This document shows, in pieces, positions 1-64,000 of a DNA stretch of 64,000 nucleotides. Origin of the DNA: Roridomyces roridus (Eukaryota; Basidiomycota; Agaricomycetes; Agaricales; Mycenaceae); contig JARKIF010000068.1 in the NCBI GenBank assembly GCA_029378245.1, forward strand, positions 62,001-126,000. Reading direction: 5' to 3'. Made by a program: the position numbers and the translations under genes. Each line of letters starts with the position of its first letter. The stretch's first letter is position 1. The notes below the pieces were generated by a model that searched no databases, was not told the DNA's origin, and saw nothing but the letters and a program-made list of their open reading frames with translations.

Positions 1-139
1 GCCATAGCTACATGGACAATAGGACAGAACCTTCTAGACATTTTCTTGGTATATATACAACCTGTAGTAGCACTAACGAATCATCTGTTTCTTGTATTTT
101 CCTCGCACCCCAATTGTTGCTCAATAGATACAAAACAAA

Positions 140-1197
140 CTACTGTGTTGCGAAATTCGTGTTAATAGTCATGGCCAAATCCACGATCTTCCCGTCATTC
201 TGGAAGTTGTCGATGTACAGAACATTGGGGTACGTGTTGGCGCTAAGCTTGGGCGGCAGCGCAGTGTACAGCGCCGCATCGGCGGAATTCGCCAACGTAA
301 GGATCGAATCCCCAAGCCCGATAGTCTCGAGCGCGTCCTGCGTGAGCGTCCAGCTGAGGAGGAAGTAACTCTGATCGGGGCTCCCGCGCTGAGACGCCAT
401 CTTGCTGAGCTGGTCGCTCTCCATCGTGCTCAGGGTGTTGGTGTCCGCGTACTCGTTGTACGCGTTCAACTGGGAGTATTGGTAGAAACCCTGCGAGGCG
501 AAGGAGCCGAGGTCGACCGGGCTGTCGGGTTGGATTATAATGAGCACGGCGGCGGAGGAACCGATGAAGGTGGAGAGGGGGACACGCGTCAGGTCGACGG
601 TCGTCGGGTTGGGATCGACGTAGCGGTGGTTGAGGCCGAGGAGCTGGGTAAACAGAGCCTCCCACTGCGCCTGGGTGAAGATGGGGTAGTCCGAGTTGTC
701 GCCGTCCGTGTCGTACGCGTGCGAAAGATTGATAATGACGAGTTCATCGTTGGTCGCCGTGAACGAGTTGATGTCGCTGATCACATCCGCTATGCTCTGC
801 CCATCGCTTCCCTGCCAGCTGTCGATGATTGAGACGTCCGAGTAGTGCCCGGTCGTGTACGCGCCGCCAGAAATGACGGGGCGGATGTCAAAGTACCGCG
901 AGCCGGCGACGAGCTGCTGGTTGATGCCCAGCGTCTGCGTCTGCGTGTTGGCCGCGTCGGAGAAGGCGGTGCCGGCGCCAATGACAGACATCCCGGCGTC
1001 GTGGCTGCCTGGGATGGCAATGTGGATGAGCGGCCGAGAACCCAAAAGTCCGATGTTGGCTTGCATCCAGTCCGTCGGCTGCGCCCTGCGGAGAACGGTT
1101 CATGGGAAGCGAGGGAGTCAGCGACGGCCACGCACCTCTTAACCGGAATGGCCGACACAACGCTGGAGAGCGCAAGCAGGAGCACTGGGGCGATCAT
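140..1197 (-). CDS. Secreted PI-PLC X-domain-like phosphodiesterase
   Basis: There are two exons, 1197-1136 and 1085-140, joined over a 50-base GT-AG intron (donor GTGCGT, acceptor CCGCAG) that keeps the frame. Exon 1 encodes a typical signal peptide (MIAPVLLLALSSVVSA), so the protein is probably secreted. Exon 2 carries the X-domain signatures of phosphatidylinositol-specific phospholipase C: IPGSHDAGM with the first catalytic His, RYFDIRP with the phosphate-binding Arg, and TTGHYSD, the likely second His. The mature protein is about 310 residues, as usual for bacterial-type and fungal single-domain PI-PLC-like enzymes; no Y or C2 domain is present. The family cleaves phosphoinositides or GPI-type linkages. 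The substrate here is an inference, and some fungal members may bind rather than cleave. The start was chosen because it gives the signal peptide. Confidence 0.85.
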
Positions 1198-2239
1198 AGT
1201 GCAGGCTCGAGTGGGGGGGACCTGGGGAAGGACTCGCGTCAGAATGAAGAGTCTCCCTATTTTAATAATCACGCGCGTGGCCCCTAACAACGTGCGCAAT
1301 TGTTTCCGTAGTTGAAACCCGACGGTCTTCTTATCCACGGGATCCAAACCACGCGCTCCGTTCATGCGGCTCATATGTTGTCATGTCTTCCAAGTTCGTG
1401 GAAGCGCGGTCACTGTAGCGGAGGGAACCCGGAATAGAATGACTTGCACGGCAACCCGGAAGACGGAGACGACGACGACCCTTCAGATTTGCAATTTACC
1501 ACATTAAGGCGGGTGGGGCCGACAGGCGGCAGAGCCCGCTACTTGGGAAATCTGTTGGAAAGCCATGGTTGATTTTTCGATTTTGCAATGCCAGTGAGTA
1601 AACTCAGACTGTATCAAAGAAGAGTGCTGCCCGTTTTGGACAGGAGAGACGGAATTGAATCTGCTGTCCGTGTCTTCGGCAGCTGGAGCCGGCATCAGGT
1701 AAGAGGGCATGGGACTCCACAGCTTGCTGATTTCATCGGCTGACCAAGTCGGATCTGTGCGGCCGAGCGGTTCGCGCGCCGACGCAGGCCGACGCGCGGC
1801 ACAATCCACGTTACGAATGTCATGCTGCAGGAGTTTGGTCTCCTTGCCAAACAAGGCCTACCGTGGTCGGGAGGTACTACAATTAAAGTCACCCAGAGTC
1901 TGTGTGAGCAGAGGTCGATGATCAAAGACCTTTCGGAGGGGGATCGTTGCTCTTTTCGATGTCTTCCTGGTGGCTGGACACAGTGAGCAACGGAAACCTT
2001 CTATCACGGCCAAGAATGAGGTCCACTGTGAGACGGAGACAGGGAGATGCAGAGAGCAGACGGCATCGATGCACAGACCACCAGCGATTCCATCGGTGTT
2101 AAGATTGGAGAAGTCATCATCAGTCAACACGGAGGACAGATGCAACGAGGATGAAGCTGAAACTGTAACACGAGGCTAGCGTTGGTGCCAGAGAGCGAAC
2201 ACTGAAAGAGGCGAAAAAAAGCGAGTTAGCAAAATGAAT
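1198..2239. other. Intergenic stretch without a supported gene
   Basis: Several short open frames exist (for example 1504-1854 and 1858-2145, both minus), but none shows a recognisable domain, a signal peptide or a consistent exon structure. I see no repeat or RNA gene before the tRNA at 2240. Confidence 0.5.
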
Positions 2240-2332
2240 TCCGGTGCGGGGAATCGAACCCCGCGCAACCGCGTCATATTGATGCTCGCAGACCCATGAG
2301 AGGCGGATATGTTACCGATACACCACACCGGA
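2240..2332 (-). tRNA. tRNA-Glu (anticodon CUC) with a short intron
   Basis: On the minus strand the acceptor arms TCCGGTG and CACCGGA pair perfectly. The D-stem is GTGT/ACAT, and the T-arm is CGGGG-TTCGATT-CCCCG. The anticodon loop reads C-T-CTC-A, with the anticodon at 2300-2298 and A37 at 2297. About 23 bases follow A37 before the 3' half of the anticodon stem (GCGG pairing with CCGC), which is the usual place for a nuclear tRNA intron removed by the tRNA splicing endonuclease. The outermost anticodon-stem pair is a T-T mismatch. The arms and loop lengths make a tRNA very likely; the exact intron borders are less sure. Confidence 0.88.
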
Positions 2333-2533
2333 GCGCGATACGGTTAGATGATCTAGTCCCACGCCATGTAGTCAGTGGACCTAAGTCTTATCGGAGAAAG
2401 TCCGCAGTTGCCTTGAGCAATCAATGTCTTCGCTCACAATTCACGAACTTCGCAAGAGTAACATTCAAAGCGTCCCTAGTTTGCCCTGGGAAATCACGGT
2501 AAGCACTGGAAAAAAAATCTCGTGGACAATGGC

Positions 2534-3244
2534 TCACCAGCCAGCGCCCAGCTTCTCGACTGCTTCATCCGTGGCCACGATATCAGCATATTTCGCACCC
2601 AAATCAAACAAATTTGCGTTCTGTATCTCGGGGGAGCGCTCCGCACAGGCTTCCGCAACAAGCTACATGTCCTCAGCGATAAGCCAGAACATAGTGATGA
2701 GGAAACGTACCATGGGCCTATACCCATGCTGCATAGCATCCAAAGTTGAGGCCCTCACGCACCCGCTCGTACTCGCCCCACAGATGACGAGCGTATCCAC
2801 CCCGAGGTCTCGGAGGTGCTGATCGACGTCGGTGCGAAAGAACGCGTTGGGCTGCTGCTTTGTGACGATATGCTCACCGTCGATGGGAGTGAGGCCGGCA
2901 TCTACGACCCAGCCGCCAAGGCCACGCTTATCGCCGCGCTGGAAGATAGCCAGGGACTTGGCCTTGAGCCAGAACACACTGGCATCACGCATATCCTCAT
3001 GCTCGTACTCGACGCGTGGCCAGATGATGGGCACGCTCCCTGTACGGGCGGCGTCAAGCAATCGTTTCATAGCCACGGGGGAAGCAGCACTCGCTGGGTA
3101 GCCAGAGGTGTCAAGTGGGGAGTCTGGGGTCCAGTAGGCGATGCAGGCATCCACGATAAGGAGGGCGGGCCGGGTGCCCCAGCCCATCTTGTTGGAGAAC
3201 CCGGAGCGTGCGTAGGAGGCGGCGTCGGGGTGATGGTTTGCCAT
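2534..3244 (-). CDS. Isochorismatase-family cysteine hydrolase
   Basis: Two exons, 3244-2711 and 2662-2534, are separated by a 48-base intron (GTACGT...CATGTAG). Splicing removes a read-through tail and gives a C-terminus ending at Trp followed by TGA. The family triad is visible: Asp in LLIVDACIAYW, Lys in HIVTKQQPNAFF and Cys in CGASTSGCVRAS. The length of about 220 residues fits isochorismatase-like or N-carbamoylsarcosine-amidase-like hydrolases, which cleave C-N or ether bonds through the cysteine. The substrate cannot be read from sequence; an amidase acting on small carbamoyl or amide compounds is as likely as a true isochorismatase. No signal peptide is seen, so it is probably cytosolic. 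An upstream in-frame Met at 3271 is possible, but the Met at 3244 gives the more usual N-terminus. Confidence 0.85.
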
Positions 3245-4009
3245 TAACCGTAGGTGGCCACATGCTGACAATGGGTGCAGAGAGATAGCAAAGCGAGGCG
3301 GCCGCGATTACGTCACGGTATGGCTTCTTCCTCCTCACCAACATCAACAGACCGACTCTGGCTTGCTCATTCTGGTTTCTACGCTTCTTCTCCTGCTTTG
3401 TCGGTAAATGGCCTAGGCCCGAACGGTGAAGCGTCTGAACCGTCCTTACCTGGAACATGTCTCCGTCAAGAATCGTCATTCTCTGACAATTCCGAGTCCA
3501 AGACAATTCTCTAATCCAAATTACTTCAAGTGGAAAGAAATAGCCTTGTTTCAAATATCATTCTGCCACCCGCTGTCGCCTTCCAACTCCATACCGTTGA
3601 ATGCCGCCTCGTCTTGGCAGCACTATCTCCCACCGACATCCTTCATACATCATTCTATCCTCCCGCGTACTTCCCGCGTACCTTTTGACTAAAGACACCG
3701 CGGGACGTTGCTCCACTCTGGCAGCACTAGCAAGTCTATGATACGTTTCACCCCGCGCTCGGCGCGCTCTCTGTGCGCTGATACCCTCCCGGTGGCATTA
3801 TTGCCTCTTGTACTTGTCAGGGACCATGTGTTGCCCCGTCTTAGACTGAATACCGCGGCCGGCATGTGGTCATGTACAGGTACAGGTGCATTCTCGCTTT
3901 CTCCGTCTATCTGTGAATGCAGCCGCTGACGACTTATGCAGGAACCGGTGCCGAAGGTGTGAAGGGCGAGCAAACACCGTCAATTGAATGCGAGGCGGTA
4001 CGGGTCAGG
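3245..4009. other. Intergenic region upstream of the glyoxal oxidase gene
   Basis: This stretch lies between two divergently transcribed genes (isochorismatase minus, glyoxal oxidase plus). No coding potential is supported here. It should hold both promoters; only the TATA element next to the plus-strand gene is obvious. Confidence 0.5.
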
Positions 4010-4016
4010 TATAAAG
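4010..4016 (+). promoter_or_regulatory. TATA box of the glyoxal oxidase gene
   Basis: TATAAAG lies 27 bases before the ATG at 4043. That spacing is short, so transcription would have to start very near the ATG or use an alternative site. Confidence 0.45.
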
Positions 4017-4042
4017 AGCCCAGTCCAAATATTCAACCCACC

Positions 4043-6619
4043 ATGATGTCGAAGCACACCATGCCTCGTCTTCAACTCTTGCTCTCCGCACTTGCTTTCC
4101 ATTTCTCCACTGCGCTATGCAAACTAGATGCCCGCGCCTCGATTCCCGGTGCCTGGTCCCTCGTTCAGCAGGGGTACAGTCACCCTCCATCCATTATTCC
4201 AAGTCCTCGACGCTGATCATTCGCTCAGGACCACCGGCGTCAGCGGCATGCAGCTCGCAATAACCTCTGAAACCACAGCTATCATCTACGACAAAGTGTA
4301 CGCCAATTTCTTCAATCCGCTCCGAATTTCAGCTCAGAACCATGCTTCGCTATAGCGAACACAACCCACTCACCGTGAACGGGCACGTCGCATGGGCCGT
4401 CGAGCTCAATATCAACACCCAACAAGTCCGAGCGCTGAACCCGCTGAGTAACTCGTGGTGTGCGACAGGAAGTTTCCTCGGCAATGGTACTCTCGTCAAC
4501 TCTGGTGGCAATCCAGTCGTCATCACCGGTGCGAGCGGTCTGCAAGGCCTCCGTCTTTTCACGCCGTGCTCCACTGGGACTTGTGACGTCTATGAAAATC
4601 CGACGAGGATTCGGTTGACGTCCGCCAGATGGTACCCTTCATCGGTGCGCTCCCTTCCTCGAACTGGCCGGACTGATCGTTCATACCTATTGGCACTCAT
4701 CAGGTCCGCATTCAAGATGGCTCAATCATTATATTCGGCGGGTACGTTGAATGGTGCAGTTTCCACATCTATCGGCTGAATTGCAACAAGGTCCGTCAAT
4801 GGCGGGTGAGTTTTATTGGATTGAAACACGGTTTCGATGTGTTGATATTGGTCCCGAGATTCATAAACAACGCCGGTAAGAATTCTTGGATTTGCTGCGC
4901 ACCGATGATAACCATTGTACAGGAATGAACAACCCATCTTACGAGTTCTTCCCTCCCAAGGTAAGGAAAACGTGACAACTTCCCGAGATTTCTGACCTGA
5001 AATGGATTCCAGAATATCAACGGTCAGATTAGGCATCCATCCCGTCTTTCCCGCGGCTGACGTATCACAGGATTCAACGGGCTCAAAATCCCGAGTCAAT
5101 TTTTGAAGGATACTCTCAACGGGAACCACTTCCCCAACCTCGTGCTCCTGCCCGATGGGACGCTCTTCGTATCTGCGAACCAGCAGGCCATGATCCTCAA
5201 CTGGCAAACCAACACTGAGACGCGCCTTCCAGGGATTCCCAACGGCGTTCGAATCAGGTATGTACATTCAAGTTCTGCTTCAAGTTCAAAAGGATCTGAT
5301 ACCCGCCACAAGCTCCCCGTTCTCCGCAGGTCACGTCCTCCTCCCGCTTTCCCCGTCCAACAACTACACACCAGAGATCATGATCTGCGGCGGGTCCACT
5401 ATAAGTGACACCGAGGCAGCGTCTTCAATATCCTCCCAGGCCCCTACGTCGGCGCAGTGCATCCGGATGGTGTTGAACGCCGCTGGCATTGCCAAGGGCT
5501 GGGCGGTCGAGACGATGCCGCAAGGGAGGATCATGTTGGATATGGTGCTCCTGCCTGATGGGCGGGTTATGATTGTGAATGGTGCCCAGACGGGTGTGGC
5601 GGGCTATGGAAATGTGAGTGTTCATCATTCCGGTTGTTCAACCACTGATGTGTTGATTATTTAGGTCGGTAACCAAATCGGACAGAGCAATGCCGACAAC
5701 CCAGGTACGATTTTCTTTCCCTCATTATCTGCCACTGAGAGAACAATTATCCTTCTAGCCTTTTTGCCGGTGATATACGACCCCGCAGCTCCAGCTGGCA
5801 GCCGCTTTTCAACCGCCGGGCTTGTGGCGTCTACCATCCCGCGACTGTATCATTCAACAGCGACACTCACGCCGAATGGCACTGTCATGCTCGGTATGTG
5901 GCTTGATTTCACTCGCAATTTACTCGCGTGTGACTGTCTCTTTTTTCAGCGGGGTCAAATCCGAATAATGATGTAACGACAGTCAAGTATCCTACTGAAT
6001 ATAGACTCGAGTTCTTCTCCCCTCCGTACATGAATGTCCCTCGGCCTTCATACACGGGATTACCGGCAGCCATCAACTACAATGTGTCCTTCAACCTCGC
6101 TGTTACGCTCCCTGCCAATACGACCAATGTTACAGGTGCGTCTGTGGCCACCAACCAGGTTAGTAGTATAGTAACTCACATTGAATATTGAATCCCAGTG
6201 GCACTCATGGACCTCGGCTTCCAAACGCACGGCGTCCACATGGACCAACGACTGGTTCAACTCGTATCAACACTCTCCGCCGACAAGAAGACGCTCACCG
6301 TCCACGCGCCGCCCACCAGCTCAATCTACCCCCCGGGCCCGGCATATCTCTACGTCGTCACCAACAGCGGCGCGCCGAGCTTTGGGCATAAGACTATCGT
6401 CGGCACGGGGGCGTCCCCGCCTGTGGATCAGGCTGCTATTGCCAAGTAAGCTACCATTAATCGTAAGCTGGTTGACTGTAGGAAGATCCTGATTGTCGTT
6501 TCAGCATGCTGGCCAACACTTCTGGTCCGTCTGCAGCTGCACAAGCGGCCACGTTCCAAGCGATGGCACCGAGTTCGGGTGAAGGAAGTGATGTGGCAAC
6601 GGCGGTCATACCCGCTTGA
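4043..6619 (+). CDS. Glyoxal oxidase-type copper radical oxidase (AA5-like), secreted
   Basis: This is a multi-exon gene with a signal peptide in exon 1 (4043-4173). Exons 2 (4229-4297) and 3 (4356-4644) join in frame into EHNPLTVNGH and RWYPSS, and exon 4 starts at 4704 with VRIQDGSIIIFGG. Later exons give INNA, NNPSYEFFPPK, GNHFPNLVLLPDG, NNYTPEIMICGG, RLYHSTATL and QTHGVHMDQR. In the galactose/glyoxal oxidase family the Tyr-His of RLYHS and the His of THGVHMDQR are copper ligands, and the WYPS region lies near the cofactor site. The last exon ends in a Ser/Ala-rich tail at the TGA 6617-6619. The family oxidises small aldehydes to acids and produces H2O2 outside the cell, feeding lignin peroxidases in wood and litter decayers. 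Exon borders between 4740 and 4930 are the least certain part. No frame-breaking change was found. Confidence 0.88.
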
Positions 6620-6846
6620 TATTATCTGTTGGCTCAGAATGGACATCAGACCAGACATTGAGGACACTAGTTCATATTTATCTAGCGAACGATGATTGAA
6701 TACTACTTGAAAAAATGAAGTCGTGTGCCATGAGTCTCGGAGGCAGGAGGGGAAATGAAATTCAAGGATGTAAATCATGCAGAGCCTGTACAAACTGTGA
6801 GCTGCCAGGATTTACAACTCCGTCAGGCGACTTACCCTCATCCAGC

Positions 6847-8394
6847 TCACGGCTGTAGATTCTCCACGAAGTCCCAAGCATCCTCATCGTCAAGATATCT
6901 TATATCCAATCCCTCCTCCTCCAAACGGTTGATCTCATCGTAGATTTCCTCCGGGCACTCGATGCCAGAAAAGAAATGGGTCGAGAAAAGCCGGACGGTA
7001 CGAAGGCGGTGCGAACGATAGCGAGAACCGATCATTCGAAAGAATGAGTCCTTCAATGAGGAAATGACGACGTCGTGTCTGAGGCCGTATGCGAAGGAGG
7101 AGAGGCGGGGGCAGAGAATGCCGTCCGACGTGGTGGATCCGGACTCGACGTGCAACGCATCGAAGAGCGATGATACACGAGGAATGTTACGCACTGCGGA
7201 GCTTTCCAGAACTAGAGTCTCGAGCAGCGGGCAGGCTGTGAGAAACGAAGTCAGGCCGTCAACTTTGTCACAAGACATCAAGACCAGAGTCCGCAAGTGG
7301 CAGGACGAGCGTTGGACAAAGCGGATGAGATGGGGGGATGGGCGTAGGATCGACAGCTCGTCGAGTGACGGCGCCGTGATCCTGTCGAGAATGGTGCAGT
7401 GGTCAACCTGGAGCCGTCGGAGGTTGAGATGGATGATCACTTTGTCGTCGTGTTTCACTCCACCATCGATGGAGAGGCTACAACCAACCAAACTGGGTGA
7501 CTGTTCCAGAATATCAAGCTGCCGAGTGGAAGGACCCGAGGCATGGTACCGCACGACTTGCGGCCAACAAACGGTGAAGCTTGGCGAATATTGTTGACAA
7601 GTGCGGTCGGTAAGGATGATCTCCCGTAAACGTGGGGCAACGGACAGGGAATTCCAAGTCACGGCAGCCACACGGTTCTCGTCCAGATCGTCGATGAGAA
7701 ATTCGATTTGTTCGAGCTGGGAAAGACAACCTTCTGCGGTTGGCAGGATATCGAGGAGGTTGCGCGCATTCTCGTTCGTGGGGCATATGATGTGTAAGGA
7801 TTTCCAGCGATGGGAGTGCGGAAAGAGCAAATCCCAGAAGAATGTGTCCTTCAGTGGAGTTCTTGAGTTCCACCACTGGAAATGCACGTGAAGAGGGGCG
7901 TCGCCTGCCCGGAGGAGTTGCTCCTCGATCATCGCTTGTGGGAAACAATGGAAGAAACGATAATCGTGCTTCATGTGGAATGAGCTCCAGAGGGAGGAGA
8001 ACCCGAGCGCTATGTCCCTCCAGGATCTGCAAATATGCGCGAGAATCCACGGGGGTTGTTCCACCGTAGTATCGTCATACGCTGAGGAGATGGTCCGCTT
8101 GTACGACACGGAGGCGAAGATGTCGCCAATCAGCTCCGGAGGGATGCGACGGATTGGGGAGAGAACCCCCTTGTATTGATGGACACGTTCTGAAAGATTC
8201 TCCCGCTCCTCGGCAAGCTGAGTGAGCGCCAGCACAAGAGCCTCGATCCGAGCGTCCAAGATGCCAAGCCGAGCTTGAGCTTCTGTGAGGCGCTGCCGAA
8301 CAGGCACGGCTTCGGCGTCGAGAGGTGGGATGTTGCTGTTGATGAGATGCGCGGGGAGCCACTGGTCGAGCAAAGAGTCGGCTGTCGGTGGCAT
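6847..8394 (-). CDS. F-box-like protein of the basidiomycete coiled-coil/F-box family
   Basis: A single long exon reads from MPPTADSLLDQW at 8394, for about 515 residues. A heptad-like coiled coil (residues ~25-70, QARLGILDARIEALVLALTQ) is followed by an F-box-like helical segment (RRIPPELIGDIF, then ICRSWRDIALGFSSLWSS). A long leucine-patterned region of degenerate leucine-rich repeats extends to the C-terminus. Proteins of this plan are greatly expanded in Agaricomycetes. They are presumed substrate receptors of SCF ubiquitin ligases: the F-box binds Skp1 and the LRR part binds the target, which is unknown here. The frame is open further upstream to 8577, but the MPPxxD start matches its neighbour at 10288. 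No introns are needed. Confidence 0.8.
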   Translation of the reverse strand: MPPTADSLLDQWLPAHLINSNIPPLDAEAVPVRQRLTEAQARLGILDARIEALVLALTQLAEERENLSERVHQYKGVLSPIRRIPPELIGDIFASVSYKRTISSAYDDTTVEQPPWILAHICRSWRDIALGFSSLWSSFHMKHDYRFFHCFPQAMIEEQLLRAGDAPLHVHFQWWNSRTPLKDTFFWDLLFPHSHRWKSLHIICPTNENARNLLDILPTAEGCLSQLEQIEFLIDDLDENRVAAVTWNSLSVAPRLREIILTDRTCQQYSPSFTVCWPQVVRYHASGPSTRQLDILEQSPSLVGCSLSIDGGVKHDDKVIIHLNLRRLQVDHCTILDRITAPSLDELSILRPSPHLIRFVQRSSCHLRTLVLMSCDKVDGLTSFLTACPLLETLVLESSAVRNIPRVSSLFDALHVESGSTTSDGILCPRLSSFAYGLRHDVVISSLKDSFFRMIGSRYRSHRLRTVRLFSTHFFSGIECPEEIYDEINRLEEEGLDIRYLDDEDAWDFVENLQP

Positions 8395-8596
8395 CTGGCG
8401 TCGGAGTGGGGCCCTGTGATTTGAAACGCGTGAGTCCAGTCCCAGCCGGTATACCACGGAAACATGTGCATACTGTTCCCGGTATTTTCTTGCGTCAGTT
8501 GACGGAAGACGGATGAGATAAGGAAGAGGTCGAGGTCGAGAGCAAGGGTGATCGCGGCTGTGCTCGTGATCAAGCAACTACAAACAGGAGTCAATC

Positions 8597-9019
8597 TCAT
8601 CCGTTGCACGAGGTGGCACGAACCTCTCCACTATCCTTGATTCGGTCATTCCCTTCCGAGTCGTCCTCATGATAGAGCTTCGCATGGTATTGAATTTTCT
8701 GTGAACCCCTACTTATATATACATATGGATATCCAAACGCACCACTTTTGACGCAATTTTGACGTTCACTGGGACGCTCAGTGAGTTCAGGAACGGAAGT
8801 CCGAGGCAAAGGAACAGCTGTGAAACGAAGTAGTCGACGAGATGTGTCGCTAACAAATAATTCGACGTGTCGGTGCCACAAGTTTGAATGAGTTAGATTT
8901 GCCACACTATCTTGAAACTTGAGCACGACAAATTTCGGAACGTGGGCCAACAACCCGAGGATTGCAATGATGCAAACTATCCCGGTTACAAGACGGCGAG
9001 CAGGTTGAGAATTATGCAT
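8597..9019 (-). CDS. Possible small membrane protein (weak)
   Basis: This 140-residue open frame has one hydrophobic segment near its N-terminus (VTGIVCIIAILGLLAHV). I recognise no family. It overlaps the likely last exon of the F-box gene upstream, its C-terminal half is of low character, and no introns or promoter mark it. It may be an accident of an intergenic region rather than a gene. Confidence 0.2.
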   Translation of the reverse strand: MHNSQPARRLVTGIVCIIAILGLLAHVPKFVVLKFQDSVANLTHSNLWHRHVELFVSDTSRRLLRFTAVPLPRTSVPELTERPSERQNCVKSGAFGYPYVYISRGSQKIQYHAKLYHEDDSEGNDRIKDSGEVRATSCNG

Positions 9020-9043
9020 GTACCGCCTGAAAACATGTGAGCG

Positions 9044-10288
9044 TCAAACAAAGGTATGAACGATTGCGCAACTCACGCAGTAGTCATCCGCCGACTCCAA
9101 AGAGACGCGAACCCACCCAGCCTCGTAGCGCACCGCCTCCACAAAATCAACCGTGACATATTTGTCGAAGAGATCCTTGTGGACCCTCAAGCGAAGAGAT
9201 TCCAACGCTGAGCGGGGAATCGCCAGGAACTTCAATACATGCTGTTGCCAGTTCTCGATGTCATCAACATTTTCGAGAACCACAAGGTTCCGAAGTTCCG
9301 GGAAAAAGTCAGGCCATGTCGACAGGATATCAAGGATGGAAGTACGAGGTTCCGGGGATATGACCTCGAGATCTGTGAGGCCAAATTCGGGAAAGCAATC
9401 AAACGATGAGTGGCGGATTGACATGTATCCCGTGTATATGCGCAAAGTGCGCAAGGGCACCGGTGCCGGAAAGGTATTCAACCACTCTCGCACATCCCCC
9501 ATGGACCCAGAGACGCTGAGCGTGTCAAGTGAAGGGAGTTCGAGACGCCGCAATAAGGTCGCTGCGGAACAATAGTAGTAGTCGGTATCGAATCGCCCGA
9601 GATGGAGGCGTCGCAGGTTTGAATGCATCAGAGGAGTCGTTGCATACTCCCAACCGGTCAATTCGGGGCAACGAAAGTTGAATTCGACCAGGTTGGGAGC
9701 ATTGCGCAACAGTTTCAGGATTGCAGGGACAGGGAGGACCCACTTGTCCTTCAAAGCCTCGCCGTCAATCGTCAGCGACTTGAGAGCCACGAGGGGATAG
9801 TCAACCACACGGTAATTGGCACGAAACCACAACTCGAGTTTCTCGACTCGATTGGCGTGTTTTTCGAGCGCCACGAAGATGGTGTTGAATGTGGTCGAGG
9901 TCGTATGGCGTAGCGACAGTGAAAATGGGTAATTCCGCGCCTGTGAGACCCAAATCTCCAGGAGTTCTGGAAATTTCGATGGCCGAATGCCTTGGTCGCT
10001 GATGGAGCTCCACAACGACGGAGTGGCGAGGGCTATATCCCGCCATGTACGGGAGACACCGATCAGCGCCATCACGGACTCCCAAGTTGTGGGGTCCGGC
10101 AGGGATTGCCGCAAGATATTGGAGGAGAGCTCGAAGGGCAAGCGTCCCGCTATCGGGTCGAGACAGTCGTTGAGCTCGGTTTGTGCAGCGCAGTACTGCT
10201 GCTCGAGGTCTCTGAGAATTTCTCTCTGGCGGGAAACGGACTCGGCAAGTGACTGGATGCGCTGGCGGAGTTCGTCAACGGGTGGCAT
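9044..10288 (-). CDS. F-box-like protein, paralogue of the gene at 6847-8394
   Basis: Starting at MPPVDELRQRIQ (10288), the protein opens with a coiled coil (residues ~4-45). An F-box-like segment follows (RLPFELSSNILRQS, then IGVSRTWRDIALATPSLWSS), then about 300 residues of LRR-like sequence ending in AGWVRVSLESADDYC. The listed end reads straight on to a TGA at 9044. A GTGAGT donor directly after DDYC and a TTTTCAG acceptor near 9026 would instead give a short last exon ending at 9012. The related relic at 14,700-14,900 conserves the same intron-like stretch and acceptor, which favours the spliced form. The presumed role is an SCF substrate receptor; the target is unknown. The open frame continues upstream to 10756 but without family character. 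Confidence 0.78.
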   Translation of the reverse strand: MPPVDELRQRIQSLAESVSRQREILRDLEQQYCAAQTELNDCLDPIAGRLPFELSSNILRQSLPDPTTWESVMALIGVSRTWRDIALATPSLWSSISDQGIRPSKFPELLEIWVSQARNYPFSLSLRHTTSTTFNTIFVALEKHANRVEKLELWFRANYRVVDYPLVALKSLTIDGEALKDKWVLPVPAILKLLRNAPNLVEFNFRCPELTGWEYATTPLMHSNLRRLHLGRFDTDYYYCSAATLLRRLELPSLDTLSVSGSMGDVREWLNTFPAPVPLRTLRIYTGYMSIRHSSFDCFPEFGLTDLEVISPEPRTSILDILSTWPDFFPELRNLVVLENVDDIENWQQHVLKFLAIPRSALESLRLRVHKDLFDKYVTVDFVEAVRYEAGWVRVSLESADDYCVSCAIVHTFV

Positions 10289-12517
10289 GAAGGAGGAAGA
10301 TAGGAGAGATTGACAATTGTCACGTGTAAGCAAATCAGTGTCAATAATGCGCTCTCTTACATACGCATCAGCTCGCTTCAGGCCGCCATCTAGAAGCTTC
10401 TCTTGAATCTCTTCAGACTCTTCTTGATCTCCTCCCGAGTCCCAAAGCATCCACAATCCTCCCTCGCTGTACCACCTCAACAGAAACGTGGCATGAATCC
10501 ACCAGCCGTAGATGTCTGCGCGGCAGAATTTCCCTTGGTCGACCCATGGGCGCCGTATCTTGCACAGCGGAGGGCAGCATCCAAACATCGCAATGAACGA
10601 CTTGCCTATAACACAACGCGTGGTCGAGAGCAGGCCTACGATGTAATCAAATCTGCCGTCGACAAGGTGCTCGCGACGAGTCGCGAGAACCAATTTCGAT
10701 GCATCGGCGGCAATGACCATGCGCGATTCCATCGTCCCACTGACTGTCAAGGTCAATACTGAGGACGGAAGTGCTGCAAGCTATCTGCCTACCCACCATC
10801 CGATTAATATGGAAGCAATGGCACTACAAGTTTTCTAAAGCACAGATCCTCTCCCGCATCTACTCTCCCACATACCCCGCAGTGGTCGACGTCTACCTCG
10901 AATACCGGTGGCGCACGCGAGCCTACTCGTGCGAGTTCATGTGCGACGTCTTCTACCGCCCGAAACGCTTCACCGGCACCGTTGGATTTGTGTACCCCAG
11001 AAGGACTCGGGCCAACCCCCAAAATGCACCAGCACGACTTTCGTAGGTTCTTCGAGCTGGCGTTGGAAGAATACCCGGACGAGCGCAAGTTTCAACTCAA
11101 TACCTCCCAAGCACGCATGATCCACGGGTGCTCTTTGCCCAATCGAACGTACCTCAGGGCGGCGTAACCCCAGCGAGTATGATCACCGTGAAGGAGACGC
11201 TCTGCCTGCTTCTCGCCAGCTAGGGGATGTCGACCCGCGTCGCCGTCGACCCGAAGGACGAGAACGATCCGGACTCGCTCTTGATGGAGCCCTTGCTTTA
11301 CAACGGTCTGGACGGCAGTGCGGCGCGTTGGTTGGGAAGACGCGTTCGACGTCTTGTGGGAGAGGCCGTCGAAAGTGATGCCAAGGACTCGGACGTGCCG
11401 ATCGAACAGGGGGATGACAATGAAGATGAGGAGGATTACGATTCTGACGATTTCTGAGCCAGTGGTTGAGGACTCGTTCTTGAAGAAATGCGTCGTTTTT
11501 GTGACAGTCATCGAATTACACTGAAGTGTAACGCGGCCCTGGGTGAAGGCGTAGGTGGAGCGCAGTTGGCGGCGGGTGCGCGAGGTTGAAGGGGAAGCGA
11601 GGCGATTGGGTGGGCAGCTCAGCAGAGCAAAGGCGAGCGGCGGGGACGGAGGGCGGGGGCAGAGATGAGGAGTGCGCATCGAGGAAGGTGAAGACGACGA
11701 AGCCGGGATGTTTCACAGAATTTCGACGGCCGACCGAACGGCCGAGAACACTGCCCCGCGCCAGTGCCCAGGAAATTACCACTTACATCGAGCGGCACGA
11801 GACGGTCTCAACCGGAAGGTTACTACTCTGACTCAGTGGCCATGCTGCACTCACTGGTGCACTGCAGTATCACAGCTCTGAAGTTGGACGCCACTCGGAC
11901 AGGGTGAATGCACGCGTTCAATGCAAGTTCACTGCGGTTGGCAGTGCGGTCACCGGTGAGAAGACGACGGCTTGTCAAGTTGAGGGTTGTACGACAATTG
12001 GTGGAACTCACGGTCTCGCCGTGACAGTCAAGGATCTTCCTGGAGTTTTAATTTTAGTGAGTGCTGTAACTGCTGTTCACCGCAAATGTGCTGTCAAAAT
12101 AGGTGCCCCTGCAATGAACTGGGCCCGGTGCCACGAAGCCTTAGGAAGATCGTCCACCAACGTTCGCCCTATCTGAACAGCACGGGGCGATCTCAGCCAA
12201 AGTTGGGGGTAAAAACGTGTTGAGGGCGTGAGTCCATGGATAGAGCTGTGCAACCCCTCTCCGAGAATACAGCCCGGAAGTTGCATCCAAGTTCTAACGC
12301 CACTTTCCATTTCTCCCGCAGAGCTGTTGACAACGACTCAAGCCACGCGTACTAGCTCCGAGTAGCTCGAGTACATAAACACCGATTGTTCTATCCAGGA
12401 CGCCCGGCCTCTCGACTTCCCACTTCAAAGGAATTGGTGAGTCGCACTGAGTGCTGAATCTCGTAAACCGGCACGTACTGAGGATCCCCAGGACAGATTA
12501 TTGATCGAACACCGCAC
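10289..12517. other. Gene-poor 2.2 kb with possible gene remnants
   Basis: Plus-strand frames at 10771-11046, 10982-11167 and 11227-11457 are adjacent, and the first two overlap in different frames as a decayed or intron-containing gene would. The last reads into a strongly acidic tail (EDEEDYDSDDF). I recognise no domain and could not assemble a convincing gene model. Confidence 0.35.
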
Positions 12518-14527
12518 ATGCCATCGCCCACCGAAACTACCGCTTTCGTCGTGGCACTCGTTGCCCTCATTATTTCCTTGCTTCAGGTTGTTCAGCAATA
12601 CATGGCGACTTCCATCTTGCGTTCAAAAATTGGGCCGGCAGCCATCGGAGCCTGGTCGAAGATGAATAGACGGCGCGGGCTGGACATTGCCCAATTCAAG
12701 ATTCGGGAGGAGTACCTCGAACCCAACTTGACCTGGGAAGGGGTAGAGCGATGCCTGAGAAAGAAGGCTCGGGAAGACCTAGACATCGTCAGGCCACTCA
12801 AGGATAGATTCGCCGTTACCGAATACGTCGGCGTCGGCGTCGGCGCCCAAGGGGCCAGCTTTTCAAAAAAGCCAACCCTGCTCCTGCGGAGAAAGGGCGA
12901 TGCAGAGGACGCCGAATCGGAGGGGGTGAACATCAAATCTCTGTCCTGGGCTGATCGTCGCATTGTGCGCAAGCACTCCCGATTTCTCCGTGAATGGGAC
13001 GAGCCCCGCCGAGCGCGCTGCACGGCATCCTGGAGTACCATGATGGCGGCTTTGGTCGGCAATCCCCAACGTTTAACCGAGGAAAGCTCTTCCTATCATG
13101 ACGCGGACTCGATCCAGTCCAATCTTGACAACCCCGTCATGGATATCCATTTTTCCGACCTCATTTCCTGCGGAGTCGCTCTGGGAATGAAAATTATCTC
13201 TTCCGATCTGCAGAAGCCGGAGTTGAACATGGTGGGCGAAAATTGCAGGATAGTCACCCAGGAAAGAGACGGTGTGGGGATGGTCGCACGCTACATTTCC
13301 AAGTTGGGACACGTTCACAATATGCAGACTTGCACGCACCCGGAAGTTCGCTCCCTTGTGAACGTGGCCAAAGGATACATCAAGATCGGAGACATCACTG
13401 CGCATATGAGCCGCTGGGGATACAACTCCATCGACACGCTGTTTAGAATGGCTGTCCTCCGTGCCGGCACCAAAGAAGATTGGTTCGAAATCGAACCAAG
13501 TGAGGATGCTCTCATGATGCGCCAATTCAGCGAGCAAATCCACTATAATGGCGACGGTGATCTGCGCTTCACAGGGAAATGGAGTCAGCCGCTGACACCT
13601 CGGGTGCCATTTATACTCTCTCACTGTGCTATCCCCGCTGTTGCCACCAGCTTCCCCCACACTCTTCTGGACGAATGGCCGGACTCGGTTAGGCACGCTG
13701 CCGTTCGGACGGCTTGCTCTCTCATCGACAGAGCAGTCGGATTCATCGAGGCCCCGCCAGGTCTTTATGCAGCGTTGTACGACAACCACATCATGTTCAG
13801 ACGGTACAAGCTTGCCAACAATTGGGGCTCGGAAGAGGGGGGCATGCGGGGATGTATCATGGGCAGCCTCGAGACATTTGTTGCCAATCTGAGCAGATGC
13901 TGGGAAGTGGATGGGCAAACCGAGCAAGTACCCCTCCTGTTGGAGTTTCGAGCTCAAATCCAGGACGCACAGCTCAGCATCAGTAGCGAATGGGCGAAGG
14001 CGTATAATGCAGGTTTCAAGACATTTGACCGGGATAACGCTGGGAATGTCAAGCCGACAGCAGATGCATTGTGTTGGCTCCAGTGCATGATGCTTGACAG
14101 TTGGATCGGTCGGCGAGTTGATTTGCTCATGACGAACAGGACAGACGAAGCAGCTGTTCCGGTGGACAACGTCACGGCCATAAAATGCGCGGCGAAGATC
14201 TTGGGAAAAGATGGTCCAGCGGGAAGCACTACTGGGTGGAAGAGATGCAGATCACAGTTCATTGTATGCTATCTGGCGCGCCTCGCCGATGGCGTCGTCC
14301 GGGAAGAAAATGGCCCGAGAGTGGGTGTGAGCTGTATGTCTCCTGGGGGCGGCATTGGGGAAGCAGGGTGGGAAGGAATGCCGGTCGGAAGCCCGGGAGA
14401 TTGGATGATCCTCGATGCCGTCTTGAGTCTTCGCGCTGTGTTGATGGCGACAAGATTCGAGGTCATGCACAACACCGATGTATTCCTCGAACTCTCTGAG
14501 TTCGACCCGATGATCCCGATGGCGTAA
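12518..14527 (+). CDS. Modin-like membrane-anchored protein of unknown function
   Basis: One uninterrupted exon of 669 residues opens with a single hydrophobic helix (AFVVALVALIISLLQVVQQY), then the pattern of fungal modin-like proteins: QQYxAT, xxIGPxAxGAWxK, RRR and a short FKIREEYLEP segment. The remainder is soluble, with several Trp/Cys/His-containing blocks (SHCAIPAVATSFPHT, CWLQCMMLDSWIG) but no catalytic motif I can name. It probably sits at a membrane with most of the chain on one side. Modin-like proteins are common in filamentous fungi and lack a firmly established biochemical role. No introns or frame breaks are seen. The start is the first ATG, directly before the membrane helix. 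Confidence 0.6.
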   Translation: MPSPTETTAFVVALVALIISLLQVVQQYMATSILRSKIGPAAIGAWSKMNRRRGLDIAQFKIREEYLEPNLTWEGVERCLRKKAREDLDIVRPLKDRFAVTEYVGVGVGAQGASFSKKPTLLLRRKGDAEDAESEGVNIKSLSWADRRIVRKHSRFLREWDEPRRARCTASWSTMMAALVGNPQRLTEESSSYHDADSIQSNLDNPVMDIHFSDLISCGVALGMKIISSDLQKPELNMVGENCRIVTQERDGVGMVARYISKLGHVHNMQTCTHPEVRSLVNVAKGYIKIGDITAHMSRWGYNSIDTLFRMAVLRAGTKEDWFEIEPSEDALMMRQFSEQIHYNGDGDLRFTGKWSQPLTPRVPFILSHCAIPAVATSFPHTLLDEWPDSVRHAAVRTACSLIDRAVGFIEAPPGLYAALYDNHIMFRRYKLANNWGSEEGGMRGCIMGSLETFVANLSRCWEVDGQTEQVPLLLEFRAQIQDAQLSISSEWAKAYNAGFKTFDRDNAGNVKPTADALCWLQCMMLDSWIGRRVDLLMTNRTDEAAVPVDNVTAIKCAAKILGKDGPAGSTTGWKRCRSQFIVCYLARLADGVVREENGPRVGVSCMSPGGGIGEAGWEGMPVGSPGDWMILDAVLSLRAVLMATRFEVMHNTDVFLELSEFDPMIPMA

Positions 14528-15258
14528 ATTGATATGTAGGTTTTGTTATTCGCTTACCTTTGTTTTCACTTCGAGTTCCCTTCGAATCAACAAGTGTTTG
14601 TATTCTTTCTGTAGCAACCGTCTCTTCCCTACCGTTTGAAACTGCGAGAGAAAGCGCCATTCGAGAGAAATAGGCCGTTATGATCTGATACGGAGGAGGC
14701 CTCAACGTCTCCAAAGGTGCTAGTACTGCCTGAAAAGATCATGTTAAACAAAGGTACGAACAATGCAAAGCTTATGAACAGTTATTCCACCGATCCCACG
14801 GAGACGCGGAAGGACCCAGCCTCGTATCCGCGCACCGTTGCCACAAAATCAGCCGACAGGGATTGGTCGCAACAGTGGCATTGAGCTCGGTTTGGGCGGC
14901 GCTGTACTGCTGCTCGCGGTCGTTGAGAACCCATTCAGTCGACCCATGGGCGACTTAGAGGATCGCGAGAAGGTGATGGTGCGGCATTGTTGCCGAAAAA
15001 GCCTCGGAACTGACCCAAGGAGGATGGCCCACTTGGTAACGGGAACGCGCTGGATGCATAAGCCGAAAGAGGCGGACAGACGGCGGACAGACGTCGTCGT
15101 CAAGTGTGCACAAATTGAGCTGGAGGAAAATAAGGACTGGGCAGCAAGTCGTCCAAATTCAAGGGAGAAGGACCAAGAAAATATAATCGATACACCACTC
15201 TAGTTGGCTACAAATACAAGTCGATTAATGCGTTAGACGTGAGCTCCATCCCACCAAA
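14528..15258. other. Intergenic region with F-box gene debris
   Basis: Apart from the F-box relic listed separately (about 14,720-14,940), nothing recognisable is present between the modin-like gene and the Egh16-like gene. Confidence 0.5.
14720..14940 (-). pseudogene. Relic of an F-box-like gene (coiled coil fused to C-terminus)
   Basis: On the minus strand a frame reading EQQYSAAQTELNATV matches the coiled coil EQQYCAAQTELNDCL of the F-box gene at 9044-10288. It is followed at once by YEAG.FRVSVGSVE, matching that gene's C-terminal YEAGWVRVSLESADD. The downstream sequence keeps CGTACCTTTGTTTAACATG and TTTTCAGGCAGTAC, the counterpart of the last intron and acceptor. The F-box and all LRRs are missing, so this is a copy with a large internal deletion and frame changes. 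Confidence 0.7.
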
Positions 15259-16095
15259 TCAAGCAGTGAAGACGGGATTCTCGTGCAATCCACGACGCAT
15301 GGCGCGAGGAGCCCGGGTCCCGACGGCACGACGCTGGCGTTTGCTGTTGCAAGGCTTCTTGGTGCTGGTGCTCGCAGGGGCGGCAGCGCTCTTGGTCGCA
15401 GCGGGGGAGGTGACGGAGGATTCGGAGCCGGAGCCGGATCCAGACTCGGAGGTGGTGGAAGCCTGGCTTACGACGGAGCACGCGCCAAAGCCCGCGGTGG
15501 ACTTGACCGACTGTGAAAGCGGGGTGAGCCTTGGACGAAAGGCAGAGAGTTGAGACGCACGAGGAGGCACAGAGTGCCCGTCTTTCCACCCGTGCACTTC
15601 ATACCCGTGGGGAGGCTGATCTTGACCTGGTCCGAGCCGTCTGTCTTGGGCGCCTATAGCATCGGTCAGTCGACGCAAGAGGGGGGAGAAGGATAGAACG
15701 CACGGGATCCCCGTTGGTCGTAACATTGGCCGCGACGAACTTCTGCCCAGTACCGGTGGGGTCGACGAGGACGGAGACTTTGCGTGAGCCATCGGCACCA
15801 CTACTCGAGATCAGCACAATGAAGACGAAGAGAGAAGAGACACGCACGGGTTAAAGTTGGTAACATTGAGCATAACAGACCCATCCTGCTCGACCGGGAC
15901 GGCAGTGGACTTGTCGATATTGGACGCAATGGCGATGGACCCGCAGGGCGACTGGGTAGACGGGCGCTGGACGTCGTTACGTGTCACGGCGCGGCCGACA
16001 ACGCCGAGGGCAGGAGAGGGCATGGCGTGGGCGTGGGTCTGCGTGGCCATCGAGGCGAGCAGGAAGACGGAGGCGAGGATTGATTTGGAGAACAT
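15259..16095 (-). CDS. Egh16-like secreted protein
   Basis: The four exons are 16095-15848, 15800-15704, 15653-15561 and 15510-15259. All introns are GT-AG with GTGCGT donors, and all joins stay in frame. The product starts with a signal peptide (MFSKSILASVFLLAS...THAHA). The Egh16/gEgh16 family pattern follows: PALGVVGRAV, RNDVQRPS, PCGSIAIASNID and, after splicing, DGSRKVSVLVDPTGTG, LPTGMKCTGG and AGFGACSVVSQ. A Ser/Thr/Ala-rich tail ends the protein. The family is known from powdery mildew and rice blast as secreted, infection-related proteins and also occurs in saprotrophs; its biochemical role is not settled. Several cysteines suggest disulphides outside the cell. A TATA element lies 54-61 bases upstream of the ATG. 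Confidence 0.85.
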
Positions 16096-16148
16096 GATGA
16101 AGAGGATGAAGTAGATCGTGAAAATGAGAGTGGTCGTGCAAGTCGTGC

Positions 16149-16156
16149 TTTATATA
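16149..16156 (-). promoter_or_regulatory. TATA box of the Egh16-like gene
   Basis: TATATAAA reads on the minus strand 54-61 bases before the ATG at 16095, a normal distance for a fungal core promoter. Confidence 0.6.
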
Positions 16157-16647
16157 GGAGCCGGTCCTGGAGGCGCTTGGAAGATGGGTGAAGCTTGCTT
16201 GGGCCTTGGCAGAAGCATGCTTGGGCTTTTATAATCGGCAGGACACAATGGCGAAGGACAATGGCGGGTGAGAACAAGGGCGCTTTGGTGTTGTTTGGCA
16301 GATTTCCCCTTTCGGACCTATTGTCCTCTTTGTGCGCTGTGGTCCATTGTGATAAGTATCATACAAGCAGCCTTCTTGTTCATTCGGTTTTATTTCCAGT
16401 GTGTCGGGTTCAAAGGCAAGAAGTGATCGACGATGCAACGGATCAGAAATCGCAAGCCAGAAAAGGCAAGTGGCCGAGGGATGTGTGGACAGAACTTCCA
16501 TAACCACCCATGTTGCACCCGTTATTGCCCTTCCTTGGCTCACTTGGATGAGCCTTGCCTGCGTATTTGGCTCACATATATACAACGGTGCCGGGATCGA
16601 ACCCCGCGGGATGCCATTGTGAGGTGGGCTGAGGAGGCTGGGACTCC

Positions 16648-17115
16648 TCAAATCAACCGCGGCATCGAACGACACGAATAGTACAAGCCGACTACACCAC
16701 AAGCCGACTCGAACGAAAAACCGCAAGCCGACTCGCACGACAAGCCGATTCGAAACGTGGAGTCCACAAGCCGACCCGTCACTCCCTTTTGCAATTCAAC
16801 TGAAGCGAACTTTCCAACTCGCACGAAGCCGACTCGAACGAAAGGAACCTTTCCGCGCTGGAGCCATAGGCTCAACGCCTGCGGGAATCTTGCCGGTGGG
16901 ATGCCCTCGTCGCAGATGGTGTTCCACATGGAGGTCGTGCCGAGGGCTGCGGCCCTCCATGAACGAGACACACGGGTAAAAGCCAAAAGCTCTCCCAGAG
17001 TTGGAGTCTTGGAAATGGACTGCAAGAGAATTTCGGAGGAGATTTCGAGTGGCATGCGGGACATGGGGTCGATATGGCACATATACTGTACAAAAAATAA
17101 AAAATTGCACAACAA
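16648..17115 (-). pseudogene. Truncated F-box-like gene with a repeat-derived tail
   Basis: The F-box part is clear (SRMPLEISSEILLQSI, then FTRVSRSWRAAALGTTSMWN, then a GIPPARFP block as in the paralogue at 9044-10288). The coiled-coil N-terminus is absent, and the LRR region is replaced by about 60 residues built from a short DNA repeat (FVRVGFVRVG, CESACGFSFESACG) ending at a stop at 16648. A longer upstream exon may exist, but none was found. It could still make a short Skp1-binding protein without a substrate-binding region. Confidence 0.6.
16681..16845. repeat. Interspersed CAAGCCGACTCG repeat
   Basis: The motif CAAGCCGACTCGAACGA and close variants (GACTACACCA, GACTCGCACGA, GATTCGAAACG, GAAGCCGACTCGAACGA) recur about six to seven times within 165 bases, with spacers of 5-30 bases. 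It lies exactly under the aberrant tail of the truncated F-box gene. Confidence 0.7.
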
Positions 17116-17249
17116 GGGAAAATCTTGAGAAAAGACGCAACTTCAGTGGAATCACCAAAAAAAACACGCACGTGGAGTCCAACTCCGCAGAAAATGACAC
17201 ACCCTCAGCTTCGAAAAAAAATGCACACATTGGACTCGGAGTCAAAAGT

Positions 17250-17989
17250 TGAATTCAATATAGCTCAGAAACGAAGCCAGCTGACTATGCTGCCAGTTGC
17301 CGTGATGATTGTCCGGCAAGCCCTGATCTGATCATAATGTTCAGCCGTGCAATGTGTTCAAGCTCAAGGTTATTTAGGCAGTCCACAGTTTGCAAGCTAA
17401 TAGCTATGGTAAGCGGTACCAGACTGCCCAAGGGCCAAGCAGATCAAGTTGTCTTGCATTCCACGTCAGCCAATTCACTCCCGTTCAAGTTGGATGTGGA
17501 AAATTAAACAAAAGTTGAACCATGGCTTAGCAATGCCATCAATGCACATCAGGTATAATGATTGCTGATGAAATTGCTCAAAATCAGGCCGGCCACACGG
17601 CTTACCCGGTCAATCTGTGGGTATAGTTTGGTGTGTGTTTTCCTGGAGTGGTGCAACTTGTGTGTTTTTTCCCCTCACAAGGTGTGTTTGAGGTGCGTGT
17701 TTTTTTGCACGAGGTGTGTGTTTTTTTCTTTGAATTATTGTACATTATATGTGCCATTCATCGACCATGGAGTTTAGTTCGCTTTGCGCCGCCCTTCTTT
17801 TGTTTTCGAGTTCTTTGAGTACATCTTGCTGGCGGATTATGTCCTCTGACAGCGAGTCGATTCGTTTACGAAGCTGCGGCACGGACGACATGAGAATAGG
17901 AGACCATCAATTGATCGGAGTCAAACAACACTCAACATCTCCTCCTGCAACAACAGAGGTGAGCTGTGTTCTGTCCTCTGCGATGGACA
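17250..17989. other. AT-rich intergenic stretch without a supported gene
   Basis: Short plus-strand frames rich in Cys/Val/Phe (17562-17818) come from repeated GTGTGTTTTTT-type sequence and are not credible genes. No other structure is evident. Confidence 0.5.
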
Positions 17990-20670
17990 CCTCTCAATGT
18001 TCTCAGGTATGCGTCTTCCATTGCAATAATCTCCAGGCTGGTCGTCGAAAGGGACGATATCTTGAATTCAACGACCGTCTGCAAAAATCAAGATCAGCCC
18101 GTGGGAGGCGAATCCTCAGCGGGTACTGCTTCAGGTCGCATACCACGCCTAGGAAGACTCTGGTCCCCAATGCCACTCCGTGTTGTTTTGGTGCTACATA
18201 GCGCCGTCGTTGATACAACCTTCGGGATGAGATTGATGTGTACTACACTGGTGCGTCGGTTTCGTCCTCGTCTTCTGCCGGAACTCATGCTCGCAGGGAC
18301 TTTGAGGTCCCTTTTTGAGCGGGCGGGTGTCATCTGTCATGCAGCTCAGCGGCCTATCCATGGTCGTCGACACTGCTTGCTCGTCTAGGAACGGCGCTCT
18401 TCAAGCTTCCCGTGCTCTCATGAGCAGAGAGACGCTCTTGTTCTACCAGCCCCGATGTACGTCTTCCTTCACTCCTCTACGAATCTGCAACTCATTTTTT
18501 CAGATTTCTCGGCCTGGATCGTGGCCACTTCCTCAGCCCTACAGGCCAATGTGAACCCTTCGACGCCTCCGCGGACGGCTACTCTCGCATCTTCATCTTC
18601 GAGGACGTCTTCACGGAGATTGACGACATCTTCGGTGGCATCCGTGGCATCAAGCGGGCTCCCATCCCACATCGCCCACCCGCTCTCAGAAGCGCAGGCA
18701 ACCCTCTTCCGGAATCAAGTCCTCACGAATGCGGGGATTGAGCCTGCTACCCGAGCCAACGTGGTGGACGCACGCGAAACGGTTACCCGTGCGAGCGATT
18801 TCCGCGAGGAGCAGAGTCTTCCAGCTGTCCTAGCGGTCGCTGCATCTCACAAGCATCAAGGCAAACGTCGGCCGCTGCCTCTGTCGGCGTTGGACTTGTA
18901 AAGCTTCTCCGTATGTAACAAGATTCCGTGCCAGATCTCGTTGAGGGACCTCAATCGTCTGTTTACAGCGTTTGACCGGGCCAACGTCGTCATCGCCATG
19001 GCGAACGCGGAGTGGGTGTCGAGCCATCCGGGGAAACCACGCGTGGCGCTGCTGGATAACTTTGGTGCCTGGCCCCAACCCTCCGTTGATTCTCGAGGAG
19101 CATGTCCAACCCGCGACCGCAACCACATCCGCTCCCAGCGACTTGTCTTTCGTCTTTCGTCTTTGGCCAAGACGCTCCCTGCTCTCGAAGAGCTGCGAGC
19201 GAAATACCTCGACTGGCTGCGGAGCCCTGCCTCTGCTGCGCTTTCGCTCGGGGACATTGCTTACACGATGACGGCTCGGAGGCAGCCCTACAGCTATCAT
19301 CTCGCTGTTACGGCCCAGCCACCAGGCCCTGGTCGACAAGCTGACGACAGCAGCTCCGGTCCTCGTCCTGCCACCCGCAGATACTTTGCCGTCCATCGTC
19401 TTGGTTTACTCGGGCAATACGTCGGCATGGGTGGTCGGCTGTATAATGAGTCTCCGCTCTTCCGTGCTTGTATCGACGAGTGTGAGGTGATTCTTGTCGG
19501 TGCTGGTTTCCCTGGCGTGCCAGATGACATTATCTTGGGGTCGGGCATATCAGGATTGGGCCTCTGCAGGAGTTTGCCAAGTACCAGTCTGCGATATTTG
19601 CTATTGAATATGGCTTGACGTGGATGTGCACTTTGTGGGTCGTAGTACTTTCTGCGGTCAGACACAGGTGCGTTCTTGTCTGATCTATATCTCGATTCTC
19701 CGGATTCTGACATTCTATAGTCTTGGGGAGTACGCAGTGCTGGTCACCGCGGGTGTTCTCATGCTCAAGGACGCCCTCGTCATCGTTGCCCATCGCGTCC
19801 GACTAGAAATGCGCCATCAACTCGAGCACCATGATTGCTGTCAATCTTGGCGCATAAGCGATCCAGGAGATCCTTCGTCAATCGAGCCACTTTGCAGACC
19901 TCATTGTCGCGTGCTACAACAGCCCCGCCGACTGCATGGTCGCCGGGTCCCTCCCCCAGCTCATGGATTTCAAAGAGCATCTCGCAGCTGAAGTCGGCTG
20001 CAAGAGCGTCATGCTCCCCATGCGCTTTGGCTGCCACAGCGTTGTCACAGACCTTGCGAACGCTCCGCCCGCACCCCGTCATCTCCGAACGTCCTTGGCG
20101 ATGTCGTCCCCCCCCGAAACGCATCCGTCTTACCAGCGTACCTTTTTCCCGCCACTGCGTCCAGAGCCGACGTGGCCTCTGTATACCTATTACGATCGAA
20201 CACCGTCTTCTACGTCCAAGATGGTGCTTCGGCAGCGTCCGGTGTTTGCTCGTTTTCCTCGTGGGCTTATCCGGGATCCCGTTGTAGGAGCCAGAGCGCT
20301 CATCTTGTTCCAGAGCGCCCACGCGCGACATCCCTCTTCCCCTGCCGACGCCAGCTCCCTCTTCCGTCCAAAGCTACTGTATGTGATGCTGCAATCCTCT
20401 AGTGGGTCCGACCGCCGTCAATCTCCTCGGTTCTCCCGGCCTCGACTCGATTGTGGCGAGCCCCTTGGTGGCTTGAGTCGGAACGGTCGCACAAGCTGGG
20501 CAGATGACGCGCAATATGTACCGTCGTGCACCGGTCGGTGTTCTTGCAAGCTCTCGGAAGCCTTGTCCCGAGTCTCAGGCTTCCGACGAATGCATATTGC
20601 CATCCAATGGCTCGGGGTAGGCGGGCCCTGGCTCGCTGAGGCTCCGAAGCCCGTCATCTCCCATGTTTAG
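17990..20670 (+). pseudogene. Decayed polyketide synthase (KS and AT domains)
   Basis: Plus-strand fragments in changing frames match a fungal iterative PKS. LSGLSMVVDTACSS (about 18,345-18,390) is the ketosynthase active-site Cys motif. [19 protein letters not shown] (about 18,522-18,580, another frame) is the downstream KS block. FSAKTLPALEELRAKYLDWL (about 19,165-19,220) starts the acyltransferase linker region, and DCMVAGSLPQLMDFKEHLA (about 19,930-19,985) is an AT-domain block. Frame shifts and stops separate all of them, and DH/ER/KR/ACP could not be found with certainty. The KS cysteine motif is intact but the gene cannot make one protein. Its neighbour is a broken P450, so the two may be remains of one biosynthetic locus. 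Confidence 0.7.
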
Positions 20671-21417
20671 TGGAGAGCGGGCATCTTCTCGTCTTCCTCG
20701 GCCCTTGATTCACCCATGCCACCACATCGCCAAGCTAGGCCGCGCCTCTTGTGGCATTCATTTGCGGGTGGACTTGGGACTCGGCGGAGAGATGGCAGTT
20801 TCATCCCGTACGTCTTCACGGTGTAGGTCCACTAATTGAGAGGTGAGCCCGCTTATCCCTGCCTCCCTTATTTTTGATTCTAATGCCCCGTTTAGGATGG
20901 TCCCTCGGTGCTGCTGTCTACGAGATTGCTTTGCAGCTCACGAATTTATGGATTGAGGTGCTGTTGTGGCCTCCCTTGTCCGAGTCTCTGAGCTCGCATA
21001 ACCCTCGACCTCGCCGAGCGCTTAGCGTTCTCGGTGCTTGGTGTCCTCAAGCGGCTCTGTGTCCAGAGAAGGCGGCGCAGCTGTCTGATACGGGTGTGGG
21101 TCGTCGTCTGACTACCCGCACCCCGAGCACTAGCTCCAGCGGATGTGCTGGTGTGATCGCAGATTCGCAGTCCGAGTATCGCGAAGGGTCGCGGGACAGT
21201 CTACTAGAGGGGTACTTGGTCTATTATATTCTGGTCTCTCCTTGGAATCCATTTTCCCACTACGCTCTGAGATGGTCTCCATTCTCGGGACTCCGCGACC
21301 ATCCCAGTTGTGTTAGTATGATTTACATTGAGCGTACTTACCTGCTTTTACAATACCGCGCCTACGTGACGCCGAGTTCATAAACAGCAAAAACTTGCTC
21401 GTGTCCACACCGACGCC
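20671..21417. other. Non-coding or unrecognisable remnant between PKS and P450 relics
   Basis: A 169-residue plus frame (20874-21383) has no recognisable domain. It may be the eroded downstream part of the PKS gene, but nothing in it proves this. Confidence 0.35.
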
Positions 21418-23767
21418 ATGAGTCTCCCGGCCTCTATATGTCTGGGTCTACTTCTGCTACTCCTCGCCCATCTCCTGCGTCCGAAACAGAAGAGCCTTCC
21501 TCTGCCCCCTGGACCCAAGGGCTGGCCCGTCTTGGGTAATCTGCTCGATATGCCCTCCGATAGACAATGGGAGACCTACAACAGGTGGAGCAAGCAACTA
21601 AACTCGGATATCATACATCTCAACGCCGCTGGGACGCACCTCGTCATCGTTTCCTCAATGGAAGCGATCAAGGAGATTTTTGAGAGGAGGTCGGCTTTGT
21701 ATTCTCATCGGTGTGTGAATTCATTTTTGCCGGCTACGGAGGGCAACTGACGAGGCTGCAGACCGATAATGCCGATGATAAACGAGCTGATGGGATGGGA
21801 TTTCGTTGTTGGTATGTACAACTCACCTTCCGTCGGCTTTTCTGGACTTCAGACTGAACGGATTGACAGGCTTCATGAACTACGGTAGGGTCGTCCCCCG
21901 CGATGATTTGCGCACTAATGGCAGATACCGGCAGGGGACCGTTGGTTTGCTACAATCCTTTTCTCAACTCGAGTATGGGCTCATGGACGTACAGGACAGC
22001 GAATCGCAAACTAATGCACGAGATTTTCAACTCCGGAGCAGCAAAACAGTTCTACCCACAGCAACGCACCAAAAGAACGAGTTGCTACGCCACATTGCGC
22101 AGGATGCGGGTGACATTTTGCAGCATTTCAGATAGTAAGCCATCTGGTGAAATGTGATTCAAAGCTGAGCGTTGCAGTTCCACAGGCGCACTGGTCCACG
22201 CCGCAGCGTCCGACACGACAGCCTCTGCCTTGGGCGGGTTCATTCTCGCCATCCAACCCCGAAGTGCAGAAGAGAGCTCAGATGGAAATCGACGCCGTCG
22301 TTGGGCAGGAGCGACTTCCAGACTTTAGCGATGAACCCTCTCTGATGTATGTTTCGGCACTAGTCAAAGAGGTGTTGAGGTGGAAGATCATCGTGCCTAT
22401 TGGTGCGTGTCTTTTCTTGCGTCCAGTCATATCTGTATTCATTTTGCTCAGTGTTACGTCCCGTTCCAACTTCATCCAAACTCCGGACTCCGGTTCCTTT
22501 AACCGGAGTTTCTTTGACCGGAGTTCCGGTTCCTTTGACCCAACTCCGGACCCATCCCATCTGTCAGGCCGAGTCCTGCTTCTCGGACTACACCGGGTAT
22601 TTTGGTTATTCACATGAAAAAGGAACCTTGACAGGATATTCATCTGACATGCTCTGGATCGACATCCACTTGATCACTCCGTGTGGACTTAATCACCTTA
22701 TATCCACTTAGCCGGTTATGTCCGTTCTCAAGTCTATTTTAGTGTCTTGACAAATATCTCTCACACTTAGTATATAAGACTTTCCTTTTGTACTCAGTAC
22801 TTCAGTTTGATTATCGACGTTCTTGGTGCATTCCTTCCACCTTGGTCTATCCGAGCCCCTCCTCTCTCCGATCGGATTCCTCATCCGGAACTCCGGTCCA
22901 GTCCGGTCCTCATCTCACATTGCTGGGCAGACAGTCACCCTCGACCTTAGTGGTGTCACCGTTCCTCCGACAATCGTCCCGGAACTCCGGTCCAACTTTC
23001 CTCCGGTTCTTTTAAACATCGAACCGGAACTCCGGTCCAAATCTTCTCCGGGCGATTTTATCCCTGCTACGTTCTTCTCTCGGATCCGACACCTAACACT
23101 CAGCTATTCCGCACTACCTCGATGTGGACGACGAATACCGCAGGTATAGGATTCCTGCGGGGTCGATTGTGATTGGGAATGCATGGCAAGTGGGCTGCTT
23201 TACTTCGATGGTTATCTTACTGTAGTATCAAGGGCCCTTCTTCACGATGAAGTTCGTATTCAACCGAATATTCTTTTTCGCCCTCATATACAGCAATAGG
23301 ACACATTCCCCGATCCAGAGTCATTCAAATCCGAACAATTCCTCCTCAGCGGAAAGTTGAATCCAGCCATCCTGGACCCGGAATCCTTTGCTTTTGGTTT
23401 GGGGCAAAGGTAGCTAGCTATCCGTTCCTATACACACTGCGACATTGACCTTGAACTTCGACTAGGATTTGTCCAGGCAGACACCTTGCCATGGCCACTC
23501 TCTGGCTCACAATCACTTCAATCTTGGCGACCTTGGAGATCAAGAAAGCTGTTGACAAGGATGGTTAGGTGATTGAACTGTCGTATGAATACTTCCCCGG
23601 GTTGATCTCGTACGTCTTGCTTCAATATTCAAGGACCCTGATGTAGTTATATGTAGTGCACCGCTTCCTTCCCAGTGCTCCATTGAACCCAGGTCGCCAC
23701 GGCCCACAAGCCCTGGAGACAATTATGGCCACCTAATGAGACCGAGTATGCCTTCCAGCCAGAAGGG
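21418..23767 (+). pseudogene. Cytochrome P450 gene, broken and carrying a solo LTR
   Basis: The N-terminus is intact: a membrane anchor (ICLGLLLLLLAHLLR), the proline hinge PLPPGPKGWPVLGN, then SMEAIKEIFERRSALYSHR. Spliced exons continue with MPMINELMGWDFVVGFMNYG and ANRKLMHEIFNSGAAKQFYP. Later blocks are GALVHAAASDTTASAL (I helix), ALVKEVLRW (K helix) and FAFGLGQ-RICPGRH (haem-binding Cys, with an intron inside the motif). Damage is clear: frame shifts near 22,070 and 22,245, loss of the segment between C and I helices, and an in-frame TAG at 23566-23568 after the haem motif. A 647-bp solo LTR lies in the intron before YLDVDDEYRRYRIP. P450s of this type are microsomal monooxygenases; this one is very unlikely to work. 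Confidence 0.85.
22452..23098 (+). mobile_element. Solo LTR (family 1, copy A) with 5-bp target duplication CTCAG
   Basis: The element runs from TGTTACGTCCCG to CCGACACCTAACA with terminal TGTTA/TAACA inverted bases, and is flanked on both sides by CTCAG (22447-22451 and 23099-23103). It shares long stretches, including many CCGGAGTTCCGG-like palindromes and a TATATAAGAC box, with the LTRs at 41523-42136 and 34709-35255. No internal retroelement region remains, so it is a recombination product. It sits in a P450 intron. Confidence 0.9.
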
Positions 23768-23801
23768 CGACATATAGTCGTGTGACTCGTGTCGCCCTTC
23801 T
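23761..23801. repeat. Perfect 12-bp inverted repeat (hairpin) after the P450 reading frame
   Basis: AGAAGGGCGACA and its exact complement TGTCGCCCTTCT flank a 17-base loop. The left arm covers the last codons of the P450 frame. It could fold in RNA or be a footprint of a small element. Confidence 0.6.
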
Positions 23802-24206
23802 ACGTGGAAGGTGTTCTGTTGGGTTGCCATAGTGTAGGTCATGGGGTCAAACATACACGTGGCAAAGTGTTGTTACTGATTGGTTGCTAACTACAGCAAC
23901 AACACATGCATGCAATAGCATATGGCGGTGTAGGCACGTTGGATTTAAATATACAAATGGTGATGGTTCAATGTGCGCTGTTTCTCAGGAGCCCAAAACT
24001 ACAGCATGCCGCTCTCACGGCTGTCAAGTGGTGGAAAAGTCCCATCCGCATGAGGTGGGACATCCTGAAGGCATGAGAATTCTATTCATAGATGACCAAT
24101 GGGATGCTTTTGATAACATGGTCTGTATTTCATTGGTCCAGCACCACTCCAGGTGTCCACATTGCAACCGCCTCGGTGCTAGAGTCTTGTCTCTCTCCCC
24201 TTCATC

Positions 24207-27200
24207 ATGGCCGCTGTTGATGCATTGCATCTCCTCACTGGAGCAGTGCATACCCTCGCTGGGGTGGCACCAGTGCCAGGGCTAGCTGCAGCCTTCACAG
24301 TGTTCCATTTCATATGCTCCTGTGTCCGGACAATCCGAGTTAGGCAGAAGCAACTGGCAGTCTTGTCCAATGCGATTGCACAGCTTCTGTCAACATTGCA
24401 GCAAGAATTCGAGGCCAATAGGCTTGTCCCAATATCTTGTGTGCAGCCCCTGCACAATCTTCATCAGTGAGAGTTCCATGCCATTTATTATTGGAGGAGG
24501 AGGGACTTTAGCAAATGCTTACCCACTTGTAGGCTCCTGAATGACATCCACAAATTTGTGCAAGCAGAGAAAGATCGTAGCTTCTTCAAGGCCATGTTAC
24601 TGCACACAGACTCCCAAGTCTCCATGATTACCATGTTCTACCACCGTATTGACACAGCAACCAGTTCATTCCAGGTACGTGAGCCCCAAGGCATCAAGCT
24701 TTAAATCTTGTGACTTATTTACCCTTTTCTGCCAGATTTCTTCTGCACTGAACATCCAGCACATGCTCCATGCTAATGAGCAAGCTCGATTGGCTGATGT
24801 TTCTGCTCTTGCAGAGCGCTTTGAAATACTTGAGAAAAATCATGATGAGCTACGGCGAGAACTTTCTCCCCACTAGTTAATGCAATCAGCTTATGATCCC
24901 AGATGTCAACAACAAGAATATTGTTGCTATGATGGTGTCAATTGAGCGCCGGATGGACAGAAGCCAGAACAATATGAATGCCACAGAGCAGAAGTTCTAT
25001 TCGCACACACTGCAATATCTTGCCTCAACCAGTGGCCAGCATATAGAGCTGGAAGACTGGATGATTTCACAATTTGATGTGGATATCAATATAAAGATTG
25101 GTGCGGGTGGATTGTGGGTTTTTTCGTTTTCTCTTTTTGCCTCACTGCTTATCTAAATGTCACAGTGGGACTGTTTTTAAAGGCACTTGGAATCACACAG
25201 AGGTGGCCATCAAGATGATTCATAATGACTCTGGGATAACAGCAGATATTTCAGTAAGTTCAATAGTATGCTTTTTAGGTGTCCTTCAGCTGAAGCTTCC
25301 AGATGCTTCGTCACGAGATAGATGTCAGTTCATGTACCCGTTTTCTTGATTTCTGATGGAGGATAAACTAGATATGGATGACACTGCGGCATCCACCAGT
25401 GCATGGGGGAATGATGTATCACCAATGGCGAAACAGCACAAGTAAGTGATGAATAATTGGTGCTCCCTGACCGCTGACCGTGATGCATCACTCACCACTG
25501 GCATTTTTGGCCATACCACAGCGAGCAGACCATCGTCTGCCCTGCCTGCAGCAATGAGCTCGAAGGTTCCGTTTTGGGAAGGTCATGACACGTCATTCTT
25601 CGCTTCGATCAGCGACAACAAAACATCGCTCTTCGTCGCCATCAACGACGAGCCCGTCGAGACCGCGCAAAAAATCCATTAAATATGCAAAAGATCTGTA
25701 AAAATTCCTTGAACCATTAGAAGAGCATTTGAATGAATTTACGCCGGGACTATGAGATGTGAAGTGTAGGAAAAGGCAGGAGGAGTCTCGACACGGACAT
25801 ACAGGGCATGATGTGGAATTCTACACGAATGGACAGACGTGCTACACGGCGGCGGGTAAGCACCACCTAGACCAGTCGAGCTCCAGCTTGCGCCCGTGCC
25901 TTTGCGCCGCCCGCGTTCACACTCGCCTCCATCGTCTTCCCCCTGCTCTTCACCGCCCACGCCCGCACCAGCGCCAGCTACCCGCCCGCTACACCCGTCC
26001 CGCCCGCTACACCCGTCCCGCTCGGTCTCGTCTGCGTCTGCCCTCACTTGCACCCGGATCTGCAGCAGCCATCGTCCTTGACTTTGCCAACGCAGTACAG
26101 CTGGGAGTGGACGAGGACGTTGACGGTGATGAGCGAGGACAGGAATGAGTTGCGGGCCAACGGGGCAGAGCATGTCTCCCACAGCCGCAGCCTAGCGGCA
26201 TAGGAGCGAGGACGGCGAGACGCAGTTTGCCCGGTACGTCGTCGATACCTGCGTAGTCACAGCCTCCAATGGGAGGGTTTCCTGCACGGTACGATGGGGA
26301 CGGAGATGGGTGCGTTGGTGTAGCTGCGTGCACCTGGCCTTTAGGATAGCGTCACAGCAAATGGGAATCGGCGGATGCGTCGTCGTGCTTGCATGCAGCA
26401 GACGGCAGTCAGGTCCAGTGCGGTCTGCGAGCGAGGCAGACGGAGGGTGTTGTCGGACGAAATGGAAGTGAAGCTGGGCTTTTGAGGGCAAGGCGAGCGA
26501 GTGGCCACGACAGGGCACAGGGTACGACCGTGGGATGAATATAGCTTGCTTCATCGCAGCAAGTGAGGCTCAGAGGTTCCCGCCGAGTGCCTATGGGTGA
26601 GACTCCGCGTACGAGACCCAGCGTGCCTCGATTGCTCGACGGCTGGAACGGCGTAGTTTCCTGTATGAAAAGTCAGTTATGCAGCATAGGAGTAGCCCGG
26701 AACCCTCGGGGCGGCATGGCGGAGTGCATCTGGGTAGTGCTCGAGGAGATTCCGGCGAGGTTTGGTCGGGATGACAGAGCTCAGCACCAGCATACGTGGC
26801 AGACATTGACGTAGCTCTGGCCACCGAAGTGAGGGTCTGAGCAGGCTAAGAGACGCACCCTAAACCCTGACCATGGTTAACATACATCTCCCGGCGTTTT
26901 GAGGCAGTTTAAGGTGCGTAGGAGCTCACACGAAAGCGAGGATGGTGGTGGGAGGAGACATTATGACAATCGTACAGCCACAAATTGTCCATTTCTGGAC
27001 GAGTCCGGAAACCTCGCAATCCTTCGTATGGTACAGGAACATTCTGAATTGACTAGCGGACGACATTCCTCATCTTAAAACTGCATCAGGAACTGGTGAG
27101 GACTCGGGGATTTGCGAAATTCCAATGTCTATTATCAGTATAAGCAAAAAGTGCACGAGAATCGCCTCGGCACTGGCTCCAGCGATTTTTTGGGGAGCAA

Positions 27201-30200
27201 ACTTTTTGTTGGCTAGGTGAATACCTTTCGTCCCAGCAATGCCTGGTAAATTTCACGGCCAGAATGTGGACTGATAAAAAGGTAGTTCAGTTGTAATCAG
27301 TGCCTATTTTCGACACTCGTACCTTTTGCTACGATGCAGTTGGTGCTTAATGGCGCATACAGGAATCGTCTAATGCCTCGAACAATTGATTTTAAACTTG
27401 AGAACTCGGAAATCTGGAGGGTCAAATATCAGGTCTTGACTAAATGGATTTTATCTCGAGGACTGTACCACCAATGCAGGTCAATGAAGCAAGAAAAGGG
27501 CAGCCCTAAATCATCAGAAGAAGGGAATATAAGTTTGCCGCCGGGTGGTTGAGTGTGAGGAAAGAAGTAGAGGAAACATTTCTGGGTGGTCGGTAAGCGC
27601 GAGGCAGCATCAACGAGAACCAATACGCTCGAAGGCTGGTTTCGAGCACTTTGGTGTTCCACTCCTCAACTCATGTTGCAATTTTGCTTATATCGATTCA
27701 ATTCAACTCTGTATTGGTCCAGAAAGGTGTCTCCATGAATACTGAGCTCACCAAGGCCGTTTATTTCACGAAAATGTGTTGAAGCATGCCAGATCAAAGC
27801 TTTTTGCAAAGATTCCGGTCCGCCCCCTCATTTGTGGATGAGCAATTGAGATCCGGGGGTATTGATTCGACGCATTCTGCGACCCGAAACCATAGTTCCT
27901 ACAGAGGACCGGCTGGTTCATGCGTAAACGCTGAAAAGGCGGAATCGGGCCGTCGGGGTTTGCTTCGGCAGTTCCGGCATGACATCGGCTAGCTCGTCCC
28001 TGGCAACTGCATCGTGGCAGATTGATGTCGGATGGGGTGATGCCGTGGACGCCGAAGCGATGCAACGCGGATTCTGGCTTTCCTGTCTACGGACCATTGA
28101 AGCTCTTGGTTTAAAAATGATATTGAGCTGGAACGAAAGCTGATGACGGTAGTACGTAGTGAAGAATAGACGAGAGTATGTATGTACAGTGGGAGGGAGA
28201 AGAGGGTGCGTACCAGCAGCGCAGAAACGCCACAACAGTACACGGGATGAACGAGGAACACATGTACTCCGGCTCAAAAGCAGAAGAATGTCCGCAACGT
28301 GCAGGGTACGTGTGGAGACGGGACGAGCGCGCGCGCTGGAAAGGGAAGCGAGCACGCGCAGGGCGCTGGGGTCCAGTGGTGTGCGGCGCATGGAATAAGG
28401 AACCATGGGACCGTAATGGCGATGCTTGGCGAAAGGGTGAAATCCGGGAGAATGTGATGGTATAGACTAGGGCAACGGAAGAGGAAGGCCGTGGCTCGAG
28501 CGCAGCTGCAGGGTCCTGTACGCCGTCAGACGTTCTGGCCGCAGCTGTGGTCAGAGCGGGTGTAGCAGGTGAGCCGTACTGGTGACAGAGGAAGCGGGGA
28601 ACGGGGCCTAGTGCGGAGAAGGGCCCAAAGGCCAGAAAAGACGAATCTTGTCGAGCGACATCAGACGGCCTGTGCACTGCAGAACCGGACATTGAGGACG
28701 ATATGGGGGCTTCGGGACAGTGGGTGGTGCACAGAAGGTACTGAAATAGGCGTTAGACGCGAGAAATCTGGTGCCGACCGAGCACGGGCGAAGCAGGTCG
28801 TAGGGTGAAAATTGAGCGGGGCATCACGGCTGAAAGACTGGTCGTACGCACCTGAGCTTCCGCAGCGTTCATCCTGACATATCCACGTCTGCGCACCTCC
28901 AGCTACGGGCCCAATTGCCCCGATATCGATGCGGAAAATGAGGCCAGTGCTCCCAATATGCCCGGCTGCGTACGGGAATTTGAGCTATTGAAACGCGGAT
29001 TTCGCGGCGGGGGTGCATTATGTGGGGGCTGAATACTGAGTCCACCGAGTTACAAGGACAGGGATTGTCCAGGGCGAGCGGAGGAGGGATCCCAGTGGAG
29101 GGGCGAAGCGAGGGAAGGAGGAGCTAACATGTGTAAACAAAATACCTATTTTGGACAGTCGGCGCGCCCTCGTGCACAGACCATCAATTGCGAGACAGTG
29201 GTCGGGAGGGTGCGCAAGGGCGGCCACGGGACGGGCAAAACCCAGTGGTGGGTGATGCATCACGGTGAGTGCCCATTGACCACCAATCATTCATCACTTA
29301 CTTGTGCTGCTTGGCCACTGCGTGATGAATCAATTCCCCATATACGCCTGCGGCATCCTAATATTCTCCAATTCCTTGGAGCAAACACCATGGATGACAA
29401 ACCATTTGTGGTCATGCCATTGCTTCCTCATAATGCTCGGGAATTTCTTCGAGGTCATCCAGATAGAGATCCACTCTTCATAGTAAGAAGCCGAGCTCAC
29501 CAATGCATTAAATATCTAATGGTCCACATTGAAGCTCCGTGATATAGCCCTTGGGCTTGAATACCTCCATGGGCGGAAGATCTGCCACGGTGATCTCAAA
29601 GGGGTTAGAATATTTTTGCAGAGACTTGTCCAGCACTGAATAAAACTCTGGCAGATTAATGTGCTTGTTGAAGAATCTGGCCGTGCACTACTCTGTGACT
29701 TTGGCCTCACCCGTATCAAAGCAGATATCAACAGCCGCACCAGGAGTAATAATAGTCCTGCCGTTTCTGGGAGCCGCAATTGGATGGCTCCAGAGTTATT
29801 GACAGGCTCCCTTCCTAAGCCATCAACGGATATTTATGCATTGGGCATGACAATCTACGAGGTTTGTGCATTTTCTCTCAGTCAAATAGATGTTCACGGA
29901 CTTCCACAGCTGTACACTGACCAAGTCCCCCTTCATTCAGTTGCCTATGGGGATTTTGTTGAGCTGGTATTCAAACAGGGTTTCCGCCCAGAGCAGCCCG
30001 AGGAGGATGAGTTCCCGAACTTCACTGGGAGTATTTGGGGACTTGCAGAACATTGCTGGCAAAAGAATCCCAAGGATCGGCCGACTGCACAGCAGATACA
30101 TGATATGATCAAGGTCCTCTTACCACAGAGATCCACTGTGAAGCAGCCCCAGAACTTGGAGACCCTCCCGCTGTATTCTCCTGTGGTGCCCAAAACAGCA

Positions 30201-31131
30201 ATTACAGTGCCCAAAGAGCTTAAGACCATGAATCCAAAGCTACATCATGAATTAACACAGCTGTTGTATGTGATTCCTTGTAATTCCTGGTTTCTCATTA
30301 TTCATCATACATACAGGGACACTGATATCACCACCACAGGGGGCATTTTCTTTACAACCACAGAACAAAAGTCTGGTGTGGCTGTTAGCATTGATCTTGT
30401 ACCGAATGGCTCCACGATTACCGTGACAGAGCACAACAAGGGGGAATATGTGAATGCAATGGTCTCACATTGCATGGCACAATTTGCAAGAAACAGAGCA
30501 GCCTTGAAAGAGGTGGAAGCCATTGATTCACAACTCTATCATGAATTGTCCTGGATGCTGCAAGTTTTTTCAGTTGATTTTTGTGTATTGAACCACTCAC
30601 AGTTCTTCAGTGACAATGACATAACCGATGTGCTCACTGACTTGACATTCACTGCAATACGGAAAAAGCAGGGAAAAGTCATTTCCCAGGAACTTATGCC
30701 CGATGGGTGCAACATTGCTGTGACACAGTCCAACAAGCTGGACTATGTAAATGAAATAGTCTCCCACTGCCTTATGGAACACTCACAAAGAGTTGAAACT
30801 GTCAACAATGCAAAGTTCATTGATTCCAAGCTCCGGCCTTCATTGAAATGGATGCTGTAAGTGCACATTCTCCAGGTGTTGCAACCCTGACCACTTTTTC
30901 TTTCTTTCTCTGTTTTGCAGTGAGAATAATGTTACAGGCAGGGACGGGGGATTCACAATCACGGACACACATACTGGGAAATTGGTTGAGCTTGTTCCCA
31001 ATGGTCACAGTATTCCTGTGACAGAGAAGAACAAGTTTGAATTTATTGATGCTGTGGTGGAATACTTTCAAGACTTACAGACCAGGCATTCCCAACAGGG
31101 AAAGAAGGCGCAGAAATGGTATCACTTTTGA
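24207..31131 (+). CDS. MLKL/HeLo-like helical bundle + protein kinase + three HECT N-lobe-like modules; exon 7 interrupted
   Basis: The 13 exons are 24207-24466, 24533-24674, 24736-~24876, 24903-25113, 25166-25253, 25303-25323, 25372-25394 plus 29359-29482 (split by a transposon), 29535-29603, 29655-29871, 29910-30265, 30317-30559, 30611-30856 and 30921-31131. The N-terminus (VAPVPGLAAAFTVFHFICS, then long amphipathic helices) resembles the four-helix bundle of MLKL/HeLo-like proteins, which act at membranes in cell death. The kinase is complete: IGAGGFGTVFKGT loop, VAIKM lysine, HGDLKG, DFG in LLCDFGLTR and WMAPELL. The tail holds three tandem HECT-like modules without any catalytic Cys lobe. 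Problems: the transposon in exon 7, no GT donor visible after exon 3, and a GC donor (GCAAGT) at 30560. The model is inferred from frame-consistent splicing. Without the insertion the gene looks functional; with it, it is probably a disrupted allele. Confidence 0.75.
25395..25501 (+). repeat. Left terminal inverted repeat of the Mutator-like element
   Basis: This arm matches the reverse complement of 29242-29347 over nearly its full length, with a handful of substitutions and small gaps. Confidence 0.8.
29242..29347 (-). repeat. Right terminal inverted repeat of the Mutator-like element
   Basis: This is the counterpart of the left arm; the 11-bp target duplication follows directly. Confidence 0.8.
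30226..31095 (+). repeat. Three tandem HECT N-lobe-like modules
   Basis: The modules cover about 30226-30500, 30521-30790 and 30815-31095. Each reads: a short helix (MNPKLHHELTQLL, IDSQLYHELSWML, IDSKLRPSLKWML), a strand block after DxDITxx or ENNVTG, then LVPNGSTITVTEHNK / LMPDGCNIAVTQSNK / LVPNGHSIPVTEKNK and a helix (YVNAMVSHC, YVNEIVSHC, FIDAVVEYF). HECT ligases show the same order (SLRWILEND, then a GG..I.VTN.NK.EY block) in the N-lobe. The E2-binding subdomain and the catalytic C-lobe are absent. An intron interrupts each module at the same place and phase, right after the Leu of QLL/WML. Confidence 0.7.
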
Positions 31132-31430
31132 AGGACTCCAGGAGTATACATAGTGCTTGTTTGAAATTTATGTTGGGGTAATTGTGATTAGGGTCCTCTA
31201 TGTTTCTTCTTGGGCAATGTTGAAAGCTTGAACCCAGCAGTTTCTTTATAGATTTGCAGTGCATAAAACCCCTGTGAACCACTTGTCACTGAACAGTTGG
31301 GATTCTCCTGAGCTGAAACTGTCCGTCCAACATCAAGTGTTTGAAAAAAAATGATGGCTGTTCCCGTGTTTCCCCCTCGTTCATCAGGAAAAAATCTCCT
31401 TTGGAAATCTGGAGGGAATTCCTGATACCG
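31132..31430. other. 3' flank of the kinase gene
   Basis: No gene or repeat is recognisable between the kinase stop codon and the dispersed repeat that starts at 31431. Confidence 0.5.
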
Positions 31431-31685
31431 TTAGGTACAGGTTTCTATAGGGCGCCCTAATTTCAGGTTTTTGCGGGCAATCACGTTTTTGTCGTTGGTT
31501 TTTGCGTCAGCACTGATGCATCCAGCCAAATCCTGCATCAGGCCGATGATTGCCGCGCTCCCAACGCAATATCAATGACCTCAACCTTCGGGAGCAGTCG
31601 TATCCGATGGATTTTTCAACATCTGCGCAAATGCCATGCGCAGATGTCGGGTTCTTTGCCGAAGGAAATCCCAGGACTGTCACAG
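31431..31685 (+). repeat. Dispersed repeat R, copy 1
   Basis: About 255 bases from TTAGGTACAGGTTT through TATAGGGCGCCCTAAT to CCCAGGACTGTCACA. It matches 35426-35682 in the same orientation at high similarity by eye. Sequence beyond both ends differs. No TIR, target duplication or coding frame was found, so its class is unknown. Confidence 0.75.
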
Positions 31686-34600
31686 ACTGCTTCCGAAGGC
31701 CTTTCGCTCTCCTCCACCAACCTCTTGCAGCCTCTTGCCCAGCTTTCAGATGCCGCAAGTACACCATGTTCATGGAAGTCTAGCGAACTTGTGAGCTGGA
31801 CGCCATCTTGTGACGGAGGAGTGACAGGTGGCAGTGAGCCCCTCTTGATCTCTTACCACCACCACCTGCACGACGGCTACGATTCCCCGGCCGACTCGAC
31901 TCTCACACTACAGACTATCCACTCATTCTTTCTGTATCTCTATGCAACTTGCAAGAACCTACATTGCCAGCCTATCCCATTCGCACTAGCCACCTTTCCG
32001 GCACCCCTCAGTCGGCCTCGCCAATGCCCCTGCCAGCCTCCAGGAACCCTCTTCATTGTGGGCGCCGCATTTCCTCGTGCCATTTCCCCAACACCCACCG
32101 CTTTCACCTCGCAGGCGGACGCTAGTTGGATGCTAGACGGCTGGGCACCAGTAAGTCTCTAGCAAGGGCTGACCAGATAGGAGTCGTCTATTCGAGGCCA
32201 TTCTGCGTTCAGTGTATTCGAACTTCCGAGTATTCCAGGGCATTCATCATTCGGTGTATCTGAACCTCCGCAATCCAGTCCTTCATGATTCAGTTCATTT
32301 CGATTTGCTCAAACCCCTCTCCAATTTGGATGCTCAATGATCAATCCCTATTCACAATCCCTCTACACGAACCACTGCCTTTCGCTTTGTTTGCAATTTG
32401 GCCGGGCCATTCCTATTTTGCCACACCGGCTCCTCAGACCGTGTATCTTCTCGTCGTTGATTTCGGCCTCATCGTATGATGCGAACTGTGTTATTTCTAG
32501 CGCTTTCAGCAAACAACCAGCTCGATCCGAATGTTCGACCCTCGGTCGCGATTCGTTCCCCTCCACTGGACCAGTAAGGATTGGTACTCACAATCTCCCG
32601 AGCACATGTAACCCTCGACCTGTAACCCTCGACCTTTCCATTCCTAAATCGGTGTTTCCGGCCATGCATGCTTCCAGTGCGAACTTTGCCATCGCGGGCT
32701 TACATCGCCAACACAATGACCTACTTATATTTGAGCCTTGATTCACGTTCTCATGTCCGCCCTTGTGTGCTCATTGTATCTGGGATTTTTCCGTGCCCCG
32801 GGCATCTCGTACTACTCTGCCATCAAGTACACCATGTTCATTGTCCTGTAAGTATTTGTAACTTGTCCAGCGCAGCGGTCATCAAGAGCTCTCCCAACAA
32901 GTTTCAAAGTTATTGAGCAACAACTCTGACCAGAAAATATTGGCAAGACTCTGGCCGTCATTCAAGCACGACGCGGCCGACCCGCGTTGAAAGCTAAGGA
33001 AGGACGAGAGTACGGTTGACATTTCTCCGCATACAACATATTTCGGATCTGCTGGAGGTTGCGGAAGGATCAACACCACAGGCGGCCCATTATGATCAGA
33101 GGTGGAGATGATGCACGGATTAAGCCAGCAAGGGGCAGCGGAGCGAGGGAGTGTGGCGCGTAGCGGCACACGGACGAGCGACAACCTCCTACTCTGTATT
33201 GCTCTCCCAAATTTATTTTTGCTTTCAACCCACATTTTGTGATTTGATTGTTTCTGAGAAGAGAGGGAGGAGCGAGGGAGTGCGGCGCGCAGGGGCACAC
33301 GGACGACTGACGACTGCAAAACTGGGGATCCGGATGTTGCTGATTTGTAGTCAGTGGTGCTTTTATTTCGCAGCCTCGGATTTTAGGGTTCGATTTTATG
33401 CTGGTTTGCAGTTGCTGTAGGAATAGCTACATACTTGTACAGGCTGTTACTATGAATCCTATTATGTGCCCAGAATTGCAGTCTACTTAGACCAGAATTG
33501 GTCTGCCTGCAAAAATGTTGACTGGAGAGCCTAGTTGCAGTCGTGCTCGTAGAAAGAGGCTCGGTGGTAAGTGGTGTAGTGGCAAGCCGCAAATGGTATC
33601 AGGCCATGCCGCTTGCCGGCTCTACAGCTTTATTTGGCATCCCTCAAAGACAAAATTGCCAGTTTGCTCAGATTCCGGTAAGTCGGGGAGACTGGTTGAA
33701 TTTGACCCAACCTGGTACCAAGCTGGCCAAAGTGGGAATCCTGGTGAGCCTGAGAGCAGGAATGTTGAAATGGAGCAGTGGATTAAGTGTCTTGCATCAA
33801 TGAGTATGGACAACATTGGCCTTGGGTATCCCTGAGTTCAACTCTTAGTAGATGTAAATATTTTGTCCAGTCTCTTATTTTATGTTCATACGGAGAGCAT
33901 TACGAACTCCAAGATCTTGAAGTCAGAAGGAGAGGGAGGCACCGGTTGCGCACCGGAATTCTATTTTCCGGGATTGCATCCGACGGGTCTGGGCCTGATG
34001 GGCAGTTGATTGCGTGCTCATCCATCACCATGTGACATGAGCGGCCGCAAATCAACAGCCCTCTTCTCTTCCACCACCACAGTCCACCACAGTCCACCAC
34101 CCTCGCCCCGCATCACATCTCACAGTCCCTTCTCCCACATCCCGTTTATGCTTTGTTTCTCGATTCTTGATTCCCGTTTCAACTTTGTAGGCTTCCCAGA
34201 CGCCCGGAGGCTGAAGCGAAGGGTGGAGATGCAAAAGTTGGTCAGTCGAGGGATTCCAATTCCCATCTTGTTTTGGGCGGCTGACGCATGCATACGCAGC
34301 CGTCCACAGCACACACAGGGATGCTTGTTGGCGTCGTATGTACGTGTAGCGTTGCTTTCTCCATCTGGCCATTTTGCGCTAACTGCTTGGCTCCAGTGCA
34401 CAAATCATCCGCAGTGTCAAGAGTGTACGGGCTCATCGGCCTCACGCCCGTGGATCCGAAAGTGCAGCAAGGCTTTGAAGGCTTTCCATGCAAGGTGAGC
34501 AATACATCTCCTTCCTCACTTCCCACCTTGTAACTTGGAGGGCAGGTGTGCACATCGGATGCAAGTAGTACCCGTTATCGCTCTCGCTCACGCCGTATCG

Positions 34601-34708
34601 CACCAGCACTTGATCCTTGCTGCCCATGTGGACTGCCCTGCTGCTGACTGCCCCACTGCCAAGTACACTTTGTACGTCTTCTCCAGTCTTCATTCCCACT
34701 GTTCATCC
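31686..34708. other. Three kilobases without a supported gene
   Basis: Only short frames without domains are present. Small direct repeats occur: GTAACCCTCGACCT is doubled near 32,610-32,640. A ~40-base block (GGAGCGAGGGAGTG, then GGCACACGGACGA) appears at about 33,139-33,180 and 33,269-33,309. Confidence 0.5.
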
Positions 34709-35255
34709 TGTTAAGATCCGATTCCAAAGGCAAGGTCCGGAGTTGGTACCGGAACTCCGGTAGTAACAGTAACTGGAGTTGCGGAAAGATGACCGGAGGA
34801 ACGATCTAAGAGCACCACAGAGGATTAGGGTGTCAAAGTCGTCTTGCTATGTTGAATGGAAGGGAAGGACAAGGAACCAGCCAAGACGAGTAGTCAAGAA
34901 CGTCAATTATCAACTAAGGTTGCATACAGAATAGGAAAGTCTTATATACGGAGTAGGTAGAGATGTATGTCATTACCACAGATCAGGAATGGAGACGGAC
35001 TTGTACGGCTAAGTGGATATAAGCTGATTAAGTCCACACAGAGTGATCAAGTGGATATCCAGGATGAATACCATGTCCAGAAGGGAAACACTCAGATACC
35101 TTCATAGCGTAAAAACCCGATTACCCGGAGTGATCCGGGGAGCACGTGATGCGCTACAACTTCGGGGAGAAATCCCGACATTTGAACCGGAGCTCGGAGT
35201 ACCGGAGATCCGGTAATGGACCGGAGTCCGGTTGGTGTTGGAACGGGACATAACA
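34709..35255 (-). mobile_element. Solo LTR (family 1, copy B), diverged
   Basis: It runs from TGTTAAGATCCG to GGAACGGGACATAACA and is in the same orientation as copy C. Shared landmarks are AAGTGGATATAAG, TTAAGTCCACAC and GTGATCAAGTGGAT. The flanks (CATCC and CAGTG) do not match, so the target duplication is lost or one end was replaced. It is shorter and more diverged than the other two copies and therefore probably older. Confidence 0.75.
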
Positions 35256-35425
35256 CAGTGCTGGGAGGAGGTGTCACAGTTACCATTTTGCGAGCCATTT
35301 TCATGTGCTGAGACCAGTTCTATTGTGTTCCCAGACCAAAGAAATGGGGGGTAAGGACTCTTTCTGATGCCATCACACATCAGATTCCACGCTGTTTCGC
35401 CACGTGGTTTGTTTCGCTCAGCCGC

Positions 35426-35682
35426 TTAGGTACAGGTTTTTATAGGGCGCCCTAATTTTTGTTTTTTTGCGGGCCATCACGTTTTTGTTGTTGGGTTTTG
35501 CGTCAGCACTGATGGGTCCAGCCAAATTCTCGTTGAAGCCAATGATTGCCGCACCTTCAACGCAATATGGATGACATCAACTCCCGGGAGCAGTCATATC
35601 CGGTTGATTTTTCAACACCTGTGCGAATATCATGCACAGATGTTGGGTTCTTGGCCGAAGGAAATCCCAGGACTGTCACAAG
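35426..35682 (+). repeat. Dispersed repeat R, copy 2
   Basis: Second copy of the ~255-base unit at 31431-31685, 3,995 bases further on, with scattered substitutions and a longer T-run. The sequences that follow differ between copies. Confidence 0.75.
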
Positions 35683-36540
35683 CCTCAAGGAACCCCTTCC
35701 GTTTTGCATCCTGCCGCCTCCCGCTGCCTCCCGATCGCGATTTCTTGCCAAGCAGAAGGTTGCCATGTCTCTCCTGCTTCCGGAAGCCGCCACAAAGTTG
35801 CGTGGTTCAAGCTCAATTCAAGTTCTCGCCTGCCAGTCCAACTTCAAACTTGAAAATGCCTGGACCCATGCTCGCAACATGTCCTGTACTCAACCACATA
35901 CTTATTATCATCAAGAGAGGTGACTGCCCAACAAAGCCTGGTCATCACTCAAACTCACTGAGCCTCACACCGCTTGTGGCACAATCATTGAACTTGGGGG
36001 GGCGGGGCCGTTGCAAGCTTGCAAGCACGGCATAAACAAGAACTTCAGGGGGTTGAATGGAAGTACATTGTGAATTCTGAACTCAATGATCATGGGTAGA
36101 GTGAAGAGAAGGGTGTTGTCACAGTGTGACACTTTTCAGTTCTTGTGGATTCCTGAGTTGTGACAGACTGTTTTCTTTCGAAGTTGGACATTCAATGTGT
36201 AGATCTCTGACACCAAACTTCACAGGAGGCTTCTGAAATTGGGCTTTGAAGTGTATTACTGATTGAATCAAATTTGAAGCAAATCACGGAACACTCAATG
36301 ATCAAACTTTCTGCCACCAGTGGGTTTGCAGCCATGAGACTGGTGCCTAGAGCCCATGAATTCAGATTCTTCTCAGTAAAATAGCCTGGCAAGGAGTACA
36401 TGCTCCAGGAAGTCTGGGCAAATACAATTGATTACCTAGATTCAGATCCAAGTTGATGCCATTCCTAGTGCAGATGATTTTTGTAATTTTTCTGAGAGTT
36501 GTGTGAGGTGAAAAAACACTGTCCCCTTCCTTACTACCTA
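35683..36540. other. Non-coding AT-rich stretch
   Basis: No domain-bearing frame, RNA gene or clear repeat is visible between the dispersed repeat and the hAT MITE. Confidence 0.5.
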
Positions 36541-36548
36541 CACAACAC

Positions 36549-37385
36549 TAGGGCTGGGCACCGTACCGTAACGGACACGGCCGTAATTGATACGGCCGTA
36601 TTGAGACACGGCCGTGACATTACGGCCCGTAGAATGGTAGCATCTGAAGAAGGATGAAAATGTGGGGAGAAGGACTTAGTTGAGATTCGTCGTAGCTAGC
36701 TACTTAAATACAAAAACAAGGTACAGCCATACATAAGTAAGAATTAGGGAACATGCACTGAATAACACTGATACAAGTACATGCAAGTCAGTATGGGTAA
36801 ATGTGAGTATGTACAGCGAGTGTTTAAACCATACTCTACGTGTCAGTACTTCCACGCTACGGTGCCGTATACGGCCGTTTTTCCGTAACACGGCCGTAAA
36901 TTGATGGTCAATCATTTCTCATGGGAGTCAGAAGTCTTGGATGATTGTGAGCATCGGCATTGAATCTTATGATATGAAACACCTCTCCCATGCATAGCCA
37001 TCCTTCTTCGGGCAAAATATGGGCGGGGAACATGCGCCACCGTCGGCTTTGAAGGTTGATGGCGCGTTGATGCATTGATGCGGCTACCGTAAACATCGAC
37101 ACCCGCGGCAGCCCCCGCCTGCCCGCTCATCCAAAGGGGATGTTGTTTCCGCAGTTGTACAAGTTCCCACATCGCTTGGTGAGACAATTCTGACACAAAT
37201 CACCCGTGATAACACTGTGTAGAGGAGATTGCCGCCCATTGCCGTATTACGGCCGTAACGGCCGTGTTTCCACGGGAAATACGGCAAACGGCCGTGTTAA
37301 GAGCACTACCAGGGGCCACGGCACAGCACCGTGTCCGTATTAGGGAGCCGTATTCCGTATGATACGGTTACGGTGCCCAGCCCTA
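36549..37385. mobile_element. hAT-type MITE packed with ACGGCCGT palindromes
   Basis: The terminal inverted repeats are TAGGGCTGGGCACCGTA and TACGGTGCCCAGCCCTA (left end has one small difference further in). The 8-bp target duplication CACAACAC is perfect (36541-36548 and 37386-37393). TAGGG-type ends with 8-bp duplications are diagnostic of the hAT superfamily. Both subterminal zones (36570-36640 and 37240-37345, plus 36860-36905) are crowded with ACGGCCGT and TACGGCCGTA, probably transposase-binding sites. There is no coding capacity. Confidence 0.92.
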
Positions 37386-38017
37386 CACAACACAGTCTCA
37401 GAACCCTTGGTGAGCACAGTGGAAGATGATCACAAAAGCTGGGTAAATCCCTAATATCACCATCAATATTGAGAATGGCACTGGCATCCTGGGGACCCAA
37501 ATCTAAGTTAATTTACCGGGAGTCTACCCACAAAATCTCAGGTCAATGGAGTTAAAAGTGGGAGCTCTAGAGTGAAAAGAAAAATGAGCTGATGGGAGCT
37601 GTCAATATGAGTGATTGTGGCCGCAAAAAGGAAACTGCACAGCTGCCATAATCAAAAGTCCCCATTTACTGAAACCTCACCCAGATTTTGGCCCACTGAA
37701 ATTCTAAAAGAACAAGAACTTAACAAGTGAAGTTCTTGTAATCAAATTTAGTGTACCTTACTACGGAGCGTCGAAACAATAATCTTCCCATATCATGGAC
37801 GTTGCACAATGTGTTGAATCAAGTGCCATTGTTCTCCTTGATCAATAATCAATTGAAGTTCAACCCGGACAATGAACGCGGCGTGGACCAAAGCAATCAA
37901 AACAATGAACAATGGTGCACCTGAGCAGCTGTGCTCTGGGGAGTATATAAAGGCCTCCCCATCCACAGTCTTTCTCTCATCCCAGTTGCACTGAACTGGG
38001 AACAGGTTGAAATAAGT
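37386..38017. other. Spacer between two hAT elements
   Basis: No gene is supported. A TATATAAAGG box occurs near 37,943-37,952 followed by ordinary sequence, but no reading frame begins downstream of it before the next transposon. Confidence 0.45.
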
Positions 38018-40394
38018 TACATAATGCTGCTGGCGATGGCGAAATGAATCGCCAAGCCATCAATCGCCAGGGTGGCGCTACCTGGCGATTCAGCCAGGGG
38101 TGATTTTCGAGGGTGGTGATTGGTGGCAAAACAAAATTTGCACTTTGTATTTTCTTAGGCATCCAGACACAATTTTATCTCATTTTTTGGCCGATTCCAG
38201 TTCACATCTGCGGTTTCTGCCATATATGGGTGATGCGCCTCGAGGCACGACGGATCAGCACAGCACACGAAATTTTCATTGGACGCCATGGCTGGTGGGC
38301 GCTTGCTTGACCCCTTCTACACAAACAACTTCACCTATCATTATGTACGGGACAAGGACAACGACAGTGGGTCAACTAAGTGCAAGATCTACGCCTGCAA
38401 CCACTGCCAAGAAGAACTGGAGCACCGGGACCATCGTCTCGCCAATCACATCGCGTCTGTAGCCAAGTGCCAACCCGCACCCGCGGTCGCGCGTACAGCT
38501 GCCCATGTCTTGATGACATCGAAGAAGCGCGGCGCCGAGGACGCGTCCGAGGAAGGCTCATCCACGGCCCCACCAAGGAAGAAGGCCAAGCTCGGGAAGC
38601 AGAAGGATCTTGATGGCTTCGTCGATCGACCCATGACACGGATGCAGGAGAATACAGCAAACCGCAAGCTGCTGCGGTACTTCATTCACTCCAATACCCC
38701 ATTTGTTCAAGCCAACAGCGTGTTCCTCGAGGACTTCACTCAAGAGATTCGTCCGTCCTTCAAGATCGCGTCTCGCAATGTCATGTCGACAACACTGCTA
38801 GACTCGGAGCACAGTCGTATCCATTTGGACATGGTTGACGTACTGCAGAGGATGGAATGTAGTGGAACTCTCATCATCGATGGCTGGGAGGACGAGCTGC
38901 GCCGTTCACTGTATAGCACGGCGGCGGGTCGAGTTGGGGAGCCGACGATTGTGATGGGACTGCAGGACGTGACGGGGAAACGTGGGAGCGCGGACAAGCT
39001 GCTTGAAGCGGCTGAGACGGCCATGATGGAGATGGGCATTACAGATGCGGCCAGTTTCCTCGCACTGGTTACTGATAACCCAAATGTGATGAAGTCGTTC
39101 CAAAGGGACTTTGTTAAGAAGTATCCTTGAATTATTGTGAGACAACTTTGCAAGCCATCGAAAGCAATACTCACTAATTCTAGGCTCTTGCGTGCTGGGC
39201 TCACCAGCTGAATACACTTGCCGGAGAGATCTGTCACTATCCCGAGGCGAAGGCAGCACTCACAAAAGGAAATCGCATCGTGACATTTTTTAATAGCTCG
39301 CACTACTGGGGCGGTCAGCTGAAAGCGGCTGCGCTCGCAGAGAAAATCACGCGTGGCTTGAAGAAAAACTGCGAGTCACGTTGGTATGCCATCATCCTCC
39401 TCTCCCTCAGCGTCGAGGCACATCAAACTCCGCTCAACCTCACCGCAAACTGGTGATTGTCGATGCTGCGGGCTTCACGCTATGTGATATCAAGCGCACA
39501 GCACTTCAGACGGCGGAGAAGTGGGGCTGGTCGCAAGCGGAGGGTGTGCTATTAGCGGGGAATATCGGGGAATACGCAGCTTGCTGCACACCCTTTGACG
39601 GCGGTCAGAAAGATGTGCTCACGGGGTGGAAGGCGCTCACCGTGAAAGCCAAGTTGTATCCCCTCAAGTTGTTTGCCGTTGCTATCCTCGGCATAGTCCC
39701 CCATTCTGCCGAGATCGAGCGGCTCTTCACCTCCTGCAACGGAATCCAATCGCCAAAGCGCAATAGTTTGGCCGTGGAGACCTTCTCCAAGCTGGCCAAA
39801 GTGCGCAGTAACCTCGTTGAGGAAGTGAAGCGCCGCACACCACCCAAGGTGCAGACGGCTTCCTTAACACCTGCGCCGGTCGAGATGAGGGCCGGTCCAT
39901 CGACACGTACCACATCAGAGAATTCCCCGCCTCTGGAACGCTCGGAGTTGTTGGAGCAGTGGCAGGCACCGATGGACGGGGCATGTTTCAGGTGTGATGG
40001 CCGTCTTTGACGAGCTAGACAAGCAGCTTGAGGAGGTAGAAGACGAGGAGAGTGCAGGCGATGACTCGGACTCGGAAGAGCCGCAGCGAGCCTCCAATTG
40101 GCGTAAGAAACCATCGGAGCTATCTCTGATGGGTGGCGATGTCTATGATTTTGCGCTCGTGAAGAAGGCGTTCGACAATGTGGTACCACAGGAGGAAGCT
40201 CAGGGTGTCAATGTGGTGCGTAGTAGGGCTCATGGAGGTTGAAATATAGATGCTCTACTGTAAAATGTACAAGAAATCTAATCTAAGATTATCGTATCAC
40301 GTGTCATTTGCCGTTTCGCCGGATCAACCTGGCAAAACTGGCAAAACCTGGCGATATGGCGAAGCTCACCGAAAACAGTTTCGCCATGGGCATT
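38018..40394 (+). mobile_element. hAT DNA transposon, decayed
   Basis: The 8-bp duplication AAATAAGT flanks the element (38010-38017 and 40395-40402). Both ends are rich in CTGGCGAT / ATGGCGAAA motifs in inverted relation (left 38,020-38,100, right 40,305-40,395). The interior is a BED-finger hAT transposase with a nonsense codon and a large central deletion. Confidence 0.8.
38279..40010 (+). pseudogene. BED-finger hAT transposase relic
   Basis: The first exon (38279-39127) encodes a BED-type zinc finger (CKIYACNHCQEEL, then HRDHRLANHI), then the hAT RNase-H-fold start (GTLIIDGWED) and LVTDNPNVMKSF. At 39128-39130 a TGA stands where the family has Trp (KKYPWIIV). An intron follows, then ACWAHQLNTLAGEIC, then NSSHYWGGQLK and NCESRWYA. 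The middle, several hundred residues long in intact relatives, is missing. The C-terminal dimerisation block (VPHSAEIERLFTSCNGIQSPKRNS written as two parts in the frame at 39381-40010) is present. Non-functional. Confidence 0.85.
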
Positions 40395-40441
40395 AAATAA
40401 GTAGCAAGTAGTAGTAACTTGAGTTGCTGTTGAACATCTTA

Positions 40442-40589
40442 GGCTCTATTCGGATAATATTACTTTCTGACACTTTGGAGCATTTCACCGCCAAACAGAA
40501 AATGACAGTGACTTTGCATCACCGAAAATGGCAGCGGAAGTAATGAAAGTCACTGAAGTAACCGAAAGTAACGTGATCCAAATGGAGCC
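40442..40589. mobile_element. PIF/Harbinger-type MITE, 148 bp
   Basis: Inverted ends GGCTCTATTCGGATAATATT and its counterpart (GGCTCCATTTGGATCACGTT on the other strand) run on into TACTTTC on both sides. The flanks are TTA on both sides (40439-40441 and 40590-40592), the TWA target duplication of PIF/Harbinger elements. It inserted 45 bases from the end of the hAT element. Confidence 0.82.
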
Positions 40590-40592
40590 TTA

Positions 40593-41123
40593 AGCTCTGT
40601 GGTTTAGCCAGTATGCATACCAGTACACTAGCGAACTTAAATTTCAACTATGACTGAACTTGAAATACCACTCCAAGGACTTAAGTCCCAACCATTCTAT
40701 ACAGTATATAGCAATTTTGCAGCCCATAAGTACACAGTGTTACCAGAACTTGAGTTCTGCACCTGACCTCTGGATGTCATGAAACCAGTGCTGCTGCTGA
40801 TCCGGTGATCTACCATCACCGCTATCAGTTCTCGATCACGACAAAGATCAAGGCATCACACCACGATATGTTCGGTCTACGCAAGGTATTTGCCTACCTA
40901 CGGATGGTAGGATACCGCCCGCCCGGGCAAGGAGGGGATTACCCCACAGGGAACTCCCAGTCAGGAAGCGAAGGGTCAGAAGTACATGCCCGGCGTAGCA
41001 TGGGTTCTTGGTATAGAACCCGTCGCGCAGTGTTAGAACCCGACGAGAGGGGAAACACATGTCAACCAGTGATCCCTCAGCAAGGGATCATGATGCATAT
41101 TATGTCGTGGTTACACACAGGGC
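40593..41123. other. Non-coding spacer
   Basis: A 135-residue plus frame begins at 40805, but it has no domain and runs into a neighbouring transposon end, so I do not call it a gene. Confidence 0.45.
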
Positions 41124-42152
41124 TAGTGATCCGCACGGGGGCGGGGACCCGCCACGGGTCGCGGGTCGCGGGGACAGGTCACGGCGGGGACGGGGACGGG
41201 TCGACGAAGTGAATATGCCACGACCCGCGGGTCCCCGTCAGCCATGGTAGGGAGGGTGTCAGCTGCAAGTTTGTGCACTGATGGTGTGTGTTTCGGACAC
41301 TGAGGTGAGTGGAGTGCATTGAAAAGGATGGAATTCATCTGTTCGAGTCAATAGACCTCAATAGACCCTCTGCACCTGCTGAATACAGCGAAGGGACATG
41401 GGTATCCCACCTCCCCGTGGCTAGCCGACAGGTTTTCCACACACCCGTCTCCGCCGCCACAGGGACGGGTCAACCACGGCGATGGGGGAGGGTGGCTCTC
41501 GCGACCCGCATGGGTACCCCGTTGTTAGGTGTCGGATCCGAGGGAAGAATGTAGCAGGGATAAAATCGCCCGGAGGAGATTTGGACCGAGTTCTGGTTCG
41601 ATGTCGAAAGAACCGGAGGAAAGGAAAGTTGGACCGGAGTTCCGGGGCGATTGTCGGAGGAACGGTGACACCACTAAGGTCGAGGGTGACGGTCTGCCCA
41701 GCAATGCGAGACAAGGACCGAACGGGAGTTCCGGGGTGAGGAATCCGATCGGAGAGAGGAGAGAGGAGGGACTCAGAAAGACCAAGGTGGAATGCACCAA
41801 GAACGTCGATAATCAAACTGAAGTACCGAGTACAAAAGGAAAGTCTTATATACTAAGTGTGAGAGATATTTGTCAAGACACTAAAATAGACTTGAGAACG
41901 GACATAACCGGCCAAGTGGATATAAGGTGATTAAGTCCACACGGAGTGATCAAGTGGATGTGGATCCAGAACATGTCGGATGAATATCCTGTCAAAGTTC
42001 CCTTTTTCATGTGAAAAACCAAAATACCCAGTGTAGTCCGAGAAGCAGGACTCGGCCTGACAGATGGGATGGATCCGGAATCCGGTCAAAGGAACCGGAG
42101 TCCGGAGTTTGGATGAAGTTGGAACGGGACGTAACACCCGTGCGGATCACTA
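41124..42152. mobile_element. GC-rich hAT-type MITE, split by a solo LTR
   Basis: The ends TAGTGATCCGCACGGGG and CCCCGTGCGGATCACTA (the latter read across the LTR insertion) are perfect inverted repeats. The 8-bp flanks CACAGGGC (41116-41123) and CAAAGGGC (42153-42160) differ by one base. Subterminal GGGACGGG / CGACCCGC motifs are repeated. Without the inserted LTR and its duplication the element is about 410 bp. No coding frame. Confidence 0.82.
41523..42136 (-). mobile_element. Solo LTR (family 1, copy C) with 5-bp target duplication CCCGT
   Basis: It runs from TGTTAGGTGTCGG to GGACGTAACA, the reverse complement of the copy at 22452-23098 with modest divergence. CCCGT flanks both sides (41518-41522 and 42137-42141). 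It sits 16 bases inside the right end of a hAT-type MITE and so is younger than that MITE. Confidence 0.9.
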
Positions 42153-42293
42153 CAAAGGGCCACAGGGGTGGCTCCACCGGGACTCTATTGATTCAGGAGG
42201 ATATTATGTAAGGAACAGGGTCCGATCACACAGGAGCAGACTCCTGACAAGGTTACTATATATTGTTGGCTAGAATCTTCTGTACAGTAGATT

Positions 42294-44753
42294 CTAACTG
42301 CTCGGACGCGAAATTGAGTACATCCCGTGGTTGGGATCAGGGGAGTTGGGAAATTTAGAAAACCACTCAATGTAGGCCAAGTGCCTGGGTGGTTGTGGGG
42401 AGCCACTGGGGAACACTCGCTCCCATGCCGTGTTTGTCAGGGTGAATACAACACGGACTTGGCCCACACGGTAACCTGATTGAAAAGCTCAGCGATGATT
42501 TTCGGTACCAAATTCAAATAAAATAACAAACCCTTGACCCCCGTATGCTCGCCGGTGCCCTCATTGGCCAGAAGAGTGTTGAATCGGCCGCCGACAAGAC
42601 GGCCGTGCTTGTCGGTATATCCAGGTTTGGCGTGTACAACGTCCATAATGTCATTGCTGAATTCACGCCCAAAAGAATCTTCATTCCAGACCTTGATCTT
42701 GTGGTACACGGAGACAGACTGGAATGGAAGGGAGAAGTCGGCCGCATTGTGTTCAATTTGCCGCGCAGTAAGTACGGGATTGCGAAAGGCAACCATGAAC
42801 CGAGCAAAGGCTTCCCGGAACTCTCGAGCACCGTACTTGTTCACCAACGCAGCTAACGTGACACCATAGACGGATGGCCACTTCGTCATCTGGAGATGCG
42901 GATGGCGGATGATCTCTAGCGCGGTCCACACGCTACTCCTTGCCGCATGGGACGGGCATCCAAGACGACGTCAACGCACAAATTTTGCGTGGCGGAGGAC
43001 CTTCTCACGACGCTTGATCCAGAGCGTCATTTGGAGGTACTCGTCTTTGCGGTTACTCGCACGGTAGGCGTTCTTCGTGAAGTCGATGTGTAGACGCTCG
43101 GTGGTTTCGGTGTTGAAATTGTCCAGAGTACCGAAGAGCTCAATGAAGAGGGTGTAATGGGAGATATTGTGTAGCTTGGGTATGTTGAAATGGGCCCGGA
43201 TACCCAGGGTGACGAAAATTGACTTATTTTGATGAAAGCGTTCGAGGAAGCTGTTGAGCTTGTTGATAGTAATGGTAGAGTGAATGGGGAATTGAGAATG
43301 GAATAAGAAGTCGAGTGCTGCGCGGACGGCACGCACCAAGCGAAGAGGTGAAAGCCCGCCCGGTAGCGGCAGATCTACAAGAGCCCAAGCAAAATGCGGC
43401 AGATCTGCCCGTGTTCGGTACCCGACAAACGAGAGAGAGAGGTGATTCCCTTGAGAAAAAGTCGCGTGTTGTGGTTGGGAGGCAGGCGACGACAACGCGC
43501 GTCAATTTCAACTGCACCATAAGCCTCCTTGACCCACGCGATAACATGTTTGATGACGCCTTGGTAGAGTTGGTGCAAAATATCGGGTGTGATGGAGAGG
43601 AAAATATTCACGAAAGGAAGATCCTCCCAGAATGGTTTGTGGATTGGTTTGATTCCGGCTGCAGTGCAGGCGCGCGTGAATTCTGTGGCATTGCCCTCTG
43701 CCTTCGCCAAAGCTTCCAGAACGGCAGTGAGATCTCGGACGTCATAAACATCATCCAGATTCCCCAGTTCGTCCCGAGGTTGTGGACATGTCGGACACTC
43801 GCCAGCCTTGACGCCGGCAGCTAGCATTTGCTCGGGATAATCACCAGCAAAGACAGCCATAATTGGATGGCAGCGGCGCACCACTCCATCGCCGCTTGCC
43901 ATCTTGATACCATCCAGTCCCGGCGTACGGAGTGGTGCGAGGATTTTGCGCATACACGCGTGGTATAAATTTGAGAGGGCTCGGCGGCGTGCGGCGGCGA
44001 CTTTGATGTGTTCGAGACGGGCAGTGGGAATATACCCGATGATCATGAACGCCTGCTGGGAAGGCTTGCGGCGGATGTCCTTAGGGATGTTCCTGATGGT
44101 CATGTACACTGGATACGCTGATTTGTTGCGGAACAGCGTGACTTGTGTCTTGTCAGTCGAGATAATAACCGGGACAACTGTGGCACCAGGGCGTTGTCTT
44201 TCGAGAGTTTTCTGCAAGCAAGAAGTGAGTCATCGTCAGACGCAACTCGAAAAATCTCACCTGGGTTGACCACCACCACTTTCCCGTGTGCAAATCGTGG
44301 AAAAGTCGTGCAGTCTTGTTAGCATCGCTGTAGTGTCTCTCGGGGGCGAATACGAGGTCGTGTGTGAATTCCGGGTCGTTATACAGCGCCTTCACGCAGT
44401 CCAGGATGGGGCGGAAGTAGACGTCGAACACCTCCCCACCAATCACAATTTCCTGACGCTTGAAGACGGGGCGGCCTTTCGGTAAAGTACTGTCGATGAT
44501 ATCATTGAGCTCCCGCGAATTTGAATATGACAGTCCCAGAGCCTCGCCGACCTGTGGAACTCAGTTAATTTCTTCGGTCGGCGATAGCGGACAAGAAACA
44601 ACTTACGCCTTCAATTCCCAGTAGGTCTGTGAATGCGGTAGATGTCGAGCCACGCAACTTTGCCCACTGGGCAACCTCCCAGTCGATACGTGATTGAAAT
44701 GGGGCCCAGGGATTTCCCTCATCAATCTCGTTCAAGGCGTTCTTATATGCCGT
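42294..44753 (-). pseudogene. Plavaka (KDZ) transposase, C-terminal part
   Basis: Reading on from 44753, exons give AYKNALNEIDEGNPWAPF, GKWWWSTQ, VIISTDKTQVTLFRNKSAYP, IRNIPKDIRRKPS and GDGVVRRCHPIMAVFAGDYP. Then come GECPTCPQP, TPDILHQLYQGVIKHV and, further on, VRAVRAALDFLFHSQFP and HNISHYTLFIELFG. The last exon follows a 58-base intron into [12 protein letters not shown] and HLAYIEWFS and ends at a TAG at 42294-42296. These are the hallmarks of Plavaka transposases (Kyakuja-Dileera-Zisupton group) of basidiomycetes. A 2-base insertion near 43,381 shifts the frame (ICRILLGL / VDLPLPGGLS). The N-terminal part lies 18.2 kb away at 62970-63480. Confidence 0.85.
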
Positions 44754-46320
44754 TGATACGCAGCGTCACGCGTACTAGTGTATAGTAGATAGCTCGAGTA
44801 GGTAATGTCCTAGAAGTAGACCGCGAAGCGATACAACTCCACAACACACTAACCACACAACACACACAACACACACACAATTCCTTGACTAGCACGCTGA
44901 CACCTAACGGTTGAGTTCGGGGTCGTCTGAAGTATACAGATAAGACTGATACTCCGCGGTTTGGTTCTCGGAAGCTTGTAGGTTGACTCTCGAGGTTTCA
45001 CACCAAGTTCAATGTCTTTGAACTAAGAGGAATCTCTTGACTGGTTTGTAGACTGCTCACAACGAACACGAGGTTACGATGTTAAAAGGTTTTATATTTT
45101 ATTGACCGAAACACACAATATCCAAACACCAATACAACTTCGATACAACACGAAGAGGAACTATAGCACAGAGGGCAACCCACTACCCCTTAAGTATGTT
45201 ACTATAGCTGACCCAAGTTGAACCAGAGCTCGGGTGCCTTTGATATTGCGTCTACGCTAAGAGAAATGATACAACAAATCTCCGCGGAAGTCACAAGACT
45301 GCACTATAACCACAGATCAAGCTTCGACCCAATGTCTAGGCAAGAAGGCGTACAATGCAATGCTGCAAGGGCGGGATCTACAGGCCTTATATACTACTCC
45401 CTACTGGTCTGATGATATAACTACTATTACGCGCCTGCCATCCCTATTTCCGTACTTTCCCTATAACCTTAGGTGCCCTGTCACCTATATTACATCCCCT
45501 CGAACCGCTTCGCGTGGTCCTGTTGCTTATGTTGCTGCTTGGCCCGTCTGATCGGTGGTCATGCCGCCTTGGCATTCGAGCCGATTGGCCTGGTAATTTG
45601 ATTCCGTCGTTTCATTACACTCTCTTGCTGAGCCAGCTCCCATTATGACTACAGCCCTCGACCCAGGTCCATAAATAACCTCGGTCCGCCATCTTCGTCA
45701 TCCAGAGCTTACTCCTGGCATATTCTGTCAGACGCGATCATCGCTCTGATCGTCTGCCGCGACTCCGCCGCTTTTCATGATCATGATCGTACTCGGATCA
45801 GTTCTCGATCATACTAGTGTGCCTGCGCGAGTTCGACTCGCCCACTTGTCATCTCTTTTCTGGGTGTCTCTGCAATACCGGAACGAATGCTAGTATTTCC
45901 TCCAACTCGTCTACGCGAGCCACTCTGTTTGTATACATATATATAGACTTATACCGGTCCGCGAGGTACTCCGTGAACCTTGTCATGATAGTACTGCGCG
46001 TCCGCGCAACCTTCGTCTTTGCTCTATAGCTAGTCTAGCTCATTTCTGAATACACCTGGGCTTGGTATATCTCCTTGGGTATGGTATCTCCACAAGTAGT
46101 AGTCCCCGCGAACCGCCTATTGGAGTCACTACAACCGACCACTTGAACAAATAGCCAAGCGTAGTGTACTGACGACTTGTACTTGTCTCATTAATACACG
46201 AATAGCGACACGGAGCTCGGTCCTATCCCTTATTGTATATCACCTGACAGAGGCATTGGTGTGCGCACCAAAACAGCTAATTAGCCAGATTTCACGCGTG
46301 CGAAATACGCAGTCGTATCA
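44754..46320 (-). repeat. 3' LTR of the 18.2-kb Gypsy element
   Basis: Begins TGATACGC, ends CGTATCA as written on the plus strand. Small plus frames inside it occur identically in the other LTR and are not genes. An AATAAAATATAAAA stretch reads on the minus strand at about 45,090-45,103 and could serve as poly(A) signal in this copy. Confidence 0.95.
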
Positions 46321-46330
46321 TCTCCCCTTC
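46321..46330 (-). other. Polypurine tract
   Basis: On the minus strand GAAGGGGAGA lies directly before the 3' LTR, the position and base content required to prime plus-strand DNA synthesis. It supports the minus orientation of the element. Confidence 0.75.
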
Positions 46331-47040
46331 ACTAAATCTCGACCGTCCCCGGTCGTGAACATGCGCGATCATAATTCGTCGATTTAGAGGTTCGAGGACT
46401 GATAGCCCCCTCGAACGTCTGTTTCAATTGTTTTATTTTGAGCCCAAATTGTCTTCGTTCATTCACCGATAGCTCCCGTGCTCCACGAGGTAGCTTCCGC
46501 GGATCTTTGATCCACCCTTAATTGAAAAGGCTGTGCTGGATTTTCCGCTAATTTTTATTTCACCGGAGTCTCACGCGCCCCTCTCGCGATTTTCGCTCCA
46601 ACTATTGAAGACACGCGTCTTCTTCGTTATTCTATTCGTTCCGTGCTTGTATCGTGCTGGTAGACCACCCACGAACCAGCGAGACCATAGTCCTCGAGGT
46701 TCGTGCTATCTATACTTGTTTTTCCCAGCCATTCAATTTTAGCGCCGTACCGGCTGCCCGGTTGTCTTGGCTTCTTTTCAACTCAGGGTCCTGGTCTCGA
46801 GTCATTTCTATTGCAAGTCTATTCCTGATCTTTTCCCAGGAATCTCCTTCCATGAGCCCCTTTTTAAGAGTCGACTCATCAAGACTTTCGCCCTTCTCGT
46901 TTTCTTTTCCTCTACTCTGCTTGTCGTCCTCCCGCATTCGCCTGGCGGGCTCTTCTGGTTACTCGTCTTTGACTCGTATCTCCACCACGCCTCCTCTCAT
47001 TCTCGACTACGTGGCGGTCCCACCAAGTCCGTACCGACTT
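46331..47040 (+). other. Upstream region of cargo gene A
   Basis: Sequence between the polypurine tract and the first cargo ATG. It should contain the promoter of gene A. Short frames here (46533-46742, 46654 onward) have no domain character. Confidence 0.4.
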
Positions 47041-49863
47041 ATGGCTCCGAAGCCTCGACCTCTCGACTCTGCCTCGGCCAAGGCTCGCTTCCTCTCGGAC
47101 CCGTGGAAACCCATCGGCGACGGTGGTGACCGTGCTTTCGTCTTCTTCACCGATCGTTTCGACACCACTCGTCCGCTGGAACCGGTTACTTTGTCTGTTC
47201 TCGTCCGCGAGACCCAACACTATTTTCAGTTCTTGGTACGTCTCGTTCTTTTCTCTTTTTGAAACGGCTAACTCCTTCTTAGAAACGCTATCGCGATCAC
47301 ACGCAAGGGGAAGTCATCCCCGAGATCGAGGCATTCTTTGCCCAGTGCTTTGACGTGCTTACCCGTCTCAACGACGTCTCCGGTCTTGGCAACAAGAACC
47401 TGAAAGGCACGGCTGCCTATCGACCCATGATTCCTTCCGATGATCCTTCTCGCGTGCGTCTTAATACGCTTCGTCTCCTCGCTTGTTTTATTGACGCCTT
47501 TTACAGCCCGTCCTTCCTCCTTCGTTCGACATTCCGGCACCTCCGGCACCACCTGCGCCTCCTGCACCTCCTGTGCCGTTGTCGCTGGACGATCGCTTCG
47601 CTATGGCCATGGACGATGACGACGATGAGGGCTCCGATGTCGCTCCCGTCCCTCCGCCATCGAAGTCTGCCGCCAAGGCCCTCGCTCCCACGATGGCGAA
47701 ATCTTCCGCCAAGGCCCTCACTCCTACGCCAGCGAAGTCTTCTGCCAAGGCTCCCGCTCCGCGGCTCGCGACCCCTAACTTGTATTTTAACGAGGACGAC
47801 CGCGTACGTCCATCCTCTCCGCTTTCTTTGCGCTGCTTTTGAATTCTTTTCAGATGCCCGAGGACCAACTGGAGCCTTCGCCTCCGCCCTTCGGCTATTC
47901 GTCCACAAAGTCCAAAAACAAGGCCGTTCCTTCCATCAACCTCTTTACCCACCCCAAGTCGGCAGCCGCCCCGTTCTTCCAAGCTCCGTCCAAGAAGAAG
48001 GGCAACAAGAACTCCAAGGCCAAGAGTCGTCGTCGTTCGAACGACGTTACGCCTGGTCCTTCTTTGGGTGGAGTCGAGTCTGAGGAGGTCCCTTCCGAGG
48101 TGCGTCCCTCGATCTTCTCATCTCTTCCTTTTATGCTAACTGTTTTTAGGACGAGGCCTTGATCATCAAAGGTCTTCCGCCCAAAACTCGTGTCGAGTCG
48201 CCGGCACCCTCCAACCGTCGTTCGATGCGCCCGTCGACCGTGGCTGCTCGTCCCCCCGAGTCACCACCTCCCGACCTTCCGCCTGTCGAGGTTCCGAAAA
48301 CCTCGCGCAAACGCAAACAGAAGAACGAACCGTCCGAGGCCCCTGACCAGAAACATCCGTTTCTGCATCCTTACGCTGCCAACCCCGACGGTGGCTACAA
48401 AAGCTACATCCTTGACGACCCCAAGCCCGAGGTCCCGACCAACCCTCCGGACGGTCTTCAAACCCACGAGTGGTACGCCAACTCGATGCATTCGAAAACT
48501 TCGGGCCCCAGTATGTTCTTTTTCTTCTTGTTTTTCTTCCTGACGTTCTGACGTTTGAAACTTAGAGCGTTCAATGCCCGGCGTTATTCCTCGCGTCATC
48601 CTGCACGACTTCATCGTCAAAGCCACGCCCATCCCCGAGACCATGGACGTCGTCGATTATTTCAGCAATCCTCAGTATTCAATCGACCAGGATTCGATTC
48701 CTGCCCCCGCCCCATCGTTGTTCAAAGACACGGATTCGCCCGACGATCCGACCCTCGATCCGGATCTGATCATCGCCTCGCGCATCCCGGGCAAGAACTA
48801 CTTCAAAGTGAGTCGTCGTTTCTCTGTCTTTCTCTTCTGGTGCGGCCCTAGCTCAACCTGTTTTGTGCTAGGCGCCTGCTCCGTGCTCGAACTGCGCCAA
48901 GCGCAACCACGTCTGTGGGTCTTTGGGACCGAAACACGCGTGCCTTGGCTGTGGCGTCGGCCACGGGACTTGCTCGAACTCTATTGACGAATACGAACAG
49001 AGCGCGATGTTCGAGTCCCTTCGGCCTGCCATCGAGATGTCCAATTTAGTGCGTCTTTCCTCTTTCCGCACTTCCTTTTATTCCTAACTTCCTTTCGTAG
49101 GCTTGATCCACCGCTTGGAAGGTTTGGCTTTCGCACGCCACAACCTCGAGTCGTCGCTCGCCGTCTTCCTCAACCAGCGCTCCTTCTATCGGATGCAGTT
49201 GCAGGAGTTGGCGTTGTACATCTTCTCGCTCCGCAAGTCCCTTCCCGAGGCCGAGCTCTTCAAGAAGTTCCAGAACGGTCGTGACGACCTCGACGTACTC
49301 CTCTCACTCTTCTGTTTCCACAACATCGACATGGATTCGGCGACTGCTTTCGTGGAGGACCTCGAGGAACGTCACCAGTTCGCTTTTGCACACATGGAGC
49401 CTACCCGCGTACGTCGTAACGTTCCGTTATTCTTTCTTCCCTGATTCTATGCGTTGTAGTTGATCGCTTTGCCTCTCGTCCCTGCCCAAGCGTCGACCAG
49501 CGGACTATTGCGCCTCAACTCTGCGCCCGATTTCTCGCGCCCGGCACCCGTGGAGACGGCTCCTCCAATGGCCCCTGTGGCTTCGACTTCGGCGCATCCA
49601 TCTCACCCTCCAACGCCGATCTCGCGCTTTAGTACTCTGGGTGGTGGTACGTCTAACTTTCTTTCTTATTCTTTTCCGTGTTTGGCTGATATTCGAGTCT
49701 AGCTTTGGACGAGTCTCGTCTGACTTCTCCGTCGACGCCTGCCATCGCGACCCTCAACGCCCCCGATACGCCGATGACGGATCACGCGCCGGAGGACGAG
49801 CTGATGGGCTCGCCCAACTCCTCGCCCGCTCCTCATCTCACGGCTGCTGAACCGACGGATTAG
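47041..49863 (+). CDS. Cargo gene A: Cys-rich zinc-cluster-like protein, ten exons
   Basis: The gene starts at MAPKPRPLDSASAKARF. In-frame GT-AG joins follow at FQFL/KRYRDH (47235/47283), PSR/PVLP, DDR/MPED, PSE/DEAL, SGP/(K)RSMPG, YFK/APAPC, PTR/LIAL and GG/ALDES, and it stops at 49861-49863. The product, about 790 residues, is largely disordered and Pro/Ala/Ser/Lys rich, with a basic stretch RKRKQKNE. Its one ordered-looking motif is CSNCAKRNHVCGS, then ACLGCGVGHGTCS, which could bind zinc. It is followed by a helical segment (SLAVFLNQRSFYRMQLQELA). The join between exons 7 and 8 (near 49,050-49,100) is off by one base under plain GT-AG splicing. I do not recognise a named family. The plan (disordered, basic, one Cys cluster) suggests DNA or RNA binding in the nucleus, which is inference. 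Confidence 0.72.
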
Positions 49864-50759
49864 GTGGACTGTGCTGGATGGGTTTGGGAATGCGGGCATC
49901 TTGTTGCGAGCCGATACGGCCAATCGCTTTTTTGTGTATTTGTTTTTCACCCCGCGGACTACAACCGACGTCACATACGTCGTCTCTATCTACTTAGAGT
50001 AGCAGTAGTAGAGTGCTCTCCCTTTGTACATCTAGTAGTCGGCCCAATCGTGGCCTCAAATATCATTGCTTTTGACTCCCGCCTTTATAGTGTGACGAAC
50101 GAACTTCCACTCTTTAAGATAATACAAATATCTTTGTCTTTTCTTTCAAGTAAGCGTTGTCTACTGTATTGCGCATTGAGTCTTCTCTAGTCCTAGTATG
50201 TTTGTAGTCTGACACTCTTGTCATGCGACCTTGTATCATAGCTTTGACCACTTCTCGGACTGCTTCTAGGACCGCTTCCCGGATCACAACTTCTTGATCC
50301 CTCATCATCCTCGAACCCCACACGGGTTCTTATTGACCATTCCTTATTTATGACCCGACTAATCCTTGGCCAACTCTTATCTGCTCACCCGCGCACGTTT
50401 CCTCGAACTCTGCTTCTAACTATAGTTCTGCCGATCGGTGCCCGCATGTAACATATTTGCAAATTGCTTTGTCTAACGCCATAGTGATTTGTCGGTGGTC
50501 TATTTGCAAGTCTGAAACTTTATCTTTGAAAAGCTTGGCGCCATCTTGGCTCTCTCCCCCTCACAAAAATAACACGACCGTCCTCGGGCGTGCCCCGCGA
50601 ACTTGTCATATTATTCCTGTCATGAACGGATACCAACATTTCAACGTTACAGACTCATCCTTTTTCGACCGTTACCCGCACTTCACCAATTTCACCACCG
50701 TGCAATATATAAACGGCACTCAATTGGTCCTAGGCAACCCATTCCGCTCTCTACTTCTC
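49864..50759 (+). other. Spacer between cargo genes A and B
   Basis: About 0.9 kb without a convincing gene. An open frame preceding the chosen start of gene B (from an ATG at 50622) could extend that protein by 46 residues. Confidence 0.4.
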
Positions 50760-52206
50760 ATGGCACCTGAGCCTCTTTCTCCCGACTCTGCCGCCATGAA
50801 GGCCGGCGCCCAACTCGTTGAAGCCGTTGCCGCCTATCGTTCCATCGATAAAACGATGACCGTTCTTATCCCTACCCGCAAGACCTTACTTGCTCAGGCA
50901 GTGAATCTCGGAGTGCGTCTGCTATATTTTCTATTGCTCGACGCCTTTGCTAACTCATTCCCAGGGTCACCTCTACGCGTTCAAAGAAGCCCTTCACTTG
51001 GTCGAGATGACTCCTGCCAAGGAAGCGCTCTTCCACGTCCGCGATGATGCCCTCGAAGCCAAGAAGGAGTGCGGTTTCGAGCCTCCTGCTGCTGCCATGA
51101 AGGAATGCGCCCTCGCCCTCCAATATTATCAAGCCCAGCGCAAGGATGCTCAAATTTGCAAGAAGGACGCCGACGATCGCAAAACCAAGCGTGCTGCCAC
51201 TACTGGTCGGAAACCTCCCAAGAAAAAGGTCCGTCGCAATCTCCTGCCTGTCCATTTTTCCTTCTCATATTCGCCTTCAATTTCCCAGGTCAATTCTGCA
51301 CCTACTGTCGAGGATGGAGAGGATGACGAGGATGGTGTGTCCATTATCCCAGCTCCCGCTGTCGACGCTAACTCGGTGCGTCTCTTCCTTTAGTCGTTCT
51401 TATCCTCTCTCACGAATTCGCCCATTTCCTCAAGATGGACGTCGATGACGATGGTGCTGCTGGTGCTCCCTCCAAGCTCGCGGGCCTCCACTTCCACAAA
51501 GGCGCCGTCGCCTGGGTCCCCACCATCGTTGACTCTGGTTCCAACGTTTCTGTTCTCGTGAAGGTGCGTCCCCTTCACTATAGATAACGTCCTACGATCT
51601 GACTTGGCCAATTTTCTAGTCCAAGAACACCTCCGAGGGAAAACGTCCTGAGACGGTACGTCTTCCTTACGAACATATTCGCTTTCTGAACCGCGACTCT
51701 CCTGCGTACCTCAAGGTCGTTCAGTACACCAAGCCCGAGCCGTCTCTCAAGGACTTTCCACCCCGCAAGCGCCAGCGTACCAGCTCTATCTATGCAAACA
51801 TCTCTGATGACGAGGCTGCTATTGGTGTGTCCTTATATTCTCTTCCTGCAGCGTTAAAACTCACGGCGTCTTCTGTCCCTCAGACGCCTTCGTTGATCCG
51901 CCTGCCAACGTCGCGGACAAGGCTCGTGCCTTTATCGCTGAGAACCCTCCCCCGGCGTCCTCCGACCGCTCTCCCCTCGAGATCAAGAAAGATCTTGAGT
52001 ATAGCGCTATCCGTCTCGACGTTCATCTTCGTCGTATCGACCGACTCCAGGCCGACCTGAAAGTCGCCGAGGACCGTCAGTGGCACGAGCTTCAGTTCGA
52101 GCGCCTTGCCAAGGGTGAAATTGAGCCACCCCCTTCTGTATGTTCTGACATTTTCTTTTGTCCGATCACACGCCGACACTCCTTCTAGTCGCCCGAAGGA
52201 TGTTAA
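50760..52206 (+). CDS. Cargo gene B: unknown protein, seven exons
   Basis: The chosen start MAPEPLSPDSAAMKAG resembles the first residues of cargo gene A (MAPKPRPLDSASAKAR). In-frame GT-AG joins are NLG/GHLYAFK, KKK/VNSAP, ANS/MDVDDD, LVK/SKNTS, AAI/DAFVDP and PPS/SPEGC, with TAA at 52204-52206. The protein has an Ala-rich helical N-terminal half, a basic run (GRKPPKKK), an acidic run (EDGEDDEDG), then HFHKGAVAWVPTIVDSGSNVSVLVK, which may be a small beta domain, written here over several residues. A charged helix (YSAIRLDVHLRRIDRLQADL) lies near the end. No known catalytic motif is seen. Confidence 0.65.
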
Positions 52207-52421
52207 ATCCCACTTTCGTTACTGCCAACAATCCCCACTCCTTAGAATGTTCTTCCTTTACGCTCAACCGTATCTAGTCTTCGTAAAATAGAAGTAGCAG
52301 ACCAATTCAACATTTTGACTGCTCTTTCTGCCTGAATTTGTCGTTCCGCGGAAGTTTCAAAATCGCCACATGGACTTATCGCGTGGACCAATAAAAGCCC
52401 GACGTCCGTCCATGCTTTCTC

Positions 52422-53083
52422 ATGAGCAGACTCACCCGCGAGCAACTGCTCGCCGCAGTTATCCTCACCAAGGTGCTGGTAAGTGCGCTTTGCGGACCTG
52501 TCTTCTCACGGTTGAATTCCCGCCTATCATAGCCATCACCCGGCGACTGCTGTCAACGATGCTCCGCCGCCAACAAAACTTGCTCGTTCCTCTCCTGGGG
52601 TCGTGCGTGCGTGGCTTGCGAAGGCCATTATTACGCCGACTGCAAGTACAAAAGCTTGGACGAGTGGGACAGCTTTCGTCACTCTCCTCACTTCCAACTT
52701 CCGGGTGCGCTATTTGTTTTCCGTACTCCCGGATGGCACTCAAAGTTTTTCTAGAACCTGCGCTCCTTGATTCCGTGCCACCCGCCTTCCTTTTCCCCCA
52801 CGTTCCCGAGGTCTTTACGATCCTCCATACTCAATACTATCTCTGGCCGTTGTATATGCTGGATCTCAACCTCCGCGAACTGAGCCTCGACCTTCTGATC
52901 GACTGGACTGTCGCTGTCTACGGTGCCGGACCTCCGCCCCAAGCGTTCCTGGACTTGGCGCTGTGTCGTCTGACGGAATTATGCTATCCCGAGACGGTCC
53001 ATGACACCATGCAGATTATCCAGGCTCGGATTTTACTCAGCCGAGCCGCGACCCAAAATAGTAGCCTTCATGTAATGGAGTAG
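52422..53083 (+). CDS. Cargo gene C: small Cys-rich protein, three exons
   Basis: Exon 1 gives MSRLTREQLLAAVILTKVL before a GTAAGT donor. Exon 2 gives PSPGDCCQRCSAANKTC, then FLSWGRACVACEGHYYADC, then KSLDEWDSFRHSPHFQLP. Exon 3 continues VFLEPALLDSVPPAF to a TAG at 53081-53083. The eight cysteines within 33 residues form a CxxC...C...CxxC...C pattern that would fit a binuclear or treble-type zinc site, but spacing differs from classical Zn2Cys6 domains. The C-terminal ~100 residues are helical and Leu-rich (YLWPLYMLDLNLRELSLDLL). The same FxSWGRACxxC core occurs in cargo gene D, so C and D are diverged duplicates. Confidence 0.7.
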
Positions 53084-53246
53084 ACGTAATTGCCCTTTCT
53101 AAAAACATGCGGCCGCTGCTATCTTGGTCCTCGAAAATTTTCAGTTTCCGATCGTTGTATCACCCTCGATCCCTTCCGCGAGGTCTCTATTTGCTATAAA
53201 AGACCCCCTCGAACTGACCGATTTCTCTGTCTACTTTCCCAGCGAC

Positions 53247-53905
53247 ATGCCTCGTCGCAACCTTCGCGAAGTTCAGACCATCCAAATGCTGGAGGACCTC
53301 CGGGTATGTTCCCATCTTAGCCCTGATCCCAACACTTCGTCTAAACTGCCTTTCCTTAGCCTCCCGGAGGAACCATGTGCGGTCCTTGCCAAGAGTTGTG
53401 CCTGCCTTGTATCTTCGTGTCCTGGGGGCGTGCTTGTCGTCGGTGCACCTATCGCTTCTGCCCTTGCGAGTTTACGGAGATGAACGAGTTCCTGTCGTTC
53501 CGCCGGAGCCCAATTTGCGACGAGCAGGGTGCGTCTTCTTTCGCCTCCCTCAGTGCTTTTACTTATTCGCCACTTTCTTTAGCGGTTCCTTTTCATCGCA
53601 AGCCCGTGCCGTACTCGCAGCTCCTTCCCTTCGTGCCTCGCGCGTTCGAGATCCTCCGCGAGTCCTATCACAACCGTACTCGTCGTGAGATCAAGTCCAC
53701 CTTCGAGCGCATGTCGATCTCTGCGATCCTCACTTGGCTTATGCAACACGAAAACGACCCTTACTTCCACCCGGACGTCGAGCACCTCGCCCTCAAGGTT
53801 CTTATTGAGCGCGGCCACCCTGACAGCCTCAACGCCCTCTTTGCTATTCGCCAGTCCGGTACCTTGACTTTCACCGCGACTGCGCGCCCTGTTCGTACGC
53901 CTTAG
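53247..53905 (+). CDS. Cargo gene D: small Cys-rich protein, paralogue of C, three exons
   Basis: Exon 1 encodes MPRRNLREVQTIQMLEDLR. Exon 2 encodes PPGGTMCGPCQELCLPC, then IFVSWGRACRRCTYRFCPC. Exon 3 runs from AVPFHRKPVPYSQLLPFVP to a TAG at 53903-53905. The motif CGPC...C..C...FVSWGRACRRC...C aligns with that of gene C, and the following helical domain (FEILRESYHNRTRREIKSTF) has matching length. The stop lies only 25 bases from the stop of the retroelement integrase, which reads toward it on the other strand. A nuclear, nucleic-acid-binding role is plausible from the basic N-terminus and Cys cluster but unproven. Confidence 0.7.
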
Positions 53906-53930
53906 AGTACGCTTTTTATAGCTTCGCCGT

Positions 53931-55709
53931 TCATGTCCGTAGTTTGTCTACCAATTTCGATAAACGTTTGGACTTGCGCATCCTGTCTGCTGCATCATCG
54001 TTCGAATCTTCCGCGGAGGAGTCCTCGGACTGCTCTTCGCCTTCAGTCTCTGGCTCTTCAAAGTCTTCTGAAGTTACCCGCAGGTGAACATCCTTGAATT
54101 GAATGTCCTTTCCTTGGTACACCTTAGATTTCTTCGTTTTCGGCTCCACAGATTCCTCGTCGTTTGCTAGCTTCTCCAGAGTTTCCTTCGAGATGTCGAT
54201 GACCCTATGGATGTTTTCTGGTAACGGAATAGATTGTCGTGCAAAATAAGGGATAACCCTAAACGCTCCAATTTTGTCTTGGAACATTGCACCGTTCATT
54301 TCCGCGACCAAGTACGCTCCTCCTTTGGTTCGTCGAACCACTATCATAGGTCCTAGGTATCGGTTCTCCATTTTTGAATTCAAACTCTTTTCTACACTGG
54401 TATGTCTAACCAGCACCAACTCTCCTGGTTGGAAATCGTACTGTTGGATGGTGTTCTCGAAGTACCTCTCGTACTTCCGTAACGCCATCCTTTTCTCGTG
54501 GGTGACTCGCGACCTCATGGCTTCTACATGCTGATGATGCTTGGCCAAGGCCTGTGCCCTGAACCCCACTAATTCAGAGTTGGTCAAAACTCTGCCAGGC
54601 AGTTCTACCAGCCAGGTCGCTTCTTCCAAATCCAAAGGTAGGATTGGATGCGCTCCGGTGACTAGGAAGAAGGGAGAACACCCCTTGCCTTTCCTAATGG
54701 TAATCCTGTCTGCCCACAACACCTGATGGAAGAAGTAGAACCACTTCCCCGGGTTTCCACCCGTAGCTTTGGTTAGCGACTGTCGAAGCGGGAAGTGCCC
54801 CTGCTCGATTTTGCCGTTACCTTGCGAGTTGTAAGGCGATATATTGATCCCAATAATGCCATATTTCTTTTCCAACCACGCTAAAGCCTTTCTGAACGCG
54901 CCCGCATTATCTGTTACGATCACCCGCGGACAGCCCCATCCGCAGATAATATCCTCCAGAATGAACATCCCAAGCGTCTCAGCATTCTCGTTCTTAATTG
55001 GTCGTGCTTCCAACCAACTCGATAGTGAATCGCGGGCGTCTACAACCATTGAATATCCATTCGAAGTTGCTCCCATTTTCATCACGTCAATGTGAACTTG
55101 CTGAAACAGACTCGGCGTGTGCGTGATGACAGGCGGGATTTTCAAGAGTGTCGTTTGCCGTACTTGACAGCTATGGCACGTTTTAATATACCAACTGACA
55201 TCCCTATCCAACTCCGGCCACCAGAATCGTAGGCTGATCAATTCTTTGGTTGCCCAAAATCCTCGATGTCCTAGACTATCGTGTGCTGCACGCATCATGT
55301 ACATCCTGTGCTCTTTATCTACCACCAATTGGTGTGCTGTACCGATTCCTTTTCGATACATCCTCCCCTCTTTCAAAAAGAAATGTGAGGCCCACCGAAC
55401 GAAGTGTCTGTAATCTTTCTTCTGAACACTCTTCGGCCTTTTCAGTGGATTCTCCAGCCAAGTCCTTAAACCGGCCAGTCTGTTATCCTGCATCTTAGCC
55501 AAGTTAGAGCGCCGACTCTCGTCATACGGCTCCCGCTTGTCCGGATCCCATTTCAACTCCAAGTCTGGAATTAGCGGTTCCGCGGCCTGCACAAACTGTG
55601 GTACAGGTTCCCCTTCTTTCTCATACGCTCTTTTCACAGAAGTCCTGACTTGCTCCTCCAAAGACCTGGCCCAAGCCCAGTCAGTCTCGAAGTCCGCGGG
55701 GCTCCCCGC
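53931..55709 (-). CDS. Retrotransposon integrase
   Basis: The frame is open from directly after the TGA at 55712-55710 and in phase with the upstream RT frame. It holds the HHCC zinc finger (HDSLGHRGF, then CHSCQVRQ) and the catalytic D,D-35-E residues in QVHIDVMKM, VIVTDNAGAF and NGKIEQGH. A basic C-terminal region follows (LVLVRHTSVEKSLNSKMENRY as two blocks). The tail is acidic and ends KRLSKLVDKLRT; no chromodomain is evident. It inserts the cDNA into the genome. As no ATG is needed if the stop is read through, the protein is probably made as part of the pol polyprotein. Confidence 0.92.
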   Translation of the reverse strand, partial: AGSPADFETDWAWARSLEEQVRTSVKRAYEKEGEPVPQFVQAAEPLIPDLELKWDPDKREPYDESRRSNLAKMQDNRLAGLRTWLENPLKRPKSVQKKDYRHFVRWASHFFLKEGRMYRKGIGTAHQLVVDKEHRMYMMRAAHDSLGHRGFWATKELISLRFWWPELDRDVSWYIKTCHSCQVRQTTLLKIPPVITHTPSLFQQVHIDVMKMGATSNGYSMVVDARDSLSSWLEARPIKNENAETLGMFILEDIICGWGCPRVIVTDNAGAFRKALAWLEKKYGIIGINISPYNSQGNGKIEQGHFPLRQSLTKATGGNPGKWFYFFHQVLWADRITIRKGKGCSPFFLVTGAHPILPLDLEEATWLVELPGRVLTNSELVGFRAQALAKHHQHVEAMRSRVTHEKRMALRKYERYFENTIQQYDFQPGELVLVRHTSVEKSLNSKMENRYLGPMIVVRRTKGGAYLVAEMNGAMFQDKIGAFRVIPYFARQSIPLPENIHRVIDISKETLEKLANDEESVEPKTKKSKVYQGKDIQFKDVHLRVTSEDFEEPETEGEEQSEDSSAEDSNDDAADRMRKSKRLSKLVDKLRT

Positions 55710-58022
55710 TCACTCAGTCGTCTGTAAATAGCCGCCCCTTGTATCTATCTTGTCTTTAAATTCCTCGAATTCCAGCGGTTGCGGCCCATTTGGATCAATC
55801 TCCTCATGGTCCTCAGGTGGATCATTGTCATCGAAACCATCCTCTGGATTCTTAAAGACTTCATCCCCGGGATGCGGATCCCTTCTTGACAGACCATCCG
55901 GCGCGAAAGTCGCACCAGGCACGTGTTTTAACTTGAAATGGAACATGAGAATCTTCTCGATCCACCGGTTAATAGTCGCATTTGGCCCCATTCCAGGATT
56001 CTTCAACATTCCACGGATGTACAAGGCATCCGTCTCAACCACCAGCCGTCTACATCCCAACAACCAGTACGACATTGCATCCAGAGCCCTCATGAGCCCG
56101 AACAATTCGCGCTTTGGTTGCGAGTAATTGGCTTCTCTTTCTGTTAGTGTGATTGACGCGAACCTCGCGTACCACCTCTTGGTCGGGTCCTCGGGGTCTA
56201 CCTGGTAGATAATTAACCCCACAGCCCTCCAAGACGTGTCCACTTGTAATACTATGTCCGAATCCAGCTCATAATCCAGAGGCTTGAGTGCCTTACAATC
56301 TTTGAGCGCTTCTCGAACATCTGCTTGTGCCTTATCGTGGGCTTCACCCCATTCAAAATGTATTTCCTTCTTCGTTAGGTCATTTATTGGACCTAGGATT
56401 TTCGCAAAGTCTTTTATGTAGGACCGGAGGACGCCAACTGTTCCGAGGTATGACTTGACTTGTGTAAAGTTCGCCAATTTTCCCCATTTCATGATGACAC
56501 CAATCCGTTTAGGATCCGCGATCCTGCCTTCATAAGTACACATATGACCAACAACTTCAAATGTGCCTTTGCAAAGTACTGCTTTCTTTCCTGAAAACGT
56601 TCCTCCAGCATAGATCATTCTAGCAACAACCCTGTTCAAATTTTGAAAGTGTTCCCACACAAATCGTCTGATGCCTTTGTTTTCGGCTATGCGCTCATAG
56701 TCTCCGTCCTTAGTCTCGTATCGAGTCTTAGGTCCGCGCATAGGTACATCATCAATGTAGGGGATGGTGACATGAGGTACTTCATCTCTGAGAATATAGG
56801 TAACATCATCATGGAAAATGGGAACCGAATTGGTCCAGCCCATGGGTAGCTTCACTAATCTCATGGCTCCAAAGGGAGTCTGAAACGTTGTATAGTCCCT
56901 CGAACCTTCTGCGAGGTCTCGATTGTCATATCCTACGAACATATCCAATGCTCCTCCGCAAGCGCGTCCTGCAAATTGCTCTGCGATGGCCTCTGTACCT
57001 GGTGTGACTCCAGAATGCTGGATGGTAACTTCGTTCAACCTCTCCAAGGAGTGCACAATCCGTAGTGACTTGCCATCTTTCTTGATTACCGCAAAGATCG
57101 GAGTGCGATACGAAGAGTTCGAAGGCTCGTATACACCTGCATCAATCTTCGCCTTGATGTTCTTGCAAAATTCTTCATAATGACCAGGCGGAATCGGAAT
57201 CTGCGAACACACCCACGGGGTATGTTCTGCAACCGGAATTTCCACGGGAGGAAAGAACTCGTGCTTCAATCTCCCTCTCTCATTTTCTTCCCAGGCGAAG
57301 CTCTTCTCATGTTGCATCATAAAATGGTGCATCAACTTGCGCTCCTCGGGTTCTAAGAGTCCATCATCATGTATTGCGTCAACCATATCACGGCGCTCCT
57401 CAGTATACCTTCCCACTGCCTCGAATTCAGGTGGATTCGGGTTTAGAGTTGGCATGTCCTGCAAGGGGTCACCCGTGATCTGCCTCTCGATCCGATATTT
57501 CTCGGGCAAGGTGGCCAGTATCGGCATGACCTTGTCTGCGACTTTCTTGTACTTCTTTCCGAGGAAGTTAGCTACCTCCTCTGTGCAATCCCTCAATATC
57601 TCGGGTATGGTAGGTACTTTCTTGCGAAACATCTTTCTAATTGACTTTGGCGCTGATCGCTCAGTTTCCCCGCGTAGTTGCATCAGCGTCATCTTTCGGG
57701 TATTCTTCCCGCATCTGATCCGACGCTTCTCACGGTTGCGTTTCTGGGCTACGCCAGTCTCGCCCACTTCTTTGAAAGTAAACACCTCCATCCCTTCCTC
57801 AGTCTTACTAAGACCTAGATACTGATTCAACAGCTCAGCTGCCGCTTCGTCATCGTCCACTACCTGTCTCGAGGCACATAGATATGCTTGTGTGATATCC
57901 TCCTCAGTAGCAACTTTGTCCTTGGGTTTTGCATACCCCGTACATATCAGTTGTCCACGCTCATCGTAATCCCAAGAAGTCATGAGTTCTCCCCCATCCT
58001 CGAGTTCCTCGAACAAACTTAA
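55710..58022 (-). CDS. Reverse transcriptase and RNase H
   Basis: The frame is entered by -1 slippage at 58028-58022; it has no ATG near its start. The N-terminal ~230 residues are a basic linker. The RT domain follows (FAWEENERGRL, RTPIFAVIKKDG, LPMGWTNSVPIFHDDV) with the catalytic IPYIDD near residue 420. The RNase H part shows VLQVDTSW, YSQPKRELFGLM and VETDA, and ends near FAPDGLSRR. It ends at a TGA (55712-55710) that is in frame with integrase. It copies the element's RNA in the cytoplasmic particle. Confidence 0.93.
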   Translation of the reverse strand, partial: LSLFEELEDGGELMTSWDYDERGQLICTGYAKPKDKVATEEDITQAYLCASRQVVDDDEAAAELLNQYLGLSKTEEGMEVFTFKEVGETGVAQKRNREKRRIRCGKNTRKMTLMQLRGETERSAPKSIRKMFRKKVPTIPEILRDCTEEVANFLGKKYKKVADKVMPILATLPEKYRIERQITGDPLQDMPTLNPNPPEFEAVGRYTEERRDMVDAIHDDGLLEPEERKLMHHFMMQHEKSFAWEENERGRLKHEFFPPVEIPVAEHTPWVCSQIPIPPGHYEEFCKNIKAKIDAGVYEPSNSSYRTPIFAVIKKDGKSLRIVHSLERLNEVTIQHSGVTPGTEAIAEQFAGRACGGALDMFVGYDNRDLAEGSRDYTTFQTPFGAMRLVKLPMGWTNSVPIFHDDVTYILRDEVPHVTIPYIDDVPMRGPKTRYETKDGDYERIAENKGIRRFVWEHFQNLNRVVARMIYAGGTFSGKKAVLCKGTFEVVGHMCTYEGRIADPKRIGVIMKWGKLANFTQVKSYLGTVGVLRSYIKDFAKILGPINDLTKKEIHFEWGEAHDKAQADVREALKDCKALKPLDYELDSDIVLQVDTSWRAVGLIIYQVDPEDPTKRWYARFASITLTEREANYSQPKRELFGLMRALDAMSYWLLGCRRLVVETDALYIRGMLKNPGMGPNATINRWIEKILMFHFKLKHVPGATFAPDGLSRRDPHPGDEVFKNPEDGFDDNDPPEDHEEIDPNGPQPLEFEEFKDKIDTRGGYLQTTE

Positions 58023-58975
58023 AAATTTCTTTTAGGCGACTCGCTGTCGGCTGATAATACCGGGTGCTCTTTCTCTGCTTTCCCAACTACGCGCTGTTTG
58101 CCACGTTCGCTGGTAGGAATGGTCATTGTACGTTGTGTCACAGGATCCGTCATGGTTATTGTCTGAGTTCCATCCGGTTTGTTTTGAATCACAGCACTGG
58201 TAACGATTTCGAAAGGTCTACCCAGGAGCGCTTTGTAGGGCGCTGTCCTGAGCACATGGATCTGTAGGAATACAGTGATACCTGGGAACGTGAAAGCTAC
58301 ATTTCGTGCTAGCCCCATCGTTCTCTCAACCTTGCCCGTGGATCCCTGCATCAACACGGTCGCGGAAGTATCCCATGCGAGCCCAAAATGAATGGCCTCT
58401 GCCTCGGTTATCGAACATATCTGCGAACCACCATCTAGTAGTGTTTCGACAGTTCCAATGCCATTAATCAACGGATACAGACTTCGCAATGCTGCGGAAG
58501 ACGTGCCAACGTAGATATCCTTTCCTGATTTACCCGAGCCTAAGCTATCGTGATACTGTACAAAAGCATCCTCAATTACGATGGACCCTTCTGGTACAGC
58601 CCCACTTGCTTCCGTGGTTACGAATACATACTGATCGAATGGTAAATCGTCAATGTGCACCGCCCCTTCCGGAACCTGATCTCCTGACTCAGCCTGGACC
58701 TCCGCGGACGGCTCCTCGGACTGGGTCTTGGACCCTGTCTCGCTCTGAGCTTCCTCGGTGTCCAACTCGCTTTCCACCACCACCTCTCCCGTTTCCTTGT
58801 CTACCACTCTTACTACAAAGTTGGACGACTCAGAGCCTTGGAGGGCTTGGAAGATAGGTCGCCGACGTTTGGCCGTGACCTTGTTCATTTCCTTCTGCAG
58901 AGGGTTGCTGGCTGCCATAGATGCCGGATCGTCACTGGAATTTCCATATCTAAGATCCTTTTCTTCAATGCTTTG
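58019..58975 (-). CDS. Retroviral-type aspartic protease region
   Basis: The frame opens at about 58,980 and its first Met is at 58918. The active-site block VETLLDGGSQICSIT carries DGG where DTG or DSG is usual; the flanking hydrophobic strands (FLQIHVLRTAPYKALLGRPF) fit a retropepsin. An acidic leader precedes it. It should cut Gag and Pol. The frame is -1 relative to the preceding pol linker, with no canonical slippery site seen at that junction, and ends AAT-TTT-TAA within a slippery heptamer leading into RT. Confidence 0.8.
   Translation of the reverse strand, partial: QSIEEKDLRYGNSSDDPASMAASNPLQKEMNKVTAKRRRPIFQALQGSESSNFVVRVVDKETGEVVVESELDTEEAQSETGSKTQSEEPSAEVQAESGDQVPEGAVHIDDLPFDQYVFVTTEASGAVPEGSIVIEDAFVQYHDSLGSGKSGKDIYVGTSSAALRSLYPLINGIGTVETLLDGGSQICSITEAEAIHFGLAWDTSATVLMQGSTGKVERTMGLARNVAFTFPGITVFLQIHVLRTAPYKALLGRPFEIVTSAVIQNKPDGTQTITMTDPVTQRTMTIPTSERGKQRVVGKAEKEHPVLSADSESPKRNF
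58022..58028 (-). other. -1 ribosomal frameshift heptamer AAATTTT (protease to RT)
   Basis: The zero frame reads A-AAT-TTT-TAA, so the canonical X-XXY-YYZ heptamer lies directly before the protease stop. The -1 frame continues into RT. No other route into the RT frame, which has a TAA at 58034-58032 and no ATG nearby, is visible. Confidence 0.7.
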
Positions 58976-59376
58976 ACCGCTGCTCCATCATCCACTTCCG
59001 AGGTTACCTTGTACGCTCGCTCCGTGTCATTGGAGGTCGTCTTTGGTAGCTCAGTCTTCTGGGGATTCGGTTTTCGCGGAAGGGCTGGCTCTCTCTTAGC
59101 ATCCACTACCGGTGGTACATCCCGATAGGGCAACTCTTCTGCTCGAGTACTGGTGGGCGGAGGATCGTCTTCATCCTCTACCTCTTCAATCGTGGGCTTC
59201 GGATCTCTCTTCCGAGGAGGCACCACAACTGCATCCATCACTATCTTTTTAGGTTTTTCTATTTTCTCAGTCTTCTTCTTGGCCGGCGTCTTTTTCGGTT
59301 TCTGGGCGTCCTCGGGAACGTCGCGTCTACCCGGAGGGCCACGCGGCAGATCCTTCCTCGGACTTACCGAAAACCC
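58885..59376 (-). CDS. Pol linker region between gag and protease
   Basis: This frame is -1 relative to gag and is entered at the GGGTTTT heptamer. It is rich in Lys, Pro and Glu (KKTPAKKKTEKIEKPKK, EEVEDEDDPPP) and then reads AYKVTSEVDDGAAVKALKKR and ILDMEIPVTIR, a segment common just upstream of the protease in basidiomycete Gypsy elements. It stops at 58885. Confidence 0.75.
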   Translation of the reverse strand, partial: GFSVSPRKDLPRGPPGRRDVPEDAQKPKKTPAKKKTEKIEKPKKIVMDAVVVPPRKRDPKPTIEEVEDEDDPPPTSTRAEELPYRDVPPVVDAKREPALPRKPNPQKTELPKTTSNDTERAYKVTSEVDDGAAVKALKKRILDMEIPVTIRHLWQPATLCRRK

Positions 59377-60887
59377 TGACCATTAGCTTGCCCAGCTGCG
59401 GCCCTGGTTTGCAAGTTCTGCGACGCTTCTGGTACTGGCTCTTCCTCGCCAGCTCCGGTATCCTTCAACGATCCATGTCGAATCTCGTACAACTGGATCA
59501 TCTGACGCAACTGCAGAGCTTCGACTTGTAAGGTAAGGATTTCATCCCCACGCGAATCATAGTCCGGCTCCTCTTCTGTCATGTATGCTTGCTTCAGAGG
59601 TTCCTGGGGCATCTTCCCCCCATTCCGACTCATGTAGAACTCCTCGACCTTCTGGGCTTTGGATTTGTTCCTTGGTTCTGACGGAATACTATGACCGTTG
59701 TACTGGAATATCTTCCTATCCTGAACTCTAATCATTCCCAATAGCAAATGCTTGCGTTTAACCTCGCAGTCTTCTTGGTAATGTGGTCCAAGACAATAGA
59801 AGCACCTATCGTCCCTGGTGGCCCCGTAAGATTGTCCACCATAATTGCCTTGTGACTGCCTCTGTTGTTGCGGAGGCGGTCCCCAGTTTGGCCTGGGTGG
59901 GGGCTGCTGCGGGGTGCTCTGCTGTAAGGCCGAGGCAATTCCCTTGAGTAGCTCCGCGGTCTCCACATGGCGCTTATGCTCTTCGACATTCTGTTTGTCG
60001 GCGGCTTCTGCCATGACTTTTTCCAACTCGTGGAATTTTTCAAACATCTCGGTGCGCAGACTTCCATCCGTGCCCTGAGTCGCCGACCCTGCTCCTTCTT
60101 CCGCGGGGTCATAGAGTCCCCCTAGGAATTGGTTCTGGGTGCGTTTGTCCTTTTCTTTGTCCTGACGCGACGGTCTAAAGCCACTGCTGATGCCATAGAA
60201 CGTGGTCGACTCTTCCTCGGTCAAGTCCTGACCGATTTTCAATACATCCGTCCAGAGGTATCTGTCCTCCGCGGGTCTGTCCAACTCTAGAGGCAACGGT
60301 GGCGGAGTTCCCTGCACTTTTGCTCGTTCCACCAAAATCGCATGCCCTTCTAGAGCCGCTTTGATACTGGGTAGTTGGTCCATGGGCGTGTTCCTTAGCC
60401 TGGCCTTCAGCGCTTGCTCGAAGTCCGCACTCAGACACGGTAGAATCTTGGACACCAACTCGCGATTGGATACTACATTCCCTAGTTTGGTTGCTTGCCC
60501 ACGGAAGCTCCTGAAGAACGACATATATTCGGTCACTTCTCCCAAGTGGAGTTTATCCGCTGCTTGCTTCCTTACTACTTTGTCTAGTAGCATGACAGAT
60601 CCCTTTTCAGCCTTCTTGGCTTCAGGATAATTCATGTACAACTCCTTCACGAACTCATCGTAGGTGCCATCCTTGTATCTTTCCAAGTTGACCCATTCTC
60701 GCTGAAGTTCTGGGGCTGCATATCGGATCGCCACCCATTTCTTTTCATCATCTGTCTTTGCATGATACGCCGTGCAAAGCTCCTCGACATTGTCCAAATA
60801 CCACCCCAACATATGGGGTTCATCTGCTTTGAAATGCAATGCTCTGCCACCAAAAGGCGACGGAAATTTTGTTTTATCCATTGACAT
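59364..60887 (-). CDS. Retrotransposon Gag with CCHC zinc knuckle
   Basis: The first ATG gives MSMDKTKFPSPFGG. The frame is open upstream to about 61,308 without an ATG, so a non-AUG start or processing is possible. The capsid-like region includes FKADEPHMLGWYLDNVEEL, WVAIRYAAPELQREWVNLE and LHLGEVTEYMSFFRSFR. A Gln/Pro-rich stretch precedes the CCHC knuckle CFYCLGPHYQEDC that binds the RNA genome. It forms the particle in which reverse transcription takes place. The product is about 507 residues. It ends at a TAA (59366-59364) beside a frameshift heptamer. Confidence 0.9.
   Translation of the reverse strand: MSMDKTKFPSPFGGRALHFKADEPHMLGWYLDNVEELCTAYHAKTDDEKKWVAIRYAAPELQREWVNLERYKDGTYDEFVKELYMNYPEAKKAEKGSVMLLDKVVRKQAADKLHLGEVTEYMSFFRSFRGQATKLGNVVSNRELVSKILPCLSADFEQALKARLRNTPMDQLPSIKAALEGHAILVERAKVQGTPPPLPLELDRPAEDRYLWTDVLKIGQDLTEEESTTFYGISSGFRPSRQDKEKDKRTQNQFLGGLYDPAEEGAGSATQGTDGSLRTEMFEKFHELEKVMAEAADKQNVEEHKRHVETAELLKGIASALQQSTPQQPPPRPNWGPPPQQQRQSQGNYGGQSYGATRDDRCFYCLGPHYQEDCEVKRKHLLLGMIRVQDRKIFQYNGHSIPSEPRNKSKAQKVEEFYMSRNGGKMPQEPLKQAYMTEEEPDYDSRGDEILTLQVEALQLRQMIQLYEIRHGSLKDTGAGEEEPVPEASQNLQTRAAAGQANGQGFR
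59370..59376 (-). other. -1 ribosomal frameshift heptamer GGGTTTT (gag to pol)
   Basis: The zero frame reads G-GGT-TTT-CGG-TAA, a canonical heptamer one codon before the gag stop. The -1 frame continues as FSVSPRKDLPRGPPGRR into the pol linker. The overlapping CG/GTAAGT resembles a splice donor, an alternative explanation. Confidence 0.7.
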
Positions 60888-61383
60888 GGTTGTTTGTCTG
60901 TTTACTGGATTAAACGGAGTTTGAGTTTGAAGCTGCGGGTTCGAATTCGCGACAAGCTCGATTGCACTGTTTGAAAGACTTCTCGTTCTTTGAGCGACTT
61001 TCTTTTGTTGGTCCGCGGCGTTGGCTGATACTCGTTCTTGGACTCGGGTTGAAGCTGCTGCTCTTCCTCTGACCACGGGTGTAGCGTTTCGCTGCGAAGG
61101 GGTTCCTCTAGCTGAGCCTGCGGCTGCTGCTTGAGAGTTTTTGGTAGTCCTAGTGATCTTGTTCTGGGACTGGGTTGCAGATGCCTCGGGTACAAGGTTT
61201 TTCTGCGCGGCGGACTGTTTCTGAGAGGGTACTCCGAAAGACAGTTTGCCTAAGGTATGCTCGAAATGATTTGCTTTGTTAAACCGGCTTCGGTTTTCTT
61301 CTTGGATCTAAACAAGTAGACTTGTTGGAATCTCAAGATTCGACTTTGTTAAGCTTCGTTGATGCGAAATATCAAAATTGACC

Positions 61384-61400
61384 CCTCGCGGTGGGCTCCA
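61384..61400 (-). other. Primer-binding site
   Basis: On the minus strand TGGAGCCCACCGCGAGG starts two bases inside the 5' LTR. It is complementary to a tRNA 3' end ...GGTGGGC-T-CCA, with U as discriminator base; tRNA-Cys would fit that base, but the primer is not proven. Confidence 0.65.
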
Positions 61401-61402
61401 GA

Positions 61403-62969
61403 TGATACGCAGCGTCACGCGTACTAGTGTATAGTAGATAGCTCGAGTAGGTAATGTCCTAGAAGTAGACCGCGAAGCGATACAACTCCACAACACACTA
61501 ACCACACAACACACACAACACACACACAATTCCTTGACTAGCACGCTGACACCTAACGGTTGAGTTCGGGGTCGTCTGAAGTATACAGATAAGACTGATA
61601 CTCCGCGGTTTGGTTCTCGGAAGCTTGTAGGTTGACTCTCGAGGTTTCACACCAAGTTCAATGTCTTTGAACTAAGAGGAATCTCTTGACTGGTTTGTAG
61701 ACTGCTCACAACGAACACGAGGTTACGATGTTAAAAGGTTTTATATTTTATTGACCGAAACACACAATATCCAAACACCAATACAACTTCGATACAACAC
61801 GAAGAGGAACTATAGCACAGAGGGCAACCCACTACCCCTTAAGTATGTTACTATAGCTGACCCAAGTTGAACCAGAGCTCGGGTGCCTTTGATATTGCGT
61901 CTACGCTAAGAGAAATGATACAACAAATCTCCGCGGAAGTCACAAGACTGCACTATAACCACAGATCAAGCTTCGACCCAATGTCTAGGCAAGAAGGCGT
62001 ACAATGCAATGCTGCAAGGGCGGGATCTACAGGCCTTATATACTACTCCCTACTGGTCTGATGATATAACTACTATTACGCGCCTGCCATCCCTATTTCC
62101 GTACTTTCCCTATAACCTTAGGTGCCCTGTCACCTATATTACATCCCCTCGAACCGCTTCGCGTGGTCCTGTTGCTTATGTTGCTGCTTGGCCCGTCTGA
62201 TCGGTGGTCATGCCGCCTTGGCATTCGAGCCGATTGGCCTGGTAATTTGATTCCGTCGTTTCATTACACTCTCTTGCTGAGCCAGCTCCCATTATGACTA
62301 CAGCCCTCGACCCAGGTCCATAAATAACCTCGGTCCGCCATCTTCGTCATCCAGAGCTTACTCCTGGCATATTCTGTCAGACGCGATCATCGCTCTGATC
62401 GTCTGCCGCGACTCCGCCGCTTTTCATGATCATGATCGTACTCGGATCAGTTCTCGATCATACTAGTGTGCCTGCGCGAGTTCGACTCGCCCACTTGTCA
62501 TCTCTTTTCTGGGTGTCTCTGCAATACCGGAACGAATGCTAGTATTTCCTCCAACTCGTCTACGCGAGCCACTCTGTTTGTATACATATATATAGACTTA
62601 TACCGGTCCGCGAGGTACTCCGTGAACCTTGTCATGATAGTACTGCGCGTCCGCGCAACCTTCGTCTTTGCTCTATAGCTAGTCTAGCTCATTTCTGAAT
62701 ACACCTGGGCTTGGTATATCTCCTTGGGTATGGTATCTCCACAAGTAGTAGTCCCCGCGAACCGCCTATTGGAGTCACTACAACCGACCACTTGAACAAA
62801 TAGCCAAGCGTAGTGTACTGACGACTTGTACTTGTCTCATTAATACACGAATAGCGACACGGAGCTCGGTCCTATCCCTTATTGTATATCACCTGACAGA
62901 GGCATTGGTGTGCGCACCAAAACAGCTAATTAGCCAGATTTCACGCGTGCGAAATACGCAGTCGTATCA
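61403..62969 (-). repeat. 5' LTR of the 18.2-kb Gypsy element
   Basis: Identical by eye to the 3' LTR. An AATAAAATATAAAA stretch reads on the minus strand at about 61,739-61,752 and may act as the TATA element of the retroelement promoter. Confidence 0.95.
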
Positions 62970-63480
62970 CCGTGTACGCTGGGGTCTCCATTTTATTTGA
63001 GACGGGAGCGCCGGCCTGACCACCGAAGGTAGTCACATAGGGATTTTGGACAAAGCGTTCGGACGTCGCTGCGCACGTGGCGGGAGCCGCGGCGTCGTCA
63101 CCCACCAACCGGATTGGTGTGACATCGATGTCTGTGGCATTGAGAACGGGGGGCTCCCACCCGGGATCACGGCCCCATCCATCCTCGTCCTCGTCCTCCG
63201 AGTCCGAGTCCATTTCCTGAAGAGGCGGATGAGACTCGTCATCGAAGTCATATTCAAAATCCGCGTCATCATCATCCTGGCCGCCATCGAGGTCCATTCC
63301 CCCCTCGGCGTCGGGAAGGTCCTCGTCAGGGTGGTCGGCGGATCTTGAAGTCTCCGGAGGGCGGTAAGCGATCAGCGACGTGTAGTACTCCCGACAAAGA
63401 GGATTCCGTGTATTTTTGAGATGTTGAAGGAGACGTGCAAAGCATCGATTACAGGCAGGGCAGCGCTCGTTCGAAGACAT
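62970..63480 (-). pseudogene. Plavaka (KDZ) transposase, N-terminal part
   Basis: Starting MSSNERCPACNRCF at 63480, the product has a Cys/His motif (CPACNRCFARLLQHLKN) and a long acidic region (DDDDADFEYDFDDE, DSDSEDEDEDGW). It then reads NPYVTTFGGQAGAPV and breaks at AYT, where the retrotransposon begins. Joining this point to 44753 minus one CCGT copy continues the frame as AYT-AYKNALNEIDEG, as in intact Plavaka proteins. Confidence 0.85.
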
Positions 63481-64000
63481 GGGCAATGCCAATGGTATTC
63501 CGCAGTGGTACAGAGAGACTAGCAAAATGAGTGACCAGGATGGGTGTCTAAGTCCGGGCGCTGCGTGGAGTATGTATAAGCATGCGGCCGCTAAATGAAG
63601 CGAAATTTGAAACAGACACACCTGAGTGCCTGTTAGCCGACTCATTTTCTTTCTTGACCACTACCACCGCACACTCGTTCACTCGTCTACTCATTCACTA
63701 TGGCTCCCCGTCAGAGCAAACCCACCTTGCTACCCTTTGCAGATAGTGTGTATCCTTTTCCGCGAGAAGCACCGCACTCACCACTTCTCGATAGGCCCCG
63801 TGGCACCCGCCACTCTGCCGCCCGACTTGGCGCCCAAAAATAATCGCCGTAGGCCTTCCCTCTGCCCCGTTGCTCAATTTTTGATGTTCTTCAGTGCCCA
63901 GGCACAGGGGGCAAATGCCATGGCACTTTGCCTCGTGTGCCAAGGTGGCACTTGCGTGGCACTTGGCGGGTAGTTGGTCAGTAGTTGGACAGTCGGTGGG
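63481..64000. other. Flank of the Plavaka gene and window end
   Basis: A short plus frame from 63699 (MAPRQSKPTLLPFADSV, 47 codons to a TAA) has no recognisable domain. From about 63,890 the sequence repeats GGCACTT/AGTGCC-type words (AGTGCCCAGGCACAGGG, ATGGCACTTTG, GTGGCACTTGCG), resembling the subterminal zone of another hAT-type element cut off by the window edge. Confidence 0.35.

What the first reader, a model, noticed from the sequence alone, without database searches (positions are those of the whole stretch)
46321..53905. A Gypsy retrotransposon carrying four intron-containing genes in antisense
Seen: between the integrase and the 3' LTR of an 18.2-kb element lie four plus-strand genes with about 19 introns, while gag-pol is on the minus strand. 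Known: sense introns would be spliced from the genomic RNA and lost on reverse transcription. Inference: antisense orientation hides the introns from the spliceosome, so genes with introns can travel by retrotransposition. Antisense frames in this slot are known from some plant Gypsy elements (for example Grande-like), but a block of four spliced genes is, to my knowledge, unusual. The products might regulate the element or its host.
Basis: partly seen in the sequence, partly recalled or inferred. Interest (0 to 1): 0.92.

Follow-up and report, generated by a model that had tools for sequence, protein, structure and literature searches.

The report
Retrotransposon with antisense spliced gene cassette
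A mushroom's jumping gene carries, on its opposite strand, four genes with twenty predicted introns that were still in place in every other copy that could be tested, likely because the reversed strand hides them from splicing; the genes are predicted to encode DNA-binding regulators.

Summary
An 18,216-bp Gypsy element of the agaric Roridomyces roridus (identical LTRs, 4-bp target duplication) has gag-pol on the minus strand and, between integrase and 3' LTR, four plus-strand genes with 20 predicted introns. It is not a nested insertion: 10 of 10 near-identical integrase copies scored carry the block or a deletion remnant. In 16 other copies or fragments 194 of 194 testable introns are retained; exons diverge less than introns, and dN/dS is below 0.3 in 64 of 66 comparisons of genes 1-3. 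Slots behind integrase in five diverged Gypsy elements (integrase 54-64% identical) also hold intron-rich antisense genes; two more distant ones (45%, 37%) do not. Genes 1, 3 and 4 share an exon for a six-cysteine module resembling a divergent Zn(II)2Cys6 cluster; it recurs in four of the five other slots. Splicing, expression and DNA binding are not shown. This copy has a stop in pol and a frame break in gene 1; 8 of 16 other copies have lost cassette parts. The kind is known (antisense ORFs in Grande, Retand, Boty; HTLV HBZ); the multi-gene, intron-rich form appears new.

The parts
44754..46320 (-). 3' LTR (element reads on the minus strand)
   Evidence: 100% identical to the other LTR; TG...CA ends and 4-bp TSD CCGT
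46321..46332 (-). candidate polypurine tract next to the 3' LTR
   Evidence: purine-rich run on the minus strand read directly; not tested
47041..49863 (+). gene 1, 10 exons / 9 predicted introns; proline-rich, acidic and basic stretches, six-Cys module in exon 7, conserved C-terminal half; frame-broken in this copy by one base before intron 7
   Evidence: NCBI model P0005 of the C90 copy
48872..49048 (+). six-cysteine (Zn2Cys6-like) exon of gene 1
50706..50712 (+). TATA-like box 54 nt before the gene 2 ATG
   Evidence: motif match only
50760..52206 (+). gene 2, 8 exons / 7 predicted introns, 349 aa, two basic clusters and an acidic stretch
   Evidence: NCBI model P0004 shares intron 1
52422..53083 (+). 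gene 3, 3 exons / 2 predicted introns, 185 aa, six-Cys module in exon 2 (52533-52704)
   Evidence: NCBI model P0003
53195..53201 (+). TATA-like box 52 nt before the gene 4 ATG
   Evidence: motif match only
53247..53905 (+). gene 4, 3 exons / 2 predicted introns, 182 aa, distant paralogue of gene 3 with the same exon pattern; six-Cys module in exon 2 (53360-53528)
53931..55661 (-). integrase part of pol
   Evidence: Integrase_H2C2 E=3e-18
55710..58016 (-). reverse transcriptase and RNase H part of pol; separated from integrase by an in-frame stop in this copy
   Evidence: RT_RNaseH E=2e-12; five other copies open for 1,363-1,366 aa
59364..61076 (-). gag-like ORF with a CCHC motif
   Evidence: motif read by eye
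61403..62969 (-). 5' LTR

Best explanation
A Gypsy retrotransposon carries on its antisense strand a cassette of four predicted multi-exon genes that is copied along with it, introns included, and the proteins likely act as nuclear DNA-binding regulators of the element. Shown: the cassette sits at the same place in the copies of the family, its predicted introns persist in all testable copies, its exons evolve as protein-coding sequence, and antisense intron-rich genes, most with a related six-cysteine exon, lie behind the integrase of other Gypsy families in this genome. Inferred: the genomic RNA reads through the cassette from the 5' LTR with every intron as its reverse complement, which the spliceosome does not recognise, so reverse transcription passes the introns on; separate plus-strand transcripts from internal promoters (TATA-like boxes before genes 2 and 4) are spliced and translated; [quoted passage not shown] Loss of cassette parts in many copies suggests that the proteins can be supplied in trans.
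For: Same slot in copies: (10 of 10 near-identical integrase copies, window included, have the block or a remnant; 76 of 253 candidates were scored); 4-bp TSDs at different sites in 4 of 4 elements whose two ends were read. Introns: 194 of 194 retained, GT 194, AG 192. Coding constraint: exon vs intron divergence, e.g. g1 0.077 vs 0.163 against C90 (p=4e-7); dN/dS 0.08-0.32 for the g1 N-half, 0-0.16 for the g1 C-half, 0.04-0.18 for g2, 0.05-0.45 for g3; exon indels 2.2 per kb, 7 of 10 multiples of three, vs introns 50.5 per kb, 6 of 55 (13 of 16 copies). Lineage-wide: tblastn of g3 against the slot of an element with 64% integrase identity, E=2e-7, 4e-5, 8e-5 at three antisense places; gene finder on five slots; 12 six-Cys modules antisense, 0 sense, 0 in 50 shuffles per slot, 12 of 12 with an AG in phase 0 at 12 or 18 nt upstream; shared intron positions between families; 8 of 8 testable loci of two other cassette genes, four of them new, lie antisense behind an integrase. 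Zn2Cys6 likeness.
Against: No RNA or protein evidence. 8 of 16 other copies or fragments have lost parts of the cassette by deletions of 637-6,644 bp (C473, C135, C82, C224, C257, C464b, C455, C13), while C473 and C135 keep a full open pol frame, so the cassette is not needed in cis. For g4 dN/dS is not uniformly low (0-0.91 on 2-8 changes; 0.91 against C224 and C82). C90, C211 and C438 are partly degenerate. No module passes Pfam's cut-off for Zn_clus (4 of 12 match, best E 0.041), and one module matches another zinc family better (zf-C2HC5, E 0.0045); PDB hits to HAP1 are E 0.2-0.35; the structure model had pLDDT 57.7. g3 found nothing in the C35 slot, the C473:70184 slot has no six-Cys module, and window g2 shows no significant similarity to gene-2-like genes elsewhere. 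The gene finder gives up to 51 on the sense strand of slots and 43 on that of the window, so single models below about 50 are within its noise. No TATA-like box before g1 and before 14 of 18 models in other families.
Confidence: 0.66

Rival explanations
1. The cassette consists of host genes captured by this element and carried as passengers that do nothing for it.
For: Parts are deleted in many copies; a Zn2Cys6-like module could come from a host transcription factor gene, of which the genome has at least 53 Zn_clus matches.
Against: Antisense intron-rich genes, most with a related module, lie in the same slot of five other diverged elements, and 8 of 8 testable loci of two of their genes are antisense behind an integrase; purifying selection among the copies; every genome match to g1-g4 lay in a copy of this element family, though these searches also missed the diverged g3 relatives in C458, so distant host relatives are not excluded; public proteins gave only R. 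roridus itself (g4, g1 and a g1 region searched; g2 and g3 were not searched there).
Confidence: 0.15
2. The useful product is antisense RNA: the plus-strand transcripts pair with the genomic RNA and feed or block small-RNA silencing; the reading frames are incidental.
For: The whole cassette overlaps the expected genomic RNA in antisense; a dsRNA role is proposed for plant antisense ORFs (PMC7264820, passages read).
Against: Frames, splice sites and codon-level constraint are kept while introns drift; pure antisense RNA needs none of this. Both roles may coexist.
Confidence: 0.1
3. The block is a second mobile element or a gene cluster nested in this one Gypsy family.
For: 7.6 kb of genes foreign to Gypsy elements; close matches to g1-g4 are found only in this family.
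Against: No terminal inverted repeat at the block's ends (6 short pairs, none spanning both ends); no copy with a clean empty site among those compared; C13 is a deletion; related modules sit in the same slot of other families.
Confidence: 0.04

Closest known systems
Plant Gypsy elements with antisense ORFs between pol and 3' LTR (Grande gene23, RIRE2, Retand TRP28, PvRetro13)
   Same: Same slot, antisense orientation, present in all or most copies, long pol-3'LTR region (2.9-6.6 kb in Retand), nuclear or DNA-binding products proposed (PMC7264820 and PMC11963269, passages read)
   Different: Those papers describe ORFs; the word 'intron' does not occur in either main text. Here four genes with 20 predicted introns and no TRP28 match
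Boty / BcGypsy1 of Botrytis cinerea with antisense gene brtn
   Same: A fungal Gypsy-type element with an additional antisense gene (PMC8365987 and PMC4227169, passages read; the 2011 original seen only as a citation)
   Different: One additional gene named there; ascomycete; intron content of brtn not seen; no sequence comparison made
HTLV-1 HBZ and the APH proteins of other HTLVs
   Same: Antisense gene near the 3' LTR of an LTR retroelement, spliced, nuclear, represses sense transcription (PMC3185765, passages read)
   Different: One bZIP gene starting in the 3' LTR; here four genes, probably internal promoters, zinc-cluster-like; a works-like comparison only
Fungal Zn(II)2Cys6 transcription factors
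   Same: Cysteine spacing CX2CX6CX8CX2CX6-7C in the three window modules; profile similarity to host Zn_clus domains
   Different: Below Pfam's cut-off; fewer basic residues between Cys 2 and Cys 3 than usual (usual pattern recalled); carried by a retrotransposon

Membership tests
Ty3/Gypsy LTR retrotransposon | Two direct LTRs with TG...CA ends and target-site duplication | tested here: met
   4-bp TSDs also in C90, C455, C13
Ty3/Gypsy LTR retrotransposon | RT-RNase H upstream of integrase, gag before pol | tested here: met
   (RVT_1 scores below Pfam's cut-off; RNase H and integrase zinc domain above it)
Ty3/Gypsy LTR retrotransposon | Primer binding site matching a tRNA | not tested
   sequence next to the 5' LTR read only
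[quoted passage not shown]
Gypsy elements with antisense additional ORFs (Retand lineage) | Antisense TRP28 domain (PF04195) | tested here: not met
   no Pfam family for the first 563 aa of g1 and for g2, no TRP28 for g3 and g4 at E<=5
Zn(II)2Cys6 cluster | Six cysteines spaced CX2CX6CX5-12CX2CX6-8C (spacing recalled) | tested here: met
   three of three window modules; the L053 and L055 modules have X4 in the first loop
Zn(II)2Cys6 cluster | Pfam Zn_clus score above its cut-off | tested here: not met
   4 of 12 modules match, best E 0.041; one module matches zf-C2HC5 at E 0.0045
Zn(II)2Cys6 cluster | Profile similarity to true Zn_clus domains | tested here: inconclusive
   hhalign against 7 host sequences: probability 59.7, E 8.9e-5, score 23.6; best of 30 column shuffles 17.1; H2C2 and CCHC controls 0.5 and 0.2
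Zn(II)2Cys6 cluster | Zinc and DNA binding | not testable with these tools
   needs protein
HBZ-type antisense factor (works like) | Spliced antisense mRNA and repression of sense transcription | not testable with these tools
   needs RNA and reporter assays

The most novel reading that the evidence does not exclude
A clade of fungal Gypsy retrotransposons uses its antisense strand as an intron-safe compartment: a multi-gene cluster of host-style, spliced, zinc-cluster regulators has lived there since before the families split, duplicating and diverging by exon modules while being copied through RNA with its introns intact.
Probability: 0.55. Interest if true: 0.87.

Novelty: new variant of a known kind. 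Interest (0 to 1): 0.76.

Why it matters
Passage through RNA is expected to strip introns from anything a retroelement carries. Here a whole cluster of intron-rich genes passes through unchanged because, as inferred, it lies backwards. This would show how retroelements can gain and keep eukaryote-style multi-exon genes, give a fungal counterpart to the antisense regulators of retroviruses, and offer a testable source of new regulatory proteins in mushroom genomes that hold such elements.

Tried and rejected
Nested insertion: rejected. Chance or gene-prediction artefact: rejected by selection, intron retention and strand and shuffle controls. The gene finder was trained on the window's own genes, so its result on the window is circular; only the other slots count, and its noise reaches about 50. 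The six-Cys search pattern was written after the first modules had been seen. Gene 2 homology across families: sequence not significant (best hhalign 14% in an acidic stretch); intron phases look alike but this proves nothing, and g2 shares no intron position with the C473:70184 gene. Structure of the six-Cys module: AlphaFold pLDDT 57.7, so no fold search was made. Pfam on whole cassette proteins: nothing significant. Protein database: three searches, only R. roridus; 5-residue-word seeding limits sensitivity, and only 7,994 candidates were scored. Microhomology at deletions: the scripted count gave 0-2 bases because alignment ends blur the junction; longer shared stretches are visible in the flanks printed for C473 and C455 but were not tested. 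Whether C82/C224 and C257/C464b are separate insertions or two haplotypes of one locus stayed open. Rows dropped: the loci that hold only LTR (L003, L005-L009), L010 and the window's own loci; in the exon count the window's own break before intron 7, and in its 13-copy rows C90, C211 and C438; in the exon/intron test six of 16 copies (C473, C26, C438, C13, C90b, C456); one of eight host Zn_clus loci (L063, no match to the pattern), and two of the seven kept are identical.
Full report
What is there. The two LTRs (44754-46320, 61403-62969) are 1,567 bp and identical, end in TG...CA and are flanked by CCGT. The element is 18,216 bp, read on the minus strand: gag-like ORF, RT-RNase H, integrase. 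The host is Roridomyces roridus (Mycenaceae): three NCBI proteins of that species sit on contigs of 266,998, 162,842 and 1,287,402 bp, the lengths of contigs C455, C473 and C90 of the window's own genome.

Gene models. Four plus-strand genes were modelled by splice signals: g1 47041-49863, g2 50760-52206, g3 52422-53083, g4 53247-53905; 24 exons, 20 introns of 47-64 nt. NCBI's models of other copies share junctions with mine; P0003 and P0004 fit the deletion-fused copies in C455 (g3-g4) and C473 (g2-g4). My gene finder differs on the window: it fuses g3 and g4 and gives 22 introns. In the window copy g1 differs by one base before intron 7 from 12 of 12 other copies covering it, which breaks its frame, and pol has an in-frame stop absent from 5 of 5 copies examined. 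Intact copies exist: g1 is open in 8 of 10 other copies that cover it fully, g2 in 2 of 5, g3 in 3 of 4, g4 in 5 of 6; pol is open for 1,363-1,366 aa without a stop in 5 copies.

The block belongs to the family. DNA of g1 matched 17 places and DNA of g2-g4 19 places, grouped into the window plus 16 other copies or fragments; some pairs may be the two haplotypes of one locus. All 10 elements with 96% or more integrase identity (window included, 76 of 253 candidates scored) carry the block or a remnant. Of 11 full-length gag copies 10 do; the eleventh, on C24, shows neither block nor near-identical integrase and may be a fragment, as are two gag pieces on C460 and C168. Four elements whose two ends were read have perfect 4-bp duplications at different sites: CCGT (window), GCGT (C90), GCGC (C455), CCGG (C13); the one end of C211 that was read has yet another flank. 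C13 lacks 46893-53538 but keeps both ends of the block, so it is a deletion derivative. Other deletions: C473 51122-53785, C135 52009-52647, C82 and C224 50637 to about 52694-52726, C257 and C464b 51978-56237, C464a 52145-52339, C455 52824-53718. Identity varies along the block (g1 region 89%, g2-g4 region 97% between window and C90). Synonymous divergence itself is higher in the g1 N-half (0.24-0.30 against the C90-like copies) than in g2 (0.05-0.15), which fits recombination between subfamilies of different age.

Selection. Of 194 intron-copy cells with both flanks aligned, 194 keep the intron, 194 keep GT and 192 keep AG; the two exceptions are intron 7 of g1 in C82 and C224. Leaving out splice ends, g1 exons vs introns differ from the window by 0.077 vs 0.163 in C90, 0.072 vs 0.152 in C224, 0.039 vs 0.071 in C464a; exons are lower in all 10 of the 16 copies given to the test, for g1 with p<0.01 in 10 of 10 and for g2-g4 with p<0.05 in 9 of 10 (C68: 0.08). 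dN/dS (window or C455 against others, so not independent): g1 N-half 0.08-0.32, g1 C-half 0-0.16, g2 0.04-0.18, g3 0.05-0.45, i.e. below 0.3 in 64 of 66 comparisons; g4 0-0.91 in 13 comparisons with 2-8 changes each. Distinct indels: exons 10 (2.2 per kb; 7 multiples of three), introns 55 (50.5 per kb; 6 multiples), intergenic 23 (18.1 per kb; 1 multiple) in 13 of 16 copies; with the decayed C90, C211 and C438 included, exons 56 (12.4 per kb; 7 multiples), introns 72 (66.1 per kb; 7 multiples). Exons behave as protein-coding and introns drift, yet no intron has been lost. Since new copies arise by reverse transcription, the copied RNA was not spliced at these introns.

Other families. Integrase search lists further Gypsy elements at 64% identity and below. 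I read about 7-8 kb behind the integrase in seven. In five (C458 and C469, 64%; C2, 60%; C35, 58%; C473:70184, 54%) the gene finder found intron-rich genes on the antisense strand, total scores 214, 399, 169, 190 and 416, against 0, 18, 51, 18 and 36 on the sense strand and 0 in 12 dinucleotide shuffles each; in C290 (45%) and C1 (37%) antisense scores were 24 and 57, without a convincing multi-exon gene. Individual models below about 50 are within the finder's noise; each of the five slots has at least one model of 130 or more. tblastn with g3 hit the C458 slot at three places in the antisense direction (E 2e-7, 4e-5, 8e-5) and found nothing in the C35 slot; the other slots were not put to tblastn. 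C458 and C469 share only patches of DNA similarity, yet their gene-2-like genes (151 of 284 aligned residues identical) share three of five intron positions exactly and two within four columns in the same phase; their Cys genes share two of three; the C35 and C2 gene-2-like genes share two of five or six and one nearby. A C2 gene matched four places and a C458 Cys gene five; eight of the nine lie antisense behind an integrase or its fragment (four of the eight are slots I had already picked, four are new: C301, C2:1488277, C201 twice), the ninth (C257:3465) lies at a contig end. LTRs of these other elements were not mapped, so that the genes lie inside them is inferred from position and orientation.

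The six-cysteine exon. A pattern of six spaced cysteines, written after the first modules had been seen, occurs 12 times on the antisense strand (window 3, C458 3, C469 4, C35 1, C2 1; none in C473, C290, C1), 0 times on the sense strand and 0 times in 50 shuffles of each slot's antisense strand; 12 of 12 have an AG in phase 0 at 12 nt (10) or 18 nt (2) before the first Cys codon, and 8 of 12 a phase-1 donor-like site behind (the window g1 donor reads phase 0 because of the frame break). One C469 module runs into a stop soon after and was cut for the alignment. Five columns are invariant. So g1, g3 and g4 share one exon module, and g3 and g4 are distant paralogues. It resembles the fungal Zn(II)2Cys6 cluster: Zn_clus is the Pfam family matched by most members (4 of 12, best E 0.041), though one member matches zf-C2HC5 at 0.0045; the four best of five PDB hits are HAP1/CYP1 clusters (E 0.2-0.35); and hhalign against seven host Zn_clus sequences gives 59.7% with all six cysteines aligned, above 30 column shuffles and two other zinc motifs. 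This is suggestive, not proof.

Mechanism. Shown: co-inheritance, intron persistence, coding constraint, recurrence in other families. Inferred from established biology: the spliceosome does not use reverse-complemented introns. Inferred: internal promoters, splicing, nuclear DNA-binding proteins, regulation of the LTR or internal promoters. Two basic clusters in g2 fit a nuclear role; a simple scan found none in P0005 and no long hydrophobic run in P0005 or g2, which speaks against an envelope.

Literature. Antisense ORFs in this slot are known in plants (PMC7264820, passages; PMC11963269, abstract and passages) and in Botrytis Boty (PMC8365987, PMC4227169; passages). HTLV HBZ is a spliced antisense gene (PMC3185765, passages). 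Bdelloid additional ORFs (PMC5408684, passages) are another extra-gene case. The rows listed by searches (titles and starts of abstracts) named no paper on a multi-gene intron-bearing antisense block; the library lacks most subscription papers, and Zhao 2011, Gomez-Orte 2013 and Steinbauerova 2011 were not read.

Noticed in passing
window 47661-47760: 36-bp in-frame tandem repeat in g1 exon 3; copies with an open g1 differ there by 36, 45 or 54 bp, a length-variable coding repeat.
   Followed up: partly
window 46321-61400: The internal region is purine-poor on the plus strand; third codon positions of g1-g4 are A-poor and C-rich (A 4-12%, C 40-42%) while pol has A 24%, C 21%: two codon regimes in one element.
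   Followed up: no
element ends in window, C90, C455, C13: All four target duplications read S-C-G-N (CCGT, GCGT, GCGC, CCGG), which hints at a CG-centred insertion preference.
   Followed up: no
window 22518-23098 and 41523-42105: Inverted pair of repeats (595-column alignment, 91% identical) outside the element.
   Followed up: no
L023/L025 (C26:8331-9356): About 1 kb inserted in g1 of the C26 copy.
   Followed up: no
genome G000: Many Zn_clus hits come in contig pairs with equal scores, which suggests that both haplotypes are in the 91-Mb assembly.
   Followed up: no
L058 4423-5211: A gag-like frame on the antisense strand behind a distant integrase, probably a second element.
   Followed up: no
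C473 and C455 deletion junctions: Short shared sequences near the breakpoints, seen by eye, suggest template switching during reverse transcription or microhomology repair.
   Followed up: partly
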